Both the position numbers and the translations under genes were made by a program. Shown here piece by piece: positions 1 to 42,270 of a stretch of 42,270 nt of DNA. The DNA is from Blautia sp. (GTDB lineage: Bacteria > Bacillota > Clostridia > Lachnospirales > Lachnospiraceae): contig JAFVGK010000143.1 of the NCBI GenBank assembly GCA_017475035.1, forward strand, positions 1 to 42,270, in the 5' to 3' direction. The notes under the pieces were generated by a model. That model saw only the letters and a list, made by a program, of their open reading frames with translations, did not search any database and was not told the DNA's origin. The first letter of the stretch is position 1; the number at the start of each line of letters is the position of its first letter.

Positions 1-141
1 GCTGTAGGTTGCTGCATGCCAGTGGCACACCGAAGGCGTCCTTTAGGATGCGTTTAGCAACGACCGAGCCGGGAGGCGAGACGCGAGAGCAGCTCCGCTG
101 CGAAGCGATCCGTAGAATCAGGCTTTTGTCGATGCAATCAT
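1..141. repeat. Repeat A, copy 1 (with 21-bp extra block)
   Basis: This matches 21476-21595 essentially base for base from GCTGTAGGTTGC to GATGCAATCAT. The difference is that this copy has an extra 21 bases at 28-48, beginning CACCGAAGG. The window opens at the first matching base, so the element may extend upstream. It is GC-rich and has no convincing reading frame. A degenerate inverted fragment occurs at 23115-23180. It looks like a non-autonomous intergenic repeat; its function is unknown. Confidence 0.8.
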
Positions 142-274
142 TTGTATATACAGAAGCAGCCGGTTTACAAAAGCAGTCGTGTTACAGAAAGGCAGGTGAA
201 AAGAATGGATAGTCGTGACGGTCATGGCCGAAGTTGCTTGACAGATGCGGATTCGGAAGGCCGAATACGAATGC

Positions 275-315
275 GGCAGGCAGAGATTCTTTTTACCTGC
301 CTTGCCCTCTTTTTA
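275..315 (+). terminator. Weak terminator-like hairpin
   Basis: GGCAGG (275-280) can pair with CCTGCC (296-301) across a 15-nt loop, and a T-rich stretch follows (CTCTTTTTAT). A smaller hairpin, ATTCGG-AAGG-CCGAAT, lies just upstream at 251-266. No gene can be supported between 142 and 329, so any transcript ended here would start outside the window or in repeat A. Confidence 0.3.
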
Positions 316-329
316 TACTTGCGGCAGTA

Positions 330-488
330 AGAATCTGTACAAAAATTACCTTTACATCCGGCGAGTCGGAATCCGCCAGGCTGCGTTGTTGTCAGCCGAG
401 AGTAGCGGCTGCGGCTCCTTCCGCCGCCTTGCCTGAACGAATTTGTCCTGCACCATCTGCATAGGTTATTTTTGTACAGCTCTTAAAG
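330..488. repeat. Repeat B, copy 3 (long imperfect palindrome)
   Basis: The ends are a near-perfect inverted pair: TGTACAAAAATTACCT at 336-351 and AGGTTATTTTTGTACA at 463-478 (15 of 16 positions pair). The interior is GC-rich. On the minus strand the interior shares the block order of the other B copies (14524-14681, 21701-21892, 38986-39081), including a GACAACAACGCAGC-like core. It lies directly upstream of mgtE. It looks like a MITE- or REP-like element without a coding region. Confidence 0.75.
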
Positions 489-586
489 CTTAAGTCAGAT
501 GTATGAAAAGCTTTTTTCCGAAACCTGTCTCTGTGCCTCCGCGCAGGGGCAGGATCGAGGAAAGGATGAAGAATCGGAGGGTTAAT

Positions 587-2221
587 ATGGAAAACGAACG
601 CGAGATTTTGAAAAAGCCACAGGGGATGGAAGGAGGAGCACCTTCCGAGGCCGGAGACAGGAACGGCCAGGCAACGCCTGTCAACCCGGAAGAAACGGAA
701 GAGGAGCTGCTGCAGGAACGCCAGGCTGTGCTGGATCTGCTGTCTGAACATGAGTCCAAAGGGAAAAATCATGAGTCAGAGCACAGTGAGGACAGGACGG
801 AGGGCGATGCCGGAGAAGCAGATGATGAGTCGAGCCGGAAACCGGATTATGAAAAAGAGATTATTCATATCATCCGCAGCAATATCTCACCGAGACTGAT
901 GAGAGATGAACTGGAAGACTATCATGAAAATGACCTCGCGGAGGTGCTGCCTCAGCTTACCGCACAGGAGAGGAAAAAGCTTTACCGCATTCTGAACGCG
1001 GATTCTCTTTCCGATATTTTTGAATATACCGAAGAGCAGGATGCCAGCCGCTACCTGGGCGAGATGGATATCAAAAAAGCCGCGATGATTATCTCCCACA
1101 TGGATGCAGACGCCGCGGTAGAGGTTTTGCGGGCGACCGAGAAAAACCGCCGGGAAGTCCTTATTGACCTTATGGACGCCGACGCAAAACGTGAAGTGGC
1201 TTTGATTGCTTCCTTTGATGAGGATGAAATCGGCAGCAGGATGACCACAAACTATATCCTGATCCGGGAAAACCTTTCTGTCAAGGAAGCCATGACTGCC
1301 CTGATTGAGCAGGCTCCGAAAAATGACAATATTTCCACATTGTTTGTGGCTGATGAGTGGGGCTCCTTTTATGGGGCTCTGGATTTAAAAGAGCTGATCA
1401 TTGCCCGGCAGGGGGCCGAGCTTACGGATCTGATCGTAACCTCTTACCCATATGTGTACGGGAATGAAAACATAGACGATTGTATTGAACGTCTGAAAGA
1501 TTATTCTGAGGATTTGATTCCTGTCCTCGACAATAATAATCATCAGATCGGCGTTATCACATCCCAGAGTATTGTCGAGGTTGTGGATGACGCCATGGGT
1601 GAGGATTATGCGAGACTGGCAGGTCTGACCGCTGAGGAGGATCTGAAGGAGCCTCTGGTGCAGTCGATGAGAAAACGTCTTCCCTGGCTCCTGGCGCTAC
1701 TTTGCCTTGGCCTTGTGGTTTCGACGGTGGTCGGTGCTTTTGAACAGGTGGTGTCCCAGCTTACCCTGATTATGGCCTTTCAGTCGCTGATCCTGGATAT
1801 GGCCGGTAATTCCGGCACCCAGTCTCTGGCCGTGACGATCCGTGTGCTGATGGATGAAACCCTGACAGGCAGACAGAAAGCCGGTTTTACGCTGAAGGAA
1901 ATGAGAGTCGGATTTTGTGACGGCTTGATTCTCGGCTGCCTGTCGGTATTGATTGTCGGTTTGTATATAACGATTCTCAAGGGCAGGCCTCCCCTGTTTG
2001 CTTTTGCGGTTTCCGGATGCATCGGCATTTCACTGGTCATGGCCATGGTGATTTCCAGTCTTCTGGGAACCCTGATTCCGATGTTTTTCCATCATATCGG
2101 CATGGATCCGGCTGTGGCTTCCGGTCCGCTGATCACAACGATCAATGACCTTGTGGCTGTTGTTACCTACTACAGCCTGAGCTGGGTGCTGCTGATCAAT
2201 GTATTGCATCTGTCTTCTTAA
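587..2221 (+). CDS. mgtE: MgtE-family magnesium transporter
   Basis: This is a Mg2+ channel/transporter of the inner membrane, 544 aa. An MgtE N-terminal domain (about residues 90-210) is followed by paired CBS domains (about 210-340), which sense Mg2+ in this family. A C-terminal membrane domain (about 365-544) has five or so hydrophobic segments. Two family-typical stretches are visible there, GNSGTQS and DPAVASGPLITT. I chose the ATG at 587 because GGAGG lies 8 bases upstream; earlier in-frame ATGs have no such site. The first ~85 residues are an acidic, low-complexity extension rich in E, D, S and G, which makes the protein longer than the usual ~450 aa. No M-box riboswitch is recognisable in the leader, which is occupied by repeat B. 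Family assignment is secure; the role of the extension is unknown. Confidence 0.95.
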   Translation: MENEREILKKPQGMEGGAPSEAGDRNGQATPVNPEETEEELLQERQAVLDLLSEHESKGKNHESEHSEDRTEGDAGEADDESSRKPDYEKEIIHIIRSNISPRLMRDELEDYHENDLAEVLPQLTAQERKKLYRILNADSLSDIFEYTEEQDASRYLGEMDIKKAAMIISHMDADAAVEVLRATEKNRREVLIDLMDADAKREVALIASFDEDEIGSRMTTNYILIRENLSVKEAMTALIEQAPKNDNISTLFVADEWGSFYGALDLKELIIARQGAELTDLIVTSYPYVYGNENIDDCIERLKDYSEDLIPVLDNNNHQIGVITSQSIVEVVDDAMGEDYARLAGLTAEEDLKEPLVQSMRKRLPWLLALLCLGLVVSTVVGAFEQVVSQLTLIMAFQSLILDMAGNSGTQSLAVTIRVLMDETLTGRQKAGFTLKEMRVGFCDGLILGCLSVLIVGLYITILKGRPPLFAFAVSGCIGISLVMAMVISSLLGTLIPMFFHHIGMDPAVASGPLITTINDLVAVVTYYSLSWVLLINVLHLSS

Positions 2222-2252
2222 AAGAATAGTGAATCTGACGAAGATCCATAGA

Positions 2253-2281
2253 TTGTCAAGAACGGATTCCTATGGTATAAT
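2253..2281 (+). promoter_or_regulatory. Sigma-A promoter of gpmA
   Basis: TTGTCA (2253-2258), a 17-bp spacer and TATAAT (2276-2281). It lies 52 bp before the gpmA start and is close to consensus. Confidence 0.8.
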
Positions 2282-2333
2282 CACCCCAGAAAATAATAAA
2301 TGACCTCTTTTATAAGAAAAGGAGTATTCTATC

Positions 2334-3080
2334 ATGATGAAGTTGGTTTTAGTCAGACATGGCGAGAGCGAGTGGAACAAGCTGAACCTGTTCACAGGCT
2401 GGACAGATGTCGATCTCTCTGAAAAAGGCCATGAGGAAGCAAAAGCTGCCGGCCGTGTCCTTCTGGCGGAAGGCTATGATTTTGATGTGTGCTATACCTC
2501 TTACCTGAAGAGAGCGATCCACACGTTAAATCATATCCTGGACGAGATGGATCGTGCATGGCTGCCTGTAATCAAGAGCTGGAAGCTCAACGAGCGCCAT
2601 TATGGCGCCCTCCAGGGACTGAATAAATCCGAGACCGCAGAGAAGTACGGCGAGGACCAGGTTAAGATCTGGAGACGTTCCTTTGATGTCAAGCCGCCGG
2701 CACTTGAGCCTGATGATGAGAGATCTGCTGTCCGCCAGGCTATGTACCGTAATGTCGATCAGTCCCTTCTTCCGGCAAATGAGAGCCTGGAGACAACGAT
2801 CGAGCGTGTGGTTCCGTACTTCAACGATGTGATCCGTAAGGACATGGAAGCAGGCAAAAGAGTTATTATTGCCGCTCACGGCAATTCTCTTCGTGCGCTC
2901 GTGAAGTATTTCGACAATCTTTCCGATGATGAGATTATCGGCGTCAACATTCCTACCGGCACCCCGCTGGTCTATGAGTTTGACGATAATTTCCAGGTGC
3001 TTCGCCATTATTATCTTGGCGACCAGGATGCTCTCAAGGCTAAGATGGAAGCAGTTGCGAACCAGGGCAAGAAGCAGTGA
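2334..3080 (+). CDS. gpmA: 2,3-bisphosphoglycerate-dependent phosphoglycerate mutase
   Basis: This is a cytosolic glycolytic enzyme that interconverts 3- and 2-phosphoglycerate through a phosphohistidine intermediate. It is 248 aa, the normal dPGM length. The N-terminal [10 protein letters not shown] motif gives the phospho-accepting His at residue 9. The conserved LNERHYG loop (residues 85-91) and the second histidine in AHGNS (182) complete the active site. AAAGGAG lies 8-14 bases upstream of the chosen ATG; the next codon is also ATG, so a one-residue shift is possible. It is monocistronic, with its own promoter at 2253-2281 and a terminator at 3213-3252. Confidence 0.96.
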
Positions 3081-3212
3081 TCAGATTCACCTGCATGCCC
3101 TGCAGATCCGGCAGCACCATGAAGGAAAGTGAGGGCATGGGAGCATCCCATTATGGCTTCACCCCTCGCGTGGTGGGCTGACTTTCAAAGTAAGTAAAGA
3201 TATGGTAATGAA

Positions 3213-3252
3213 GGACAGGGCGCGTCTCATCGTGCCCTGTCCTGTGTTTTTC
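3213..3252 (+). terminator. Rho-independent terminator after gpmA
   Basis: A 12-bp stem (3213-3224 with 3231-3242, one G-U pair), a 6-nt loop TCTCAT, then TGTGTTTTT. It lies 130 bp downstream of the gpmA stop. The 3' UTR also holds a smaller inverted pair, CATGCCCT (3094-3101) and AGGGCATG (3132-3139). Confidence 0.8.
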
Positions 3253-3497
3253 GACCTGTGCGTTTGCTGAAGTGACCGTTGCCGCGGCATTGGCAAAATC
3301 CCCGATGCGTGCTTCTGTGGCTGCTGCGTGGATTTTGCGGCTGCAGCACATCCGCATTTTGCTCATTCCGTTGATGGATGTCGGGAGGCCGGACCGTGAA
3401 TCGGTGATCGATGTGGATGCGTCCGGGCAAAAAGCTGGTTTTATTGGAAAAAGCTGCCCGGCGGGCTGAGAGTATATTTCAGAAAGGCGGAATGTGA

Positions 3498-4478
3498 TTG
3501 CGGTTCTATCTCGCGCCAATGGAAGAAGTAACGGGATATGTGTTCCGAAATGTCTATCGTGAGCTTTTTGGCGACATCGATAAATACTTTACCCCTTTTC
3601 TTTCCCCGATGGAGAAAAAGGGATTTAAAAACAAAGATCAAAAAGAAGTGGCTCCGGAAAATAATCAGGGGCAGTTTCTTGTTCCCCAGATCCTGACCAA
3701 TCAGGCGGTTCTGTTCGGGCAGTCGGTGCGGGTGCTGTATGGGCAGGGCTATCGGGAATGCAACCTGAATCTGGGCTGTCCTTCCCAGACAGTGGTGCCG
3801 AAACGGAAAGGCAGTGGCTTTCTCGCGGATACAGAGGAACTGGACCGCTTTTTTGATGAATTCTTTTCTTTACTGGACAATTACGGCTTTTCGGAGTCTG
3901 TAAAAATCTCAGTAAAAACAAGATTGGGGATTGCCGATCCGGAAGAGTTTCGAAAGATACTGGCCATATATAATCGTTACCCTCTTTCGGAGATTATCAT
4001 ACATCCCAGGGTACAGAAAGATTTTTACCGTAATCAGGTAAATACGGATTGGTTTGCCTATGCCCAAAGAGAAAGCGTACATCCTCTCTGCTATAACGGA
4101 GATATCGCGGCGGTTTCGGATTACCGGAAGCTGACGGAACGGTTTCCGACATTGGACAGACTGATGATCGGGCGCGGCCTTGTGAGAAATCCGGGCCTGA
4201 TCGCGGAGATTACAACAGGGAAAAAGGTGACGCGCAGCGAGCTTTCCGCGTATGAGAGCTTGCTCTACCTCGGTTATGTCAGGGCATATGGCGAGGAGAG
4301 AAACGCCATTTTTAAAATGAAAGAGATCTGGTATTATCTGGGGGATCTTTTTGAGGATGCCTCCAAAGAGCTTAAGCAGATTAAAAAGGCGGTAACGGGG
4401 GAAAAATACCGTGCGGCGGTTGAAGCGCTGTTTGCTGCCTGCCCGATCAGGGAAACGACAGCTTCAGCGGAAGACTGA
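3498..4478 (+). CDS. tRNA-dihydrouridine synthase family protein
   Basis: This is an FMN-dependent reductase that converts uridine to dihydrouridine in tRNA D-loops. It is 326 aa and a Dus-type TIM barrel. It begins at APMEEVTG, where the FMN site starts in this family. NLGCPSQTV carries the catalytic Cys (residue 94), and KTRLG plus IIHPRVQKDFY form later barrel strands. The start appears to be TTG at 3498, because Dus proteins normally begin right before this A-P-M motif and GAAAGGCGG lies 7 bases upstream; no in-frame ATG fits as well. The last codons and the TGA stop lie inside repeat D (4468-4560), so the C-terminus may have been set by that insertion. The exact uridine position modified cannot be told. 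Confidence 0.9.
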   Translation: MRFYLAPMEEVTGYVFRNVYRELFGDIDKYFTPFLSPMEKKGFKNKDQKEVAPENNQGQFLVPQILTNQAVLFGQSVRVLYGQGYRECNLNLGCPSQTVVPKRKGSGFLADTEELDRFFDEFFSLLDNYGFSESVKISVKTRLGIADPEEFRKILAIYNRYPLSEIIIHPRVQKDFYRNQVNTDWFAYAQRESVHPLCYNGDIAAVSDYRKLTERFPTLDRLMIGRGLVRNPGLIAEITTGKKVTRSELSAYESLLYLGYVRAYGEERNAIFKMKEIWYYLGDLFEDASKELKQIKKAVTGEKYRAAVEALFAACPIRETTASAED

Positions 4479-4560
4479 TTTTCAGTATCCGGCAGCCCAG
4501 CTGCCGAAGCGGCATAATCGTTATCCGAAGACAATGAGTCAAACTGCAAAACTTCTTTTT
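4468..4560 (+). repeat. Repeat D, copy 1 (overlaps dus stop codon)
   Basis: It begins AGACTGATTTT, continues with the short palindromic block CGGCAGCCCAGCTGCCG and ends in TCCGAAGACAATGAGTCA followed by CAAAACTTC. The same block order occurs at 29276-29368 and 33620-33690, inverted at 33372-33417, and as a short fragment at 7481-7502. Here the repeat supplies the stop codon of the dihydrouridine synthase gene. Confidence 0.75.
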
Positions 4561-4627
4561 GAGCAAAACTTCTTTTTGAGCAAAACTTCTTTTGAGCAAA
4601 ACTTCTTTTGAGCAAAACTTATTTTGA
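4546..4627 (+). repeat. Five-copy tandem repeat in the ldt leader
   Basis: Five head-to-tail units of 16-17 bp (GCAAAACTTCTTTTTGA and close variants) lie at 4546, 4563, 4580, 4596 and 4612. The first unit is the natural end of repeat D, and the other four look like slippage expansion of it. The array ends immediately before the ribosome binding site of the next gene. Confidence 0.92.
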
Positions 4628-4639
4628 AAGGAGAAGAAA

Positions 4640-5839
4640 ATGAAGAACAAAACAGATCAATTGAACAAAACACAGAAAAATCCGTTCCGGCTCCTGTGCC
4701 TGGTTATGAGCCTTCTGATTGCATTCACCTGCGTTCCGGCAGGAATCCTGGCATCGGAGGCGGATCCGTCTTCTATACAGATGACAGAGGCAGTGCCGAA
4801 GCCGAAGCCGTCTCTTGACAAAACCAAGGCTGTCATGGGGATCGGTGAAATCATTCAGATTAATATGCTGAATACAAAAAAGGAAGCAGTCTGGTCAAGC
4901 TCTGACCGGAAGGTCGCCAGGGTCAGCAAAAAGGGTAAAGTACTTGCGGTAGGGGAAGGAAAGGCTACAATTACGGCTGCCATCCTCCGGTTTGAACTGA
5001 CCTGTGAAATTACCGTCGTAAAACGTTCCCTTACGATGACGCAGGAACAGCTGACCCTGAAAAAAGGCCAGATTTATGCTCTGCGAGTAAAAAAGGAAAA
5101 CCTGACGGGAACGGTCAGCTGGACGTCTTCCAATCCTTCTGTGGTCACCGTAAACAAATACGGCACCATTAAGGCTAAGTCTGTCGGCAGCGCTGTCATC
5201 TGCGCAGAGGTCGGCACGTATTCCGCGGAGTGCAAGGTGACAGTAAAAGCTTCTTCTGCTTCTACCAGATGGAAGAGACTGCTGGAAAGGTACCTCCCGT
5301 ATTCCGGGACAAAGCAGCTGGTTTTTGTCAAATATACAGGCGGCAGCAGCGCCATTGTGAAGCTTTACACGAAGTCCGCGGGAAAATGGAAGCGGGTGCT
5401 TACCTGCCAGGGAGAAGTAGGTCAGGGAGGGGTCGGCACCGCCCGGGAAGGAATCGCGGTGACGCCGACCGGCGTGTATAATCTGACCGGTGCTTTCGGT
5501 ATTGCTCCGAATCCCGGAGCAAAGATGAAGTATATCCGTGTCAATCAGTATCTGTACTGGTGCGGGGACCGCAATTTTTATAACCAGCTGATTGATATCC
5601 GGGAACATCCCCATAATTGCCAGGGTGAACACCTGATTGAATATACGCAGTGCTATGAATACGGTATGTTCTTTGATTACAATAAAGAAAATATTTACGG
5701 TAAGGGATCCGCGTTTTTCCTGCATGTGAAAGGAAACTACGGATATACGGGAGGATGTGTTGCGGTCAGCCGCGCGAATATGATTAAAATTCTGCAGACC
5801 TGCGAAAAAGGCGCAAAGATCTGTATCTATCCAAGGTAA
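4640..5839 (+). CDS. Secreted Ig-like / L,D-transpeptidase (YkuD) protein
   Basis: This is a probable cell-wall enzyme that forms or edits peptidoglycan cross-links outside the membrane. It is 399 aa. An N-terminal basic stretch and hydrophobic segment (about 15-38) form a signal peptide or anchor. Two bacterial Ig-like (BIG2) modules follow (about 58-127 and 132-203), recognisable by the WSSSDRKVARVSKKGKV- and WTSSNPSVVTVN-type strands. The C-terminal YkuD domain (about 225-399) has His362 and the catalytic-type Cys373 in GYTGGCVAVS. AAAGGAG lies 7-13 bases upstream of the ATG. The leader consists of a tandem repeat. The cysteine motif reads TGGC rather than the common SHGC, so activity is inferred. 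Confidence 0.85.
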   Translation: MKNKTDQLNKTQKNPFRLLCLVMSLLIAFTCVPAGILASEADPSSIQMTEAVPKPKPSLDKTKAVMGIGEIIQINMLNTKKEAVWSSSDRKVARVSKKGKVLAVGEGKATITAAILRFELTCEITVVKRSLTMTQEQLTLKKGQIYALRVKKENLTGTVSWTSSNPSVVTVNKYGTIKAKSVGSAVICAEVGTYSAECKVTVKASSASTRWKRLLERYLPYSGTKQLVFVKYTGGSSAIVKLYTKSAGKWKRVLTCQGEVGQGGVGTAREGIAVTPTGVYNLTGAFGIAPNPGAKMKYIRVNQYLYWCGDRNFYNQLIDIREHPHNCQGEHLIEYTQCYEYGMFFDYNKENIYGKGSAFFLHVKGNYGYTGGCVAVSRANMIKILQTCEKGAKICIYPR

Positions 5840-5854
5840 ACCCCTTTCTCTATA

Positions 5855-5883
5855 TTGACAGTTTTCTGCGAGCGTTGTATAAT
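5855..5883 (+). promoter_or_regulatory. Consensus sigma-A promoter of binding-protein gene
   Basis: TTGACA (5855-5860), a 17-bp spacer and TATAAT (5878-5883) form a perfect consensus. It lies 15 bp after the preceding stop codon and 119 bp before the ATG at 6003. Confidence 0.88.
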
Positions 5884-6002
5884 CATTTTTGTAGAAAATC
5901 ACGGTACCGGACAGGGGTACAGCTCCTGCGAAGGGCAATATGCGCCATCATAAATATAGAAGGTATCGCTTTATGATGTATGGTGCAAGAAGGAGGGTTA
6001 CT

Positions 6003-7226
6003 ATGAAGAAAAGAATTGCTTTGTTGTTGTCTTGCCTGCTGGCAGCCGGCAGCCTGAGTGTCGGAACCGGAGCGGAGGAGAAGGATTACTCTGATTATAC
6101 GATCCGCATTTATTCCAATTCCAACTCTACGGAGCGTACTACATGGCTGATCCATGAAGCAGAGGATGCGGGATTCTCGATCAGCATTGACGACAATTCT
6201 GTTATTTCCGGAGATACAGCCGCCATCCAGGCCGCAAACGAAAATAAGGACGGAGATATCATCTTCGGACTGAACGAGGTTCGCTGGAGCCAGCTGATCA
6301 ACGGCGATTATGAAAATCTTTCTGTGATGGAGTGGACGCCCTCCTGGGCAGAAGAAGTCGGAAATTATGCATATCCGGACAAGGCTTATGGCCTCGTGAT
6401 CCAGAACGTCCTGATGCTCTATCGTAATGATGAGCTGGGCACAAATGGAGAAGAGCTTCATTTTGATCACTGGGCGGATGTGGTGAACTGCGGTTATCCA
6501 TGGTATCGTCAGAATAAAGTCGGCGGTACGACTAACGCCAATATCAATTCCGCGATTCTTTACGCGTTTACCGATCCCGAGTCTGAAGCAGGCGGGATCT
6601 CTCTGGACGGATGGAAAACCCTCTGGAACTACTGCGCGAACGGAACATATTCTTCGGATGATTCCTACAAGTATGGTTTTGAGCCGCTGAATAAAGGCGA
6701 TGTTGCGGTTTCCAGCTATTATTCTTCCTCCCTTTACGGACAGATTGATGCGGCGGCAGAGAGCTCTGAGCATCCGCTTCTTGGCGCTCTGGAGCCGGAA
6801 AACTGGGATCTTGTGGACATCGCGGACGGCACCTACTACATTGCAGAGTATCTTGGCATTCTGAACAAAGACGGACGTACCGAGGAGCAGACTGAGGCTG
6901 TCAAGGCCTTTGCGGAGTGGTTCGGCAGTGCCGAAATCCAGGCTGCCTGGGGTGATGAGTTTGATTCCTTCCCGTGCAATGAAGTTGCGGCAGAAGAGCT
7001 CTATCCGGATGGAATTCCCGCGATTTATGAACTGCCGAATTTCTCATTGGAGACTGTAGAAGGCACTGATATGACATACGCGGAGTATGTCGGAGCGCAT
7101 ACCGCGGAGTGGACAAATATCATGACGAATCTTGGCTTCTATTGGGCAGACGCTTCCGCAGCCCCGGCAGAGCCTGACTGGGAAAACCTGGATTGGGCGA
7201 CGCTGACGCAGGCAGCCGGAGAATAA
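6003..7226 (+). CDS. ABC transporter substrate-binding protein (iron/polyamine type)
   Basis: This extracytoplasmic solute-binding protein (407 aa) probably feeds the importer encoded just downstream (7687-10618). A Sec signal peptide ends near the A-E-E around residue 24. The rest looks like a type II periplasmic-binding fold of the SBP_bac_1/6 kind. Cys11 lies inside the hydrophobic core and does not form a good lipobox. I chose the ATG at 6003 because AGGAGGG lies 5-11 bases upstream and the signal peptide begins there. The gene has its own strong promoter and a terminator (7287-7319), so it is transcribed apart from the ATPase gene. The ligand (ferric iron, polyamine, thiamine or other) cannot be read from the sequence. 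Confidence 0.8.
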   Translation: MKKRIALLLSCLLAAGSLSVGTGAEEKDYSDYTIRIYSNSNSTERTTWLIHEAEDAGFSISIDDNSVISGDTAAIQAANENKDGDIIFGLNEVRWSQLINGDYENLSVMEWTPSWAEEVGNYAYPDKAYGLVIQNVLMLYRNDELGTNGEELHFDHWADVVNCGYPWYRQNKVGGTTNANINSAILYAFTDPESEAGGISLDGWKTLWNYCANGTYSSDDSYKYGFEPLNKGDVAVSSYYSSSLYGQIDAAAESSEHPLLGALEPENWDLVDIADGTYYIAEYLGILNKDGRTEEQTEAVKAFAEWFGSAEIQAAWGDEFDSFPCNEVAAEELYPDGIPAIYELPNFSLETVEGTDMTYAEYVGAHTAEWTNIMTNLGFYWADASAAPAEPDWENLDWATLTQAAGE

Positions 7227-7286
7227 GGTGCAGTCTTCGCGCGAAAGAGGAATGCATGAAGGGAAACCTCTGAGAGAAGTGAGTGA

Positions 7287-7319
7287 GGGCGGGTCGGAGT
7301 TCCGGCCCGTCCTTTTTCT
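7287..7319 (+). terminator. Rho-independent terminator after binding-protein gene
   Basis: GGGCGGGTCGGA (7287-7298) pairs with TCCGGCCCGTCC (7301-7312), including two G-U pairs, and is followed by TTTTTCTT. Confidence 0.85.
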
Positions 7320-7324
7320 TATGG

Positions 7325-7474
7325 CAGGGGTGCCGAAAGGAATTTTGTCCCCTGAAGGTGACCGGCGCCTGCCGGGGGCAGAGGGTACGGCTTCGCCTTC
7401 CTCTACCCTGTTTTATCCCGGAGCCGTCATAAAGAAGTCACCTGTCGGTGACGGGGGCCGGGGTAATATCCCGG
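7325..7474. other. Run of five small hairpins (possible structured RNA)
   Basis: The gap 7227-7686 has no gene. This part of it holds consecutive inverted pairs: CAGGGG/CCCCTG (7325-7354), CCGGC/GCCGG (7362-7375), GGGTA/TACCC enclosing GGC-TTC-GCC (7383-7408), GTCACC/GGTGAC (7437-7452) and CCGGG/CCCGG (7458-7474). I do not recognise a known riboswitch. It could be the leader of the ATPase gene or a decayed repeat. Confidence 0.45.
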
Positions 7475-7480
7475 CATGCC

Positions 7481-7502
7481 GATTTTGCTGCTTCGGCAGT
7501 TG
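7481..7502 (-). repeat. Repeat D fragment
   Basis: On the minus strand this reads CAACTGCCGAAGCAGCAAAA, identical to the corresponding stretch of the D copy at 29276-29368. It is only a fragment. Confidence 0.5.
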
Positions 7503-7560
7503 AACAGCGAAAGACAGAATATGCCTTCCACATGAATACAGCTTCTCTCGGTATTATATG

Positions 7561-7658
7561 GTAAACGAACAAAATGTCTGCATTTTGATTCGTTTACTGC
7601 GCCGGATTTAAGCCGCTGCAAGCGGTCTGATTCCGCAGTAAATTCGTGCGCATACTAT
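7561..7658 (+). repeat. Repeat C, copy 1
   Basis: It starts with a hairpin made of GTAAACGAA...TTCGTTTAC (7561-7597). A GC-rich second hairpin follows (GCGCCGGATTTA through CCGCTGCAAGCGG), and it ends with TAAATTCGTGCGCATAC. The same order is found at 31157-31250 and, inverted, at 33696-33792. It lies 29 bp before the ATPase gene. Confidence 0.85.
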
Positions 7659-7686
7659 AAAACTTCCGGTATATGAGGGCTATGAT

Positions 7687-8700
7687 ATGATTAAACTTAA
7701 TAATATCGTTGTACAGTTTGATGATTTCACCGCACTGCATGGCATCAATGTCCACGTGAAGGAAGGAGAGTTTTTCACTTTCCTTGGGCCGTCAGGCTGC
7801 GGTAAGACGACGACCCTGCGTACCATCACCGGTTTTATAGAACCGACCTCGGGACAGGTGGTCATGAAGGATAAAGATATAACCCATGTGCCCATTGAAG
7901 ACAGGGATATTGGCATTGTCTTTCAGAGCTACGCGCTGTTTCCGACGATGACGGTACGAGACAACATTGCTTTCGGACTGAAAATTAAGAAAATGAAAAA
8001 ACCGGAGATTGACCGGAAGGTACGTGAGATTGCCTCAAAGGTTGATTTATCGGAGGAACAGCTCGCAAAGGCCGTATCCCAGCTGTCCGGCGGACAGCAG
8101 CAGCGTGTGGCGATTGCCAGGGCGCTGGTGACGGATCCTGCGATTATCTGTATGGATGAACCATTGTCCAACCTGGATGCCAAGCTTCGTGTGCAGCTGC
8201 GGAACGAACTGAAAAAGATGCAGAAGGATTTCGGCATTACCACAATCTATGTCACCCATGACCAGGAAGAAGCCCTGACCCTTTCCGACCGGATTGCGGT
8301 ATTCAATAAGGGAGTCATCGAACAGATCGGGACTCCAAATGAGGTATACAACCATTCCGCGACGGAGTTTGTCTGCAATTTTATCGGTGATATCAATTTC
8401 CTTTGCCCGGAAGTGGTAAAGAAGCTTGCAGATCAGGGCGCGAAAGTTGATCCGGCCAATCACAATTATATCCGCCTTGAGAGAGTACACGTCAACACGG
8501 AGCCTCTGCAGTCACAGGTATCTTTCGAAGGCAAGGTGGAGAGCAGGGAATACTACGGGCTGTATATTAAATATGTCATTGACATCGGCCCGCAGATGAT
8601 CAAGGTGATCGAAAAAAATGACGGTGTTCGCATTTATGAGGAAGGCCAGCCGCTGAAAGTCGTAATTGATCCTGTGGATATCATGGCCTATCCGGCTTAA
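7687..8700 (+). CDS. ABC transporter ATP-binding protein (PotA/FbpC-like)
   Basis: This is the cytosolic ATPase of the importer whose binding protein is at 6003 and permease at 8723. It is 337 aa. Walker A GPSGCGKTT (34-42), signature LSGGQQQRVAIARAL, Walker B IICMDEPLSNLDA and the switch histidine in VTHDQEEAL are all present. The C-terminal ~90 residues form a TOBE-like regulatory domain of the polyamine/iron/maltose importer class. The start ATG follows a purine-rich TGAGGG. It is separated from the binding-protein gene by a terminator and 460 bp of repeats, and continues with only 22 bp to the permease gene. Confidence 0.9.
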   Translation: MIKLNNIVVQFDDFTALHGINVHVKEGEFFTFLGPSGCGKTTTLRTITGFIEPTSGQVVMKDKDITHVPIEDRDIGIVFQSYALFPTMTVRDNIAFGLKIKKMKKPEIDRKVREIASKVDLSEEQLAKAVSQLSGGQQQRVAIARALVTDPAIICMDEPLSNLDAKLRVQLRNELKKMQKDFGITTIYVTHDQEEALTLSDRIAVFNKGVIEQIGTPNEVYNHSATEFVCNFIGDINFLCPEVVKKLADQGAKVDPANHNYIRLERVHVNTEPLQSQVSFEGKVESREYYGLYIKYVIDIGPQMIKVIEKNDGVRIYEEGQPLKVVIDPVDIMAYPA

Positions 8701-8722
8701 CCGAAAGAGGGGAGGCGGTCAG

Positions 8723-10618
8723 ATGAATACGAGAGCTAGAAAACGACAGAGAAATATGTGGATTCTCCGTATTTTGGGCATTGGGTTTTTCGCCTATCTT
8801 TTCTTTGGCTTTATGCTTATGCCCTGTCTGAATACACTGTTAAGTATCTTCCGCGCGAAAAACGCCGCGGGAGAGACCGATCCTTTTGCCGTCATCCGCT
8901 TTTTCTTCGCCGGGAATATGCGCAAGTATGTGTGGAATTCGCTGAAGCTGGCACTCTGTCTGGTGGTTACCGTTAATATTGTCGGTATCTCCATCGTTCT
9001 TCTGACAGAGTATTTTGACATCAAAGGCGCGAAAATCCTTCGTCTCGGATATATGACGACACTGATTTATTCCGGTGTAGCCCTTGTTACCGGATACCTG
9101 TTTTTATACGCTCCGGACGGGATTCTTACCACGGCGGTCGCCAATGCTTTTCCGGGCTTTGACAAAAGCTGGTTTACGGGATTTCGGGCGGTTTTGTTTA
9201 CCATGACCTTTGCCTGTACCAGCAATCACGCACTGTTTCTGCGGAACGCGATCCGGGGGATTGACTATAATACTGTGGAAGCAGCAAGAAATATGGGCGC
9301 AAAGCCTTTCAAGGTTCTGAGAAAGGTGGTTTTCCCCACCCTGATCCCGACAATGTTTTCCCTGACAGTCATGACCTTTATCACCGGTCTTTGCGCCATG
9401 TCCGCGCCGACTTTGCTGGGTTATGATTCGATCAATCCTGAAATTGTCCGTCTTGCCGGTTCTTCTGCGGCGGACGAGGCTTTCCCGCAGGCCAGGGCGG
9501 CTTTATTGTCCATTATTCTGGCTATGTTCACGATTATTCTGCTTACGACGCTTTCCGCCTATGAGAGAAGAGGACATTATCTTTCCGTATCCAAGACGAA
9601 AGCAAAGCTTGTAAAACAGAAAATCACAAACCCCGCGGCAAATGTTCTGGCGCATATTTATGCCTATGTTCTGTTTGTGATCTATATGACACCCGTAGTG
9701 ATGATCGTGATTTTTTCTTTCCAGACCTATGGGGCGATCCGCATGAAAAAGCTGGATCTGTCACAGTGGACATTTATTAATTTCTTTGGAAAGCAGGATT
9801 ATGAGTATATGACAAACCGGGGGAAATATAAGCTGCGTGAAGGCGCGATTTCCGGTGTGTTTTCCAACGAGGCTACATTAGGCGGCATTAAGCTGAGCTT
9901 CATACTTTCTGCCATTGCCGCTGCGATGGCCTGTGTCATTGTCGTAATGGCCTGCAATTATATTTTCAAACACCGTAAGGAAAAATCCGGAGTGGCGCTG
10001 GAGTATGCCCTGCTTTTCCCGTGGCTCCTGCCGACGATCCTGATCTGCTACTCATACAGATCCTTCTTTAACAGCAACAATGTCTGGTATGTCGGGAATA
10101 TGAACCTTTATTATGCCCAGCGGGTCCGGATGCTGATCGTGATGGCTTATACGGTGACGAAGCTGCCTTTCTCCCTGAGAATGATCAAGGCATCCTTCTA
10201 TATGATTGACGAGGAGCTGGAGGATGCTGCCAGAAATCTGGGCTCGTCCCCGATAAGGACTTTTCTGAGGGTAAAACTGCCTATTATTCTGCCCAGTGTT
10301 CTGGCTGTGTTTGCTTTGAATTTTAATGCTTTGTTTACAGAGTATGATATGTCCGCAACCTTTGCAAGCTCCTACGGCACGAGCTATGCCATGGTGATCC
10401 AGGCAATGTGCCGGGAGGAAGGCCTGTACGGATATAATGTCAATGCCAGCGGGAGACGATGCGCGTCGACGGTTTTTATTATGCTGGTTTCCGGACTGAT
10501 CCTTTACCTTGTGTATGGCGTCGGCGCCAGGGATCTGGAAGAACGACTGGAAATCCGTAAAAGAAGGAAGGAACGGCTGGCCAGACTGCTGCCGCACAGG
10601 AAAAAGAATGATCCGTAA
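8723..10618 (+). CDS. Fused two-domain ABC permease (FbpB-like)
   Basis: This inner-membrane protein (631 aa) forms the whole translocation pore as a single chain. It has two homologous permease halves of about six segments each. Each half carries the EAA coupling loop that contacts the ATPase: EAARNMGAKPFKVLRK in the first half and DAARNLGSSPIRTFLR in the second. I chose the ATG at 8723 because GGGGAGG lies 10 bases upstream; upstream in-frame ATGs fall within the ATPase gene. Fused permeases are typical of ferric-iron and related importers rather than of the PotB/PotC polyamine systems, so iron is somewhat favoured. This remains an inference. Confidence 0.88.
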   Translation: MNTRARKRQRNMWILRILGIGFFAYLFFGFMLMPCLNTLLSIFRAKNAAGETDPFAVIRFFFAGNMRKYVWNSLKLALCLVVTVNIVGISIVLLTEYFDIKGAKILRLGYMTTLIYSGVALVTGYLFLYAPDGILTTAVANAFPGFDKSWFTGFRAVLFTMTFACTSNHALFLRNAIRGIDYNTVEAARNMGAKPFKVLRKVVFPTLIPTMFSLTVMTFITGLCAMSAPTLLGYDSINPEIVRLAGSSAADEAFPQARAALLSIILAMFTIILLTTLSAYERRGHYLSVSKTKAKLVKQKITNPAANVLAHIYAYVLFVIYMTPVVMIVIFSFQTYGAIRMKKLDLSQWTFINFFGKQDYEYMTNRGKYKLREGAISGVFSNEATLGGIKLSFILSAIAAAMACVIVVMACNYIFKHRKEKSGVALEYALLFPWLLPTILICYSYRSFFNSNNVWYVGNMNLYYAQRVRMLIVMAYTVTKLPFSLRMIKASFYMIDEELEDAARNLGSSPIRTFLRVKLPIILPSVLAVFALNFNALFTEYDMSATFASSYGTSYAMVIQAMCREEGLYGYNVNASGRRCASTVFIMLVSGLILYLVYGVGARDLEERLEIRKRRKERLARLLPHRKKNDP

Positions 10619-10658
10619 AAAATCCTGACCTTGGTTAAACAGAAAGGAAGCTCCGGAA

Positions 10659-11567
10659 ATGACATTACTGCAGCTGAAATATGCCGTTACGGTGGCGAAA
10701 ACCTCATCAATGAATGAAGCGGCGAGGCGATTGTTTATTTCTCAGCCAAGTCTTTCCACTGCGATCAAGGAGCTGGAAGAGGAGATTGGCGTATCCCTGT
10801 TTATCCGATCCAATCGAGGCATTCAGGTTACTCCCGAGGGGGAAGAGTTTTTAGGATACGCCAGGCAGGTCCTGGAGCAATCAGAGCTGATCGAAGCAAG
10901 ATATATCTCCCGGGAAACAATGAAAAAGAAATTCAGCGTCTCGATGCAGCATTATACATTCGCGGTCAGCGCTTTTGTCAAGCTTGTACAGCAGTTCGGA
11001 ATGGAGGAATATGAGTTTGCTGTCCGGGAGACGCGCACGTATGATGTGATCGAGGATGTCCGGAGCTTCCGCAGCGAAATCGGGATCTTATATCTGAATG
11101 ACTTTAACCATAAGGTCTTGACAAAACTTTTTTCAGAGTATAATCTGGAATTCCATCCTCTGCTGACCTGCGGGATTTATGCCTACATGTGGAAGGGACA
11201 CCCCCTTGCCGGCAGGGAAGCGGTTTCTCTGGAGGAGCTGTCGGAATACCCCTGCCTTGCTTTTGACCAGGGACGGAATAATTCCTTCTATTTTGCCGAG
11301 GAGGTATTGAGCACCTATGATTACAAGCGGCTGATCCGTGCGACAGACCGGGCGACCCTGTTAAACCTGATGGTAGGGTTAAATGCTTATACGCTCTGCT
11401 CGGGCATTATCTGTGAAGAACTGAACGGGAATGAGTATTGCGCGGTAAAGCTGGACAGTGACGAGAGGATGACGATCGGATACATCGCAAGGAAAGGCTC
11501 CTCCTTAAGTCCCCTCGGCCAGATGTACCTGGAAGAGGTAAAAAAGTTTCAGGAAACAAAATCATAA
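10659..11567 (+). CDS. LysR-family transcriptional regulator
   Basis: This is a DNA-binding regulator with an effector domain, 302 aa, the normal LTTR length. The N-terminal winged helix-turn-helix (about 1-60) contains the classic SMNEAARRLFISQPSLSTAI stretch. The rest is the two-lobed substrate-binding domain. AAAGGAAG lies 9 bases upstream of the ATG. It sits between the importer operon (40 bp upstream) and metN (15 bp downstream), all co-directional. It could therefore control either system; the tight spacing to metN favours co-transcription with metNI. The inducer is unknown. Confidence 0.92.
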   Translation: MTLLQLKYAVTVAKTSSMNEAARRLFISQPSLSTAIKELEEEIGVSLFIRSNRGIQVTPEGEEFLGYARQVLEQSELIEARYISRETMKKKFSVSMQHYTFAVSAFVKLVQQFGMEEYEFAVRETRTYDVIEDVRSFRSEIGILYLNDFNHKVLTKLFSEYNLEFHPLLTCGIYAYMWKGHPLAGREAVSLEELSEYPCLAFDQGRNNSFYFAEEVLSTYDYKRLIRATDRATLLNLMVGLNAYTLCSGIICEELNGNEYCAVKLDSDERMTIGYIARKGSSLSPLGQMYLEEVKKFQETKS

Positions 11568-11582
11568 CAGGAAGGCGAAGGT

Positions 11583-12605
11583 ATGTCTGCAATTGTCATA
11601 GAAAATGTGAGCAAAACCTTTACAACCAAAGACGGTTCTGTGGAGGCTTTGAAAAATGTCAGTATTTCCATTGAAAAAGGAGATATTTTCGGCATTATCG
11701 GTATGTCCGGCGCAGGAAAAAGCACGTTGGTCCGCTGTATCAATTTTCTTGAGATCCCTACGGAGGGGCGTGTCCTGATAGAGGGAAAATCCCTGAGCGA
11801 GTATTCCGAACGTGAGCTTCGGAAGGAAAGGGAAAACATCGGCATGATTTTCCAGCATTTCAATCTGCTGATGCAGAAAAATGTTCTGGAAAATGTCTGC
11901 TTTCCTCTTTACATACAGGGAAAGAAAAGATCGGAAGCGAGAAAACGCGCGGCAGAGCTTTTGGAGATCGTCGGTCTCTCCGATAAGCAGAAGGCATATC
12001 CGGCACAGTTGTCAGGCGGTCAGAAACAGCGTGTCGCAATCGCGCGGGCGCTGGCGACAAATCCGAAGATTCTGCTGTGCGATGAAGCGACCAGCGCGCT
12101 GGACCCGCAGACAACCTCGTCTATTCTTGCCTTACTGAAGGAGATTAATGAGAAATTTCATATAACCATTGTCATTATTACGCATCAGATGTCCGTGGTG
12201 AGAGAAATCTGTACGCATGTAGCGATCCTGAAGGAAGGGGTTGTGCGTGAGCAGGGTACGGTAGAGGACATTTTCAGCCAGCCGAAGTCCGATGTGGCAA
12301 AAGAGCTTATTCTGACTGACCGGGGTTCTGATGTGGATGATCAGGCGCCGAAGGTGCAGGATGAAATTCTCGGCGGCGAAAAGATCCGTATCGTCTATTC
12401 GGAGAATTCTGCCTTTGAGCCTGTGATTGCCAATATGATCCTGACCTTTAAGGAGCCGGTTAATATTCTGCGTGCCGATACCAAAAATGTCGGCGGCGTG
12501 GCGAAGGGGGAGATGATCCTGCAGTTCATGCAGGGCAGTCAGGATGTGGCGGCTATGAAGGAGTATCTTCTGGAGCGCGGTTTAACGGTAGGGGAGGTGG
12601 ACTGA
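11583..12605 (+). CDS. metN: Methionine ABC transporter ATP-binding protein
   Basis: This is the ATPase subunit of the D/L-methionine importer MetNIQ, 340 aa. Walker A GMSGAGKST (40-48), signature LSGGQKQRVAIARAL and Walker B ILLCDEATSALDP are clear. The C-terminal ~75 residues (from about 265) form the NIL domain. In this family that domain binds methionine and inhibits transport when internal methionine is high. GGAAGGCGAAGG provides the ribosome site. The stop overlaps the metI start by one base (TGATG), so translation is likely coupled. Confidence 0.95.
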   Translation: MSAIVIENVSKTFTTKDGSVEALKNVSISIEKGDIFGIIGMSGAGKSTLVRCINFLEIPTEGRVLIEGKSLSEYSERELRKERENIGMIFQHFNLLMQKNVLENVCFPLYIQGKKRSEARKRAAELLEIVGLSDKQKAYPAQLSGGQKQRVAIARALATNPKILLCDEATSALDPQTTSSILALLKEINEKFHITIVIITHQMSVVREICTHVAILKEGVVREQGTVEDIFSQPKSDVAKELILTDRGSDVDDQAPKVQDEILGGEKIRIVYSENSAFEPVIANMILTFKEPVNILRADTKNVGGVAKGEMILQFMQGSQDVAAMKEYLLERGLTVGEVD

Positions 12606-13270
12606 TGTTTTCATTTACACCGCAGGTAACGAAAATGATTCTTGTCGGCGTGAGGGAGACACTGCAGATGACTGTCATTTCTACGATGTTCGGGTATCTG
12701 TTTGGCCTGCCTCTGGGAATTTGCCTCACGGTGACCGGTAAGGAGGGACTGCGTCCCAATGCTGTGATTTATAAGATTCTGGATGTGATCACTAATATTT
12801 TCCGAAGCATACCTTTTTTGATTTTGCTGATCCTGATTATTCCTCTGACACGTTTTCTGGTTGGCAAGAGCTATGGTACCTGGGCGACGATTGTTCCTCT
12901 GTCCATTGCAGCGATTCCCTTCATCGGCAGGATGGTGGAATCCTCTCTCAATGAGGTGGATGCCGGTGTGATCGAGGCTGCCCGTTCCATGGGGGCAGAT
13001 AATACCCGGATTGTCCTGAAGGTCATGCTCGTAGAAGCCAGAACATCACTGATTTCCGGCGCGACGATCGCTACGGGAACCATTCTCGGCTATTCCGCTA
13101 TGGCCGGCACCGTCGGAGGCGGTGGTCTGGGAGACATTGCGATTCGTTATGGGTATTACCGTTATGAGTCGGATATCATGATTGTGACCGTGGTTCTGCT
13201 TGTGGTTCTGGTACAGCTTTTCCAGACCATCGGGACCATACTGGCGAACAAGCTGGATAAGCGAAAATAG
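12605..13270 (+). CDS. metI: Methionine ABC transporter permease
   Basis: This is the membrane subunit of MetNIQ, 221 aa, the usual length, with five predicted hydrophobic segments. The EAA loop EAARSMGADNTRIVLKVM contacts MetN. It starts at the ATG overlapping the metN stop. The GYSAMAGTVGGGGLGD stretch in the last third is typical of MetI. Confidence 0.95.
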   Translation: MFSFTPQVTKMILVGVRETLQMTVISTMFGYLFGLPLGICLTVTGKEGLRPNAVIYKILDVITNIFRSIPFLILLILIIPLTRFLVGKSYGTWATIVPLSIAAIPFIGRMVESSLNEVDAGVIEAARSMGADNTRIVLKVMLVEARTSLISGATIATGTILGYSAMAGTVGGGGLGDIAIRYGYYRYESDIMIVTVVLLVVLVQLFQTIGTILANKLDKRK

Positions 13271-13319
13271 AACAATCTGGTTATAGGTAAAAACTATAGC
13301 GGGCGAGCGGTTATTCCAA

Positions 13320-13349
13320 TTACCACTTTTCCTGTAAAAATGATATAGT
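13320..13349 (+). promoter_or_regulatory. Candidate metQ promoter with overlapping dyad
   Basis: TTACCA (13320-13325), an 18-bp spacer and TATAGT (13344-13349). The -10 box sits inside the palindrome ATGATATAGTATCAT (13340-13354), which could be an operator. This would give metQ its own transcript, separate from metNI. Confidence 0.5.
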
Positions 13350-13412
13350 ATCATCTCGAAGGGAGACGGAGACAGCAATGACGGACAGCAAAGCCGTTTC
13401 CTTCTGAGAGTT

Positions 13413-13434
13413 GACAGGAGAAGCATCTCTTGTC
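13413..13434 (+). promoter_or_regulatory. Leader hairpin upstream of metQ
   Basis: GACAGGAGA (13413-13421) pairs with TCTCTTGTC (13426-13434) with one G-U pair. An outer CTGA/TCAG pair can extend the stem, and AGCTTTT follows. A second perfect hairpin, CGGTCAC-TTTA-GTGACCG, lies at 13582-13599, 33 bp before the start codon. No S-box (SAM-I) or T-box consensus is visible. The pair could act as an attenuator or stabilise the metQ mRNA. Confidence 0.45.
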
Positions 13435-13631
13435 AGCTTTTCAGGCATCCGTTTACAGCTCGGTCCGGAGCGCGGACTTTACGCAGAATCTGTGAGGCTG
13501 AGATGACATCATTCTTTGAACGATTGACACATCGGCAGCCGCAGGAGCGCGCAGCGCGGATTTTGCGAATGCCGTTGGTATCGGTCACTTTAGTGACCGC
13601 ACAGGTCGAGATTTTTAAAAGGAGGTTTATT

Positions 13632-14447
13632 ATGAAAAAGTATTTGGCAGCAGCTTTGATCGGTACTCTTGCCGCAGGTATTTTCAGCACGGCAGCTTTT
13701 GCCGATGAAACGATCACGATCGCGGCATCCGCCACGCCTCATGCGGAGATTTTGGAGCAGGCGGCTCCGATTCTTGCCGAACAGGGCTACACTCTGGATG
13801 TCACTGTTTTTGAAGATTACGTACAGCCGAACCTTGTCGTAGAGAGCGGCGACTTTGACGCGAATTATTTCCAGCATATCCCTTATCTGGACAGCTTCAA
13901 TGAAGAGCAGGGCACACATCTTGTAAATGCCGGCGGCATCCACTATGAGCCCTTTGGCATTTATCCCGGAAAGAAGAGCAGTCTGGATGAGATCGCTGAA
14001 GGCGATGAGATTGCGGTGCCGAACGATACAACCAATGAGGCGAGAGCGCTTCTGCTTCTTCAGGATAACAGAATCCTTACCCTGGCAGAGGGTGTCGGCC
14101 TGACCGCAACGGTCAATGATATTGTTGAGAATCCATACAATGTAAAGATCATCGAGCTGGAGGCAGCCCAGGTAGCCCGTGTTGTGGACGATGCGGCTTT
14201 CGTTGTCCTGAACGGCAACTATGCTATGGAAGCAGGCTTCATTGTCAGCAAAGACGCCATCGCTTATGAGGCTTCTGATTCCGAGGCAGCTAAGACTTAT
14301 GTGAATGTCATTGCGGTCAAGGAAGGTAATGAAGAAACCGATAAGATTAAGGCCCTTGTGGAAGTACTGAAATCCGACGCAATCGTGGATTATATCAATG
14401 ATACGTACGAAGGCGCGGTTATTCCGTTTGTTGAAGAGGAAGAATAA
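13632..14447 (+). CDS. metQ: Methionine-binding protein (MetQ/NlpA family)
   Basis: This is the extracytoplasmic methionine receptor that delivers substrate to MetNI, 271 aa. A signal peptide of about 24 residues ends at AAFA-DE, a signal-peptidase-I type site. There is no lipobox cysteine, although MetQ of monoderm bacteria is normally a lipoprotein. The lipoprotein-9 fold is recognisable from SATPHAEILEQAAPIL, YVQPNLVVESGDFDANYFQH and the GGIHYEPFGIYP block. I chose the ATG at 13632 because AGGAGG lies 7 bases upstream and the signal peptide starts there. It is followed by a terminator at 14471. Confidence 0.92.
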   Translation: MKKYLAAALIGTLAAGIFSTAAFADETITIAASATPHAEILEQAAPILAEQGYTLDVTVFEDYVQPNLVVESGDFDANYFQHIPYLDSFNEEQGTHLVNAGGIHYEPFGIYPGKKSSLDEIAEGDEIAVPNDTTNEARALLLLQDNRILTLAEGVGLTATVNDIVENPYNVKIIELEAAQVARVVDDAAFVVLNGNYAMEAGFIVSKDAIAYEASDSEAAKTYVNVIAVKEGNEETDKIKALVEVLKSDAIVDYINDTYEGAVIPFVEEEE

Positions 14448-14470
14448 AAACGATTCTTGAAAGAAAATGA

Positions 14471-14515
14471 TGAGGCGGGGATATTTTCCGGCGGGAGTAT
14501 CCTCGTCTCATTTTG
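14471..14515 (+). terminator. Rho-independent terminator after metQ
   Basis: A 14-bp stem (14471-14484 with 14499-14512, two G-U pairs), a 14-nt loop, then a short T run. Confidence 0.8.
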
Positions 14516-14523
14516 TGCGCTGT

Positions 14524-14681
14524 AAGGATTGCCACGTAAATAAATGGATCAATTCTCACGTCTGAATCACTGTATGCTTCGTTGTCGTCGGTCGTCGATG
14601 CCCGCATCGACTTCCTCCTCCGCCTTGCCTGCAGTGATTTATCCTGTGAGACTTGTTCCATTTCTTTTCGCAGCTAGCCTA
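14524..14681 (-). repeat. Repeat B, copy 1 (near-identical inverse of 21701-21857)
   Basis: Read on the minus strand this is almost the same sequence as 21701-21857. The central ~130 bp differ at only a few positions. Both contain long arms with partial self-complementarity, for example AAATGGA...TCCATTT and CACTG...CAGTG. It fills most of the gap between metQ and iorA and has no coding potential I can support. Confidence 0.9.
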
Positions 14682-14706
14682 AGAATCTGTGCAAAATAAA
14701 AAAGCT

Positions 14707-14735
14707 ATTTACTTTAATGCATTGACGTGATAAAA
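14707..14735 (+). promoter_or_regulatory. Candidate iorAB promoter
   Basis: TTTACT (14707-14712), a 17-bp spacer and TAAAAT (14730-14735), 45 bp before the iorA ATG and just outside repeat B. Confidence 0.5.
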
Positions 14736-14780
14736 TAGACGCATTGTACAAAACTGCGTGACAGGAGGAGTGAATATAGA

Positions 14781-16520
14781 ATGAAACAATTGATGCTGGG
14801 CAACAAAGCTGTTGCCCGTGGGCTTTATGAGGCAGGTGTCTGCATGATCTCCAGTTATCCCGGCACACCGAGTACGGAGATCACCGAGGAAGCGGCGAAG
14901 TATGACGAGATTTACTGTGAATGGGCACCGAATGAAAAGGTAGCTCTGGAGTCTGCGTTTGGAGCATGCCTTTCCGGCCGACGCGCGTTTTGCGCTATGA
15001 AGCATGTAGGACTGAATGTTGCCGCAGATCCTTTGTATACCATGTCCTATACCGGCGTAAATGCCGGCCTGGTTATCGGCGTAGCGGATGACGCAGGGAT
15101 GCATTCTTCCCAGAACGAACAGGACAGCCGTCATCATGCGATCGCGGCCAAGGTGCCGATGCTGGAGCCGTCTGACTCTGCGGAAGCTTTGGAATTTGCG
15201 AAGCTGGCTTATGAAATATCTGAGGAATATGATACGCCTGTGCTGATTAAAATGTGCACACGTGTTGCCCATTCCCAGTCGATTGTAGAGCCGGGGGAGC
15301 GGGAGGTTCCGATTAAGCCCTATGAGAAGAATATCGGAAAATATGTCATGATGCCGGGGAACGCAAAGCGCCGTCATCCCTTTGTGGAGGAGAGGACAAA
15401 GGCTCTGACCGAATATGCGGAAACCGCGCCTGTCAACCGGATCGAGATGGGCGGCACAGAACTGGGCATTATTACGGCTTCCACCTCTTATCAGTATGTA
15501 AAAGAAGTTTTTGGAGACAGCGTCAGCGTCCTGAAGCTCGGCATGGCAAATCCTCTTCCGGAAAAGCTGATCCGGGATTTTGCTTCCAAAGTTGACCGGC
15601 TCGTCGTAGTCGAGGAGCTGGATCCTGTCATCGAAACCCATGTCAGAAAACTTGGCATTCAGGTTTCAGGCAAGGATATCCTTCCTATGGTGGATGAATT
15701 TTCACAGAACCTGATTGCGAAGGCTTTGGGCGGTGAAGTTCATGCCGGCCGCGCGCTGGATGAGTCGATTCCGGTGCGGCCTCCTGTTATGTGCGCGGGA
15801 TGTCCCCACAGAGGGCTTTTCTTTACCCTGAAGAAAAATAACTGTACCGTACTGGGAGATATCGGCTGCTATACATTAGGAGCCGTGCAGCCCCTCGCCG
15901 CGATGGAAATGACTTTGTGCATGGGCGCTTCCATCGGAACCCTTCATGGCTTTAATAAGATGCTCGGCAGTGAGAGCGAGGGCAAAACCGTCGCCGTGAT
16001 CGGTGATTCCACGTTTGTGCATTCCGGCATGACCGGTCTGGCGAATGTAGCCTACAATCAGTCCAATTCGACGATCATCATTCTTGATAATTCGATTACC
16101 GGCATGACCGGTCATCAGCAGAATCCGACCACGGGATACAACATCAAAGGGGATCCGGCCGGAAAGATTGACCTGGAATCCCTGTGCCGCGCGATGGGCT
16201 TTGAACGCGTGCGTGTCGTCGATCCTTATGATCTGGCACAGTGCGATGAAGTCCTGAAGGAGGAGCTGGCAGCTGCCGCGCCTTCCGTGATTATTTCCAG
16301 AAGACCCTGTGCCTTGCTCAAGTACGTTAAGCATAAAGCGCCTCTGATTGTCAACGAGGAGAAGTGTATTGGGTGTAAATCCTGTATGAGGATCGGATGT
16401 CCGGCAATTTCCATGAAGAATGGAAAAGCCCGCGTAGATTCGACCCTGTGTGTCGGCTGCGGCGTGTGCAGCCAGCTGTGCAGGAAAGATGCGTTTGAAT
16501 CAACGGCAAAGGAGGCGTAA
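14781..16520 (+). CDS. iorA: Indolepyruvate:ferredoxin oxidoreductase, alpha subunit
   Basis: This is the catalytic subunit, which uses thiamine diphosphate to decarboxylate aryl pyruvates (from Trp, Phe, Tyr) to aryl-acetyl-CoA and passes electrons to ferredoxin. It is 579 aa. N-terminal pyrimidine-binding and central transketolase-like domains are followed by the TPP-binding domain (GDIGCYTLG and GDSTFVHSGMTG through LDNSITGMTGHQQNP). A C-terminal ferredoxin module carries the IOR-type cluster CX2CX2CX4CP (529-541) and a second CX2CX2CX3C (557-567). GGAGGAG precedes the ATG. iorB follows after 6 bp, with its ribosome site inside the iorA end. Confidence 0.95.
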   Translation: MKQLMLGNKAVARGLYEAGVCMISSYPGTPSTEITEEAAKYDEIYCEWAPNEKVALESAFGACLSGRRAFCAMKHVGLNVAADPLYTMSYTGVNAGLVIGVADDAGMHSSQNEQDSRHHAIAAKVPMLEPSDSAEALEFAKLAYEISEEYDTPVLIKMCTRVAHSQSIVEPGEREVPIKPYEKNIGKYVMMPGNAKRRHPFVEERTKALTEYAETAPVNRIEMGGTELGIITASTSYQYVKEVFGDSVSVLKLGMANPLPEKLIRDFASKVDRLVVVEELDPVIETHVRKLGIQVSGKDILPMVDEFSQNLIAKALGGEVHAGRALDESIPVRPPVMCAGCPHRGLFFTLKKNNCTVLGDIGCYTLGAVQPLAAMEMTLCMGASIGTLHGFNKMLGSESEGKTVAVIGDSTFVHSGMTGLANVAYNQSNSTIIILDNSITGMTGHQQNPTTGYNIKGDPAGKIDLESLCRAMGFERVRVVDPYDLAQCDEVLKEELAAAAPSVIISRRPCALLKYVKHKAPLIVNEEKCIGCKSCMRIGCPAISMKNGKARVDSTLCVGCGVCSQLCRKDAFESTAKEA

Positions 16521-16526
16521 ATACTG

Positions 16527-17099
16527 ATGGAAACAAAAAACATCATGATTGTCGGCGTCGGCGGTCAGGGATCGCTTTTGGCGAGCAAGCTGCTCGGACA
16601 TCTTTTACTCTCCCAGGGCTATGACGTCAAGGTATCCGAAGTCCATGGCATGTCCCAGCGCGGAGGCAGCGTCGTTACCTATGTGCGCTATGGCGACCGT
16701 GTCTATTCCCCGGTGATTGACCAGGGTGAGGCTGATTTTATCGTTTCTTTTGAATTGCTGGAAGCAGCCAGATGGCTTCCATACCTTAAAAAAGATGGAC
16801 AGATCGTGACCAATACCCAGCAGATGGACCCGATGCCTGTGATTACCGGGGCGGCAGAATACCCCCTGGATCTTGTGGAAAAGATGAAGGCTGCCGGTGC
16901 GAAGGTGGACGCGATGGACTGCTTAAAGCTTGCCAAGGAAGCGGGCTCTGCGAAGGCAGTGAATATTGTGCTGATGGGGAGGCTGTCTCACTACTTTGAC
17001 CTCCCCGAGGAAGCATGGATGGCTTCCCTGGAGGCAAATGTACCCGCAAAATTCCTTGAGCTGAATAAAAAAGCCTTCGCTTTAGGAAAAAACGCTTAG
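16527..17099 (+). CDS. iorB: Indolepyruvate:ferredoxin oxidoreductase, beta subunit
   Basis: This is the partner subunit of IorA, corresponding to the gamma domain of 2-oxoacid:ferredoxin oxidoreductases. It is 190 aa, the usual length. The GVGGQGSLLASKLLG start and the HGMSQRGGSVVTYVRYGD stretch are characteristic of this domain. AAGGAGG lies 13-19 bases upstream of the ATG, inside the end of iorA, so the genes are co-translated. paaK follows after 136 bp that contain only a small CCGCT-GAGG-AGCGG hairpin. Confidence 0.95.
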   Translation: METKNIMIVGVGGQGSLLASKLLGHLLLSQGYDVKVSEVHGMSQRGGSVVTYVRYGDRVYSPVIDQGEADFIVSFELLEAARWLPYLKKDGQIVTNTQQMDPMPVITGAAEYPLDLVEKMKAAGAKVDAMDCLKLAKEAGSAKAVNIVLMGRLSHYFDLPEEAWMASLEANVPAKFLELNKKAFALGKNA

Positions 17100-17235
17100 A
17101 ATCGCGGGAACAGCCCCGCTGAGGAGCGGTGATCCTGCAGCCACACGGAATCCGCTCATTTAGCACTGAAAGATTAAGATACCACATTGACCTGCATACG
17201 GACCGAAATGAAACCGGACAGAAAGGGAAAAAGTA

Positions 17236-18537
17236 ATGGAGAGATACTATCAGGAAGACATTGAGACCGCTTCTCGGGAGAAAATCAAAGCGATCCAGGA
17301 TGAGAAGCTGGTCGCACAGGTGAAGCACGTTTGGGATAACGTACCTTACTATCGCAAAAAGATGGAGGAAAAGGGAGTGACGCCGGATGACATAAAGTCC
17401 TCTGATGACCTCTGCAAGCTTCCTTTCCTGTCTAAAGCGGATCTCAGAGAGGCTTATCCTTACGGACTTGTCGGCGTACCGCTCAAGGACTGCGTGCGGA
17501 TCCAGTCGACTTCAGGCACAACCGGGAAACGTGTCGTAGCCTTTTATACCCTCGAGGATATTGACCTTTGGGAAGACTGCTGCGCACGCGCGATCGTCGC
17601 GGCAGGCGGCACGGATGAAGACGTCTGCCAGGTATCGTACGGTTATGGGCTGTTTACAGGAGGCCCCGGCCTGAACGGCGGTTCTCATAAGGTTGGCTGT
17701 CTGACTGTTCCGACCAGCTCCGGAAATACAGACCGCCAGATCATGTTTATACAGGATCTCCATACGACGATCCTTTGCTGCACGCCGAGTTACGCGGCAT
17801 TTTTGGGGGAGCGTTTTAAGGAATTGGGCTATGGGCCGGATGAGATTCCGTTAAAGGCGGGTATTTTCGGCGCAGAGGCCTGGAGCGAGGAAATGCGTCA
17901 GGATATCCAGAACACGCTGGGAATTAAGGCGTATGACATTTACGGCCTGACGGAACTGTCAGGACCCGGCGTAGCCTTTGAATGCTCCGCGCAGCAGGGC
18001 ATGCATATCAACGAAGATCATTTTATCGCGGAGATTATCGATCCGGATACGGAGGAGGTTCTGCCGGAAGGCACGCAAGGCGAGCTGGTCTTTACCGCCA
18101 TAGACAAAAAAGCTTTTCCGCTGCTCCGCTACCGTACGAGAGACATCTGCACATTGACGAGGGAAAAATGCTCCTGCGGACGTACCCATGTCCGCATGGC
18201 GAAGCCGAAAGGACGTACCGATGACATGCTGATTATCCGCGGCGTCAACGTATTCCCGAGCCAGATTGAGACGGTTCTTCTGAACCATGGCTATGCCGCG
18301 AATTATCAGATTATCGTCGGACGTGTCAATAATACGGATACTCTTGACGTCCAGGTTGAAATGACTCCTGAGATGTTTACGGATAACGTAGGTGAGATTG
18401 AAGCACGTCAGAGAGCACTTGTAGATGGCCTGAAATCCATGCTTGGCCTCAAAGCGAAGGTTTCACTGGTAGCGCCGAAGAGCATTGCGAGAAGTGAGGG
18501 CAAGGCTGTACGTGTGATCGATAATCGCAAGATCTGA
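17236..18537 (+). CDS. paaK: Phenylacetate-CoA ligase (AMP-forming)
   Basis: This cytosolic adenylate-forming enzyme interconverts aryl acetates and their CoA thioesters. It is 433 aa, the usual PaaK size. The P-loop STSGTTGKRV (91-100), the YGLTELSGPG adenine-binding motif and the YRTRDICTL stretch are all visible, as is the C-terminal lid domain with GRTDDMLIIRG. Beside iorAB its likely job is to handle the indole-, phenyl- or hydroxyphenylacetyl-CoA made by IOR. The physiological direction cannot be decided from sequence. Confidence 0.95.
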   Translation: MERYYQEDIETASREKIKAIQDEKLVAQVKHVWDNVPYYRKKMEEKGVTPDDIKSSDDLCKLPFLSKADLREAYPYGLVGVPLKDCVRIQSTSGTTGKRVVAFYTLEDIDLWEDCCARAIVAAGGTDEDVCQVSYGYGLFTGGPGLNGGSHKVGCLTVPTSSGNTDRQIMFIQDLHTTILCCTPSYAAFLGERFKELGYGPDEIPLKAGIFGAEAWSEEMRQDIQNTLGIKAYDIYGLTELSGPGVAFECSAQQGMHINEDHFIAEIIDPDTEEVLPEGTQGELVFTAIDKKAFPLLRYRTRDICTLTREKCSCGRTHVRMAKPKGRTDDMLIIRGVNVFPSQIETVLLNHGYAANYQIIVGRVNNTDTLDVQVEMTPEMFTDNVGEIEARQRALVDGLKSMLGLKAKVSLVAPKSIARSEGKAVRVIDNRKI

Positions 18538-18659
18538 TCCCGTCCGGTTTTTTTGTAAAAGCTGTGCAGGCTTTTGGATGAAATGAAATCGGAAGAAACA
18601 GACATGCAGGAAGATTCATTTATATACGGATGAATCCGAAAAAGAATAGGAGGTTTGAG

Positions 18660-19091
18660 ATGAGCATTCGGCAGATTTCTGTATTTTTGGAAAACAAACC
18701 CGGTACCCTGCAGAAAATGACCAGCGTTTTTGCTGAGAATAAGATCGACATGCGTGCGCTGTCTCTTGCGGAGACAAAGGATTTTGGTATTGCCCGCCTG
18801 ATCGTAGATGATGTTTTTGCGGCAACGAATGTTCTGAAGGAAGCAGACTTTGTTGCAAGCCTCACGCCGGTGCTTGCATATGAAATTCCCGATGAAGCAG
18901 GAGGACTGAATAAGCTTTTGATGGAGTTTACGAAGGCAGGCGTGAACATTGAATATATGTATGCCTTCCTCGGAGCCGGCAACAACAAGGCTTATATGAT
19001 TTTCCGCGTTGCGGATACAAAGGCCGCGGAAAAGGCCCTGTCGGCAAGAGGGATGGCTCCGCTCACACAGGAGGATATCGCGCAGATCTGA
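18660..19091 (+). CDS. Tandem ACT-domain protein
   Basis: This small cytosolic protein (143 aa) contains two ACT-type amino-acid-sensing folds (about 1-70 and 72-143). The first begins ISVFLENKPGTLQKMTSVF and the second YEIPDEAGGLNKLLMEFTKAG. I start at the ATG at 18660 because AGGAGG lies 6-11 bases before it; an upstream in-frame ATG at 18630 lacks a site. Such proteins commonly accompany iorAB-paaK in anaerobes. It probably senses an aromatic amino acid and modulates its neighbours, but no target is shown. A strong bidirectional terminator follows. Confidence 0.9.
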   Translation: MSIRQISVFLENKPGTLQKMTSVFAENKIDMRALSLAETKDFGIARLIVDDVFAATNVLKEADFVASLTPVLAYEIPDEAGGLNKLLMEFTKAGVNIEYMYAFLGAGNNKAYMIFRVADTKAAEKALSARGMAPLTQEDIAQI

Positions 19092-19198
19092 TGATTCAGG
19101 CGGCAGAAGGACATCCGTCGCTGCCTTGTCCGGGCGGATTTATCCTGCGCAAGCTGTATAGTTTATTTTTGCATAAATCAAAGAAAAAGAGAAAAAAA

Positions 19199-19250
19199 GA
19201 GGGCGGCTCCCGCGTTTCATTATATGAAACGCGGGAGCCGCCCTCCTTTT
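19199..19250. terminator. Strong bidirectional terminator
   Basis: A 22-bp perfect stem (19199-19220 with 19224-19245), 3-nt loop TAT. An A-rich tract lies on the left and CCTTTT on the right, so it can stop transcription from both the ACT gene and the convergent esterase gene. Confidence 0.92.
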
Positions 19251-19307
19251 GCGCCGTCGCGGAAAATGAAGCTGCCGCCGACAGATGACATGCAGCCCGT
19301 GGGGCGT

Positions 19308-19347
19308 GCAGGAGGTGGGAAAAACTTTCGCCTCCTGCCGGGTTTTT
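19308..19347 (+). terminator. Second terminator hairpin
   Basis: GCAGGAGGTG (19308-19317) pairs with CGCCTCCTGC (19329-19338, one G-U pair), followed by CGGGTTTTTAT. It is oriented for plus-strand read-through past the first terminator. Confidence 0.65.
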
Positions 19348-19384
19348 ATGTCAGAATCTGATCAGACCGGAATATCTCCCGGTT

Positions 19385-21073
19385 TTACTGCCAGAGAGAC
19401 TCATTTCCGTAATGCTCATCCAGCGCCGCGCTGAACCAGCGTCCGTTCATGACGTTCTGGATCACGCCGTTCTTTGTGTCTTCCGGAACGGAATCATCGG
19501 CATCCATCTGCGCGAGAATATCTTCATAGGTTGTGGAGACATCCCTGGCTTCAATGATCGCTGAGGTTTCGTCTGCGTCGAAGACCATGGAAGCTTCGTT
19601 TTCCGGCGTCCAGGCAGGCCATTCGGTAAGATCCTCACCGTTGGGATCGCCGGCGGCAAGGAAATTGGCAAGGTATCTGTCAAACTGCGCGGCCATTGCC
19701 TGGAAGCCTTCGACAGTGAAATCGCCGAATCCGCCGTAGGTATGGTCATTGGTCAGCATCGGGACAAAGATACCGTGGAAGGATCCCATGGCCGGAAGGA
19801 AGGTGGCGCTGTTGACAGAGCCGTACTCTACCTGTGCCAGATAGATCTTTTCCTGATACTTGTCAAACATCTTTTCCGCGCTGCACTGACCGTTAAAGAT
19901 CCGGTACATATCGGAACCATACAGACGGGCAAATGCTTTTGCCGCTTCCTGGGTTTCCTCATCCAGCTCCGTTATGGCCGGGGAGAAGAAATAACCGTCA
20001 AAGTTGCAGAAAAGGCTGAATTCTGTAGCTCCGGTCAGCATCAGAAGAGGAACATTGTTGTAGGTGTCCGTGTCAAAGCCTTCTTCGGGAAGTACGATGC
20101 CGTCATTATAAAGATGCGGGAACGCGCTCATGCGGATGCCGGCGTTGCCCATCAGGGCGCATACGCGGTCCGGAGTGAGTCCGAAAAGATATTCCTTCAC
20201 ATCCTCACCGTCGGTTAAGAGCCAATCCTTCGCGGCAGCCTCGTCCTCGAAAAGACCGTCTTCAACAGCCAGAGGGGCGATCGCGCCGGCGATCTGGCTT
20301 GCGGAAGCAGCCTGGTCGGCAATTGTCATGCCGCCTGAGAAAGCGATGGCTTTGTTGAATTTACCTGCGAACAGCGGGCTGACCAGCATGGCCATGACAT
20401 CACGTCCGCCGGCTGAGAAACCGGAGACAGTGATATTTTCCGGGTCGCCGCCAAAGGCGGAAATATTGGCTTTTACCCAGTCAAGCGCCTTGGCGATGTC
20501 GAGCATCGTGAAGTTGCCTGTGGAGCCTTCCTCTGTCAGAAGAGCCGGGAGGCAGTTGAAGCCGAACAGGCCGAGCCGGTAGTTGAGGGAGACATAAACA
20601 CAGTTGTTGTCATAGACAATCTGCCTGCCCGGGATTTCTCCGGACTTTCCGGTCTGGTTGTTGCCTCCGTGGACGTAGACAAGGACAGGAAGGTTCCCGG
20701 CATCCGGTCTGGTGTATACATCCAGGTTCAGGCAGTCTTCGGTGCCGATCAGTTTGGTTTCACCGGTGGCATAATCCGTTGCATACTGCATTCCGGGCTC
20801 TGCGGGCTCGGTGCAGTCGAGAGCTTCCGTCCAGGCTTCCGGATCGGCAGGAGCTGCCCATCTCAGTTCGCCGACCGGGGCAGCGGCATAGGGAATCCCA
20901 TACCAGATCAGGGCTCCGGTGTCTGCGTCTTCTATGCCGGTGACTTCGCCGAACTGTGTCTGGCGGACGAGCTCCGCAGAGGATGCATCTGCCTCTTCCG
21001 CATATGCTGCGGCGCTTCCGAAAACGCCCAAAGCGAGCATGGCAGCCATCATGACACAAAGATGTTTCTTCAT
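19385..21073 (-). CDS. Secreted type-B carboxylesterase
   Basis: This is an alpha/beta-hydrolase of the carboxylesterase/para-nitrobenzyl-esterase family, 562 aa. A Sec signal peptide ends near SAAAYAEE (about residue 25), so the enzyme is exported. The YGIPYAAAPVGELRW start is family-typical. VYVHGG (143-147) forms the oxyanion hole, GFSAGG (218-223) carries the nucleophile Ser220, and the GSFHG stretch near the C-terminal third probably supplies the catalytic histidine. AAAGGAG lies 8-14 bases before the ATG at 21073. Its promoter is at 21188-21216. The nucleophile elbow reads GFSAG rather than the usual GESAG. The natural ester is unknown. Confidence 0.9.
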   Translation of the reverse strand: MKKHLCVMMAAMLALGVFGSAAAYAEEADASSAELVRQTQFGEVTGIEDADTGALIWYGIPYAAAPVGELRWAAPADPEAWTEALDCTEPAEPGMQYATDYATGETKLIGTEDCLNLDVYTRPDAGNLPVLVYVHGGNNQTGKSGEIPGRQIVYDNNCVYVSLNYRLGLFGFNCLPALLTEEGSTGNFTMLDIAKALDWVKANISAFGGDPENITVSGFSAGGRDVMAMLVSPLFAGKFNKAIAFSGGMTIADQAASASQIAGAIAPLAVEDGLFEDEAAAKDWLLTDGEDVKEYLFGLTPDRVCALMGNAGIRMSAFPHLYNDGIVLPEEGFDTDTYNNVPLLMLTGATEFSLFCNFDGYFFSPAITELDEETQEAAKAFARLYGSDMYRIFNGQCSAEKMFDKYQEKIYLAQVEYGSVNSATFLPAMGSFHGIFVPMLTNDHTYGGFGDFTVEGFQAMAAQFDRYLANFLAAGDPNGEDLTEWPAWTPENEASMVFDADETSAIIEARDVSTTYEDILAQMDADDSVPEDTKNGVIQNVMNGRWFSAALDEHYGNESLWQ

Positions 21074-21187
21074 TTTCTGTTCTCCTTTCTAAAAAAGAAT
21101 TGTGAGATTTGATTAAAGAAAACGCCGGATGAAAGAGACATTTGTGATATTTGCGAAAGCGGTCTAAAAGCTCTTTCATGTGATGCT

Positions 21188-21216
21188 ATCATATCATACA
21201 AATATGTGAAGTTCAA
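21188..21216 (-). promoter_or_regulatory. Esterase promoter (minus strand)
   Basis: On the minus strand: TTGAAC, a 17-bp spacer and TATGAT, 115 bp upstream of the esterase start. Confidence 0.65.
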
Positions 21217-21346
21217 GGAATATATATCCCGATAAACCCGACTGTCAGAAACCGCGCTGCAGTTCACGGAATAACCTGCCATCGCGCGGACAAATATCTT
21301 GTGAATAGTTTATGAAAATGATAAACTGATTCAGGCGACAAAAGGT

Positions 21347-21378
21347 CATGCAAAAATGAGCTCGCTCATTTTTGCATG
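21347..21378. repeat. 15-bp perfect palindromic arms
   Basis: CATGCAAAAATGAGC (21347-21361) and GCTCATTTTTGCATG (21364-21378) are separated by only 2 bp. A second inverted pair, TCATTTTGCAC (21411-21421) and GTGCAAAATGA (21451-21461), follows. These lie in the 843-bp gap between the esterase and the mutarotase gene, just before repeats A and B. Confidence 0.85.
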
Positions 21379-21475
21379 AGATTGGATCGCCCACAGACAC
21401 GAGGAAGTAGTCATTTTGCACTATTTATATCTGAGTATGCAAATCCATCTGTGCAAAATGAACGGATTCCGAGTG

Positions 21476-21595
21476 GCTGTAGGTTGCTGCATGCCAGTGG
21501 CATGCGTTTAGCAACGACCGAGCCGGGAGGCGAGACGCGAGAGCAGCTCCGCTGCGAAGCGATCCGTAGAATCAGGCTTTTGTCGATGCAATCAT
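21476..21595. repeat. Repeat A, copy 2
   Basis: A 120-bp copy of the element at the left end of the window, lacking the 21-bp block at 28-48. The two are otherwise practically identical. Confidence 0.85.
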
Positions 21596-21700
21596 AAACT
21601 ATGATTCAGGTGATACAGGGTCATGCAAAAAGGAACAGGAAAGAGACAGACAGTACACCGGGATCGGATGACAGGGCCGGATCCTGATTTCGTTTGTGGT

Positions 21701-21892
21701 TAAGGATAGCCGCGAAAATAAATGGAACAAGTCTCACAGGATAAATCACTGCAGGCGAGGCGGAGGAGGAAGTCGATGCGGGCATCGACGACCGACGACA
21801 ACGAAGCATACAGTGATTCAGACGCGAGAATTGATCCATTTATTTACGTGGCAATCCTAAGGATCTGTATAGGTTATTATTTACAGCTCCTA
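21701..21892 (+). repeat. Repeat B, copy 2
   Basis: Bases 21701-21857 are nearly identical, in inverse orientation, to 14524-14681. The end (GGATCTGTATAGGTTATTATTTACAGCTCC) resembles the terminal repeat of the copy at 330-488. It ends 24 bp before the mutarotase start, so it forms that gene's leader. Confidence 0.9.
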
Positions 21893-21916
21893 AGAGATGT
21901 GAAAGGAGAAAAAACG

Positions 21917-22957
21917 ATGTTGAAAAAGCTGAACAGATATGCAGGTTCGCTTCAGCAGGAGATTTATGCCCGCCCGATCTGTTATCGGGAAGGCAGGGCG
22001 AAGGGAATGGACGCTGTCGAGGTGAAGTGCGGGGATCTGTTTTTCCACGTGATGGCGGATAAGTGCCTGGATATTTCTGATCTTTCTTATAAAGGACAGA
22101 ATATGACTTTTCTCTCCAAGCCGGGACTGATCGGGAGAAATCATTATGACACAAACGGAGGAGAAGCCCAGCGAAGCATCATGGGCGGGCTTTTCTTTAC
22201 CTGCGGATATGAGAATATCTGTGCTCCGTGCCGGATTGACGGAAAGGATTATCCGATGCACGGAAGGATGCGCACGACGCCGGCAGAGCATGTTCTTGCG
22301 GATGTGGTGGAATGCGGCGATACCTATAAGGCTGTGATACGGGGAGAAATGCGGGAAGGAGAACTGTTCGGGGAGAACCTTGTTCTGCGCAGGACGATTG
22401 AGTGTGTGCTGGGAGAAAACAGCATTCTGATCAGAGATGAGGTGGAGAACCAGTCTTTCCGGGACGAACCCTTGATGCTGCTCTATCACTGCAACGCCGG
22501 TTATCCCTTCCTGGATGAACATACACAGCTGTATCTGCCTGTCAGTCATACCAGAGGACGGGAAGAGTTTTCTCAGCAGCATCTGGATCGCTGGAATCTG
22601 ATGGATCCTCCGAAGGATAATGAGCCGGAGTATGTTTTCATTCACGAAATGAAAAAAATAGAAGATCAGCTTACACCTGCCCTGATGGTAAATCATGAAA
22701 CGGATACGGCTTTGCTGCTGGAGTATGATGCCGCGAATCTTCCTTATTTTATGGAGTGGAAATCCACTGCGTCCGGAGACTACGTGATTGGTCTGGAGCC
22801 TTCTAATTCCATGGTATATGGGAGAACCTACCATGAAGAGCACAGAGATCTTCATCATATCGGACCCTTTGAGAAAGAAACCTTCACTCTGAAATTTACG
22901 GCCATGTCCGGAACGGCTCAGATCAACGAGACCATAGACAGGATACAGAAGATGTAA
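21917..22957 (+). CDS. Aldose 1-epimerase-like protein (DUF4432-type)
   Basis: This is a probable sugar mutarotase or sugar-binding enzyme of the galactose-mutarotase fold, 346 aa. Features that recall DUF4432 proteins are the early R-G-M-DAVEVKCGDL strand, the DKCLDIS and GGLFFTCGYEN segments, PMHGRMRTTPAE and a late GLEPSNSMVYGR. I start at the ATG at 21917 because AAAGGAG lies 7-13 bases before it; upstream in-frame ATGs fall in repeat B. It precedes the ROK regulator and D-lyxose isomerase, so it most likely serves the same sugar. Its substrate is not known. Confidence 0.75.
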   Translation: MLKKLNRYAGSLQQEIYARPICYREGRAKGMDAVEVKCGDLFFHVMADKCLDISDLSYKGQNMTFLSKPGLIGRNHYDTNGGEAQRSIMGGLFFTCGYENICAPCRIDGKDYPMHGRMRTTPAEHVLADVVECGDTYKAVIRGEMREGELFGENLVLRRTIECVLGENSILIRDEVENQSFRDEPLMLLYHCNAGYPFLDEHTQLYLPVSHTRGREEFSQQHLDRWNLMDPPKDNEPEYVFIHEMKKIEDQLTPALMVNHETDTALLLEYDAANLPYFMEWKSTASGDYVIGLEPSNSMVYGRTYHEEHRDLHHIGPFEKETFTLKFTAMSGTAQINETIDRIQKM

Positions 22958-23023
22958 AGATGAAATAAACAAAGCGAAAAGCAGTCATTCTGTTCATTTT
23001 CTGCTGCAGATCAGACCTCTTCA

Positions 23024-23052
23024 TTGACAGATTTATGGAAAAATGATATAGT
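23024..23052 (+). promoter_or_regulatory. Consensus promoter of ROK regulator gene
   Basis: TTGACA (23024-23029), a 17-bp spacer and TATAGT (23047-23052). The ~180-nt leader that follows contains a decayed inverted copy of repeat A. Confidence 0.82.
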
Positions 23053-23114
23053 AAACACAGATTACAATAGTGAAAACATACATTGCAGGATATATCATGA
23101 TTGCATTGACAAAA

Positions 23115-23180
23115 GTCTGATTCTACGGATCGCATCGCAGCGAACTCCTTTTTGCATGACCTTTAGCCGCCTGAATCATG
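23115..23180 (-). repeat. Degenerate repeat A fragment, inverted
   Basis: On the minus strand, GCTGCGATGCGATCCGTAGA resembles the corresponding A sequence. TGATTCAGGCGGCTAAAGGT and GTCATGCAAAA resemble the bases at 21328-21355. Confidence 0.6.
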
Positions 23181-23234
23181 TACATAGGAACATATTCTGC
23201 AGTATGGATGCTTTGCTGTGAAGAGGTGAGTAAA

Positions 23235-24404
23235 GTGCCTTCCAAAGCGGGGAGAAATCGAAGCGATTATAAGAAGAGCAACAGAGGACAGGTTCTTCGG
23301 CTGATCGCTACCGGAGAGTGTAAAAACCGGACGGAGCTTACGGAAGCTATGGGCCTGACCAAAATGGCTATTTCCCGGATTGTGAGCGAGATGATAGAGG
23401 CCGGTCTGGTTGCAGAGCAGGAACTGTCTGTCCAGAACGATTCGAGAAGAGCGCCGATCGGGCTGGCTATTTCTCCTAAAGCTCCGAAAGCTGTCGGATT
23501 GCTGATCCAGAGAGAATACTGTGAGGCGGTGCTATGTGACCTGGAGCTGCATATCCGTAAACGGGAGACGGTTTTTTACGGAAAACAGATTGACAAAGAA
23601 CAGCTGATCCGGGACATGTTCCGGGTTCTGGACACGATCCTTTACGGAGAAGACAATGTGATTGCCATCGGGGCGGCCTCGATCGGTCCGGTCAGTTCCA
23701 GTACTGGGATGATCCTGAAACCGTTCTACTTCTTTGGCATTGAAGACATACCTGTGGTGAGCCTTCTGAAAGAACGGTATCATCTTCCTGTGTTTCTTGA
23801 GCATGACAATCAGTGCGCAGCAATCTGTGAGCATTTATACGGGAACGGCAGAAAATACCAGGATGTCCTGTTCCTCGGAGTCGGTTCAGGCATCGGCAGC
23901 GGGATTATCAGCAATGGGAAACAATACCGGAATAACAGAGGCTTACCGCCGGAGATCGGTCATGTTTCCATCGATATCAACGGAAAACAATGCTCCTGCG
24001 GCGGACGCGGCTGTGTCGAACTGTATGTCAGAACGCCGGAAGTTCTGAAAAAACTGCAGTACCATACGGGAAAGCTCTATAATTTTAAAACATACTGCGG
24101 TATGGAAAAGGAACCTGTGGTGGAGCAGATACTGAATGATATGGTGACTCAGCTGGCTTCCGCGGTGGTCAGCACCGTCAATATTCTGAACAGTGAGCTG
24201 ATTTTGCTTGGCGGGGATGCCGTGGACTGGGACGACAGATATGTGACTTTGATGGAGCGCATAATCAATGAACGCCGTTTTGTGGAGTGGAGCACTCCTG
24301 TCAAAGTGAAAAAAGCGTATTTCCAAAAAGACTCTATGATATTGGGAGCCGCATGCAACGCATATCTTCAGATCTTTGAGGGCGGTCTTCTGTTTGAGGG
24401 CTGA
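23235..24404 (+). CDS. ROK-family transcriptional regulator (NagC/XylR type)
   Basis: This sugar-responsive repressor has 389 aa. An N-terminal winged helix-turn-helix (about 17-60, NRTELTEAMGLTKMAISRIV) joins a ROK sugar-kinase-like domain. That domain has GVGSGIGSGI, EIGHVSIDI (zinc-ligand His243) and the CSCGGRGC cysteines (253, 255, 260), all standard ROK features. I prefer the GTG at 23235, with GAGG about 8 bases upstream, over an ATG at 23178 that would add a non-homologous cysteine-rich stretch. It probably controls the lyxose isomerase and importer genes that follow. The palindrome at 24684-24698 is a candidate operator. Confidence 0.9.
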   Translation: MPSKAGRNRSDYKKSNRGQVLRLIATGECKNRTELTEAMGLTKMAISRIVSEMIEAGLVAEQELSVQNDSRRAPIGLAISPKAPKAVGLLIQREYCEAVLCDLELHIRKRETVFYGKQIDKEQLIRDMFRVLDTILYGEDNVIAIGAASIGPVSSSTGMILKPFYFFGIEDIPVVSLLKERYHLPVFLEHDNQCAAICEHLYGNGRKYQDVLFLGVGSGIGSGIISNGKQYRNNRGLPPEIGHVSIDINGKQCSCGGRGCVELYVRTPEVLKKLQYHTGKLYNFKTYCGMEKEPVVEQILNDMVTQLASAVVSTVNILNSELILLGGDAVDWDDRYVTLMERIINERRFVEWSTPVKVKKAYFQKDSMILGAACNAYLQIFEGGLLFEG

Positions 24405-24424
24405 GATGCCCTCCGGATTTTGGA

Positions 24425-24478
24425 TGGTTCTGATGTTCAGAAGCTGTGGAAAGAAACGGGACCTGAACATCAGAATCA
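24425..24478. repeat. 16-bp inverted repeat between ROK and isomerase genes
   Basis: TGGTTCTGATGTTCAG (24425-24440) pairs with CTGAACATCAGAATCA (24463-24478, one G-U pair) around a 22-nt loop. There is only a weak T tail (TTTGAC), so it may be a poor terminator, an mRNA-stabilising stem or a regulator site. Confidence 0.8.
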
Positions 24479-24605
24479 TTTGACATACGATTGTATTTTA
24501 TAAATTCATGTTACTTATACTGACGGAGGCTGACGTCCGGACTGATTTTATAATATGCACAAAAACAAAAGCCTGATTTTGTGAGGTATTTCCCTTTGGT
24601 TTCGC

Positions 24606-24634
24606 TTGACTTTCGTAAATGAGGGTGATAAGAT
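24606..24634 (+). promoter_or_regulatory. Promoter of the sugar operon
   Basis: TTGACT (24606-24611), a 17-bp spacer and TAAGAT (24629-24634), 107 bp before the D-lyxose isomerase start. Confidence 0.7.
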
Positions 24635-24683
24635 ACAAACATCTTGGGTTGGGAACGAAGAGTTTCTTTTTTTTACCAAAATA

Positions 24684-24698
24684 GTAACTTGAAGTTAC
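24684..24698. promoter_or_regulatory. Candidate operator palindrome
   Basis: GTAACTTGAAGTTAC is a perfect 7+1+7 dyad between the promoter (24634) and the isomerase start (24742), in AT-rich DNA. Its position suits repression by the adjacent ROK regulator, but the binding protein is inferred. Confidence 0.5.
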
Positions 24699-24741
24699 CA
24701 ATGATTCTGTTGGCTATTGATTGGGAAAAGAGGTCATTGCG

Positions 24742-25431
24742 ATGAAACGCTCAGAGATTAACGCAATTATTAAAGAGTTTGAAGCCATGCTGAAGGAATA
24801 CCGTTTTGCTCTGCCTCCGTTTCTTAGCTTTACCCCCGAAGAGTGGGAAAGCAAGGGACATGAGTATGACGAGATTCGTGACAACGCGCTTGGCTGGGAT
24901 ATCACAGACTACGGCGAGGGTAATTTCGCTGTAAAAGGCCTGTCGCTGATTACACTGAGAAACGGAAACGTACATAATCCGAAATATACAAAGACTTACG
25001 CGGAAAAGATCATGATGTTGTATCCGGGCCAGATTTCCCCGAACCATTTCCATTGGAACAAAATGGAAGACATCATTAACCGCGGCGGCGGCAATGTCGT
25101 TTTCCGCTTATGGAACGCCAACAGGGAAAACGAGGGCGAACTGCTGGATACGGACGTGGAGATTTTCCAGGACGGCAGACACTATACCGTTCCGGCCGGC
25201 AGTGAGATCGTCCTTCATCCCGGCGAGAGCCTGACTTTGTATCCGTATTATTATCATGAGTTTGTCATTCAGGAAGGTTCCGGCAAGACTCTGGTAGGAG
25301 AGGTTTCCATGTGCAATGATGACAATACGGACAACCGCTTCTATGAGCCTCTTGGCCGCTTCCCGACCGTTGAGGAGGACGAGCCGCCTTACAGACTGCT
25401 GTGCACGGAGTATCCGGCAGCAAAGGATTGA
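24742..25431 (+). CDS. D-lyxose ketol-isomerase
   Basis: This is a cupin-fold metal-dependent isomerase that interconverts D-lyxose and D-xylulose, and in this family often D-mannose and D-fructose. It is 229 aa. The metal-binding set NHFHWNKMEDIINRGGG gives His102, His104 and Glu109, with a further His172 in YYYHEF. I chose the ATG at 24742 because AGAGG lies 9 bases upstream; a TTG at 24721 is in frame but has no ribosome site. It is the first gene of the sugar operon. The true substrate in this host is open. Confidence 0.9.
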   Translation: MKRSEINAIIKEFEAMLKEYRFALPPFLSFTPEEWESKGHEYDEIRDNALGWDITDYGEGNFAVKGLSLITLRNGNVHNPKYTKTYAEKIMMLYPGQISPNHFHWNKMEDIINRGGGNVVFRLWNANRENEGELLDTDVEIFQDGRHYTVPAGSEIVLHPGESLTLYPYYYHEFVIQEGSGKTLVGEVSMCNDDNTDNRFYEPLGRFPTVEEDEPPYRLLCTEYPAAKD

Positions 25432-25508
25432 GAAAGTACTGCGGTTTTATGGCATTACATGATATGTTTTGCCCGCGGGTATAACAGTTTTCAAGGAAAG
25501 GAGTCCAA

Positions 25509-27017
25509 ATGAGCGAATATGCGGTATCAATGGAGCATGTCAGCAAATCCTTCCCGGGCGTGAAGGCATTGGATGACGTGCAGCTCCATGTGAAGCCCGG
25601 TGAGGTCATGGCTCTTCTGGGGGAGAACGGCGCAGGCAAGTCTACCCTGATGAAGATTCTCTCCGGCGTTTACACGAGAGACGAAGGCACGGTGGAGATC
25701 TTTGGGCAGTCAGTCGGAGATCTGAACACGAAACAGGCACAGGATCTTGGCGTGGCGATTATTCATCAGGAATTGAATATGTGCCAGCACCTGACTGTAT
25801 ATGAAAATATGTTTCTGGGCAGGGAGCTGACCAGAGGCCATCGCCTGGATGTGAAAGAGATGTGCCGTGAGGCAAGAGAGCAGTTAGGAAAGCTTGGCAT
25901 CACCGATCTGGATCCGATGACAACGGTAGGGGATCTGACAGTCGGCAGACAGCAGATGGTAGAGATCAGCAAGGCGCTTCTGATTAACGCAAAAGTCCTG
26001 ATCATGGACGAGCCGTCCTCCTCATTGTCAAACGCTGAAATCACAGAGATGTTCCGCATTGTCAAAGAGCTCCGCGCTATGGGCACGGCGATTGTATATA
26101 TCAGCCACAGACTGCAGGAGCTGCATCACATCGTAGACCGCGTGACGATCATGCGTGACGGGAAATATATCACGGAGGGTAATTTCACGGACTTTACGAT
26201 GGAGCAGATCATCGCGAATATGGTTGGCCGTGAGATTACGAATCAGTTCCCGAGAGATACCGTCCCGAAGGGAAGGAAGATTCTGGAGGTGAAGCATCTC
26301 AATGCCGGCAGGATGGTCAGGGATGTTTCCTTTGATGCTTATGAAGGAGAGGTTCTGGGATTCTCCGGCCTGGTCGGCGCAGGACGTACAGAGACCATGA
26401 GAGCTATTTTCGGCGCGGATCCTAAGGATTCCGGCGAGGTGATTCTTGACGGGAAGCCTCTTGTGATCAAAAGTCCGGCAGACGCGATCCGTCAGGGCAT
26501 CGTGCTGGCACCGGAAGACCGTAAAAAAGAAGGCCTTTGTACAAAGCTTTCGATCCGTGATAATATAGCCTTGCCGAATCTTGATCTGATCTGCGGCGCA
26601 CCGGTTGGGACCATCAATAAAAAGATCGAAAATGAAATGATCGAAAAGGGCAAAAACAGCCTTACGATCAAAATGGCAGGACCAGAGGTTGAGGCGGGAA
26701 GCCTTTCCGGCGGCAACCAGCAGAAGGTGGTTGTGGCAAAGTGGCTGGCAAGGGAATCCAGGGTTGTTATTTTCGACGAACCGACAAGAGGTATCGATGT
26801 AGCTGCAAAGGTAGAGATCTATCAGATCATCAATGATCTTAAAAAACGCGGTATCTGCGTGATTATTGTTTCTTCCGAAATGCCGGAGGTTATGGGCATC
26901 TCTGACAGAATTATTGTCATGTGCAACGGGAAGATCACCGGAGAGGTGGATCCGAGGGAAACCACGGAAGAAGAGATCATGACACACGCAACGCAGTTCG
27001 GTGACAATGCGGAATAA
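25509..27017 (+). CDS. Sugar ABC transporter ATP-binding protein (RbsA-like)
   Basis: This double ATPase of a ribose/galactose-type (CUT2) importer has 502 aa. The first half has an intact Walker A GENGAGKST (38-46) and its Walker B is followed by DEPSSSLSNAE. The second half has a degenerate Walker A (GLVGAGRTE) but a full signature LSGGNQQKVVVAKWL and DEPTRGIDVAA, the asymmetry typical of RbsA/MglA. AAAGGAG precedes the ATG. It follows the isomerase by 77 bp and precedes the permease by 82 bp. Confidence 0.94.
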   Translation: MSEYAVSMEHVSKSFPGVKALDDVQLHVKPGEVMALLGENGAGKSTLMKILSGVYTRDEGTVEIFGQSVGDLNTKQAQDLGVAIIHQELNMCQHLTVYENMFLGRELTRGHRLDVKEMCREAREQLGKLGITDLDPMTTVGDLTVGRQQMVEISKALLINAKVLIMDEPSSSLSNAEITEMFRIVKELRAMGTAIVYISHRLQELHHIVDRVTIMRDGKYITEGNFTDFTMEQIIANMVGREITNQFPRDTVPKGRKILEVKHLNAGRMVRDVSFDAYEGEVLGFSGLVGAGRTETMRAIFGADPKDSGEVILDGKPLVIKSPADAIRQGIVLAPEDRKKEGLCTKLSIRDNIALPNLDLICGAPVGTINKKIENEMIEKGKNSLTIKMAGPEVEAGSLSGGNQQKVVVAKWLARESRVVIFDEPTRGIDVAAKVEIYQIINDLKKRGICVIIVSSEMPEVMGISDRIIVMCNGKITGEVDPRETTEEEIMTHATQFGDNAE

Positions 27018-27099
27018 ATCAGGCGCTTTGCTATTGAGATCTGAGATATATCCAACCGTATCTTTCACGATACTTCTGAGTCTATAAAAGGAGACAGCC

Positions 27100-28071
27100 A
27101 TGAAAAAATACGCTTCTGTAATAACCGCCTATGTCGGCGTCGCGATCCTTCTGGTCGTGTTCTCATTAATGAATCCGAACTTTATCAAAACCAGGAACCT
27201 TTATCCGCTGGTACGTTCCATCTGCCCGTACCTCCTTGTAGGTATCGGCCAGGGTATTGTCTGTATTACCGGAAACATCGATTTGTCCATTGGTTCTGTT
27301 CTCGGTATGAGCGCGATGATTTCCGCAACCCTGATCTGCAAAGGGGTTCCTGTCATTGTTGCTATTCTGATTGACCTTTGCGCCTGCCTGACGGTTGGAT
27401 TGGTCAACGGCGTTCTCGTCGGTAAATTTAAGCTTCCGCCATTTATCGGCACACTGGGTACTATGACGATCTGCCGTGGTCTTGCAGAGCTTGTGAACGG
27501 AAATTATAATACAGGTGATATCGGAAGCGGCGCTTCCCAGACCCTGTTCCGTGATATGTTTTATTATAAGAGACTGATCGGACCTTTCTATTTCAGTGTA
27601 ATTATTACCTTGATCATCTGGTTCTGCTTTAACTATCTGATGAGCTTTACAAGGACAGGCCGTCATGTATACGCGATCGGTTCCAACGTTGACGCTGCAA
27701 GGCTTTCCGGCGTTGATGTCTTCAGAACCACAACCACAGCTTACATGATTTCCGCATTCTGCTCCTTTACAGCAGGTCTGATCACCATGGCAGCGGCCGG
27801 AATGGGCTCCATGCAGGCAGGTCTTTCTTATGAGATGTATGGTGTTGCTGCAGCCGTTATCGGCGGTATTTCCACCCTCGGCGGCAGCGGCTATCTGGTA
27901 GGCACGATTGCAGGTGCCGCTGTATGGGCTATCCTGCAGAACGGTCTTACTATGGCGAACGTTCCTGTTGCCCTCCGCAACATCATCATCGGTATCATCG
28001 TTGTCGTGTGCGTACTTCTGGATATCGCGCGCCGCAGCGGCTTCAGGATCGGCGGAAAGAAGAAAGCGTGA
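27100..28071 (+). CDS. Sugar ABC transporter permease (RbsC-like)
   Basis: This inner-membrane permease of the CUT2 family has 323 aa and roughly eight to ten hydrophobic segments. Typical stretches are GNIDLSIGSVLGMSAMISA, the PPFIGTLGTMTICRGLAEL block and RTGRHVYAIGSNVDAARLSGVDV followed by GISTLGGSGYLVGT. It probably works as a homodimer with the RbsA-like ATPase. AAAGGAG lies upstream of the ATG. Confidence 0.94.
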   Translation: MKKYASVITAYVGVAILLVVFSLMNPNFIKTRNLYPLVRSICPYLLVGIGQGIVCITGNIDLSIGSVLGMSAMISATLICKGVPVIVAILIDLCACLTVGLVNGVLVGKFKLPPFIGTLGTMTICRGLAELVNGNYNTGDIGSGASQTLFRDMFYYKRLIGPFYFSVIITLIIWFCFNYLMSFTRTGRHVYAIGSNVDAARLSGVDVFRTTTTAYMISAFCSFTAGLITMAAAGMGSMQAGLSYEMYGVAAAVIGGISTLGGSGYLVGTIAGAAVWAILQNGLTMANVPVALRNIIIGIIVVVCVLLDIARRSGFRIGGKKKA

Positions 28072-28095
28072 TCCTGATCCTTACGGAATCCATGA

Positions 28096-28122
28096 GAGAC
28101 GCGCTGCCAAAAGGCGCGTCTC
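28096..28122 (+). terminator. Intercistronic hairpin before binding-protein gene
   Basis: GAGACGCGC (28096-28104) pairs with GCGCGTCTC (28114-28122). A short CTTT follows, so termination should be partial. Such stems often protect or separate the highly expressed binding-protein message. Confidence 0.6.
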
Positions 28123-28168
28123 CTTTGGAGATATATTTTACACATCTTTTTCAAAAGGAGGAACTATC

Positions 28169-29134
28169 ATGAAGAAGAGCATTCTTGCACTTGCAACTGC
28201 AGCAGTTCTGGCACTTTCCTGCACCGCTTTCGCAGCAGAGGATTTCGATGCTTCCAAGGGTGAAGGCGTCGAGACAAAGGTTGCCCTGATCACAATGGAT
28301 CAGATGGACGTTCACTGGGTTCGCCTTGAGGCAGCTGCGGAAGAAAGAGTTAACGCCTACAACGAAGCCGGCGCAAAGATCGAGTTGAACTGGCTGGCTC
28401 CGGAGACCAAGGACAACGCTCAGCAGATCCAGAAGATCGAGACCGCTACCGCTGACGGCGCAGATTATATCATCATCGCTGCCAACGATGCAACGAGCTG
28501 CAACAGAGCTCTTGAAGAGGCTATGGACGGCGGCGCCAAGATCATCTATGTCGATGCTCCGGCTACCGTAGAAGCTATTGCTACCTATGCTACTGACAAC
28601 TATGCCGGCGGCGTGCAGGCTGGTGAGTACCTCAAGAAGGTTCTTGACGATGCAGGCGTTACCGAAGGAACGATCGGTATCGTAGATGCTCAGGCTGGTG
28701 TAGATTCCTGTGAGAATCGTTTCCAGGGCTTCGCTTCCGTATTCGAAGGAACTGATTTCGTGATCGGTGAGAGACAGTACTCTGACGGCGACAATGCTAA
28801 GGCTCAGGAGCTTGCAAATACTCTGATCGCTAACGGCGTAGTTGCGATCTATGGCACCAACGACGGCGCTACCAACGGCGCTGCTGCTGCTGTTAAGGAT
28901 GCTGCTGCAAACGGTGAGACCATCTACTGCGTAGGCTGGGACAAGTCTGATTCCAATATCGCTCATGTAGAGGGCGGCGAGCTTCTTGCATTCATGGCTC
29001 AGAACCCGAACGTCATGGGTGAGATGGCTATCGATGCTGTCGTTGCTTCCGAGAACGGCGAGGATCTTGGCGGCGTAGTCGCTGACACTGGTGTTTCCAC
29101 TGTCGATGCTTCCAACGTTGCTGATTTCAAGTAA
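28169..29134 (+). CDS. Sugar ABC transporter substrate-binding protein (RbsB-like)
   Basis: This extracytoplasmic sugar receptor of the periplasmic-binding-protein-1 (RbsB) family has 321 aa. Its signal peptide ends near TAFAAED (about 23). Cys18 precedes the cleavage region but the -3/-1 residues (A-L-S) do not form a normal lipobox, so lipidation is uncertain. DYIIIAANDATSCNRAL, IDAQAGVDSCENRFQGF and IYGTNDGATNGAA mark the sugar-binding fold. AAAGGAGG precedes the ATG at 28169. The codon choice is visibly more regular than in neighbours, consistent with high expression. A terminator follows at 29219. Confidence 0.92.
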   Translation: MKKSILALATAAVLALSCTAFAAEDFDASKGEGVETKVALITMDQMDVHWVRLEAAAEERVNAYNEAGAKIELNWLAPETKDNAQQIQKIETATADGADYIIIAANDATSCNRALEEAMDGGAKIIYVDAPATVEAIATYATDNYAGGVQAGEYLKKVLDDAGVTEGTIGIVDAQAGVDSCENRFQGFASVFEGTDFVIGERQYSDGDNAKAQELANTLIANGVVAIYGTNDGATNGAAAAVKDAAANGETIYCVGWDKSDSNIAHVEGGELLAFMAQNPNVMGEMAIDAVVASENGEDLGGVVADTGVSTVDASNVADFK

Positions 29135-29218
29135 TCTTCTGATGTAATCTGTTTATTTGTGCGCGCTGTGAGTCAGGAAGCCGTCAGGTTTTCTCTTTCT
29201 CCTGAGCGGGCAGCTGCA

Positions 29219-29251
29219 GGCAGCCGCTTTTTATGGGCGGCTGCCTTTCTT
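29219..29251 (+). terminator. Rho-independent terminator after binding-protein gene
   Basis: GGCAGCCGC (29219-29227) pairs with GCGGCTGCC (29237-29245), followed by TTTCTTT. Confidence 0.85.
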
Positions 29252-29275
29252 TATGGTAAGTTAATTATTGAGGAA

Positions 29276-29368
29276 TGGAGACTGATTTTGTGTCCGGCAG
29301 CCCAACTGCCGAAGCAGCAAAATTGTCATCCGAAGACAGTGAGTCATCGTACAAAACTTCGTTTTGGG
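29276..29368 (+). repeat. Repeat D, copy 2
   Basis: AGACTGATTTTGTGTCCGGC through CAAAACTTCGTTTTG. It matches copy 1 block by block and ends within the ribosome site region of the PfkB kinase gene. Confidence 0.8.
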
Positions 29369-29387
29369 AGGAGATGTGTAAAAAATC

Positions 29388-30332
29388 ATGCGGGATTTAT
29401 ATAGTATCGGTGAGATGGTAATAGATTTTATTCCCGGAAGCGAGGAAGCCAGCTATATCCGAAAGGCCGGCGGCGCGCCGGCGAATGTAGCCATTGCCGT
29501 GACAAAGAATGGTCTGAAAGCAGGTATGTGCTGTAAAGTAGGGGATGATGATTTCGGCCGCTTTCTGATGGATACCCTGGCTGAATATCATGTGGAAGCT
29601 CTTTGTCCGAAGCTTTGTGAAGAGGCGATCACAACGATGGCTTTTGTCACTCTTGCGGCAGACGGAGAGAGGAAATTTACCTTTGCAAGGAAACCGGGAG
29701 CAGATATGCTGCTTACGCCGGAGGAAGTAAAGGAAGAGGAGATTGCCGACAGCATGGTGATTCATGCCGGCTCCTGTTCCTTATCCGCTTCGCCGGAAAA
29801 GGAAGCGACGGTGAAAGCCCTCAGATCAGGTTCGGAATATGGCAAAATCGTAAGCTTTGATGTGAATTACAGAAATCTGATGTGGAAGGATGACGTGAAT
29901 GCCTGTACGCAGGCTGTGATGGAAATTCTTCCATATGTTGATCTTCTTAAAATATCCGAAGAAGAAGTCGGAATGCTCGGCGGAGAAGATGAAATCCCGG
30001 GCATTATGAAAAAAAACGGGATTACACTTGTTATTGAAACCCTGGGTTCAGAAGGCGCGATGGCCTTTTTTAACGGAGAAGCTGTCAAGGTACCGGGACG
30101 CAAGGCGAAAGCCGTTGACGCAACCGGCGCCGGGGATGCGTTCTGGGGAGCTTTCCTTGCCAGCCTGCGGCTGCAGGGAGCGGAAAAGGCTGCGGACCTG
30201 GATAAAGAAATGATCCTGAAGGCCATGGACTACGGAAATGTTTCCGGGTGTATCTGCGTACAGAAAAAAGGCGCGATCGCTTCGATTCCGACCAGAGAAG
30301 AAATTGAGGCTTATCTGGCTGAAGAGAAATAG
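29388..30332 (+). CDS. PfkB-family sugar kinase (fructokinase-like)
   Basis: This cytosolic ribokinase-fold kinase (314 aa) probably phosphorylates the ketose made by the lyxose isomerase. The N-terminal IGEMVIDFIPG and GGAPANVAIAVTKNG stretches and the C-terminal signature DATGAGDAFWGAF (with catalytic-type Asp250) are clear. An in-frame TAA 9 bases upstream means the ATG at 29388 is the first possible start. The GGAGG at 29367-29371 is 16 bases away, unusually far, so translation may be weak. A 15-codon overlapping frame beginning at 29374 could compete. Fructose, xylulose or another ketose is possible. Confidence 0.88.
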   Translation: MRDLYSIGEMVIDFIPGSEEASYIRKAGGAPANVAIAVTKNGLKAGMCCKVGDDDFGRFLMDTLAEYHVEALCPKLCEEAITTMAFVTLAADGERKFTFARKPGADMLLTPEEVKEEEIADSMVIHAGSCSLSASPEKEATVKALRSGSEYGKIVSFDVNYRNLMWKDDVNACTQAVMEILPYVDLLKISEEEVGMLGGEDEIPGIMKKNGITLVIETLGSEGAMAFFNGEAVKVPGRKAKAVDATGAGDAFWGAFLASLRLQGAEKAADLDKEMILKAMDYGNVSGCICVQKKGAIASIPTREEIEAYLAEEK

Positions 30333-30418
30333 AAAAGCTTCTTCCGGATCGTTTCGCGGAATCGTTTTTTTTCGATGCAATCACAAATATTGTTATTCAT
30401 AACAGGAGTCTGAGCGAT

Positions 30419-31120
30419 ATGAATCAAGATATATGGAATGAAAAATGTGTGTTGTCGCCTTCTTTGATCTGCCTGGATATGTGCAATCTGGAAAGCCAGG
30501 TGCGTATCCTCGAAAACGCGGGAATTACAATGCTCCATGTGGATATACTGGACGGTCATTTCAGTCCCAGTATGCCCCTTGGTCTGGATCTGGTACGGCA
30601 GCTGCGTGAAAAAACGGACATTGCCTTTGACTGTCACGTTATGGTAACGGAGCAGGATTATTTTGTGGATGAGTTACTGGATATCGGAGTACAGCAGATC
30701 GTATTTCATGCGGAAACCCAGCCTCACATTGACGGAATGCTGAACCGGATCCATGCAAAAGGAGTCAGGGCGGGCGTCGCCCTGAAACCGGCAACTCCAC
30801 TGTCTGCCGTGGATTATGTTCTGGAAAAATGCGATACGGTTCTGCTGATGCTGATCAATCCCGGATATGCTTTTATGAAAGGGGAAAAACAGGTTTCTTA
30901 TGCAGACCGGAAGGTGAGGGAGCTGCGCTCCATGATCCAGGCTCGCGGGCTTGACACAAAAATTGAGATAGACGGTAGAATTTCAAAAGAAAACATGAGA
31001 GCGTATGGAAAGGATGTCGTTGATTACTTCGTTACGGGGAGTACCGTATTAAGCCGTAATGACCTGGCAGGAAGTCTCGCGCAGGCACAGGCTTTGCGGG
31101 AGGAAATCATAAAAGGATAA
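30419..31120 (+). CDS. Ribulose-/allulose-phosphate 3-epimerase family protein
   Basis: This cytosolic TIM-barrel epimerase (233 aa) acts at C3 of ketose phosphates. Metal and catalytic residues are visible as His40, Asp42 and His73 (MLHVDILDGHF, DCHVMVT) and an Asp in KIEIDGRIS. The NPGYAFMKG phosphate loop differs from Rpe's usual NPGFGGQ. The DCH-MVT-DY stretch looks closer, from memory, to D-allulose-6-phosphate 3-epimerase (AlsE) than to the pentose enzyme. GGAG lies 10 bases before the ATG. A short hairpin with a T8 run at about 30342-30376 precedes it. Substrate is inferred, not shown. Confidence 0.82.
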   Translation: MNQDIWNEKCVLSPSLICLDMCNLESQVRILENAGITMLHVDILDGHFSPSMPLGLDLVRQLREKTDIAFDCHVMVTEQDYFVDELLDIGVQQIVFHAETQPHIDGMLNRIHAKGVRAGVALKPATPLSAVDYVLEKCDTVLLMLINPGYAFMKGEKQVSYADRKVRELRSMIQARGLDTKIEIDGRISKENMRAYGKDVVDYFVTGSTVLSRNDLAGSLAQAQALREEIIKG

Positions 31121-31156
31121 GTGGTTAAGAGAAATTACGATATCTTTACAGTTATA

Positions 31157-31250
31157 GTAAACGAACAAAATGCTGACGCTTTGATTCGTTTACGGCACGG
31201 ATTTACGCCGCAAAAGCGGCATCCTTCTGCAGTAAATTCGTACTCATACC
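31157..31250 (+). repeat. Repeat C, copy 2
   Basis: GTAAACGAAC...GATTCGTTTAC hairpin, then GGATTTACGCCGCAAAAGCG and TAAATTCGTACTCATACC. It matches copies at 7561 and 33696 (inverted). It forms the leader of the SIS gene, 30 bp from the start codon. Confidence 0.85.
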
Positions 31251-31279
31251 ATGCATACAGAAAGGGATGTCAAGGGATT

Positions 31280-31855
31280 ATGTATTATCAGGAAAATTAT
31301 TCAGCAGTATGTGAGACGGTCATAAAGGAAATAAAGACGACGCTTGACAGCATTGATCCGGCATCGGTGGAACGGCTGACACAGGATATTCTTGCCGCGG
31401 ATCAGGTGTTTTTTGTCGGAGTGGGAAGGGTCATGCTTTCCCTGCAGGCCATGTGCAAGCGTTTTGTACATTTAGGGATTAAGGCAAATTATGTCGGAGC
31501 GATCAACGAACCGGCGATCACAGAAAAGGATCTTCTGATTGTAGGTTCCGGTTCCGGGGAGTCATTGTTCCCGCTTGGGATCGCGAGAAAAGCAAGAGCC
31601 TGCGCTCCGGGATGCAAAATTGTCCACATCGGATCAAATCCCAACAGCTCGATGAAGGAAGTGGCGGATTACATCGTGAGGATACCTGTCCGGACAAAAC
31701 TGTATCTGGAGGATGAGGTCGAGAGCTGCCAGATCATGACATCCTTATTTGACCAGAGCCTTCTGCTTCTTGGCGATGTGATCGCTAAGATGATCGTGGA
31801 GGAGCGTCAGCTTGACATGAAATCTCTGTGGAGATACCATGCAAATCTGGAGTGA
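31280..31855 (+). CDS. SIS-domain sugar-phosphate isomerase (6-phospho-3-hexuloisomerase-like)
   Basis: This cytosolic SIS-fold protein has 191 aa, the typical HxlB/PHI length. FFVGVGRVMLSLQAMCKRF and the SGSGES phosphate-binding loop (90-95) are family features, and the C-terminal MTSLFDQSLLLLGDVIAKMI helix is usual for PHI. In known pathways PHI interconverts 3-hexulose-6-phosphate and fructose-6-phosphate. An open frame runs upstream to 31121, but that stretch is repeat C, so I start at the ATG at 31280 with AAGGG 5 bases upstream. No hexulose-phosphate synthase (HxlA) is adjacent; the epimerase before it is its only sugar-phosphate partner. Confidence 0.82.
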   Translation: MYYQENYSAVCETVIKEIKTTLDSIDPASVERLTQDILAADQVFFVGVGRVMLSLQAMCKRFVHLGIKANYVGAINEPAITEKDLLIVGSGSGESLFPLGIARKARACAPGCKIVHIGSNPNSSMKEVADYIVRIPVRTKLYLEDEVESCQIMTSLFDQSLLLLGDVIAKMIVEERQLDMKSLWRYHANLE

Positions 31856-31866
31856 TTCCTTTTTCA

Positions 31867-31913
31867 GTTCCACAGTTCTCCGATATCTTAAAGACGAAGG
31901 AGAACTGTGGAAC
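31867..31913. repeat. 15-bp perfect inverted repeat between convergent genes
   Basis: GTTCCACAGTTCTCC (31867-31881) and GGAGAACTGTGGAAC (31899-31913) with a 17-nt loop. No T run follows on either strand, so it is not a standard terminator, though it sits where one is expected for both the SIS gene and fumC. Confidence 0.85.
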
Positions 31914-31919
31914 ATGAAA

Positions 31920-33335
31920 TCATATCATGTTTTCCGGATGGAACACCTCATCGAATCTTTCCGGGCTGAGAAAACCCAGCCTGACGCAGGCTTCTTTCAG
32001 GGAGATATCCTCTGCGTAAGCCAGCTTTACCGTCTTTGCGGCATTCTCATATCCGATGTACGGATTCAGAACCGTGACCAGCATCAGGGAGTTATAAAGA
32101 TTCTGATGCATTTTTTCTTTGTCTGCTTCGATCCCGCAGGCGCAGTTTACATTGAAGGATGAAATCGACTCAGCGAGCAGCCTGACCGACTGCAGGAAAT
32201 TATAGGCGATTACCGGCATGAAGACATTCAGTTCAAAGTTGCCCTGAGATGCCGCAAACCCGATTGCCGCGTCGTTGCCCATTACCTGGACGGCGACCAT
32301 GGTGACTTGTTCACATTGCGTGGGGTTTACCTTTCCGGGCATGATGGAGCTGCCGGGTTCATTTTCCGGAATATGGATTTCTCCAAGGCCGCAGCGGGGA
32401 CCGCTGGCAAGATGGCGGATATCATTGGCGATCTTCATCATATCTGCTGCCATGGCTTTTACAGCGCCGTGGGCAAAGACGATCTCGTCCATGGAGGTCA
32501 GGGCATGGAATTTATTCGGCGCGGTTACGAAGCTTTTGCCTGTCAAAGAAGAGATATTCGCGGCAACGAGAGTATCAAAACCTTCCGGGGCATTCAGGCC
32601 GGTTCCGACAGCCGTGCCTCCAAGGGCAAGCTCTGAGAGAGGCCTGATGCCAAGGCGGATCATTTCGATATCTCTCTCTAAGGAATTCCTCCATCCGCTG
32701 ATTTCCTGGGAAAAACTGATCGGCACGGCGTCCTGCAGATGGGTTCGTCCGCTCTTTACGATGCCCTGATTTTGATCCTCCAGCTGCCGGAATGTCTCAA
32801 TCAGTTTTTGCGCTGCGGGAATCAGACGGTCTTCCAGAGCCGTTACCGCACTGATGTGCAGTGCGGTCGGAAACGTATCGTTGGAAGACTGGCTCATATT
32901 GACATCATCATTAGGATGGATCCGTATTGTGGATGAATCCGGGGATTTCTCAGAAATAATCTCTGCATCGCGCAGGATTTGATTTGCACGATTCGCAATG
33001 ACTTCATTTACATTCATATTTGACTGGGTACCGGAACCGGTCTGCCAGACAACCAAAGGGAAATGCTCTCTCAGGCTGCCTGATATTACTTCCTCAGCCG
33101 CCTGAGAGATGGCGGCAAGCTTTGCTTCCGTAAGTTTTTCGGGCTTCAGCGCATGGTTTGTCAAAGCCGCCGCTTTTTTCAGAATGCCAAAAGCCTCGAT
33201 GATCTCCTGCGGCATCGTTTCCATCCCGACCCCGATCCGGAAATTCTGACGGCTTCTCTCTGTCTGCGCGCCGTAATATTTATCGGCAGGTACTTTCACT
33301 TCTCCCATAGAATCATGTTCAATACGAAACTCCAT
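31920..33335 (-). CDS. fumC: Class II fumarate hydratase
   Basis: This oxygen-stable cytosolic enzyme interconverts fumarate and L-malate. It is 471 aa, the normal length. SGRTHLQDAVP (His199) and the superfamily signature GSSIMPGKVNP (328-338) are intact. The TQSNMNVNEVIANR block supports fumarase over aspartase, but those two paralogues are close. The promoter TTGACA-N17-TATAGT lies at 33431-33459. The leader between them contains an inverted, truncated repeat D. It is transcribed divergently from the dehydratase operon. Confidence 0.93.
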   Translation of the reverse strand: MEFRIEHDSMGEVKVPADKYYGAQTERSRQNFRIGVGMETMPQEIIEAFGILKKAAALTNHALKPEKLTEAKLAAISQAAEEVISGSLREHFPLVVWQTGSGTQSNMNVNEVIANRANQILRDAEIISEKSPDSSTIRIHPNDDVNMSQSSNDTFPTALHISAVTALEDRLIPAAQKLIETFRQLEDQNQGIVKSGRTHLQDAVPISFSQEISGWRNSLERDIEMIRLGIRPLSELALGGTAVGTGLNAPEGFDTLVAANISSLTGKSFVTAPNKFHALTSMDEIVFAHGAVKAMAADMMKIANDIRHLASGPRCGLGEIHIPENEPGSSIMPGKVNPTQCEQVTMVAVQVMGNDAAIGFAASQGNFELNVFMPVIAYNFLQSVRLLAESISSFNVNCACGIEADKEKMHQNLYNSLMLVTVLNPYIGYENAAKTVKLAYAEDISLKEACVRLGFLSPERFDEVFHPENMI

Positions 33336-33371
33336 TCTGTTCTCCCCTTTTTTGAAAAATTTTTCTTATCA

Positions 33372-33417
33372 GCTTGCTTCGGCAGCTGGGCTGCCGATGA
33401 CAAAATCAGTCTCCTAT
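33372..33417 (-). repeat. Repeat D, copy 3 (truncated)
   Basis: On the minus strand it reads AGGAGACTGATTTTGTCATC followed by the CGGCAGCCCAGCTGCCG block. It lies in the fumC leader. Confidence 0.75.
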
Positions 33418-33430
33418 AAATTTACTGATA

Positions 33431-33459
33431 ACTATAGGGGATCATGCAAGCATTGTCAA
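33431..33459 (-). promoter_or_regulatory. fumC promoter
   Basis: On the minus strand: TTGACA, a 17-bp spacer and TATAGT, 96 bp before the fumC start. Confidence 0.85.
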
Positions 33460-33572
33460 CCGATCTGTGAATTGTTGCCGGAAATCGTCTTTGATGAACG
33501 GATCCACAGGGACCTTGAAAAAACGTAGATTCGTTTTTGATTGATAATTTATTAGTAAACAGGTGATTTATA

Positions 33573-33581
33573 TGTTATACT
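33573..33581 (+). promoter_or_regulatory. Candidate extended -10 promoter of the dehydratase operon
   Basis: TGTTATACT (extended -10, TATACT at 33576-33581) with only a weak -35 (TTAGTA at 33552). The transcript would carry repeat D and repeat C in a leader of roughly 240 nt. Confidence 0.45.
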
Positions 33582-33619
33582 GTGACCCGGGAGATATGTC
33601 CTCGGACTCTTTTCCGTTC

Positions 33620-33690
33620 AGGAGACTGATTGTGTCTTCTGAAGCTCAGATGCCGCTGCGGAAAATCATCATCCGCAGTCATTGAGTCAG
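33620..33690 (+). repeat. Repeat D, copy 4
   Basis: AGGAGACTGATTGTGTCTTC through ATCCGCAGTCATTGAGTCA. It is more diverged than copies 1 and 2 and is directly followed by repeat C. Confidence 0.65.
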
Positions 33691-33695
33691 CGTAT

Positions 33696-33792
33696 GGTAT
33701 GCGCACGAATTTAATTCGGAATCATGCCGCTTGCAGCGATGTAAATCCGGCGCAGTAAACGAATCAAAATGCAGGCATTTTTATTCGTTTAC
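33696..33792 (-). repeat. Repeat C, copy 3 (inverted)
   Basis: Its reverse complement matches the copies at 7561 and 31157. The terminal hairpin (33755-33764 with 33783-33792, extended by AAAATGC/GCATTTT) ends 36 bp before the CooC-like start codon. Confidence 0.85.
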
Positions 33793-33828
33793 AATACAGA
33801 ACTGCGTTTTGAATAGGAGGAACTGATC

Positions 33829-34602
33829 ATGGCTAAGATTATCGCGTTGGCAGGAAAGGGAGGAGTGGGAAAAACCACGTTGTGTTCCGCTGTCGTACGG
33901 ATACTTTCCGAGAATTTTCCCAAAGAGAGAATACTGGCAATCGATGCGGATCCTGCCGTAGGCTTGTCTGTGGCGCTTGGCGTTGAGACAAAGGAGACTC
34001 TGGATGACATCCGCCGGGAGATTATCAGCAAGGCAGAACAGGGCGAAGGCAAGGAAGCGATGGAGCTTCTGGGAGAAGCCCGGTACCGCATTTTTGATGC
34101 TTTGACAGAGACAGATGGTTTTGCTTTTCTGGCGATCGGAAGGCCGGAGGGTGCCGGATGCTATTGCTCGGTCAACAACTATTTAAAAGAAGTCATTCAT
34201 ATGCTCAGCCGGGAATTTGATTATGTTGTCATTGACGGGGAGGCAGGGATTGAGCAGATTAATCGACGCGTGATGGAGAAGGTCTCCCATCTGATTCTGG
34301 TCACGGATCCATCCGCGAAGGGGATTCAGGTTGCCGGGACGATACGTTCCGTGGCGGACGAGCTTGTCATGTATGAAAAATGCGGCGTCATTATCAATCG
34401 TGTAGAGGATATGAGCGTCATTCCCTGTTTACAGATTGACGGCGCTGAGATTCTCAGTATCGTGAAAAGAGACGAAGCACATGCGAAAAATGATATTTTA
34501 GGAAAAAGCATTTTTGAACTTCCTGTGACAGCGCCTGTTTATCTGGGAGCAAAGGAAGCATTGGAAAAACTTGGGATCATAGACGGAGGAAAGGCAGAAT
34601 GA
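33829..34602 (+). CDS. CooC-type nickel-insertion ATPase
   Basis: This is a MinD/ParA-class P-loop ATPase related to CooC/AcsF, factors that insert nickel into CO dehydrogenase or acetyl-CoA synthase. It is 257 aa, the normal CooC size. Deviant Walker A GKGGVGKTT (9-17), AIDADPAVGL, and a CYC (Cys111-x-Cys113) that corresponds to the metal-binding CXC motif of CooC are visible; the VIDGEAGIEQINRRVM stretch is also CooC-like. AGGAGG precedes the ATG. The stop overlaps the next start by 4 bp (ATGA), so it is the first gene of a coupled operon. That it serves this operon's enzyme is inference. Confidence 0.88.
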   Translation: MAKIIALAGKGGVGKTTLCSAVVRILSENFPKERILAIDADPAVGLSVALGVETKETLDDIRREIISKAEQGEGKEAMELLGEARYRIFDALTETDGFAFLAIGRPEGAGCYCSVNNYLKEVIHMLSREFDYVVIDGEAGIEQINRRVMEKVSHLILVTDPSAKGIQVAGTIRSVADELVMYEKCGVIINRVEDMSVIPCLQIDGAEILSIVKRDEAHAKNDILGKSIFELPVTAPVYLGAKEALEKLGIIDGGKAE

Positions 34603-35399
34603 GATATTTCGGAGGCTGCGATGTAGGTTCCACCTATACAAAAGCCGTAATACTGGATGAAACCGGAAAAATCGTATCATCGACGACGATCAAGAGCAAG
34701 ATCCGCTCTCAGGAATCTGCTGAACTGGCCATGCATGAGGTCCTTGAAAAAGCCGGACTGCTGTCTTGTGAGGATCTGGCATATCTGATCGGAACGGGAT
34801 ACGGCAGAAATAAGGTACCTTTTGCGGATGAAAATATATCAGAGATTTCCTGCCACGCCATGGGCGTGCATGTGACAGATCCTTCGGTAAAGGCTGTCAT
34901 TGATATCGGAGGCCAGGACGTCAAGGGAATCGATGTGGACACAGACGGAACTGTAAGGAATTTTGCCCTGAACGATAAATGCGCTGCCGGGACCGGTCGG
35001 TTTTATGAGGCTATGGCACGCTCCTTTGAAATGAGTCTGCCCGAATTTTCCAGGCTTTCGCTGAAAGCAAAAAATGTCATTCCGATTACGGCACAGTGCA
35101 CCGTATTTGCGGAATCAGAAGTGATCAGCCTGGTTGGCGAGGGAAAGCCTGTGGAAGAGATCGCTGCAGGCATTCAGATGGCAGTTGCGAAAAGATGCTT
35201 TGTGATGGCCAAAAAGGCGGGGGCGGTGGATCACGTTGCCCTGACCGGGGGCTGTGCGAAAAATGAAGGCTTGAAGGCAGCCATCGAGAAGGTTCTGAAA
35301 ATAAAGGTGGTAGAGCTGAAAACGGATCCCCAGCTGATGGGAGCGCTGGGGGCCGCGGAATACGCGAGACAAAAGGGAATGGCTCATGGTGCTTTATGA
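34599..35399 (+). CDS. 2-hydroxyacyl-CoA dehydratase activator (HgdC/BadF family)
   Basis: This ATP-driven activator is a homodimeric [4Fe-4S] protein that injects one low-potential electron into the dehydratase at the cost of ATP. It is 266 aa, the usual length. The ASKHA-type phosphate loop GCDVGSTYTKAV, the second loop DIGGQDVKGI and the two cluster cysteines, Cys128 in NDKCAAGTGRF and Cys167 in TAQCTVFAESE, are all in place. It overlaps the CooC-like gene by 4 bp and the following gene by 14 bp. Confidence 0.93.
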   Translation: MRYFGGCDVGSTYTKAVILDETGKIVSSTTIKSKIRSQESAELAMHEVLEKAGLLSCEDLAYLIGTGYGRNKVPFADENISEISCHAMGVHVTDPSVKAVIDIGGQDVKGIDVDTDGTVRNFALNDKCAAGTGRFYEAMARSFEMSLPEFSRLSLKAKNVIPITAQCTVFAESEVISLVGEGKPVEEIAAGIQMAVAKRCFVMAKKAGAVDHVALTGGCAKNEGLKAAIEKVLKIKVVELKTDPQLMGALGAAEYARQKGMAHGAL

Positions 35400-36141
35400 T
35401 ACGCTGATCGATCGGCTGAAAGAACTGACGGAAAATCTCGAATCTGCAGTTTATCTCTATGACGAAAATCGCAGGTGGCCTGAAAATGAGAATTATGAGA
35501 TGATCCTGCAGAAGGATATGTCGATCGAACTGGGAACCGGAGGAAAAAGTGCGGTAAATTATACCTGTGTAACGACAAGGACGGATGATTTTGCCGAAGA
35601 TGGAATCCGGATCTTCGGACCGGATTTTTCCGATATACAAATGCCTGTGAATTATGCCCGTGTCTGTGAAGTGGTGATAAAGGAAGATAAAGGGATCGAA
35701 TCGGATGCCAGAAGAATATATAAGCTGCTTCAGGATATTGATTTTGTGAAATATCATATTTATCCCAAGGGCTATATGATCCGCACTTCCGGCCAGTCGC
35801 CAAGGGAACAGATCAGGATCAGCAAAAAGGCTTTGAAGGACGGAATTTCTTTTGCTTCCATCGGAAATACATATATTCGGCATTATAAGAAAAATCCGGC
35901 TGTCCGACGTGTCCGGGTCAGCTTTTTTACAACCGATGCGGTGGACTATGCCGAATTGAAAAAATCCGCTGAAGCCGCCGCCCGGATCAGGAATTCTCTC
36001 TCCGATATCGGCAAGGGGCTTCCGAAAGACTGCGGTAATTGCGGAATAAAGGAAATCTGCGCCGACATTGTGGGCCTGAAGGAGCTGCACTTTGGGGCTT
36101 TGGGGGAAAACATCCCTGACCTGAAGACAACACAGGAATAG
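35386..36141 (+). CDS. Stand-alone acetyl-CoA synthase central-domain-like protein (CdhC/AcsB family)
   Basis: This protein has 251 aa. From memory of AcsB/CdhC, three stretches resemble the central domain of acetyl-CoA synthase: an ELG(G)-type strand with EDGIRIFGPDF (71-81), EQIRISKKALKDGISFASIG (141-160), and YKKNPAVRRVRVSFFT (167-182). Full acetyl-CoA synthase is about 730 aa. Here the N-terminal CODH-contacting domain and the C-terminal nickel A-cluster domain are missing. Instead the protein ends with its own cysteine group CGNCGIKEIC (216-225), suited to a metal or Fe-S site. It overlaps the activator gene by 14 bp. Its role is unknown; a corrinoid/CO or electron-transfer function would be speculation. 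Confidence 0.6.
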   Translation: MVLYDTLIDRLKELTENLESAVYLYDENRRWPENENYEMILQKDMSIELGTGGKSAVNYTCVTTRTDDFAEDGIRIFGPDFSDIQMPVNYARVCEVVIKEDKGIESDARRIYKLLQDIDFVKYHIYPKGYMIRTSGQSPREQIRISKKALKDGISFASIGNTYIRHYKKNPAVRRVRVSFFTTDAVDYAELKKSAEAAARIRNSLSDIGKGLPKDCGNCGIKEICADIVGLKELHFGALGENIPDLKTTQE

Positions 36142-36207
36142 CTGAAAATGCCGGTAAAGAAAGATATCGATCATGAATGAAAGCAGTGCTACACGTCAGG
36201 GGGATTA

Positions 36208-37401
36208 ATGAAAGATCTGAAGCATTTTCTCTTTTTTGAGGAACTGGTACGCTCATCCAATAATGAACTTGTCAGAAAAGCAAAGGAAGAGGGACGGGTG
36301 TGCATAGCATATGTGTGTGAGAATACGCCGGAGCCGCTGTTTCATCTGGGCAATTGTTTTGGCGTCCGTCTGTCTGCTCCCAATACCGGTTCCATGGATA
36401 TCGCGACATATTATATGACCAGTTTTTTATGCGAGACCTCTAAAGCTTTGCTCGAGAGGGCCATAGAAGGCGGATATAATTTTGCCGATTGCCTGATTGC
36501 GCCGGATGGCTGTACGATGATGAACCGGTGTGTGGAAAATACGGAGCTTCTGAAGGCAATCGAAAGCCAAAGGGAATCTTTTTTTTATGAGCATATGGAA
36601 ATACCCATGAAGACCGATGAGAATGGAGTAAACCTTCTGGTGAACCAGTGCCGGAACCATATCCTGGAACCGCTGAGAAAGACCTTTGGGGTTGACATAT
36701 CCGATCCGGCGATGCGAAAGGCAGTCGCGCGGCATAATACGGTATGCCGGCTGATACAGCAGATCGGCGAATTCCGGAAGGATGTCCGGCCAGTCATTAC
36801 AGGCTATGAATTTGCGGTGCTTACGCTCGCCACCTATGTCTGTCCGAAGGATATGCTGACGGAAGCCCTGCAGGAAACGCTGGATGAACTGAAAAGCCGT
36901 GAGCCCGATGAGAAAAAATACCGGGCAAGGCTTTTGATCGTGGGTTCGGAGGCAGATGATCCTGAGTTCATCAGACTGATTGAGGAATGCGGGGCTTATG
37001 TCTGCGCGGACAGATATTGTTTTGGGTCGCTTCCCGGGAGAGTGCCGATCGAATTGACGGACGAGGAGGATGCGCTGACGCAGATCTGCCGCCATTATAC
37101 TTATCAATGTCAGTGCCCCCGCCAGATGAATATGGACAAGGTGTACGCACGTAAGGCTTATGTCAATGATCTGGCAAAGGAATACCGGGCGGACGGCATT
37201 GTCTATCAGCAGATCAAGTTTTGTGACCCGTGGGCGTATGAAAGGGTAACAGGCGCAGCCGCTCTGAGGGAGGAATACAATTACCCGGTTCTGTCCGTGG
37301 ACCGGCCTTATAATATCCACTCCTCAGCCGGACAGATGAGAACCCGGATTCAGGCCTTTGTTGAAAGCATAGAGGTGAAAAAGCTGCGGGGGGCGAATTA
37401 A
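36208..37401 (+). CDS. 2-hydroxyacyl-CoA dehydratase / benzoyl-CoA reductase family subunit
   Basis: This is one of two homologous large subunits of a radical CoA-ester enzyme, 397 aa. It matches the HgdB/BcrB-type fold. Conserved Cys positions include CLIAPDGCTMMNRC (95-108) and KFCDPWAYE near the C-terminus. In known members these families carry [4Fe-4S] or double-cubane clusters and eliminate water from 2-hydroxyacyl-CoA or reduce aromatic rings. AGGGGG lies a few bases before the ATG. The next gene starts right after its stop (TAA-ATG). Substrate unknown. Confidence 0.85.
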   Translation: MKDLKHFLFFEELVRSSNNELVRKAKEEGRVCIAYVCENTPEPLFHLGNCFGVRLSAPNTGSMDIATYYMTSFLCETSKALLERAIEGGYNFADCLIAPDGCTMMNRCVENTELLKAIESQRESFFYEHMEIPMKTDENGVNLLVNQCRNHILEPLRKTFGVDISDPAMRKAVARHNTVCRLIQQIGEFRKDVRPVITGYEFAVLTLATYVCPKDMLTEALQETLDELKSREPDEKKYRARLLIVGSEADDPEFIRLIEECGAYVCADRYCFGSLPGRVPIELTDEEDALTQICRHYTYQCQCPRQMNMDKVYARKAYVNDLAKEYRADGIVYQQIKFCDPWAYERVTGAAALREEYNYPVLSVDRPYNIHSSAGQMRTRIQAFVESIEVKKLRGAN

Positions 37402-38982
37402 ATGGAAGTGATCAAAAACAGTAAAAAGAAGCCGGGGGATCAGAACCTTGGCGTGCTGTATAACGACGGGAAGGTAAGAAAACGACGGGAGTGGCGCGGC
37501 TTTAAGGATACCATGTATGATTTCGGGAAATGGCTGCAGCTGTGGGGAATCATGATCGATGTATCCTTAAGCAGGGGCTTTCTGAAGGGTTTGTTCCGGT
37601 ATCGTTGGATGATCAACTATCTTGCTGTGCCTCATATGATAGACAAATTTACGATCGGGCAGCGAGACGAGACCCTCCGGATTACCCATATCAGCATAGG
37701 CTATGTCGTGAAGGACGTAGCTCTGACGATTAAGCGCTGCTTAAGAGGCGACCGGCGATGCGGCAATGACAGAAAATTCTCTGACAAGTGTGTCCTTGTC
37801 GATGAAAACGCGATGATTACATACCTGATGGGATTTCCTGATCTTACTGTGGTACAGAGAGAAGTTCCCACCATGTTTTCAGCGAACCTGATCAACCAGA
37901 ATTCGGCCGCACATTATCTGGATGTCGCGCAGACCTACGGGATTCCGGGAGATGTGTGTCCGATGCCTGAGACAGAGGCGGGTATCTCCATAGAAGACGA
38001 TTTTGTCGTGATGGGAAAATGCGCGGTACAGGTGAATACGACCTGTGACGGTTCCATGCTGGGAAATGCGATTATTGCGAAAAGGCTGGAAAAGGAATAT
38101 GGAATTCCCACTTATCAGATGGCATCTCCGCTCCGGCACCGCAATGAGGATGTTCAGGAATATGCGGCGGAGGAGATCAAAGGAGCGATTGCTTTCATTG
38201 AGGAAACCACCGGGGAGAAATGGGACTGGAAGGCTTATTTTGAGGCGGCTCACCGGGTCAATCTGACGACGCGGATGCGCTGGGAATGGCTGGATGTCAA
38301 CTCTACTCCTTATCCACAGTTTTTCGGGGCGGTATTTTCCCTTTATAATGATACCAATTATCTTGGAAACTGCGGCAGATCCACAGAATTTCCCTTGATC
38401 GATCAGAAAATCATGAAGCTGGTGCAAAGCGGTTATGAGCACAAGACCATGATGGCCTCGGAGTATCGTCACAGATGCATGGTCTGGGGAGTACAGCCCC
38501 AGTATGTGATTGATATGCTTTACTGGATGGTACTGTGCTGGGGCGTCGTTCCTTTGACGGACATGCTTTCCATGGTAATCGAGAAGGAGATTGCCGAGAC
38601 GGATACACCCGAAAACAGGGAGAAGGCTTATTATGACATGGCTTACCTGAGCGAGAACATGATCATGCGGAACCATACCCATGGAGGGTATGAAACTCTG
38701 GTAAATGAGCTTTGGGAATATTGTGAGAGAATGAATGCGGATATGGTCATGATGTGGGAACACATGTCCTGTAAGTCTTTGGTGGGAATGCATGGGCAGT
38801 TCGAAGAACAGGCCAGGGCAAGAGGTCTGCATCTGGTATGGGTATCTCATGACCTGTGTGACCCGCGGGTTTATTCCAGATCTGCGATCCGCAGCCAGTT
38901 TAATCAATACATGAGAACCGTCATGCAGGAGGAACCGCTGGATCCGTCGATCGAAAATCTGCCGGATGATGAAGCGTGGTGA
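37402..38982 (+). CDS. 2-hydroxyacyl-CoA dehydratase family large subunit
   Basis: This is the second large subunit, 526 aa, about 100 residues longer than usual HgdA/HgdB proteins. The extra length is mostly at the N-terminus (first ~110 residues), which is basic, then aromatic. Family features are PGDVCPMPETEAG, NTTCDGSMLGN, MMWEHMSCKSLVG and the C-terminal HDLCDPRVYS. The start ATG is immediately after the preceding stop; the GGGG-rich end of that gene serves as ribosome site. Repeat B starts 4 bp after the stop codon, so the operon appears to end here. Confidence 0.83.
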   Translation: MEVIKNSKKKPGDQNLGVLYNDGKVRKRREWRGFKDTMYDFGKWLQLWGIMIDVSLSRGFLKGLFRYRWMINYLAVPHMIDKFTIGQRDETLRITHISIGYVVKDVALTIKRCLRGDRRCGNDRKFSDKCVLVDENAMITYLMGFPDLTVVQREVPTMFSANLINQNSAAHYLDVAQTYGIPGDVCPMPETEAGISIEDDFVVMGKCAVQVNTTCDGSMLGNAIIAKRLEKEYGIPTYQMASPLRHRNEDVQEYAAEEIKGAIAFIEETTGEKWDWKAYFEAAHRVNLTTRMRWEWLDVNSTPYPQFFGAVFSLYNDTNYLGNCGRSTEFPLIDQKIMKLVQSGYEHKTMMASEYRHRCMVWGVQPQYVIDMLYWMVLCWGVVPLTDMLSMVIEKEIAETDTPENREKAYYDMAYLSENMIMRNHTHGGYETLVNELWEYCERMNADMVMMWEHMSCKSLVGMHGQFEEQARARGLHLVWVSHDLCDPRVYSRSAIRSQFNQYMRTVMQEEPLDPSIENLPDDEAW

Positions 38983-38985
38983 CGG

Positions 38986-39081
38986 GAGTCTTGGCGAGAT
39001 AGACGCAGAGACTGACAATAACGCAGCCTTGGCGGATCAGGACGCGCCGGATGTAAAGGTTATTTATGCACAGATCCTAAG
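38986..39081 (+). repeat. Repeat B, copy 4 (half element)
   Basis: GACAATAACGCAGCC, GGCGGATCAGGACGCGCCGG and ATGTAAAGGTTATTTATGCA align with the minus strand of 330-400. Only one arm is present. Confidence 0.75.
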
Positions 39082-39130
39082 GTGCGTAAACAGCATGCTT
39101 CAGAGAGATGAGGAAAGGATGTAGGATAAG

Positions 39131-39292
39131 ATGCTTAAGATAATACTGATCGTGGCAGGTGTAATTGCGGCTTTGTTTTTTATTTTGTTCGGTATATATT
39201 TTTTCAATCTGGATATGAAGCTGATGATCAATGTGATTGCTCCTTTATTTGAAAAGCATTATGATAGGCGGAAGAGAGAACAGTATTTGTGA
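39131..39292 (+). CDS. Small single-span membrane protein
   Basis: A 53-aa open frame. The N-terminus is one hydrophobic helix (about 3-26, LKIILIVAGVIAALFFILFG), then a short polar tail ending in basic DRRKREQYL. GGAAAGGAT lies about 15-20 bases before the ATG and AGGATAAG closer. I do not recognise a named family. It stands alone between the dehydratase operon and a strong terminator. The compositional pattern and ribosome site make it more likely real than chance. Confidence 0.6.
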   Translation: MLKIILIVAGVIAALFFILFGIYFFNLDMKLMINVIAPLFEKHYDRRKREQYL

Positions 39293-39342
39293 TTCCGGAT
39301 TGTTTTGCGCGGAGCGCTCCTGCGGAAATCATAAATGACGAT

Positions 39343-39421
39343 AAAGCCCTGAGATCGTTTTTCGACTGCCCGGACCAAGGGGTCCTTGCGATGAGGGAGC
39401 GGAAAGCGATCTCAGGGCTTT
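39343..39421. terminator. Long branched terminator between convergent genes
   Basis: AAAGCCCTGAGATCG (39343-39357) pairs perfectly with CGATCTCAGGGCTTT (39407-39421). Inside, GGACC-AAGG-GGTCC forms a second stem. A and T flanks allow termination in both directions. Confidence 0.85.
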
Positions 39422-39434
39422 GCTGTGCGCTGAA

Positions 39435-39905
39435 TTATTTTTTTACGTCGTCCACGTCTGAAGGTTCCGCATCCATCTCTGCTCTTTTCTTTTCCGTTAT
39501 CTTCATCAAAAAAGTCAGTATAGCAAGGCAGACGACAAATGTAATGGCGGATATGATGAGCACTGCGGCAAGTGTTCCGAAGGGTTTTCTGTAATGCATG
39601 TAGATGACAATGGCGTTAAAGATGCCGATACAGATTGCCGCAAACGCGGAAGCAATCAGGTTGGATTTTAAATTCATCGGGATTCTCCGGTCCCAGATCC
39701 CTTTTCTCACACAGGCGACGGCAAGGTAAATGGAGAGAATCATGAATATGATCCATTCACCCGCAAGTGTCCGGATATCAATACGGCCGTATGCGAAGCT
39801 TTGCACAGCCATTGAGATCAGCAGGAGCCAGAAAGCAAGCCAGCATCCGTTGTGTTCTATTTTCAGTAACTGAAGTTCCTGCATTTCGTCTAAGTTATTC
39901 TTCAT
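39435..39905 (-). CDS. Four-span membrane protein, DUF6773-like
   Basis: A 156-aa integral membrane protein with an N-terminal Q-E-L-Q-L-L-K-I-E-H segment, about four hydrophobic spans and a charged C-terminal tail (EKKRAEMDAEPSD). I recall a similar architecture in DUF6773 proteins, which often sit beside small XRE regulators. I start at the ATG at 39905 because GGAGGAAG lies upstream. It overlaps the end of the regulator gene by 11 bp, so the two are translationally coupled. Function is unknown. Confidence 0.72.
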   Translation of the reverse strand: MKNNLDEMQELQLLKIEHNGCWLAFWLLLISMAVQSFAYGRIDIRTLAGEWIIFMILSIYLAVACVRKGIWDRRIPMNLKSNLIASAFAAICIGIFNAIVIYMHYRKPFGTLAAVLIISAITFVVCLAILTFLMKITEKKRAEMDAEPSDVDDVKK

Positions 39906-40104
39906 TTTCTTCTTCCTCCCAGAATAGATCATTTAATGTAACACCTAATGCTCTGCAGATCTTGTTGCAGAGCTTAATGGACGGGTTGAATTCGCCGGCT
40001 TCTATCAAACCGATTGTCTGTCTGGTTACTCCGGTGGCTTTGGCCAGTTCTGTCTGTGACATTTCCAATTCTATACGACGGAATTTCATTTTCAGATTCC
40101 GCAT
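39895..40104 (-). CDS. Small XRE-family HTH regulator
   Basis: A 69-aa protein that is little more than a Cro/C1-type helix-turn-helix (MSQTELAKATGVTRQTIGLIE) followed by an acidic tail (EEEENEE). AAGGAGG lies 8 bases before the ATG at 40104; the ATG six bases earlier is too close to the site and a further ATG at 40131 lies within the promoter -10. It is co-transcribed with the membrane protein gene. The promoter contains repeated CAAGTATAT motifs, which suggests autoregulation. Confidence 0.9.
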   Translation of the reverse strand: MRNLKMKFRRIELEMSQTELAKATGVTRQTIGLIEAGEFNPSIKLCNKICRALGVTLNDLFWEEEENEE

Positions 40105-40130
40105 GGGCATCTCCTCCTTTCTTGATGACA

Positions 40131-40159
40131 AGTATATATTACTTTTGTCGTGCTGTCAA
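40131..40159 (-). promoter_or_regulatory. Promoter of the XRE gene with repeated boxes
   Basis: On the minus strand: TTGACA, a 17-bp spacer and TATACT. On the plus strand, GACAAGTATAT (40127) and GTCAAGTATAT (40155) form direct repeats overlapping both promoter boxes, and GACAA...TTGTC gives an inverted pair. These are candidate binding sites for the regulator. Confidence 0.75.
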
Positions 40160-40216
40160 GTATATTTTGCATTTATATTTTTTAGTTGTCGTTTGACACG
40201 AATATTGCACTTTTTT

Positions 40217-40338
40217 CAGGAAAGGTGAAGGTAGTAAGAATTCAGGGTTCAAAGTGCTGACCGGACGCTCGGCTTCAGGGTTCGCGCGGGCTGCCGGATC
40301 GATGTCATATTCGCTCAGCAGAAAAATAACAGCCGAGC
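40217..40338 (+). repeat. Repeat E, copy 1
   Basis: A 122-bp direct repeat of 40554-40675 with only two substitutions. It starts CAGGAAAGGTGAAG and ends AACAGCCGAGC. It is interrupted at its right side by a 149-bp structured insert. Confidence 0.92.
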
Positions 40339-40487
40339 CATCTCCCGTGGGAGACTAAAGGTCTGAGATGTCTTCGGCGGAGCCGGAGCCACCTCAGACC
40401 TCAAGTCTCCCATCGGTATCAGTCTCGTCAATTATTTTTCAAATGCTTCGCTCATTATGACATCAATCCGTCCGCCTCCCATTTACG
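40339..40487. mobile_element. 149-bp structured insert in repeat E, possible MITE
   Basis: It is bracketed by AGCCGAGC at 40331-40338 and 40488-40495. After the second copy the sequence continues TGTGTAAAGCGAA, just as repeat E copy 2 continues TGTGTAACGCGAA. The insert thus looks like a small element with an 8-bp target duplication. Inside is a large hairpin: GGGAGACT..AGGTCTGAG pairs with CTCAGACCT..AGTCTCCC. Its right part is a degenerate inverted match to the end of repeat E. No clear terminal inverted repeats, so a rearrangement is the alternative. Confidence 0.5.
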
Positions 40488-40553
40488 AGCCGAGCTGTGT
40501 AAAGCGAAAGCTGGTATGTCTGTTATCAGCTGCCGATATATCTGGTTTCTTTG

Positions 40554-40675
40554 CAGGAAAGGTGAAGATAGTAAGAATTCAGGGCTCAAAGTGCTGACCG
40601 GACGCTCGGCTTCAGGGTTCGCGCGGGCTGCCGGATCGATGTCATATTCGCTCAGCAGAAAAATAACAGCCGAGC
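40554..40675 (+). repeat. Repeat E, copy 2
   Basis: The second 122-bp copy, uninterrupted, ending 85 bp before the DUF3990 gene promoter. No open reading frame in it can be supported. Confidence 0.92.
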
Positions 40676-40759
40676 TGTGTAACGCGAATGTGATAATGCC
40701 AGATAGTTTGAATTGCCATGAAAAAGAAAATGTAAATCATGGTTCCAGGATAAAGCAAT

Positions 40760-40788
40760 TTGCCATCCGTGTATGTTTGGTGTATAAT
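40760..40788 (+). promoter_or_regulatory. Promoter of DUF3990-GNAT pair
   Basis: TTGCCA (40760-40765), a 17-bp spacer and TATAAT (40783-40788), about 100 bp before the start codon. Confidence 0.78.
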
Positions 40789-40890
40789 GAATGGAATTGG
40801 AGCGATTCAGAAAATGCAGGTGAGCCCGGAGTGAAACAAGCGTTTTGGTAATGGAATCATTTATCGATGGGAGGGAAAGGCGGGAAGTGC

Positions 40891-41415
40891 ATGAAGCTTT
40901 ATCATACAAGTGACAGGATTATTCAGAACCCGGACATTTACCGTGGGCGGGCGAATGCTGATTTTGGACAGGGCTTTTATCTGACTCCTGACCGGGATTT
41001 TACTTATCGCTGGGCAGCCGCGAATGCAGTTGTAAATGAATATGAACTGAAGGAGGATAGTCTGGATATTTTCCGTTTTCAGCGCAGTGTGGAATGGTTT
41101 GAGTACATTTTCCATAACAGGAGGAGAGAGGACAGGCTCAAGTATGATGTGATCATCGGCCCTATCGCGAATGACACGATTTTTGATACGATGGGAATTA
41201 TCAGCAGCGGCTTTCTCAGTCCGGAAGATGCCCTGAAGCTGCTGCTTATAGGTCCGGAATACACGCAGGCTGCTGTCAAATCTGAACAGGCGGCTCGGAA
41301 TCTGCGGTGGATCGGTGCAGAGAAGATATCCCGGATAGATGAAGAGATCAGGAAAAAGGAAGAGAAGGAATTTCAGAAAGAATTTGCGAAAGTGATGGAA
41401 GAGATAAGGAGATAA
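40891..41415 (+). CDS. DUF3990-like protein
   Basis: A 174-aa cytosolic protein whose start MKLYHTS-D-II-P-I--GRANADFGQGFYLT is typical of DUF3990. The pattern (Y-H, then G-GFY-T) resembles the ADP-ribosyltransferase fold, so an ART-like activity on a protein or nucleic acid is conceivable. The C-terminus is a charged helix rich in K and E. I start at 40891 because family members begin with this motif; an ATG at 40867 is also in frame. The acetyltransferase gene follows after 8 bp. Whether it is a toxin is unknown. Confidence 0.72.
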   Translation: MKLYHTSDRIIQNPDIYRGRANADFGQGFYLTPDRDFTYRWAAANAVVNEYELKEDSLDIFRFQRSVEWFEYIFHNRRREDRLKYDVIIGPIANDTIFDTMGIISSGFLSPEDALKLLLIGPEYTQAAVKSEQAARNLRWIGAEKISRIDEEIRKKEEKEFQKEFAKVMEEIRR

Positions 41416-41423
41416 GGACATTA

Positions 41424-41945
41424 ATGGCAGTAATTCGCAGCGCGGCAATAGAGGATGCCGAAGAGCTTCTGAAGATTTATTCCTACTATGTTGAGAATAC
41501 AGCGATTTCCTTTGAATATGTGGCTCCGACGCTTGACGCGTTCCGGAATCGGATCCTGCATACTCTGGAGAGATATCCTTATCTTGTTCTGGAAGATGAC
41601 GGAAGGATAAAGGGATACGCCTATGCCGGTGTCTTTAAGGGAAGGGCCGCTTATGATCATTGCTGTGAGGTGACGATCTATCTTGACCGGGATTCGAAGG
41701 GAAAGGGATATGGCAGGGCCTTGTATGAAGCGTTGGAGGATGCTTTAAGAAAGCTCGGGATCATCAACTTGTATGCCTGTATAGGTGATCCGATTTTGGA
41801 GGATGAGTATCTGACGAAGAACAGTGAAAGGTTTCACCGGCGTATCGGATATACAAAGGTGGGTGAGTTCCATAAGTGCGGATATAAGTTTGGGCGCTGG
41901 TACAATATGATCTGGATGGAGAAAATGATCGGTGAGCACCGATAG
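41424..41945 (+). CDS. GNAT N-acetyltransferase (PAT/MddA-like)
   Basis: This cytosolic acetyl-CoA-dependent N-acetyltransferase has 173 aa. The opening IRSAAIEDAEELLKIYSYYV with SFEYVAPT is typical of the phosphinothricin/methionine-sulfone acetyltransferase group. The acetyl-CoA loop is SKGKGYGRALYEAL (motif A), and the late HRRIGYTKVGEFHKCGYKFG block completes the fold. It follows the DUF3990 gene by 8 bp with GGAG about 15 bases upstream, so they share a transcript. The amine substrate is not predictable. Confidence 0.88.
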   Translation: MAVIRSAAIEDAEELLKIYSYYVENTAISFEYVAPTLDAFRNRILHTLERYPYLVLEDDGRIKGYAYAGVFKGRAAYDHCCEVTIYLDRDSKGKGYGRALYEALEDALRKLGIINLYACIGDPILEDEYLTKNSERFHRRIGYTKVGEFHKCGYKFGRWYNMIWMEKMIGEHR

Positions 41946-42177
41946 AGAACGGTAGCTGCCAGGTACGTTTATGTATAAACGGTATCATAAATGTCAGCCG
42001 GCAGACTCAACCTCTGAAGAGTGAACGCGTTTCCCTTCTGAACCGAAACGGCAGTTCATTTTGGTCACGAAGTAATAAATGACGCAGAGAGGATCGGCAA
42101 TTAAGGCATATGGTCATCAATGATCAACAACCAATGCTTTTAAAATAAGGCTATAGCCAAATATATCCTATAACTGT

Positions 42178-42205
42178 AGCGCCCCCTGAAGTAGGGTGCT
42201 TTTTA
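42178..42205 (+). terminator. Short terminator near window end
   Basis: AGCGCCC (42178-42184) pairs with GGGTGCT (42194-42200, one G-U), followed by TTTTATAA. The 325 bp after the GNAT gene otherwise contain no gene; a GGCTATAGCC palindrome lies at 42149-42158. Confidence 0.65.
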
Positions 42206-42270
42206 TAATGTATAGACAATTCACGAGCAAAAATTAATATATATGTAACCAAAATATAACAAAGTCGAAA

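Follow-up and report, generated by a model that had tools for sequence, protein, structure and literature searches.

The window, a stretch of 42,270 nucleotides from Blautia sp., carries a five-gene operon for what we judge, at about even confidence, to be a low-potential, ATP-driven member of the class I benzoyl-CoA reductase (BCR)/2-hydroxyacyl-CoA-dehydratase family, a two-electron reductase furnished with its own metal-cofactor accessory pair (Table 1). An ORF listing verified the five reading frames exactly where a sequence-only reading had placed them, with genes 1 and 2 overlapping by 4 bases and genes 2 and 3 by 14 bases, a gap of 66 bases between genes 3 and 4, and the start of gene 5 abutting the stop of gene 4. 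The linkage that this reading had proposed was borne out beyond Blautia sp.: all five gene types were present in 25 of the 33 bacterial loci found via gene 3 (that of Blautia sp. included), and the remaining eight were cut by contig ends. No description of the five-gene combination was found in the literature searched. Predicted promoter and terminator sites at the operon were no more frequent than in shuffled sequence, and the notion of an operon bounded by a clear promoter and terminator was therefore dropped; composition showed no break at the operon.

Table 1. Positions in the window of the operon genes and their putative metal-ligand motifs
Feature	Positions	Strand	Length and basis
Gene 1: CooC-type deviant-Walker-A ATPase	33829..34602	+	257 aa; family and PDB sequence searches, tree
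Gene 2: acyl-CoA dehydratase/reductase activase, predicted ATP-driven electron donor	34599..35399	+	266 aa; TIGR00241
Gene 3: short acetyl-CoA-synthase-derived protein, ACS middle domain and truncated A-cluster cysteine motif	35386..36141	+	251 aa; PF03598, hhalign, model
Gene 4: HGD-D subunit, double-cubane type	36208..37401	+	397 aa; PF06050, BzdN alignment
Gene 5: HGD-D subunit, BzdO/HadB type, N-terminal extension of ~165 aa	37402..38982	+	526 aa; PF06050, profile alignment
Gene 1 Cys111-x-Cys113, aligned with the metal-binding CXC of CooC	34159..34167	+	3kje alignment; 37/37 rows
Gene 3 C216-x2-C219-x5-C225; CxxC falls on the ACS A-cluster CxxC	36031..36060	+	alignment with ACS
Gene 4 C37, C75, C102, C271, C303, C339, aligned with BzdN Cys36/73/100/263/293/327 ([8Fe-9S] ligands)	36316..37224	+	alignment
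Gene 5 C186, C215, C457, aligned with BzdO Cys95/128/380 (open [4Fe-4S] ligands)	37957..38772	+	alignment

The activase and the two large subunits

Genes 2, 4 and 5 had been taken for the activator and two large subunits of a dehydratase- or BCR-type enzyme, and family searches agreed. Gene 2 scored 219 bits against the acyl-CoA dehydratase activase model TIGR00241 (cut-off 125), and genes 4 and 5 scored 278 and 104 bits, respectively, against the HGD-D family PF06050 (cut-off 28.4); the operon thus combines two HGD-D subunits with a BcrAD/BadFG activase, all over cut-off, as expected of the HGD/class I BCR family. In our family alignments, which hold no archaeal copies except that of locus L110 and omit L091, L099, L106 and L108, CooC loci that lack gene 3, gene 2 Cys128 was kept in 48 of 49 rows and Cys167 in all 49. 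The six double-cubane cysteines of gene 4 were present in 41 of 41 rows, with no other cysteine of the Blautia sp. protein invariant, while the three gene 5 cysteines in Table 1 were kept in 42, 42 and 41 of 43 rows. PMC11971306 describes six Cys ligands for the [8Fe-9S] double-cubane of BzdN and proposes that this cluster stores at least two electrons in BzdNO. Possessing all six BzdN-type ligands, gene 4 is predicted to be a double-cubane subunit, and the best fit among the possibilities that the sequence-only reading had raised is its double-cubane-type reductase accompanied by a dedicated metal loader.

The operon resembles the Bzd type of class I BCR (BzdNOPQ) in having an ATP-driven activase and a pair of HGD-D subunits, of which one carries six double-cubane cysteines and the other three [4Fe-4S] cysteines. 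The similarity is weak, however, gene 4 scoring 98.6 bits against the curated bzdN model (cut-off 453.8) and 71.5 bits against bcrC (cut-off 421), and the operon differs by the added CooC and gene 3, with no benzoate genes recognised adjoining it. Further, at the position of the catalytic His131 of BzdO (a column picked by reading the BzdO alignment) gene 5 has Ser, Asn, Met, Gly or Thr, and His in none of the 42 rows having a letter, which argues that the reaction differs from benzoyl-CoA reduction. The best NCBIfam match of gene 4 was DCCP (NF040772; 129.8 bits, far under its cut-off of 350). Gene 4 is like DCCP in family and cluster ligands, but DCCP is a homodimer, whereas the operon has two different HGD subunits and the CooC/gene-3 pair.

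HadBC, a 2-hydroxyacyl-CoA dehydratase that works with an activator, likewise joins an HGD-D pair to an activase. We regard it as improbable that the operon encodes a redox-neutral enzyme of this kind, an (R)-2-hydroxyacyl-CoA dehydratase or some other radical dehydratase in which the double-cubane subunit would be unusual and further accessory proteins would have been added. In favour of it, genes 4 and 5 both encode HGD-D proteins, and the gene 5 profile aligned with both HadB (2.5e-28) and BzdO (1.2e-28); hints at 2-hydroxyacids come from several archaeal loci in which GlcD/GlcF-like genes (FAD-linked oxidase and CCG-domain genes, named by eye) adjoin the gene-3/CooC pair, and from L185, where a gene assigned by NCBIfam to lactate racemase lies near the cluster. 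In our alignment, however, Cys occupies four of the double-cubane positions in HadC, against all six in every row of gene 4, and a 2-hydroxyacyl-CoA dehydratase, as we defined it, has a beta subunit without the full six. Old-yellow-enzyme type C=C-reductase flavoenzymes, located near the cluster in three of 22 host-family loci and in L080 (one tested, the rest recognised by a shared string), fit a reductive pathway instead.

The CooC-type ATPase and the short relative of acetyl-CoA synthase

Over Pfam cut-offs, gene 1 matched AAA_31, CbiA and ArsA, placing it among ParA/MinD-type ATPases; none of the NCBIfam matches listed exceeded its cut-off. Among sequences of solved structures, CooC (3kje) was the only match below 1e-6 (E 1.8e-17), and gene 1 has both the deviant Walker A and the CXC motif, the latter kept in 37 of 37 aligned rows. 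PMC6006190 reports that Cys112 and Cys114 of CooC bind Zn at the dimer interface and compete for Ni. In a quick tree, the operon-associated CooCs formed one group (SH-aLRT 98) beside CooCs many of which sit in ACS loci. A strict one-clade test was rejected (p-AU 0.00027): L089 and L091, which lie outside the named group, fall inside it, the genome of L089 having gene 3 and that of L091 lacking it. The 3kje match and the CooC tree group rejected a generic ParA/MinD identity, in keeping with the assignment first made from the sequence.

Gene 1 is thus like the nickel chaperone of CODH in its Walker A, its CXC, its overall 3kje match and its neighbouring tree group, but it sits with HGD-type reductase genes in a host without CODH over cut-off, the Blautia sp. 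genome having one match of 22.8 bits in a 534 aa frame. While six of 11 carrier genomes tested had a CODH over cut-off, five (Blautia sp., G784, G763, G582 and G521, the last 64% complete) had none, suggesting that in those genomes the operon CooC serves something else.

Gene 3 scored 35 bits against the CdhC family PF03598 (cut-off 24), over residues 38-184 only, and hhalign paired it with a 265-residue stretch of eight ACS proteins (98.6%, E 1.2e-15). Its C-x2-C-x5-C motif was kept in 19 of 19 copies, 41 of 42 rows (one row gapped) and 20 of 20 archaeal copies; the structure model (pLDDT 83.9) was weak in the motif region (block means 53-62). The CGC nickel site was present in all 28 full ACS frames read. 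Gene 3 shares with ACS/CdhC (ACS beta) the middle domain and the A-cluster CxxC, but it lacks the CGC, the fourth cluster cysteine and the C-terminal A-cluster domain, ending soon after its three cysteines, where a complete A-cluster needs four [4Fe-4S] cysteines and CGC. The ACS C-terminal domain PF19436 had no match in the Blautia sp. genome. As judged from these comparisons, gene 3 belongs to the ACS/CdhC superfamily but retains just the middle domain and, from the A-cluster motif, three cysteines that putatively bind a metal or an Fe-S cluster. The AcsB/CdhC likeness noticed earlier therefore holds at the level of the superfamily and not of the active site; a true acetyl-CoA synthase was rejected and, as the nickel CGC site is missing, acetyl-CoA chemistry is not expected.

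The broader idea of the sequence-only reading, a radical CoA-ester enzyme coupled to nickel-, CO- or corrinoid-linked acyl chemistry, is very improbable on these grounds. It would account for CooC and a CdhC-related protein occurring together, and for the nickel chaperones of HypA/HypB type that accompany the linked flavoprotein in L202 and L186. Against it stand the incomplete A-cluster of gene 3, the five of 11 carriers without CODH over cut-off (six others have one) and the absence of a corrinoid protein among the operon genes in Pfam and NCBIfam searches; in addition, HypA/HypB accompany the IsrA-type flavoprotein family anyway (PMC10134865, section 8). Hardly credible is an incidental neighbourhood, in which gene 1 would be a ParA/MinD-type ATPase doing something unrelated and gene 3 the decaying remains of an ACS. 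The best family matches of gene 1 are indeed general ParA/MinD models (over Pfam, under NCBIfam cut-offs), but its CooC match and invariant CXC, the gene 3 cysteines kept across bacteria and archaea, and the five-gene content of each of the 25 uncut bacterial loci contradict this explanation.

Distribution and neighbouring genes

Loci with the five-gene package came from Clostridia, Myxococcota, Bacteroidota and Spirochaetota. Conserved content, but not the conserved order that had been anticipated, characterizes the set: the Blautia sp. order was seen again in L203 and L204, and other loci were shuffled. Some bacterial carriers come from animal guts, according to their record titles. A first scan of genome contigs found no relative, and a single-protein query with gene 3 found it in 0 of 59 same-genus genomes; a similar query across 398 genomes of the phylum gave 31 matches, with short gene-3 copies only in Blautia sp. 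and G257. Close homologues (77-79%) of the neighbouring fumarase occurred in only two of 24 same-genus genomes searched. On these results, the Blautia sp. contig may represent accessory DNA; alternatively, as its genome bin has 5.03% contamination, it may be foreign. A plasmid-borne trait was rejected, as a search of 72,556 plasmid records with gene 3 gave no match at E 1e-5, and a system peculiar to the Blautia sp. genome was rejected because relatives recur in other bacteria and in archaea.

The archaeal sample probably consists of Asgard archaea. At least four HGD-D copies were found in 42 of 45 gene-3 carriers versus 8 of 150 non-carriers (p 7e-31), a co-occurrence that may partly follow kinship and that rests on HGD copy numbers limited by a cap in the search. 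Regions were fetched for 20 of the 45 genomes: gene 3 and CooC lay side by side in 16 of the 20 loci, CooC was missing from two, and 13 had no HGD or activase gene near the gene-3/CooC pair. In the archaeal carriers, a single gene-3 copy per genome accompanies several reductases. Similarly, in bacterial loci L080, L088, L090, L094, L185 and L187, two HGD pairs accompany one gene 3 and one CooC (in L093, a second gene 3 is cut by the locus end). Both this sharing and the pairing of gene 3 with CooC in archaea rich in HGD-D copies argue for an accessory rather than a subunit role of genes 1 and 3.

A competing explanation, rather unlikely in our estimation, is that gene 3 is a working redox subunit whose [4Fe-4S] or Ni-[4Fe-4S] centre relays electrons from a flavoprotein or ferredoxin to the activase or reductase, with CooC loading only gene 3. 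The near-invariant cysteines, the fact that gene 3 and the activase are immediate neighbours in many loci, and the single copy per genome for several reductases would also suit an electron carrier. Gene 3 has only three cysteines, however, near its C-terminus, and known activases accept electrons from ferredoxin or flavodoxin and are not known to need a gene-3-like protein.

Acyl-CoA dehydrogenases, Etf, CoA-transferase and beta-oxidation genes lie beside the cluster in L031, L087, L088, L095 and L110 (identified partly by eye), suggesting a CoA-ester substrate; no CoA-ester gene directly adjoins the Blautia sp. operon. Regions were fetched for 22 of 24 host-family carriers, the other two being the Blautia sp. 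locus and G763/L081, and in seven of the 22 a GltD/Nfn-like flavoprotein of ~890-970 aa directly follows the cluster, with Fer4_20 and Pyr_redox_2 in the one tested by Pfam and a HypA-like gene beside six of the seven. The order in L202 is hypB-cooC-HGD-HGD-activase-gene3-flavoprotein-hypA (CobW/HypB domain by search, hypA by eye), and a domain search found a HypA gene in L186. Within the host family, flavoprotein homologues occurred in 19 of 24 carriers versus 43 of 275 non-carriers (p 1.6e-10); in the Blautia sp. genome the flavoprotein is on another contig (L206). This linkage and co-occurrence point to the flavoprotein as a candidate electron donor. In size and make-up it is similar to the flavoprotein of IsrA-type operons with HypA/HypB (putative isoprene reductase, PMC10134865), although here it is a neighbour and not part of the five-gene core.

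Proposed mechanism and significance

For the reductase with an accessory pair, which we prefer, we propose that an electron donor reduces the activase, gene 2; in many relatives this donor would probably be the linked Nfn/GltD-like flavoprotein, acting directly or via ferredoxin. Driven by ATP hydrolysis, electrons would then move from the activase to gene 4, whose [8Fe-9S] double-cubane would store two and hand them on to the open [4Fe-4S] cluster in gene 5; there the substrate would be reduced, most likely as a CoA thioester. Gene 3, with one predicted three-cysteine metal or Fe-S site, would act together with the CooC ATPase on the reductase, in its assembly, its metallation or its reductive conditioning. 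As an analogue, the methyl-coenzyme M reductase activation complex was considered and dropped, the terms "benzoyl-CoA" and "2-hydroxy" being absent from the text of PMC12176620.

BzdNO and DCCP carry double-cubanes, and no CooC/gene-3 pair is known to accompany either, which suggests that this cofactor does not generally require the pair. A role for nickel in the operon is suggested, and a nickel step in its chemistry is possible. Tentatively, and as a proposal more apt to fail than to hold, these may be nickel-dependent double-cubane reductases in which CooC and gene 3 deliver Ni, or else construct a Ni-Fe-S centre on either gene 3 or the HGD pair, adding a heterometal step; the module would then be ancient or widely transferred, common to Clostridia, several other bacterial phyla and Asgard archaea.

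Some of the most difficult biological reductions are performed by HGD/BCR-type enzymes, whose double-cubane is considered to be nitrogenase-related. The conserved pair of partners, derived from the machinery of nickel/CO chemistry, suggests a hitherto undescribed route by which such an enzyme is built or supplied, one that would span bacteria and archaea and that comes with a short list of genes for testing.

The operon and its acetyl-CoA synthase-like protein

The five open reading frames that the sequence-only reading had joined into one operon (genes 1 to 5: CooC-type ATPase, activase, acetyl-CoA synthase (ACS)-derived protein and two HGD-D subunits), with their overlaps and gap, were all borne out by the ORF listing. 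Gene 1 scored above cut-off for the ParA/MinD-type Pfam models AAA_31, CbiA and ArsA, and its displayed NCBIfam matches fell under their cut-offs; its sole solved-structure sequence match under 1e-6 was the CODH accessory protein CooC (3kje, 1.8e-17), onto whose CYC its own CYC aligns. This CXC was retained in all 37 rows of the family alignment. In CooC itself the two cysteines of this motif, strictly conserved and located at the dimer interface, bind Zn and compete for Ni (PMC6006190). TIGR00241 identified gene 2 as an activase (219 bits against a cut-off of 125), with C128 retained in 48 of 49 rows and C167 in all 49, and family searches placed genes 4 and 5 among HGD-D proteins.

Gene 3 is, as judged by profile comparison, a small acetyl-CoA synthase derivative. 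The single sequence matched PF03598 at 35 bits (residues 38-184), and a PDB search with a profile of 11 relatives returned 16 sequences at E ≤1, 15 of them ACS/CdhC (best 3e-15) and the other a copper ATPase (E 0.33). When aligned by hhalign with an ACS profile (a 265-residue stretch of 8 full-length ACS proteins; 98.6% probability, E 1.2e-15), its C216-x2-C219 took the position of the ACS CxxC. All 28 full ACS frames read have a C-x2-C-x8-C-x9-C motif starting at CxxC and a CGC about 90 residues beyond it, cysteines that we take to be the [4Fe-4S] and nickel ligands of the A-cluster; for a methanogen, two thiols of the proximal nickel have been named (PMC11474084). Gene 3, in contrast, has C-x2-C-x5-C, retained in 41 of 42 rows (the remaining row gapped), and stops 26 residues later; the ACS C-terminal domain found no match in the window's genome. 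AlphaFold modelled gene 3 well as a whole (pLDDT 83.9), with a weak region around the motif.

A study of benzoyl-CoA reductase assigns the double-cubane of BzdN to Cys36/73/100/263/293/327 and the open cluster of BzdO to Cys95/128/380 (PMC11971306). All six BzdN positions are matched in alignment by gene 4 C37, C75, C102, C271, C303 and C339, the only invariant cysteines of that protein across 41 rows. In the same alignment HadC, the beta subunit of the dehydratase, shows Cys at four of these positions, against all six in gene 4. That the enzyme is itself a dehydratase appears quite improbable. Gene 5 matches the BzdO positions with C186, C215 and C457 (retained in 42, 42 and 41 of 43 rows, respectively). 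The column read as BzdO His131 is occupied by Ser in 31 of the 43 rows and by His in none, which makes benzoyl-CoA itself an unlikely substrate.

Distribution of the gene package

Gene-3 profile searches separated two classes, short proteins and full ACS. The short form occurred in 24 of 299 genomes of the window's own family (212-274 bits, full ACS among the matches listed reaching at most 72 bits), in five of 291 of its class, the window's genome counted, and, at >150 bits, in six of 97 from another class of the phylum. Of 33 bacterial gene-3 loci (the window, ten, and twenty-two from two fetches), 25 held all five gene types, the remaining eight being cut by a contig end. Of the five-gene order whose conservation the sequence-only reading had proposed to check, the content held and the order varied among loci; CooC-HGD-HGD-activase-gene3 was commonest, and the window's order recurred in two loci (L203 and L204). 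A single own-family carrier out of 24 had a full ACS match as well (E 1e-15). Of 11 carrier genomes tested, five (the window's, G784, G763, G582 and G521) gave no CODH match above cut-off, and six gave one.

A separate scan started from CooC, of which the best 80 of 214 loci were considered, found the same package in Clostridia, in one genome each of Spirochaetota, Myxococcota and Bacteroidota, and, with divergent HGD genes, in a Sigynarchaeota genome. Nine of these loci contain HGD genes, and eight of the nine have gene 3 as well; the exception, L089, is cut by its contig end, a gene 3 being located elsewhere in that genome. In a quick tree, package-linked CooCs formed one group (39 rows: 37 named, L089 and L091; SH-aLRT 98) adjoining 18 CooCs, 10 of them in ACS-containing loci. 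The L091 CooC stands alone amid housekeeping genes in a 1.3 Mb Lachnospiraceae bin in which gene 3 was not found, reflecting either an incomplete genome or another use.

Among 195 archaeal genomes of the phylum of locus L110 (Candidatus Sigynarchaeota, by inference Asgard), 57 matched gene 3 at 1e-20; sorted by score and frame length, 45 carried the short form, and the other 12 look like CdhC. The cysteine motif was present in all 20 archaeal loci fetched, CooC lay within the stretch in 18 and adjoined gene 3 in 16, and an activase or HGD gene was within the stretch in seven. At least four HGD-D copies (counted at E 1e-40, to at most about 10 per genome) occurred in 42 of 45 carriers vs 8 of 150 non-carriers (p 7e-31; medians 6 and 1), a statistic that ignores kinship. 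One gene-3/CooC pair for many HGD paralogues would suit a shared accessory or electron-delivery factor more than a component of a single enzyme. We consider it less likely than the accessory reading that gene 3, with its retained cysteines, is itself a redox subunit. In archaeal loci L242-L253 the gene-3/CooC pair often neighbours an FAD-linked oxidase gene coupled with a CCG-domain gene; this was tested in L251, which also has an SCP2-domain gene. URO-D-like genes adjoin the gene-3/CooC pair in L246, as read by eye, and in L234, where they were tested.

Neighbouring genes and genomic setting

A flavoprotein of 890-970 aa lies directly 3' of the cluster in seven of 22 own-family loci and was also recovered by protein search. 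The two tested (L186 and L192) are GltD/Nfn-like, that of L186 with Fer4_20 and Pyr_redox_2 domains. A HypA-like gene follows in six of the seven (one tested, the others by eye), and L202, where the flavoprotein ORF is broken by Ns, has a single run, hypB-cooC-HGD-HGD-activase-gene3-flavoprotein-hypA. In size, make-up and HypA the flavoprotein resembles IsrA, a putative isoprene reductase, and its kin, a family that HypA/HypB chaperones accompany in any case (PMC10134865). Across 299 genomes from 298 genera, flavoprotein homologues (E 1e-100) occurred in 19 of 24 carriers and in 43 of the 275 non-carriers (p 1.6e-10). The window's genome has one on a separate contig (L206), in a set like an IsrA-type operon; its 851-aa ORF, below most relatives in length, contains a single in-frame TGA within the aligned part, which may mark Sec, a frameshift or a pseudogene.

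Three own-family loci and L080 have an old-yellow-enzyme-type reductase instead (one tested). Acyl-CoA dehydrogenase genes neighbour L031, L087, L088 and L110, the last also with Etf, and L095 has CoA-transferase, enoyl-CoA hydratase, 3-hydroxyacyl-CoA dehydrogenase and thiolase (some calls by eye). Together with the flavoprotein, these neighbours favour reduction of a CoA ester. A lactate racemase gene lies near the L185 cluster on the opposite strand, as do Etf-like genes recognised by eye. In three loci, long proteins of 467-594 aa encoded directly 5' of the HGD pair are possible further partners.

Features located in the window and in compared loci
Feature	Location	Strand	Remarks
Clostridiales-1 RNA	window 21327-21574	+	RF01699, 61.2 bits vs gathering score 48
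Indolepyruvate ferredoxin oxidoreductase alpha, then phenylacetate-CoA-ligase-like gene	window 14781-18537	+	TIGR03336 above cut-off; ligase-like gene 500.7 bits, below cut-off 646
Class II fumarase	window 31923-33335	-	
HypB-like (by eye), flavoprotein, HypA-like (by eye), DUF5692	L206 (G000:C24) 4514-9643		
Lactate racemase LarA, nickel-dependent	L185 5068-6342		NF033504 above cut-off
Long upstream protein	L094 1449-3065		no NCBIfam match at 1e-5
Long upstream protein	L031 12190-13971		
Long upstream protein	L087 3506-4906		
Lone CooC	L091 7920-8747		

RF01699 was the window's only Rfam match at gathering threshold. With close fumarase homologues (77-79%) in only two of 24 same-genus genomes searched, and gene 3 in none of 59, this contig may be accessory DNA or may not belong in the bin. 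The indolepyruvate ferredoxin oxidoreductase and ligase-like genes, 15 kb from those of the reductase, suggest that the organism could make arylacetyl-CoA, which would be a candidate class of substrate.

A proposed role for the CooC/gene-3 pair

Among the open-licence papers listed, judged by title and abstract start, none described HGD/BCR-type genes together with CooC or with an ACS-like protein. The parts belong to known families; how they are combined, how widely the combination occurs and the reduced form of ACS all seem not to have been described. The activase, with ATP, would charge the double-cubane of gene 4 with electrons, which would then pass to the open [4Fe-4S] cluster of gene 5 and on to substrate, the metal centres being prepared by CooC and gene 3. 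The history of both latter proteins hints at nickel, as do the HypA/HypB neighbours, though those accompany the flavoprotein family anyway; nickel involvement of some kind, which cuts across the other readings, is a tentative possibility. As we know of no double-cubane enzyme that needs a CooC/gene-3 pair, the pair probably supplies something extra, and we give an even chance to a reductase served by this accessory pair.
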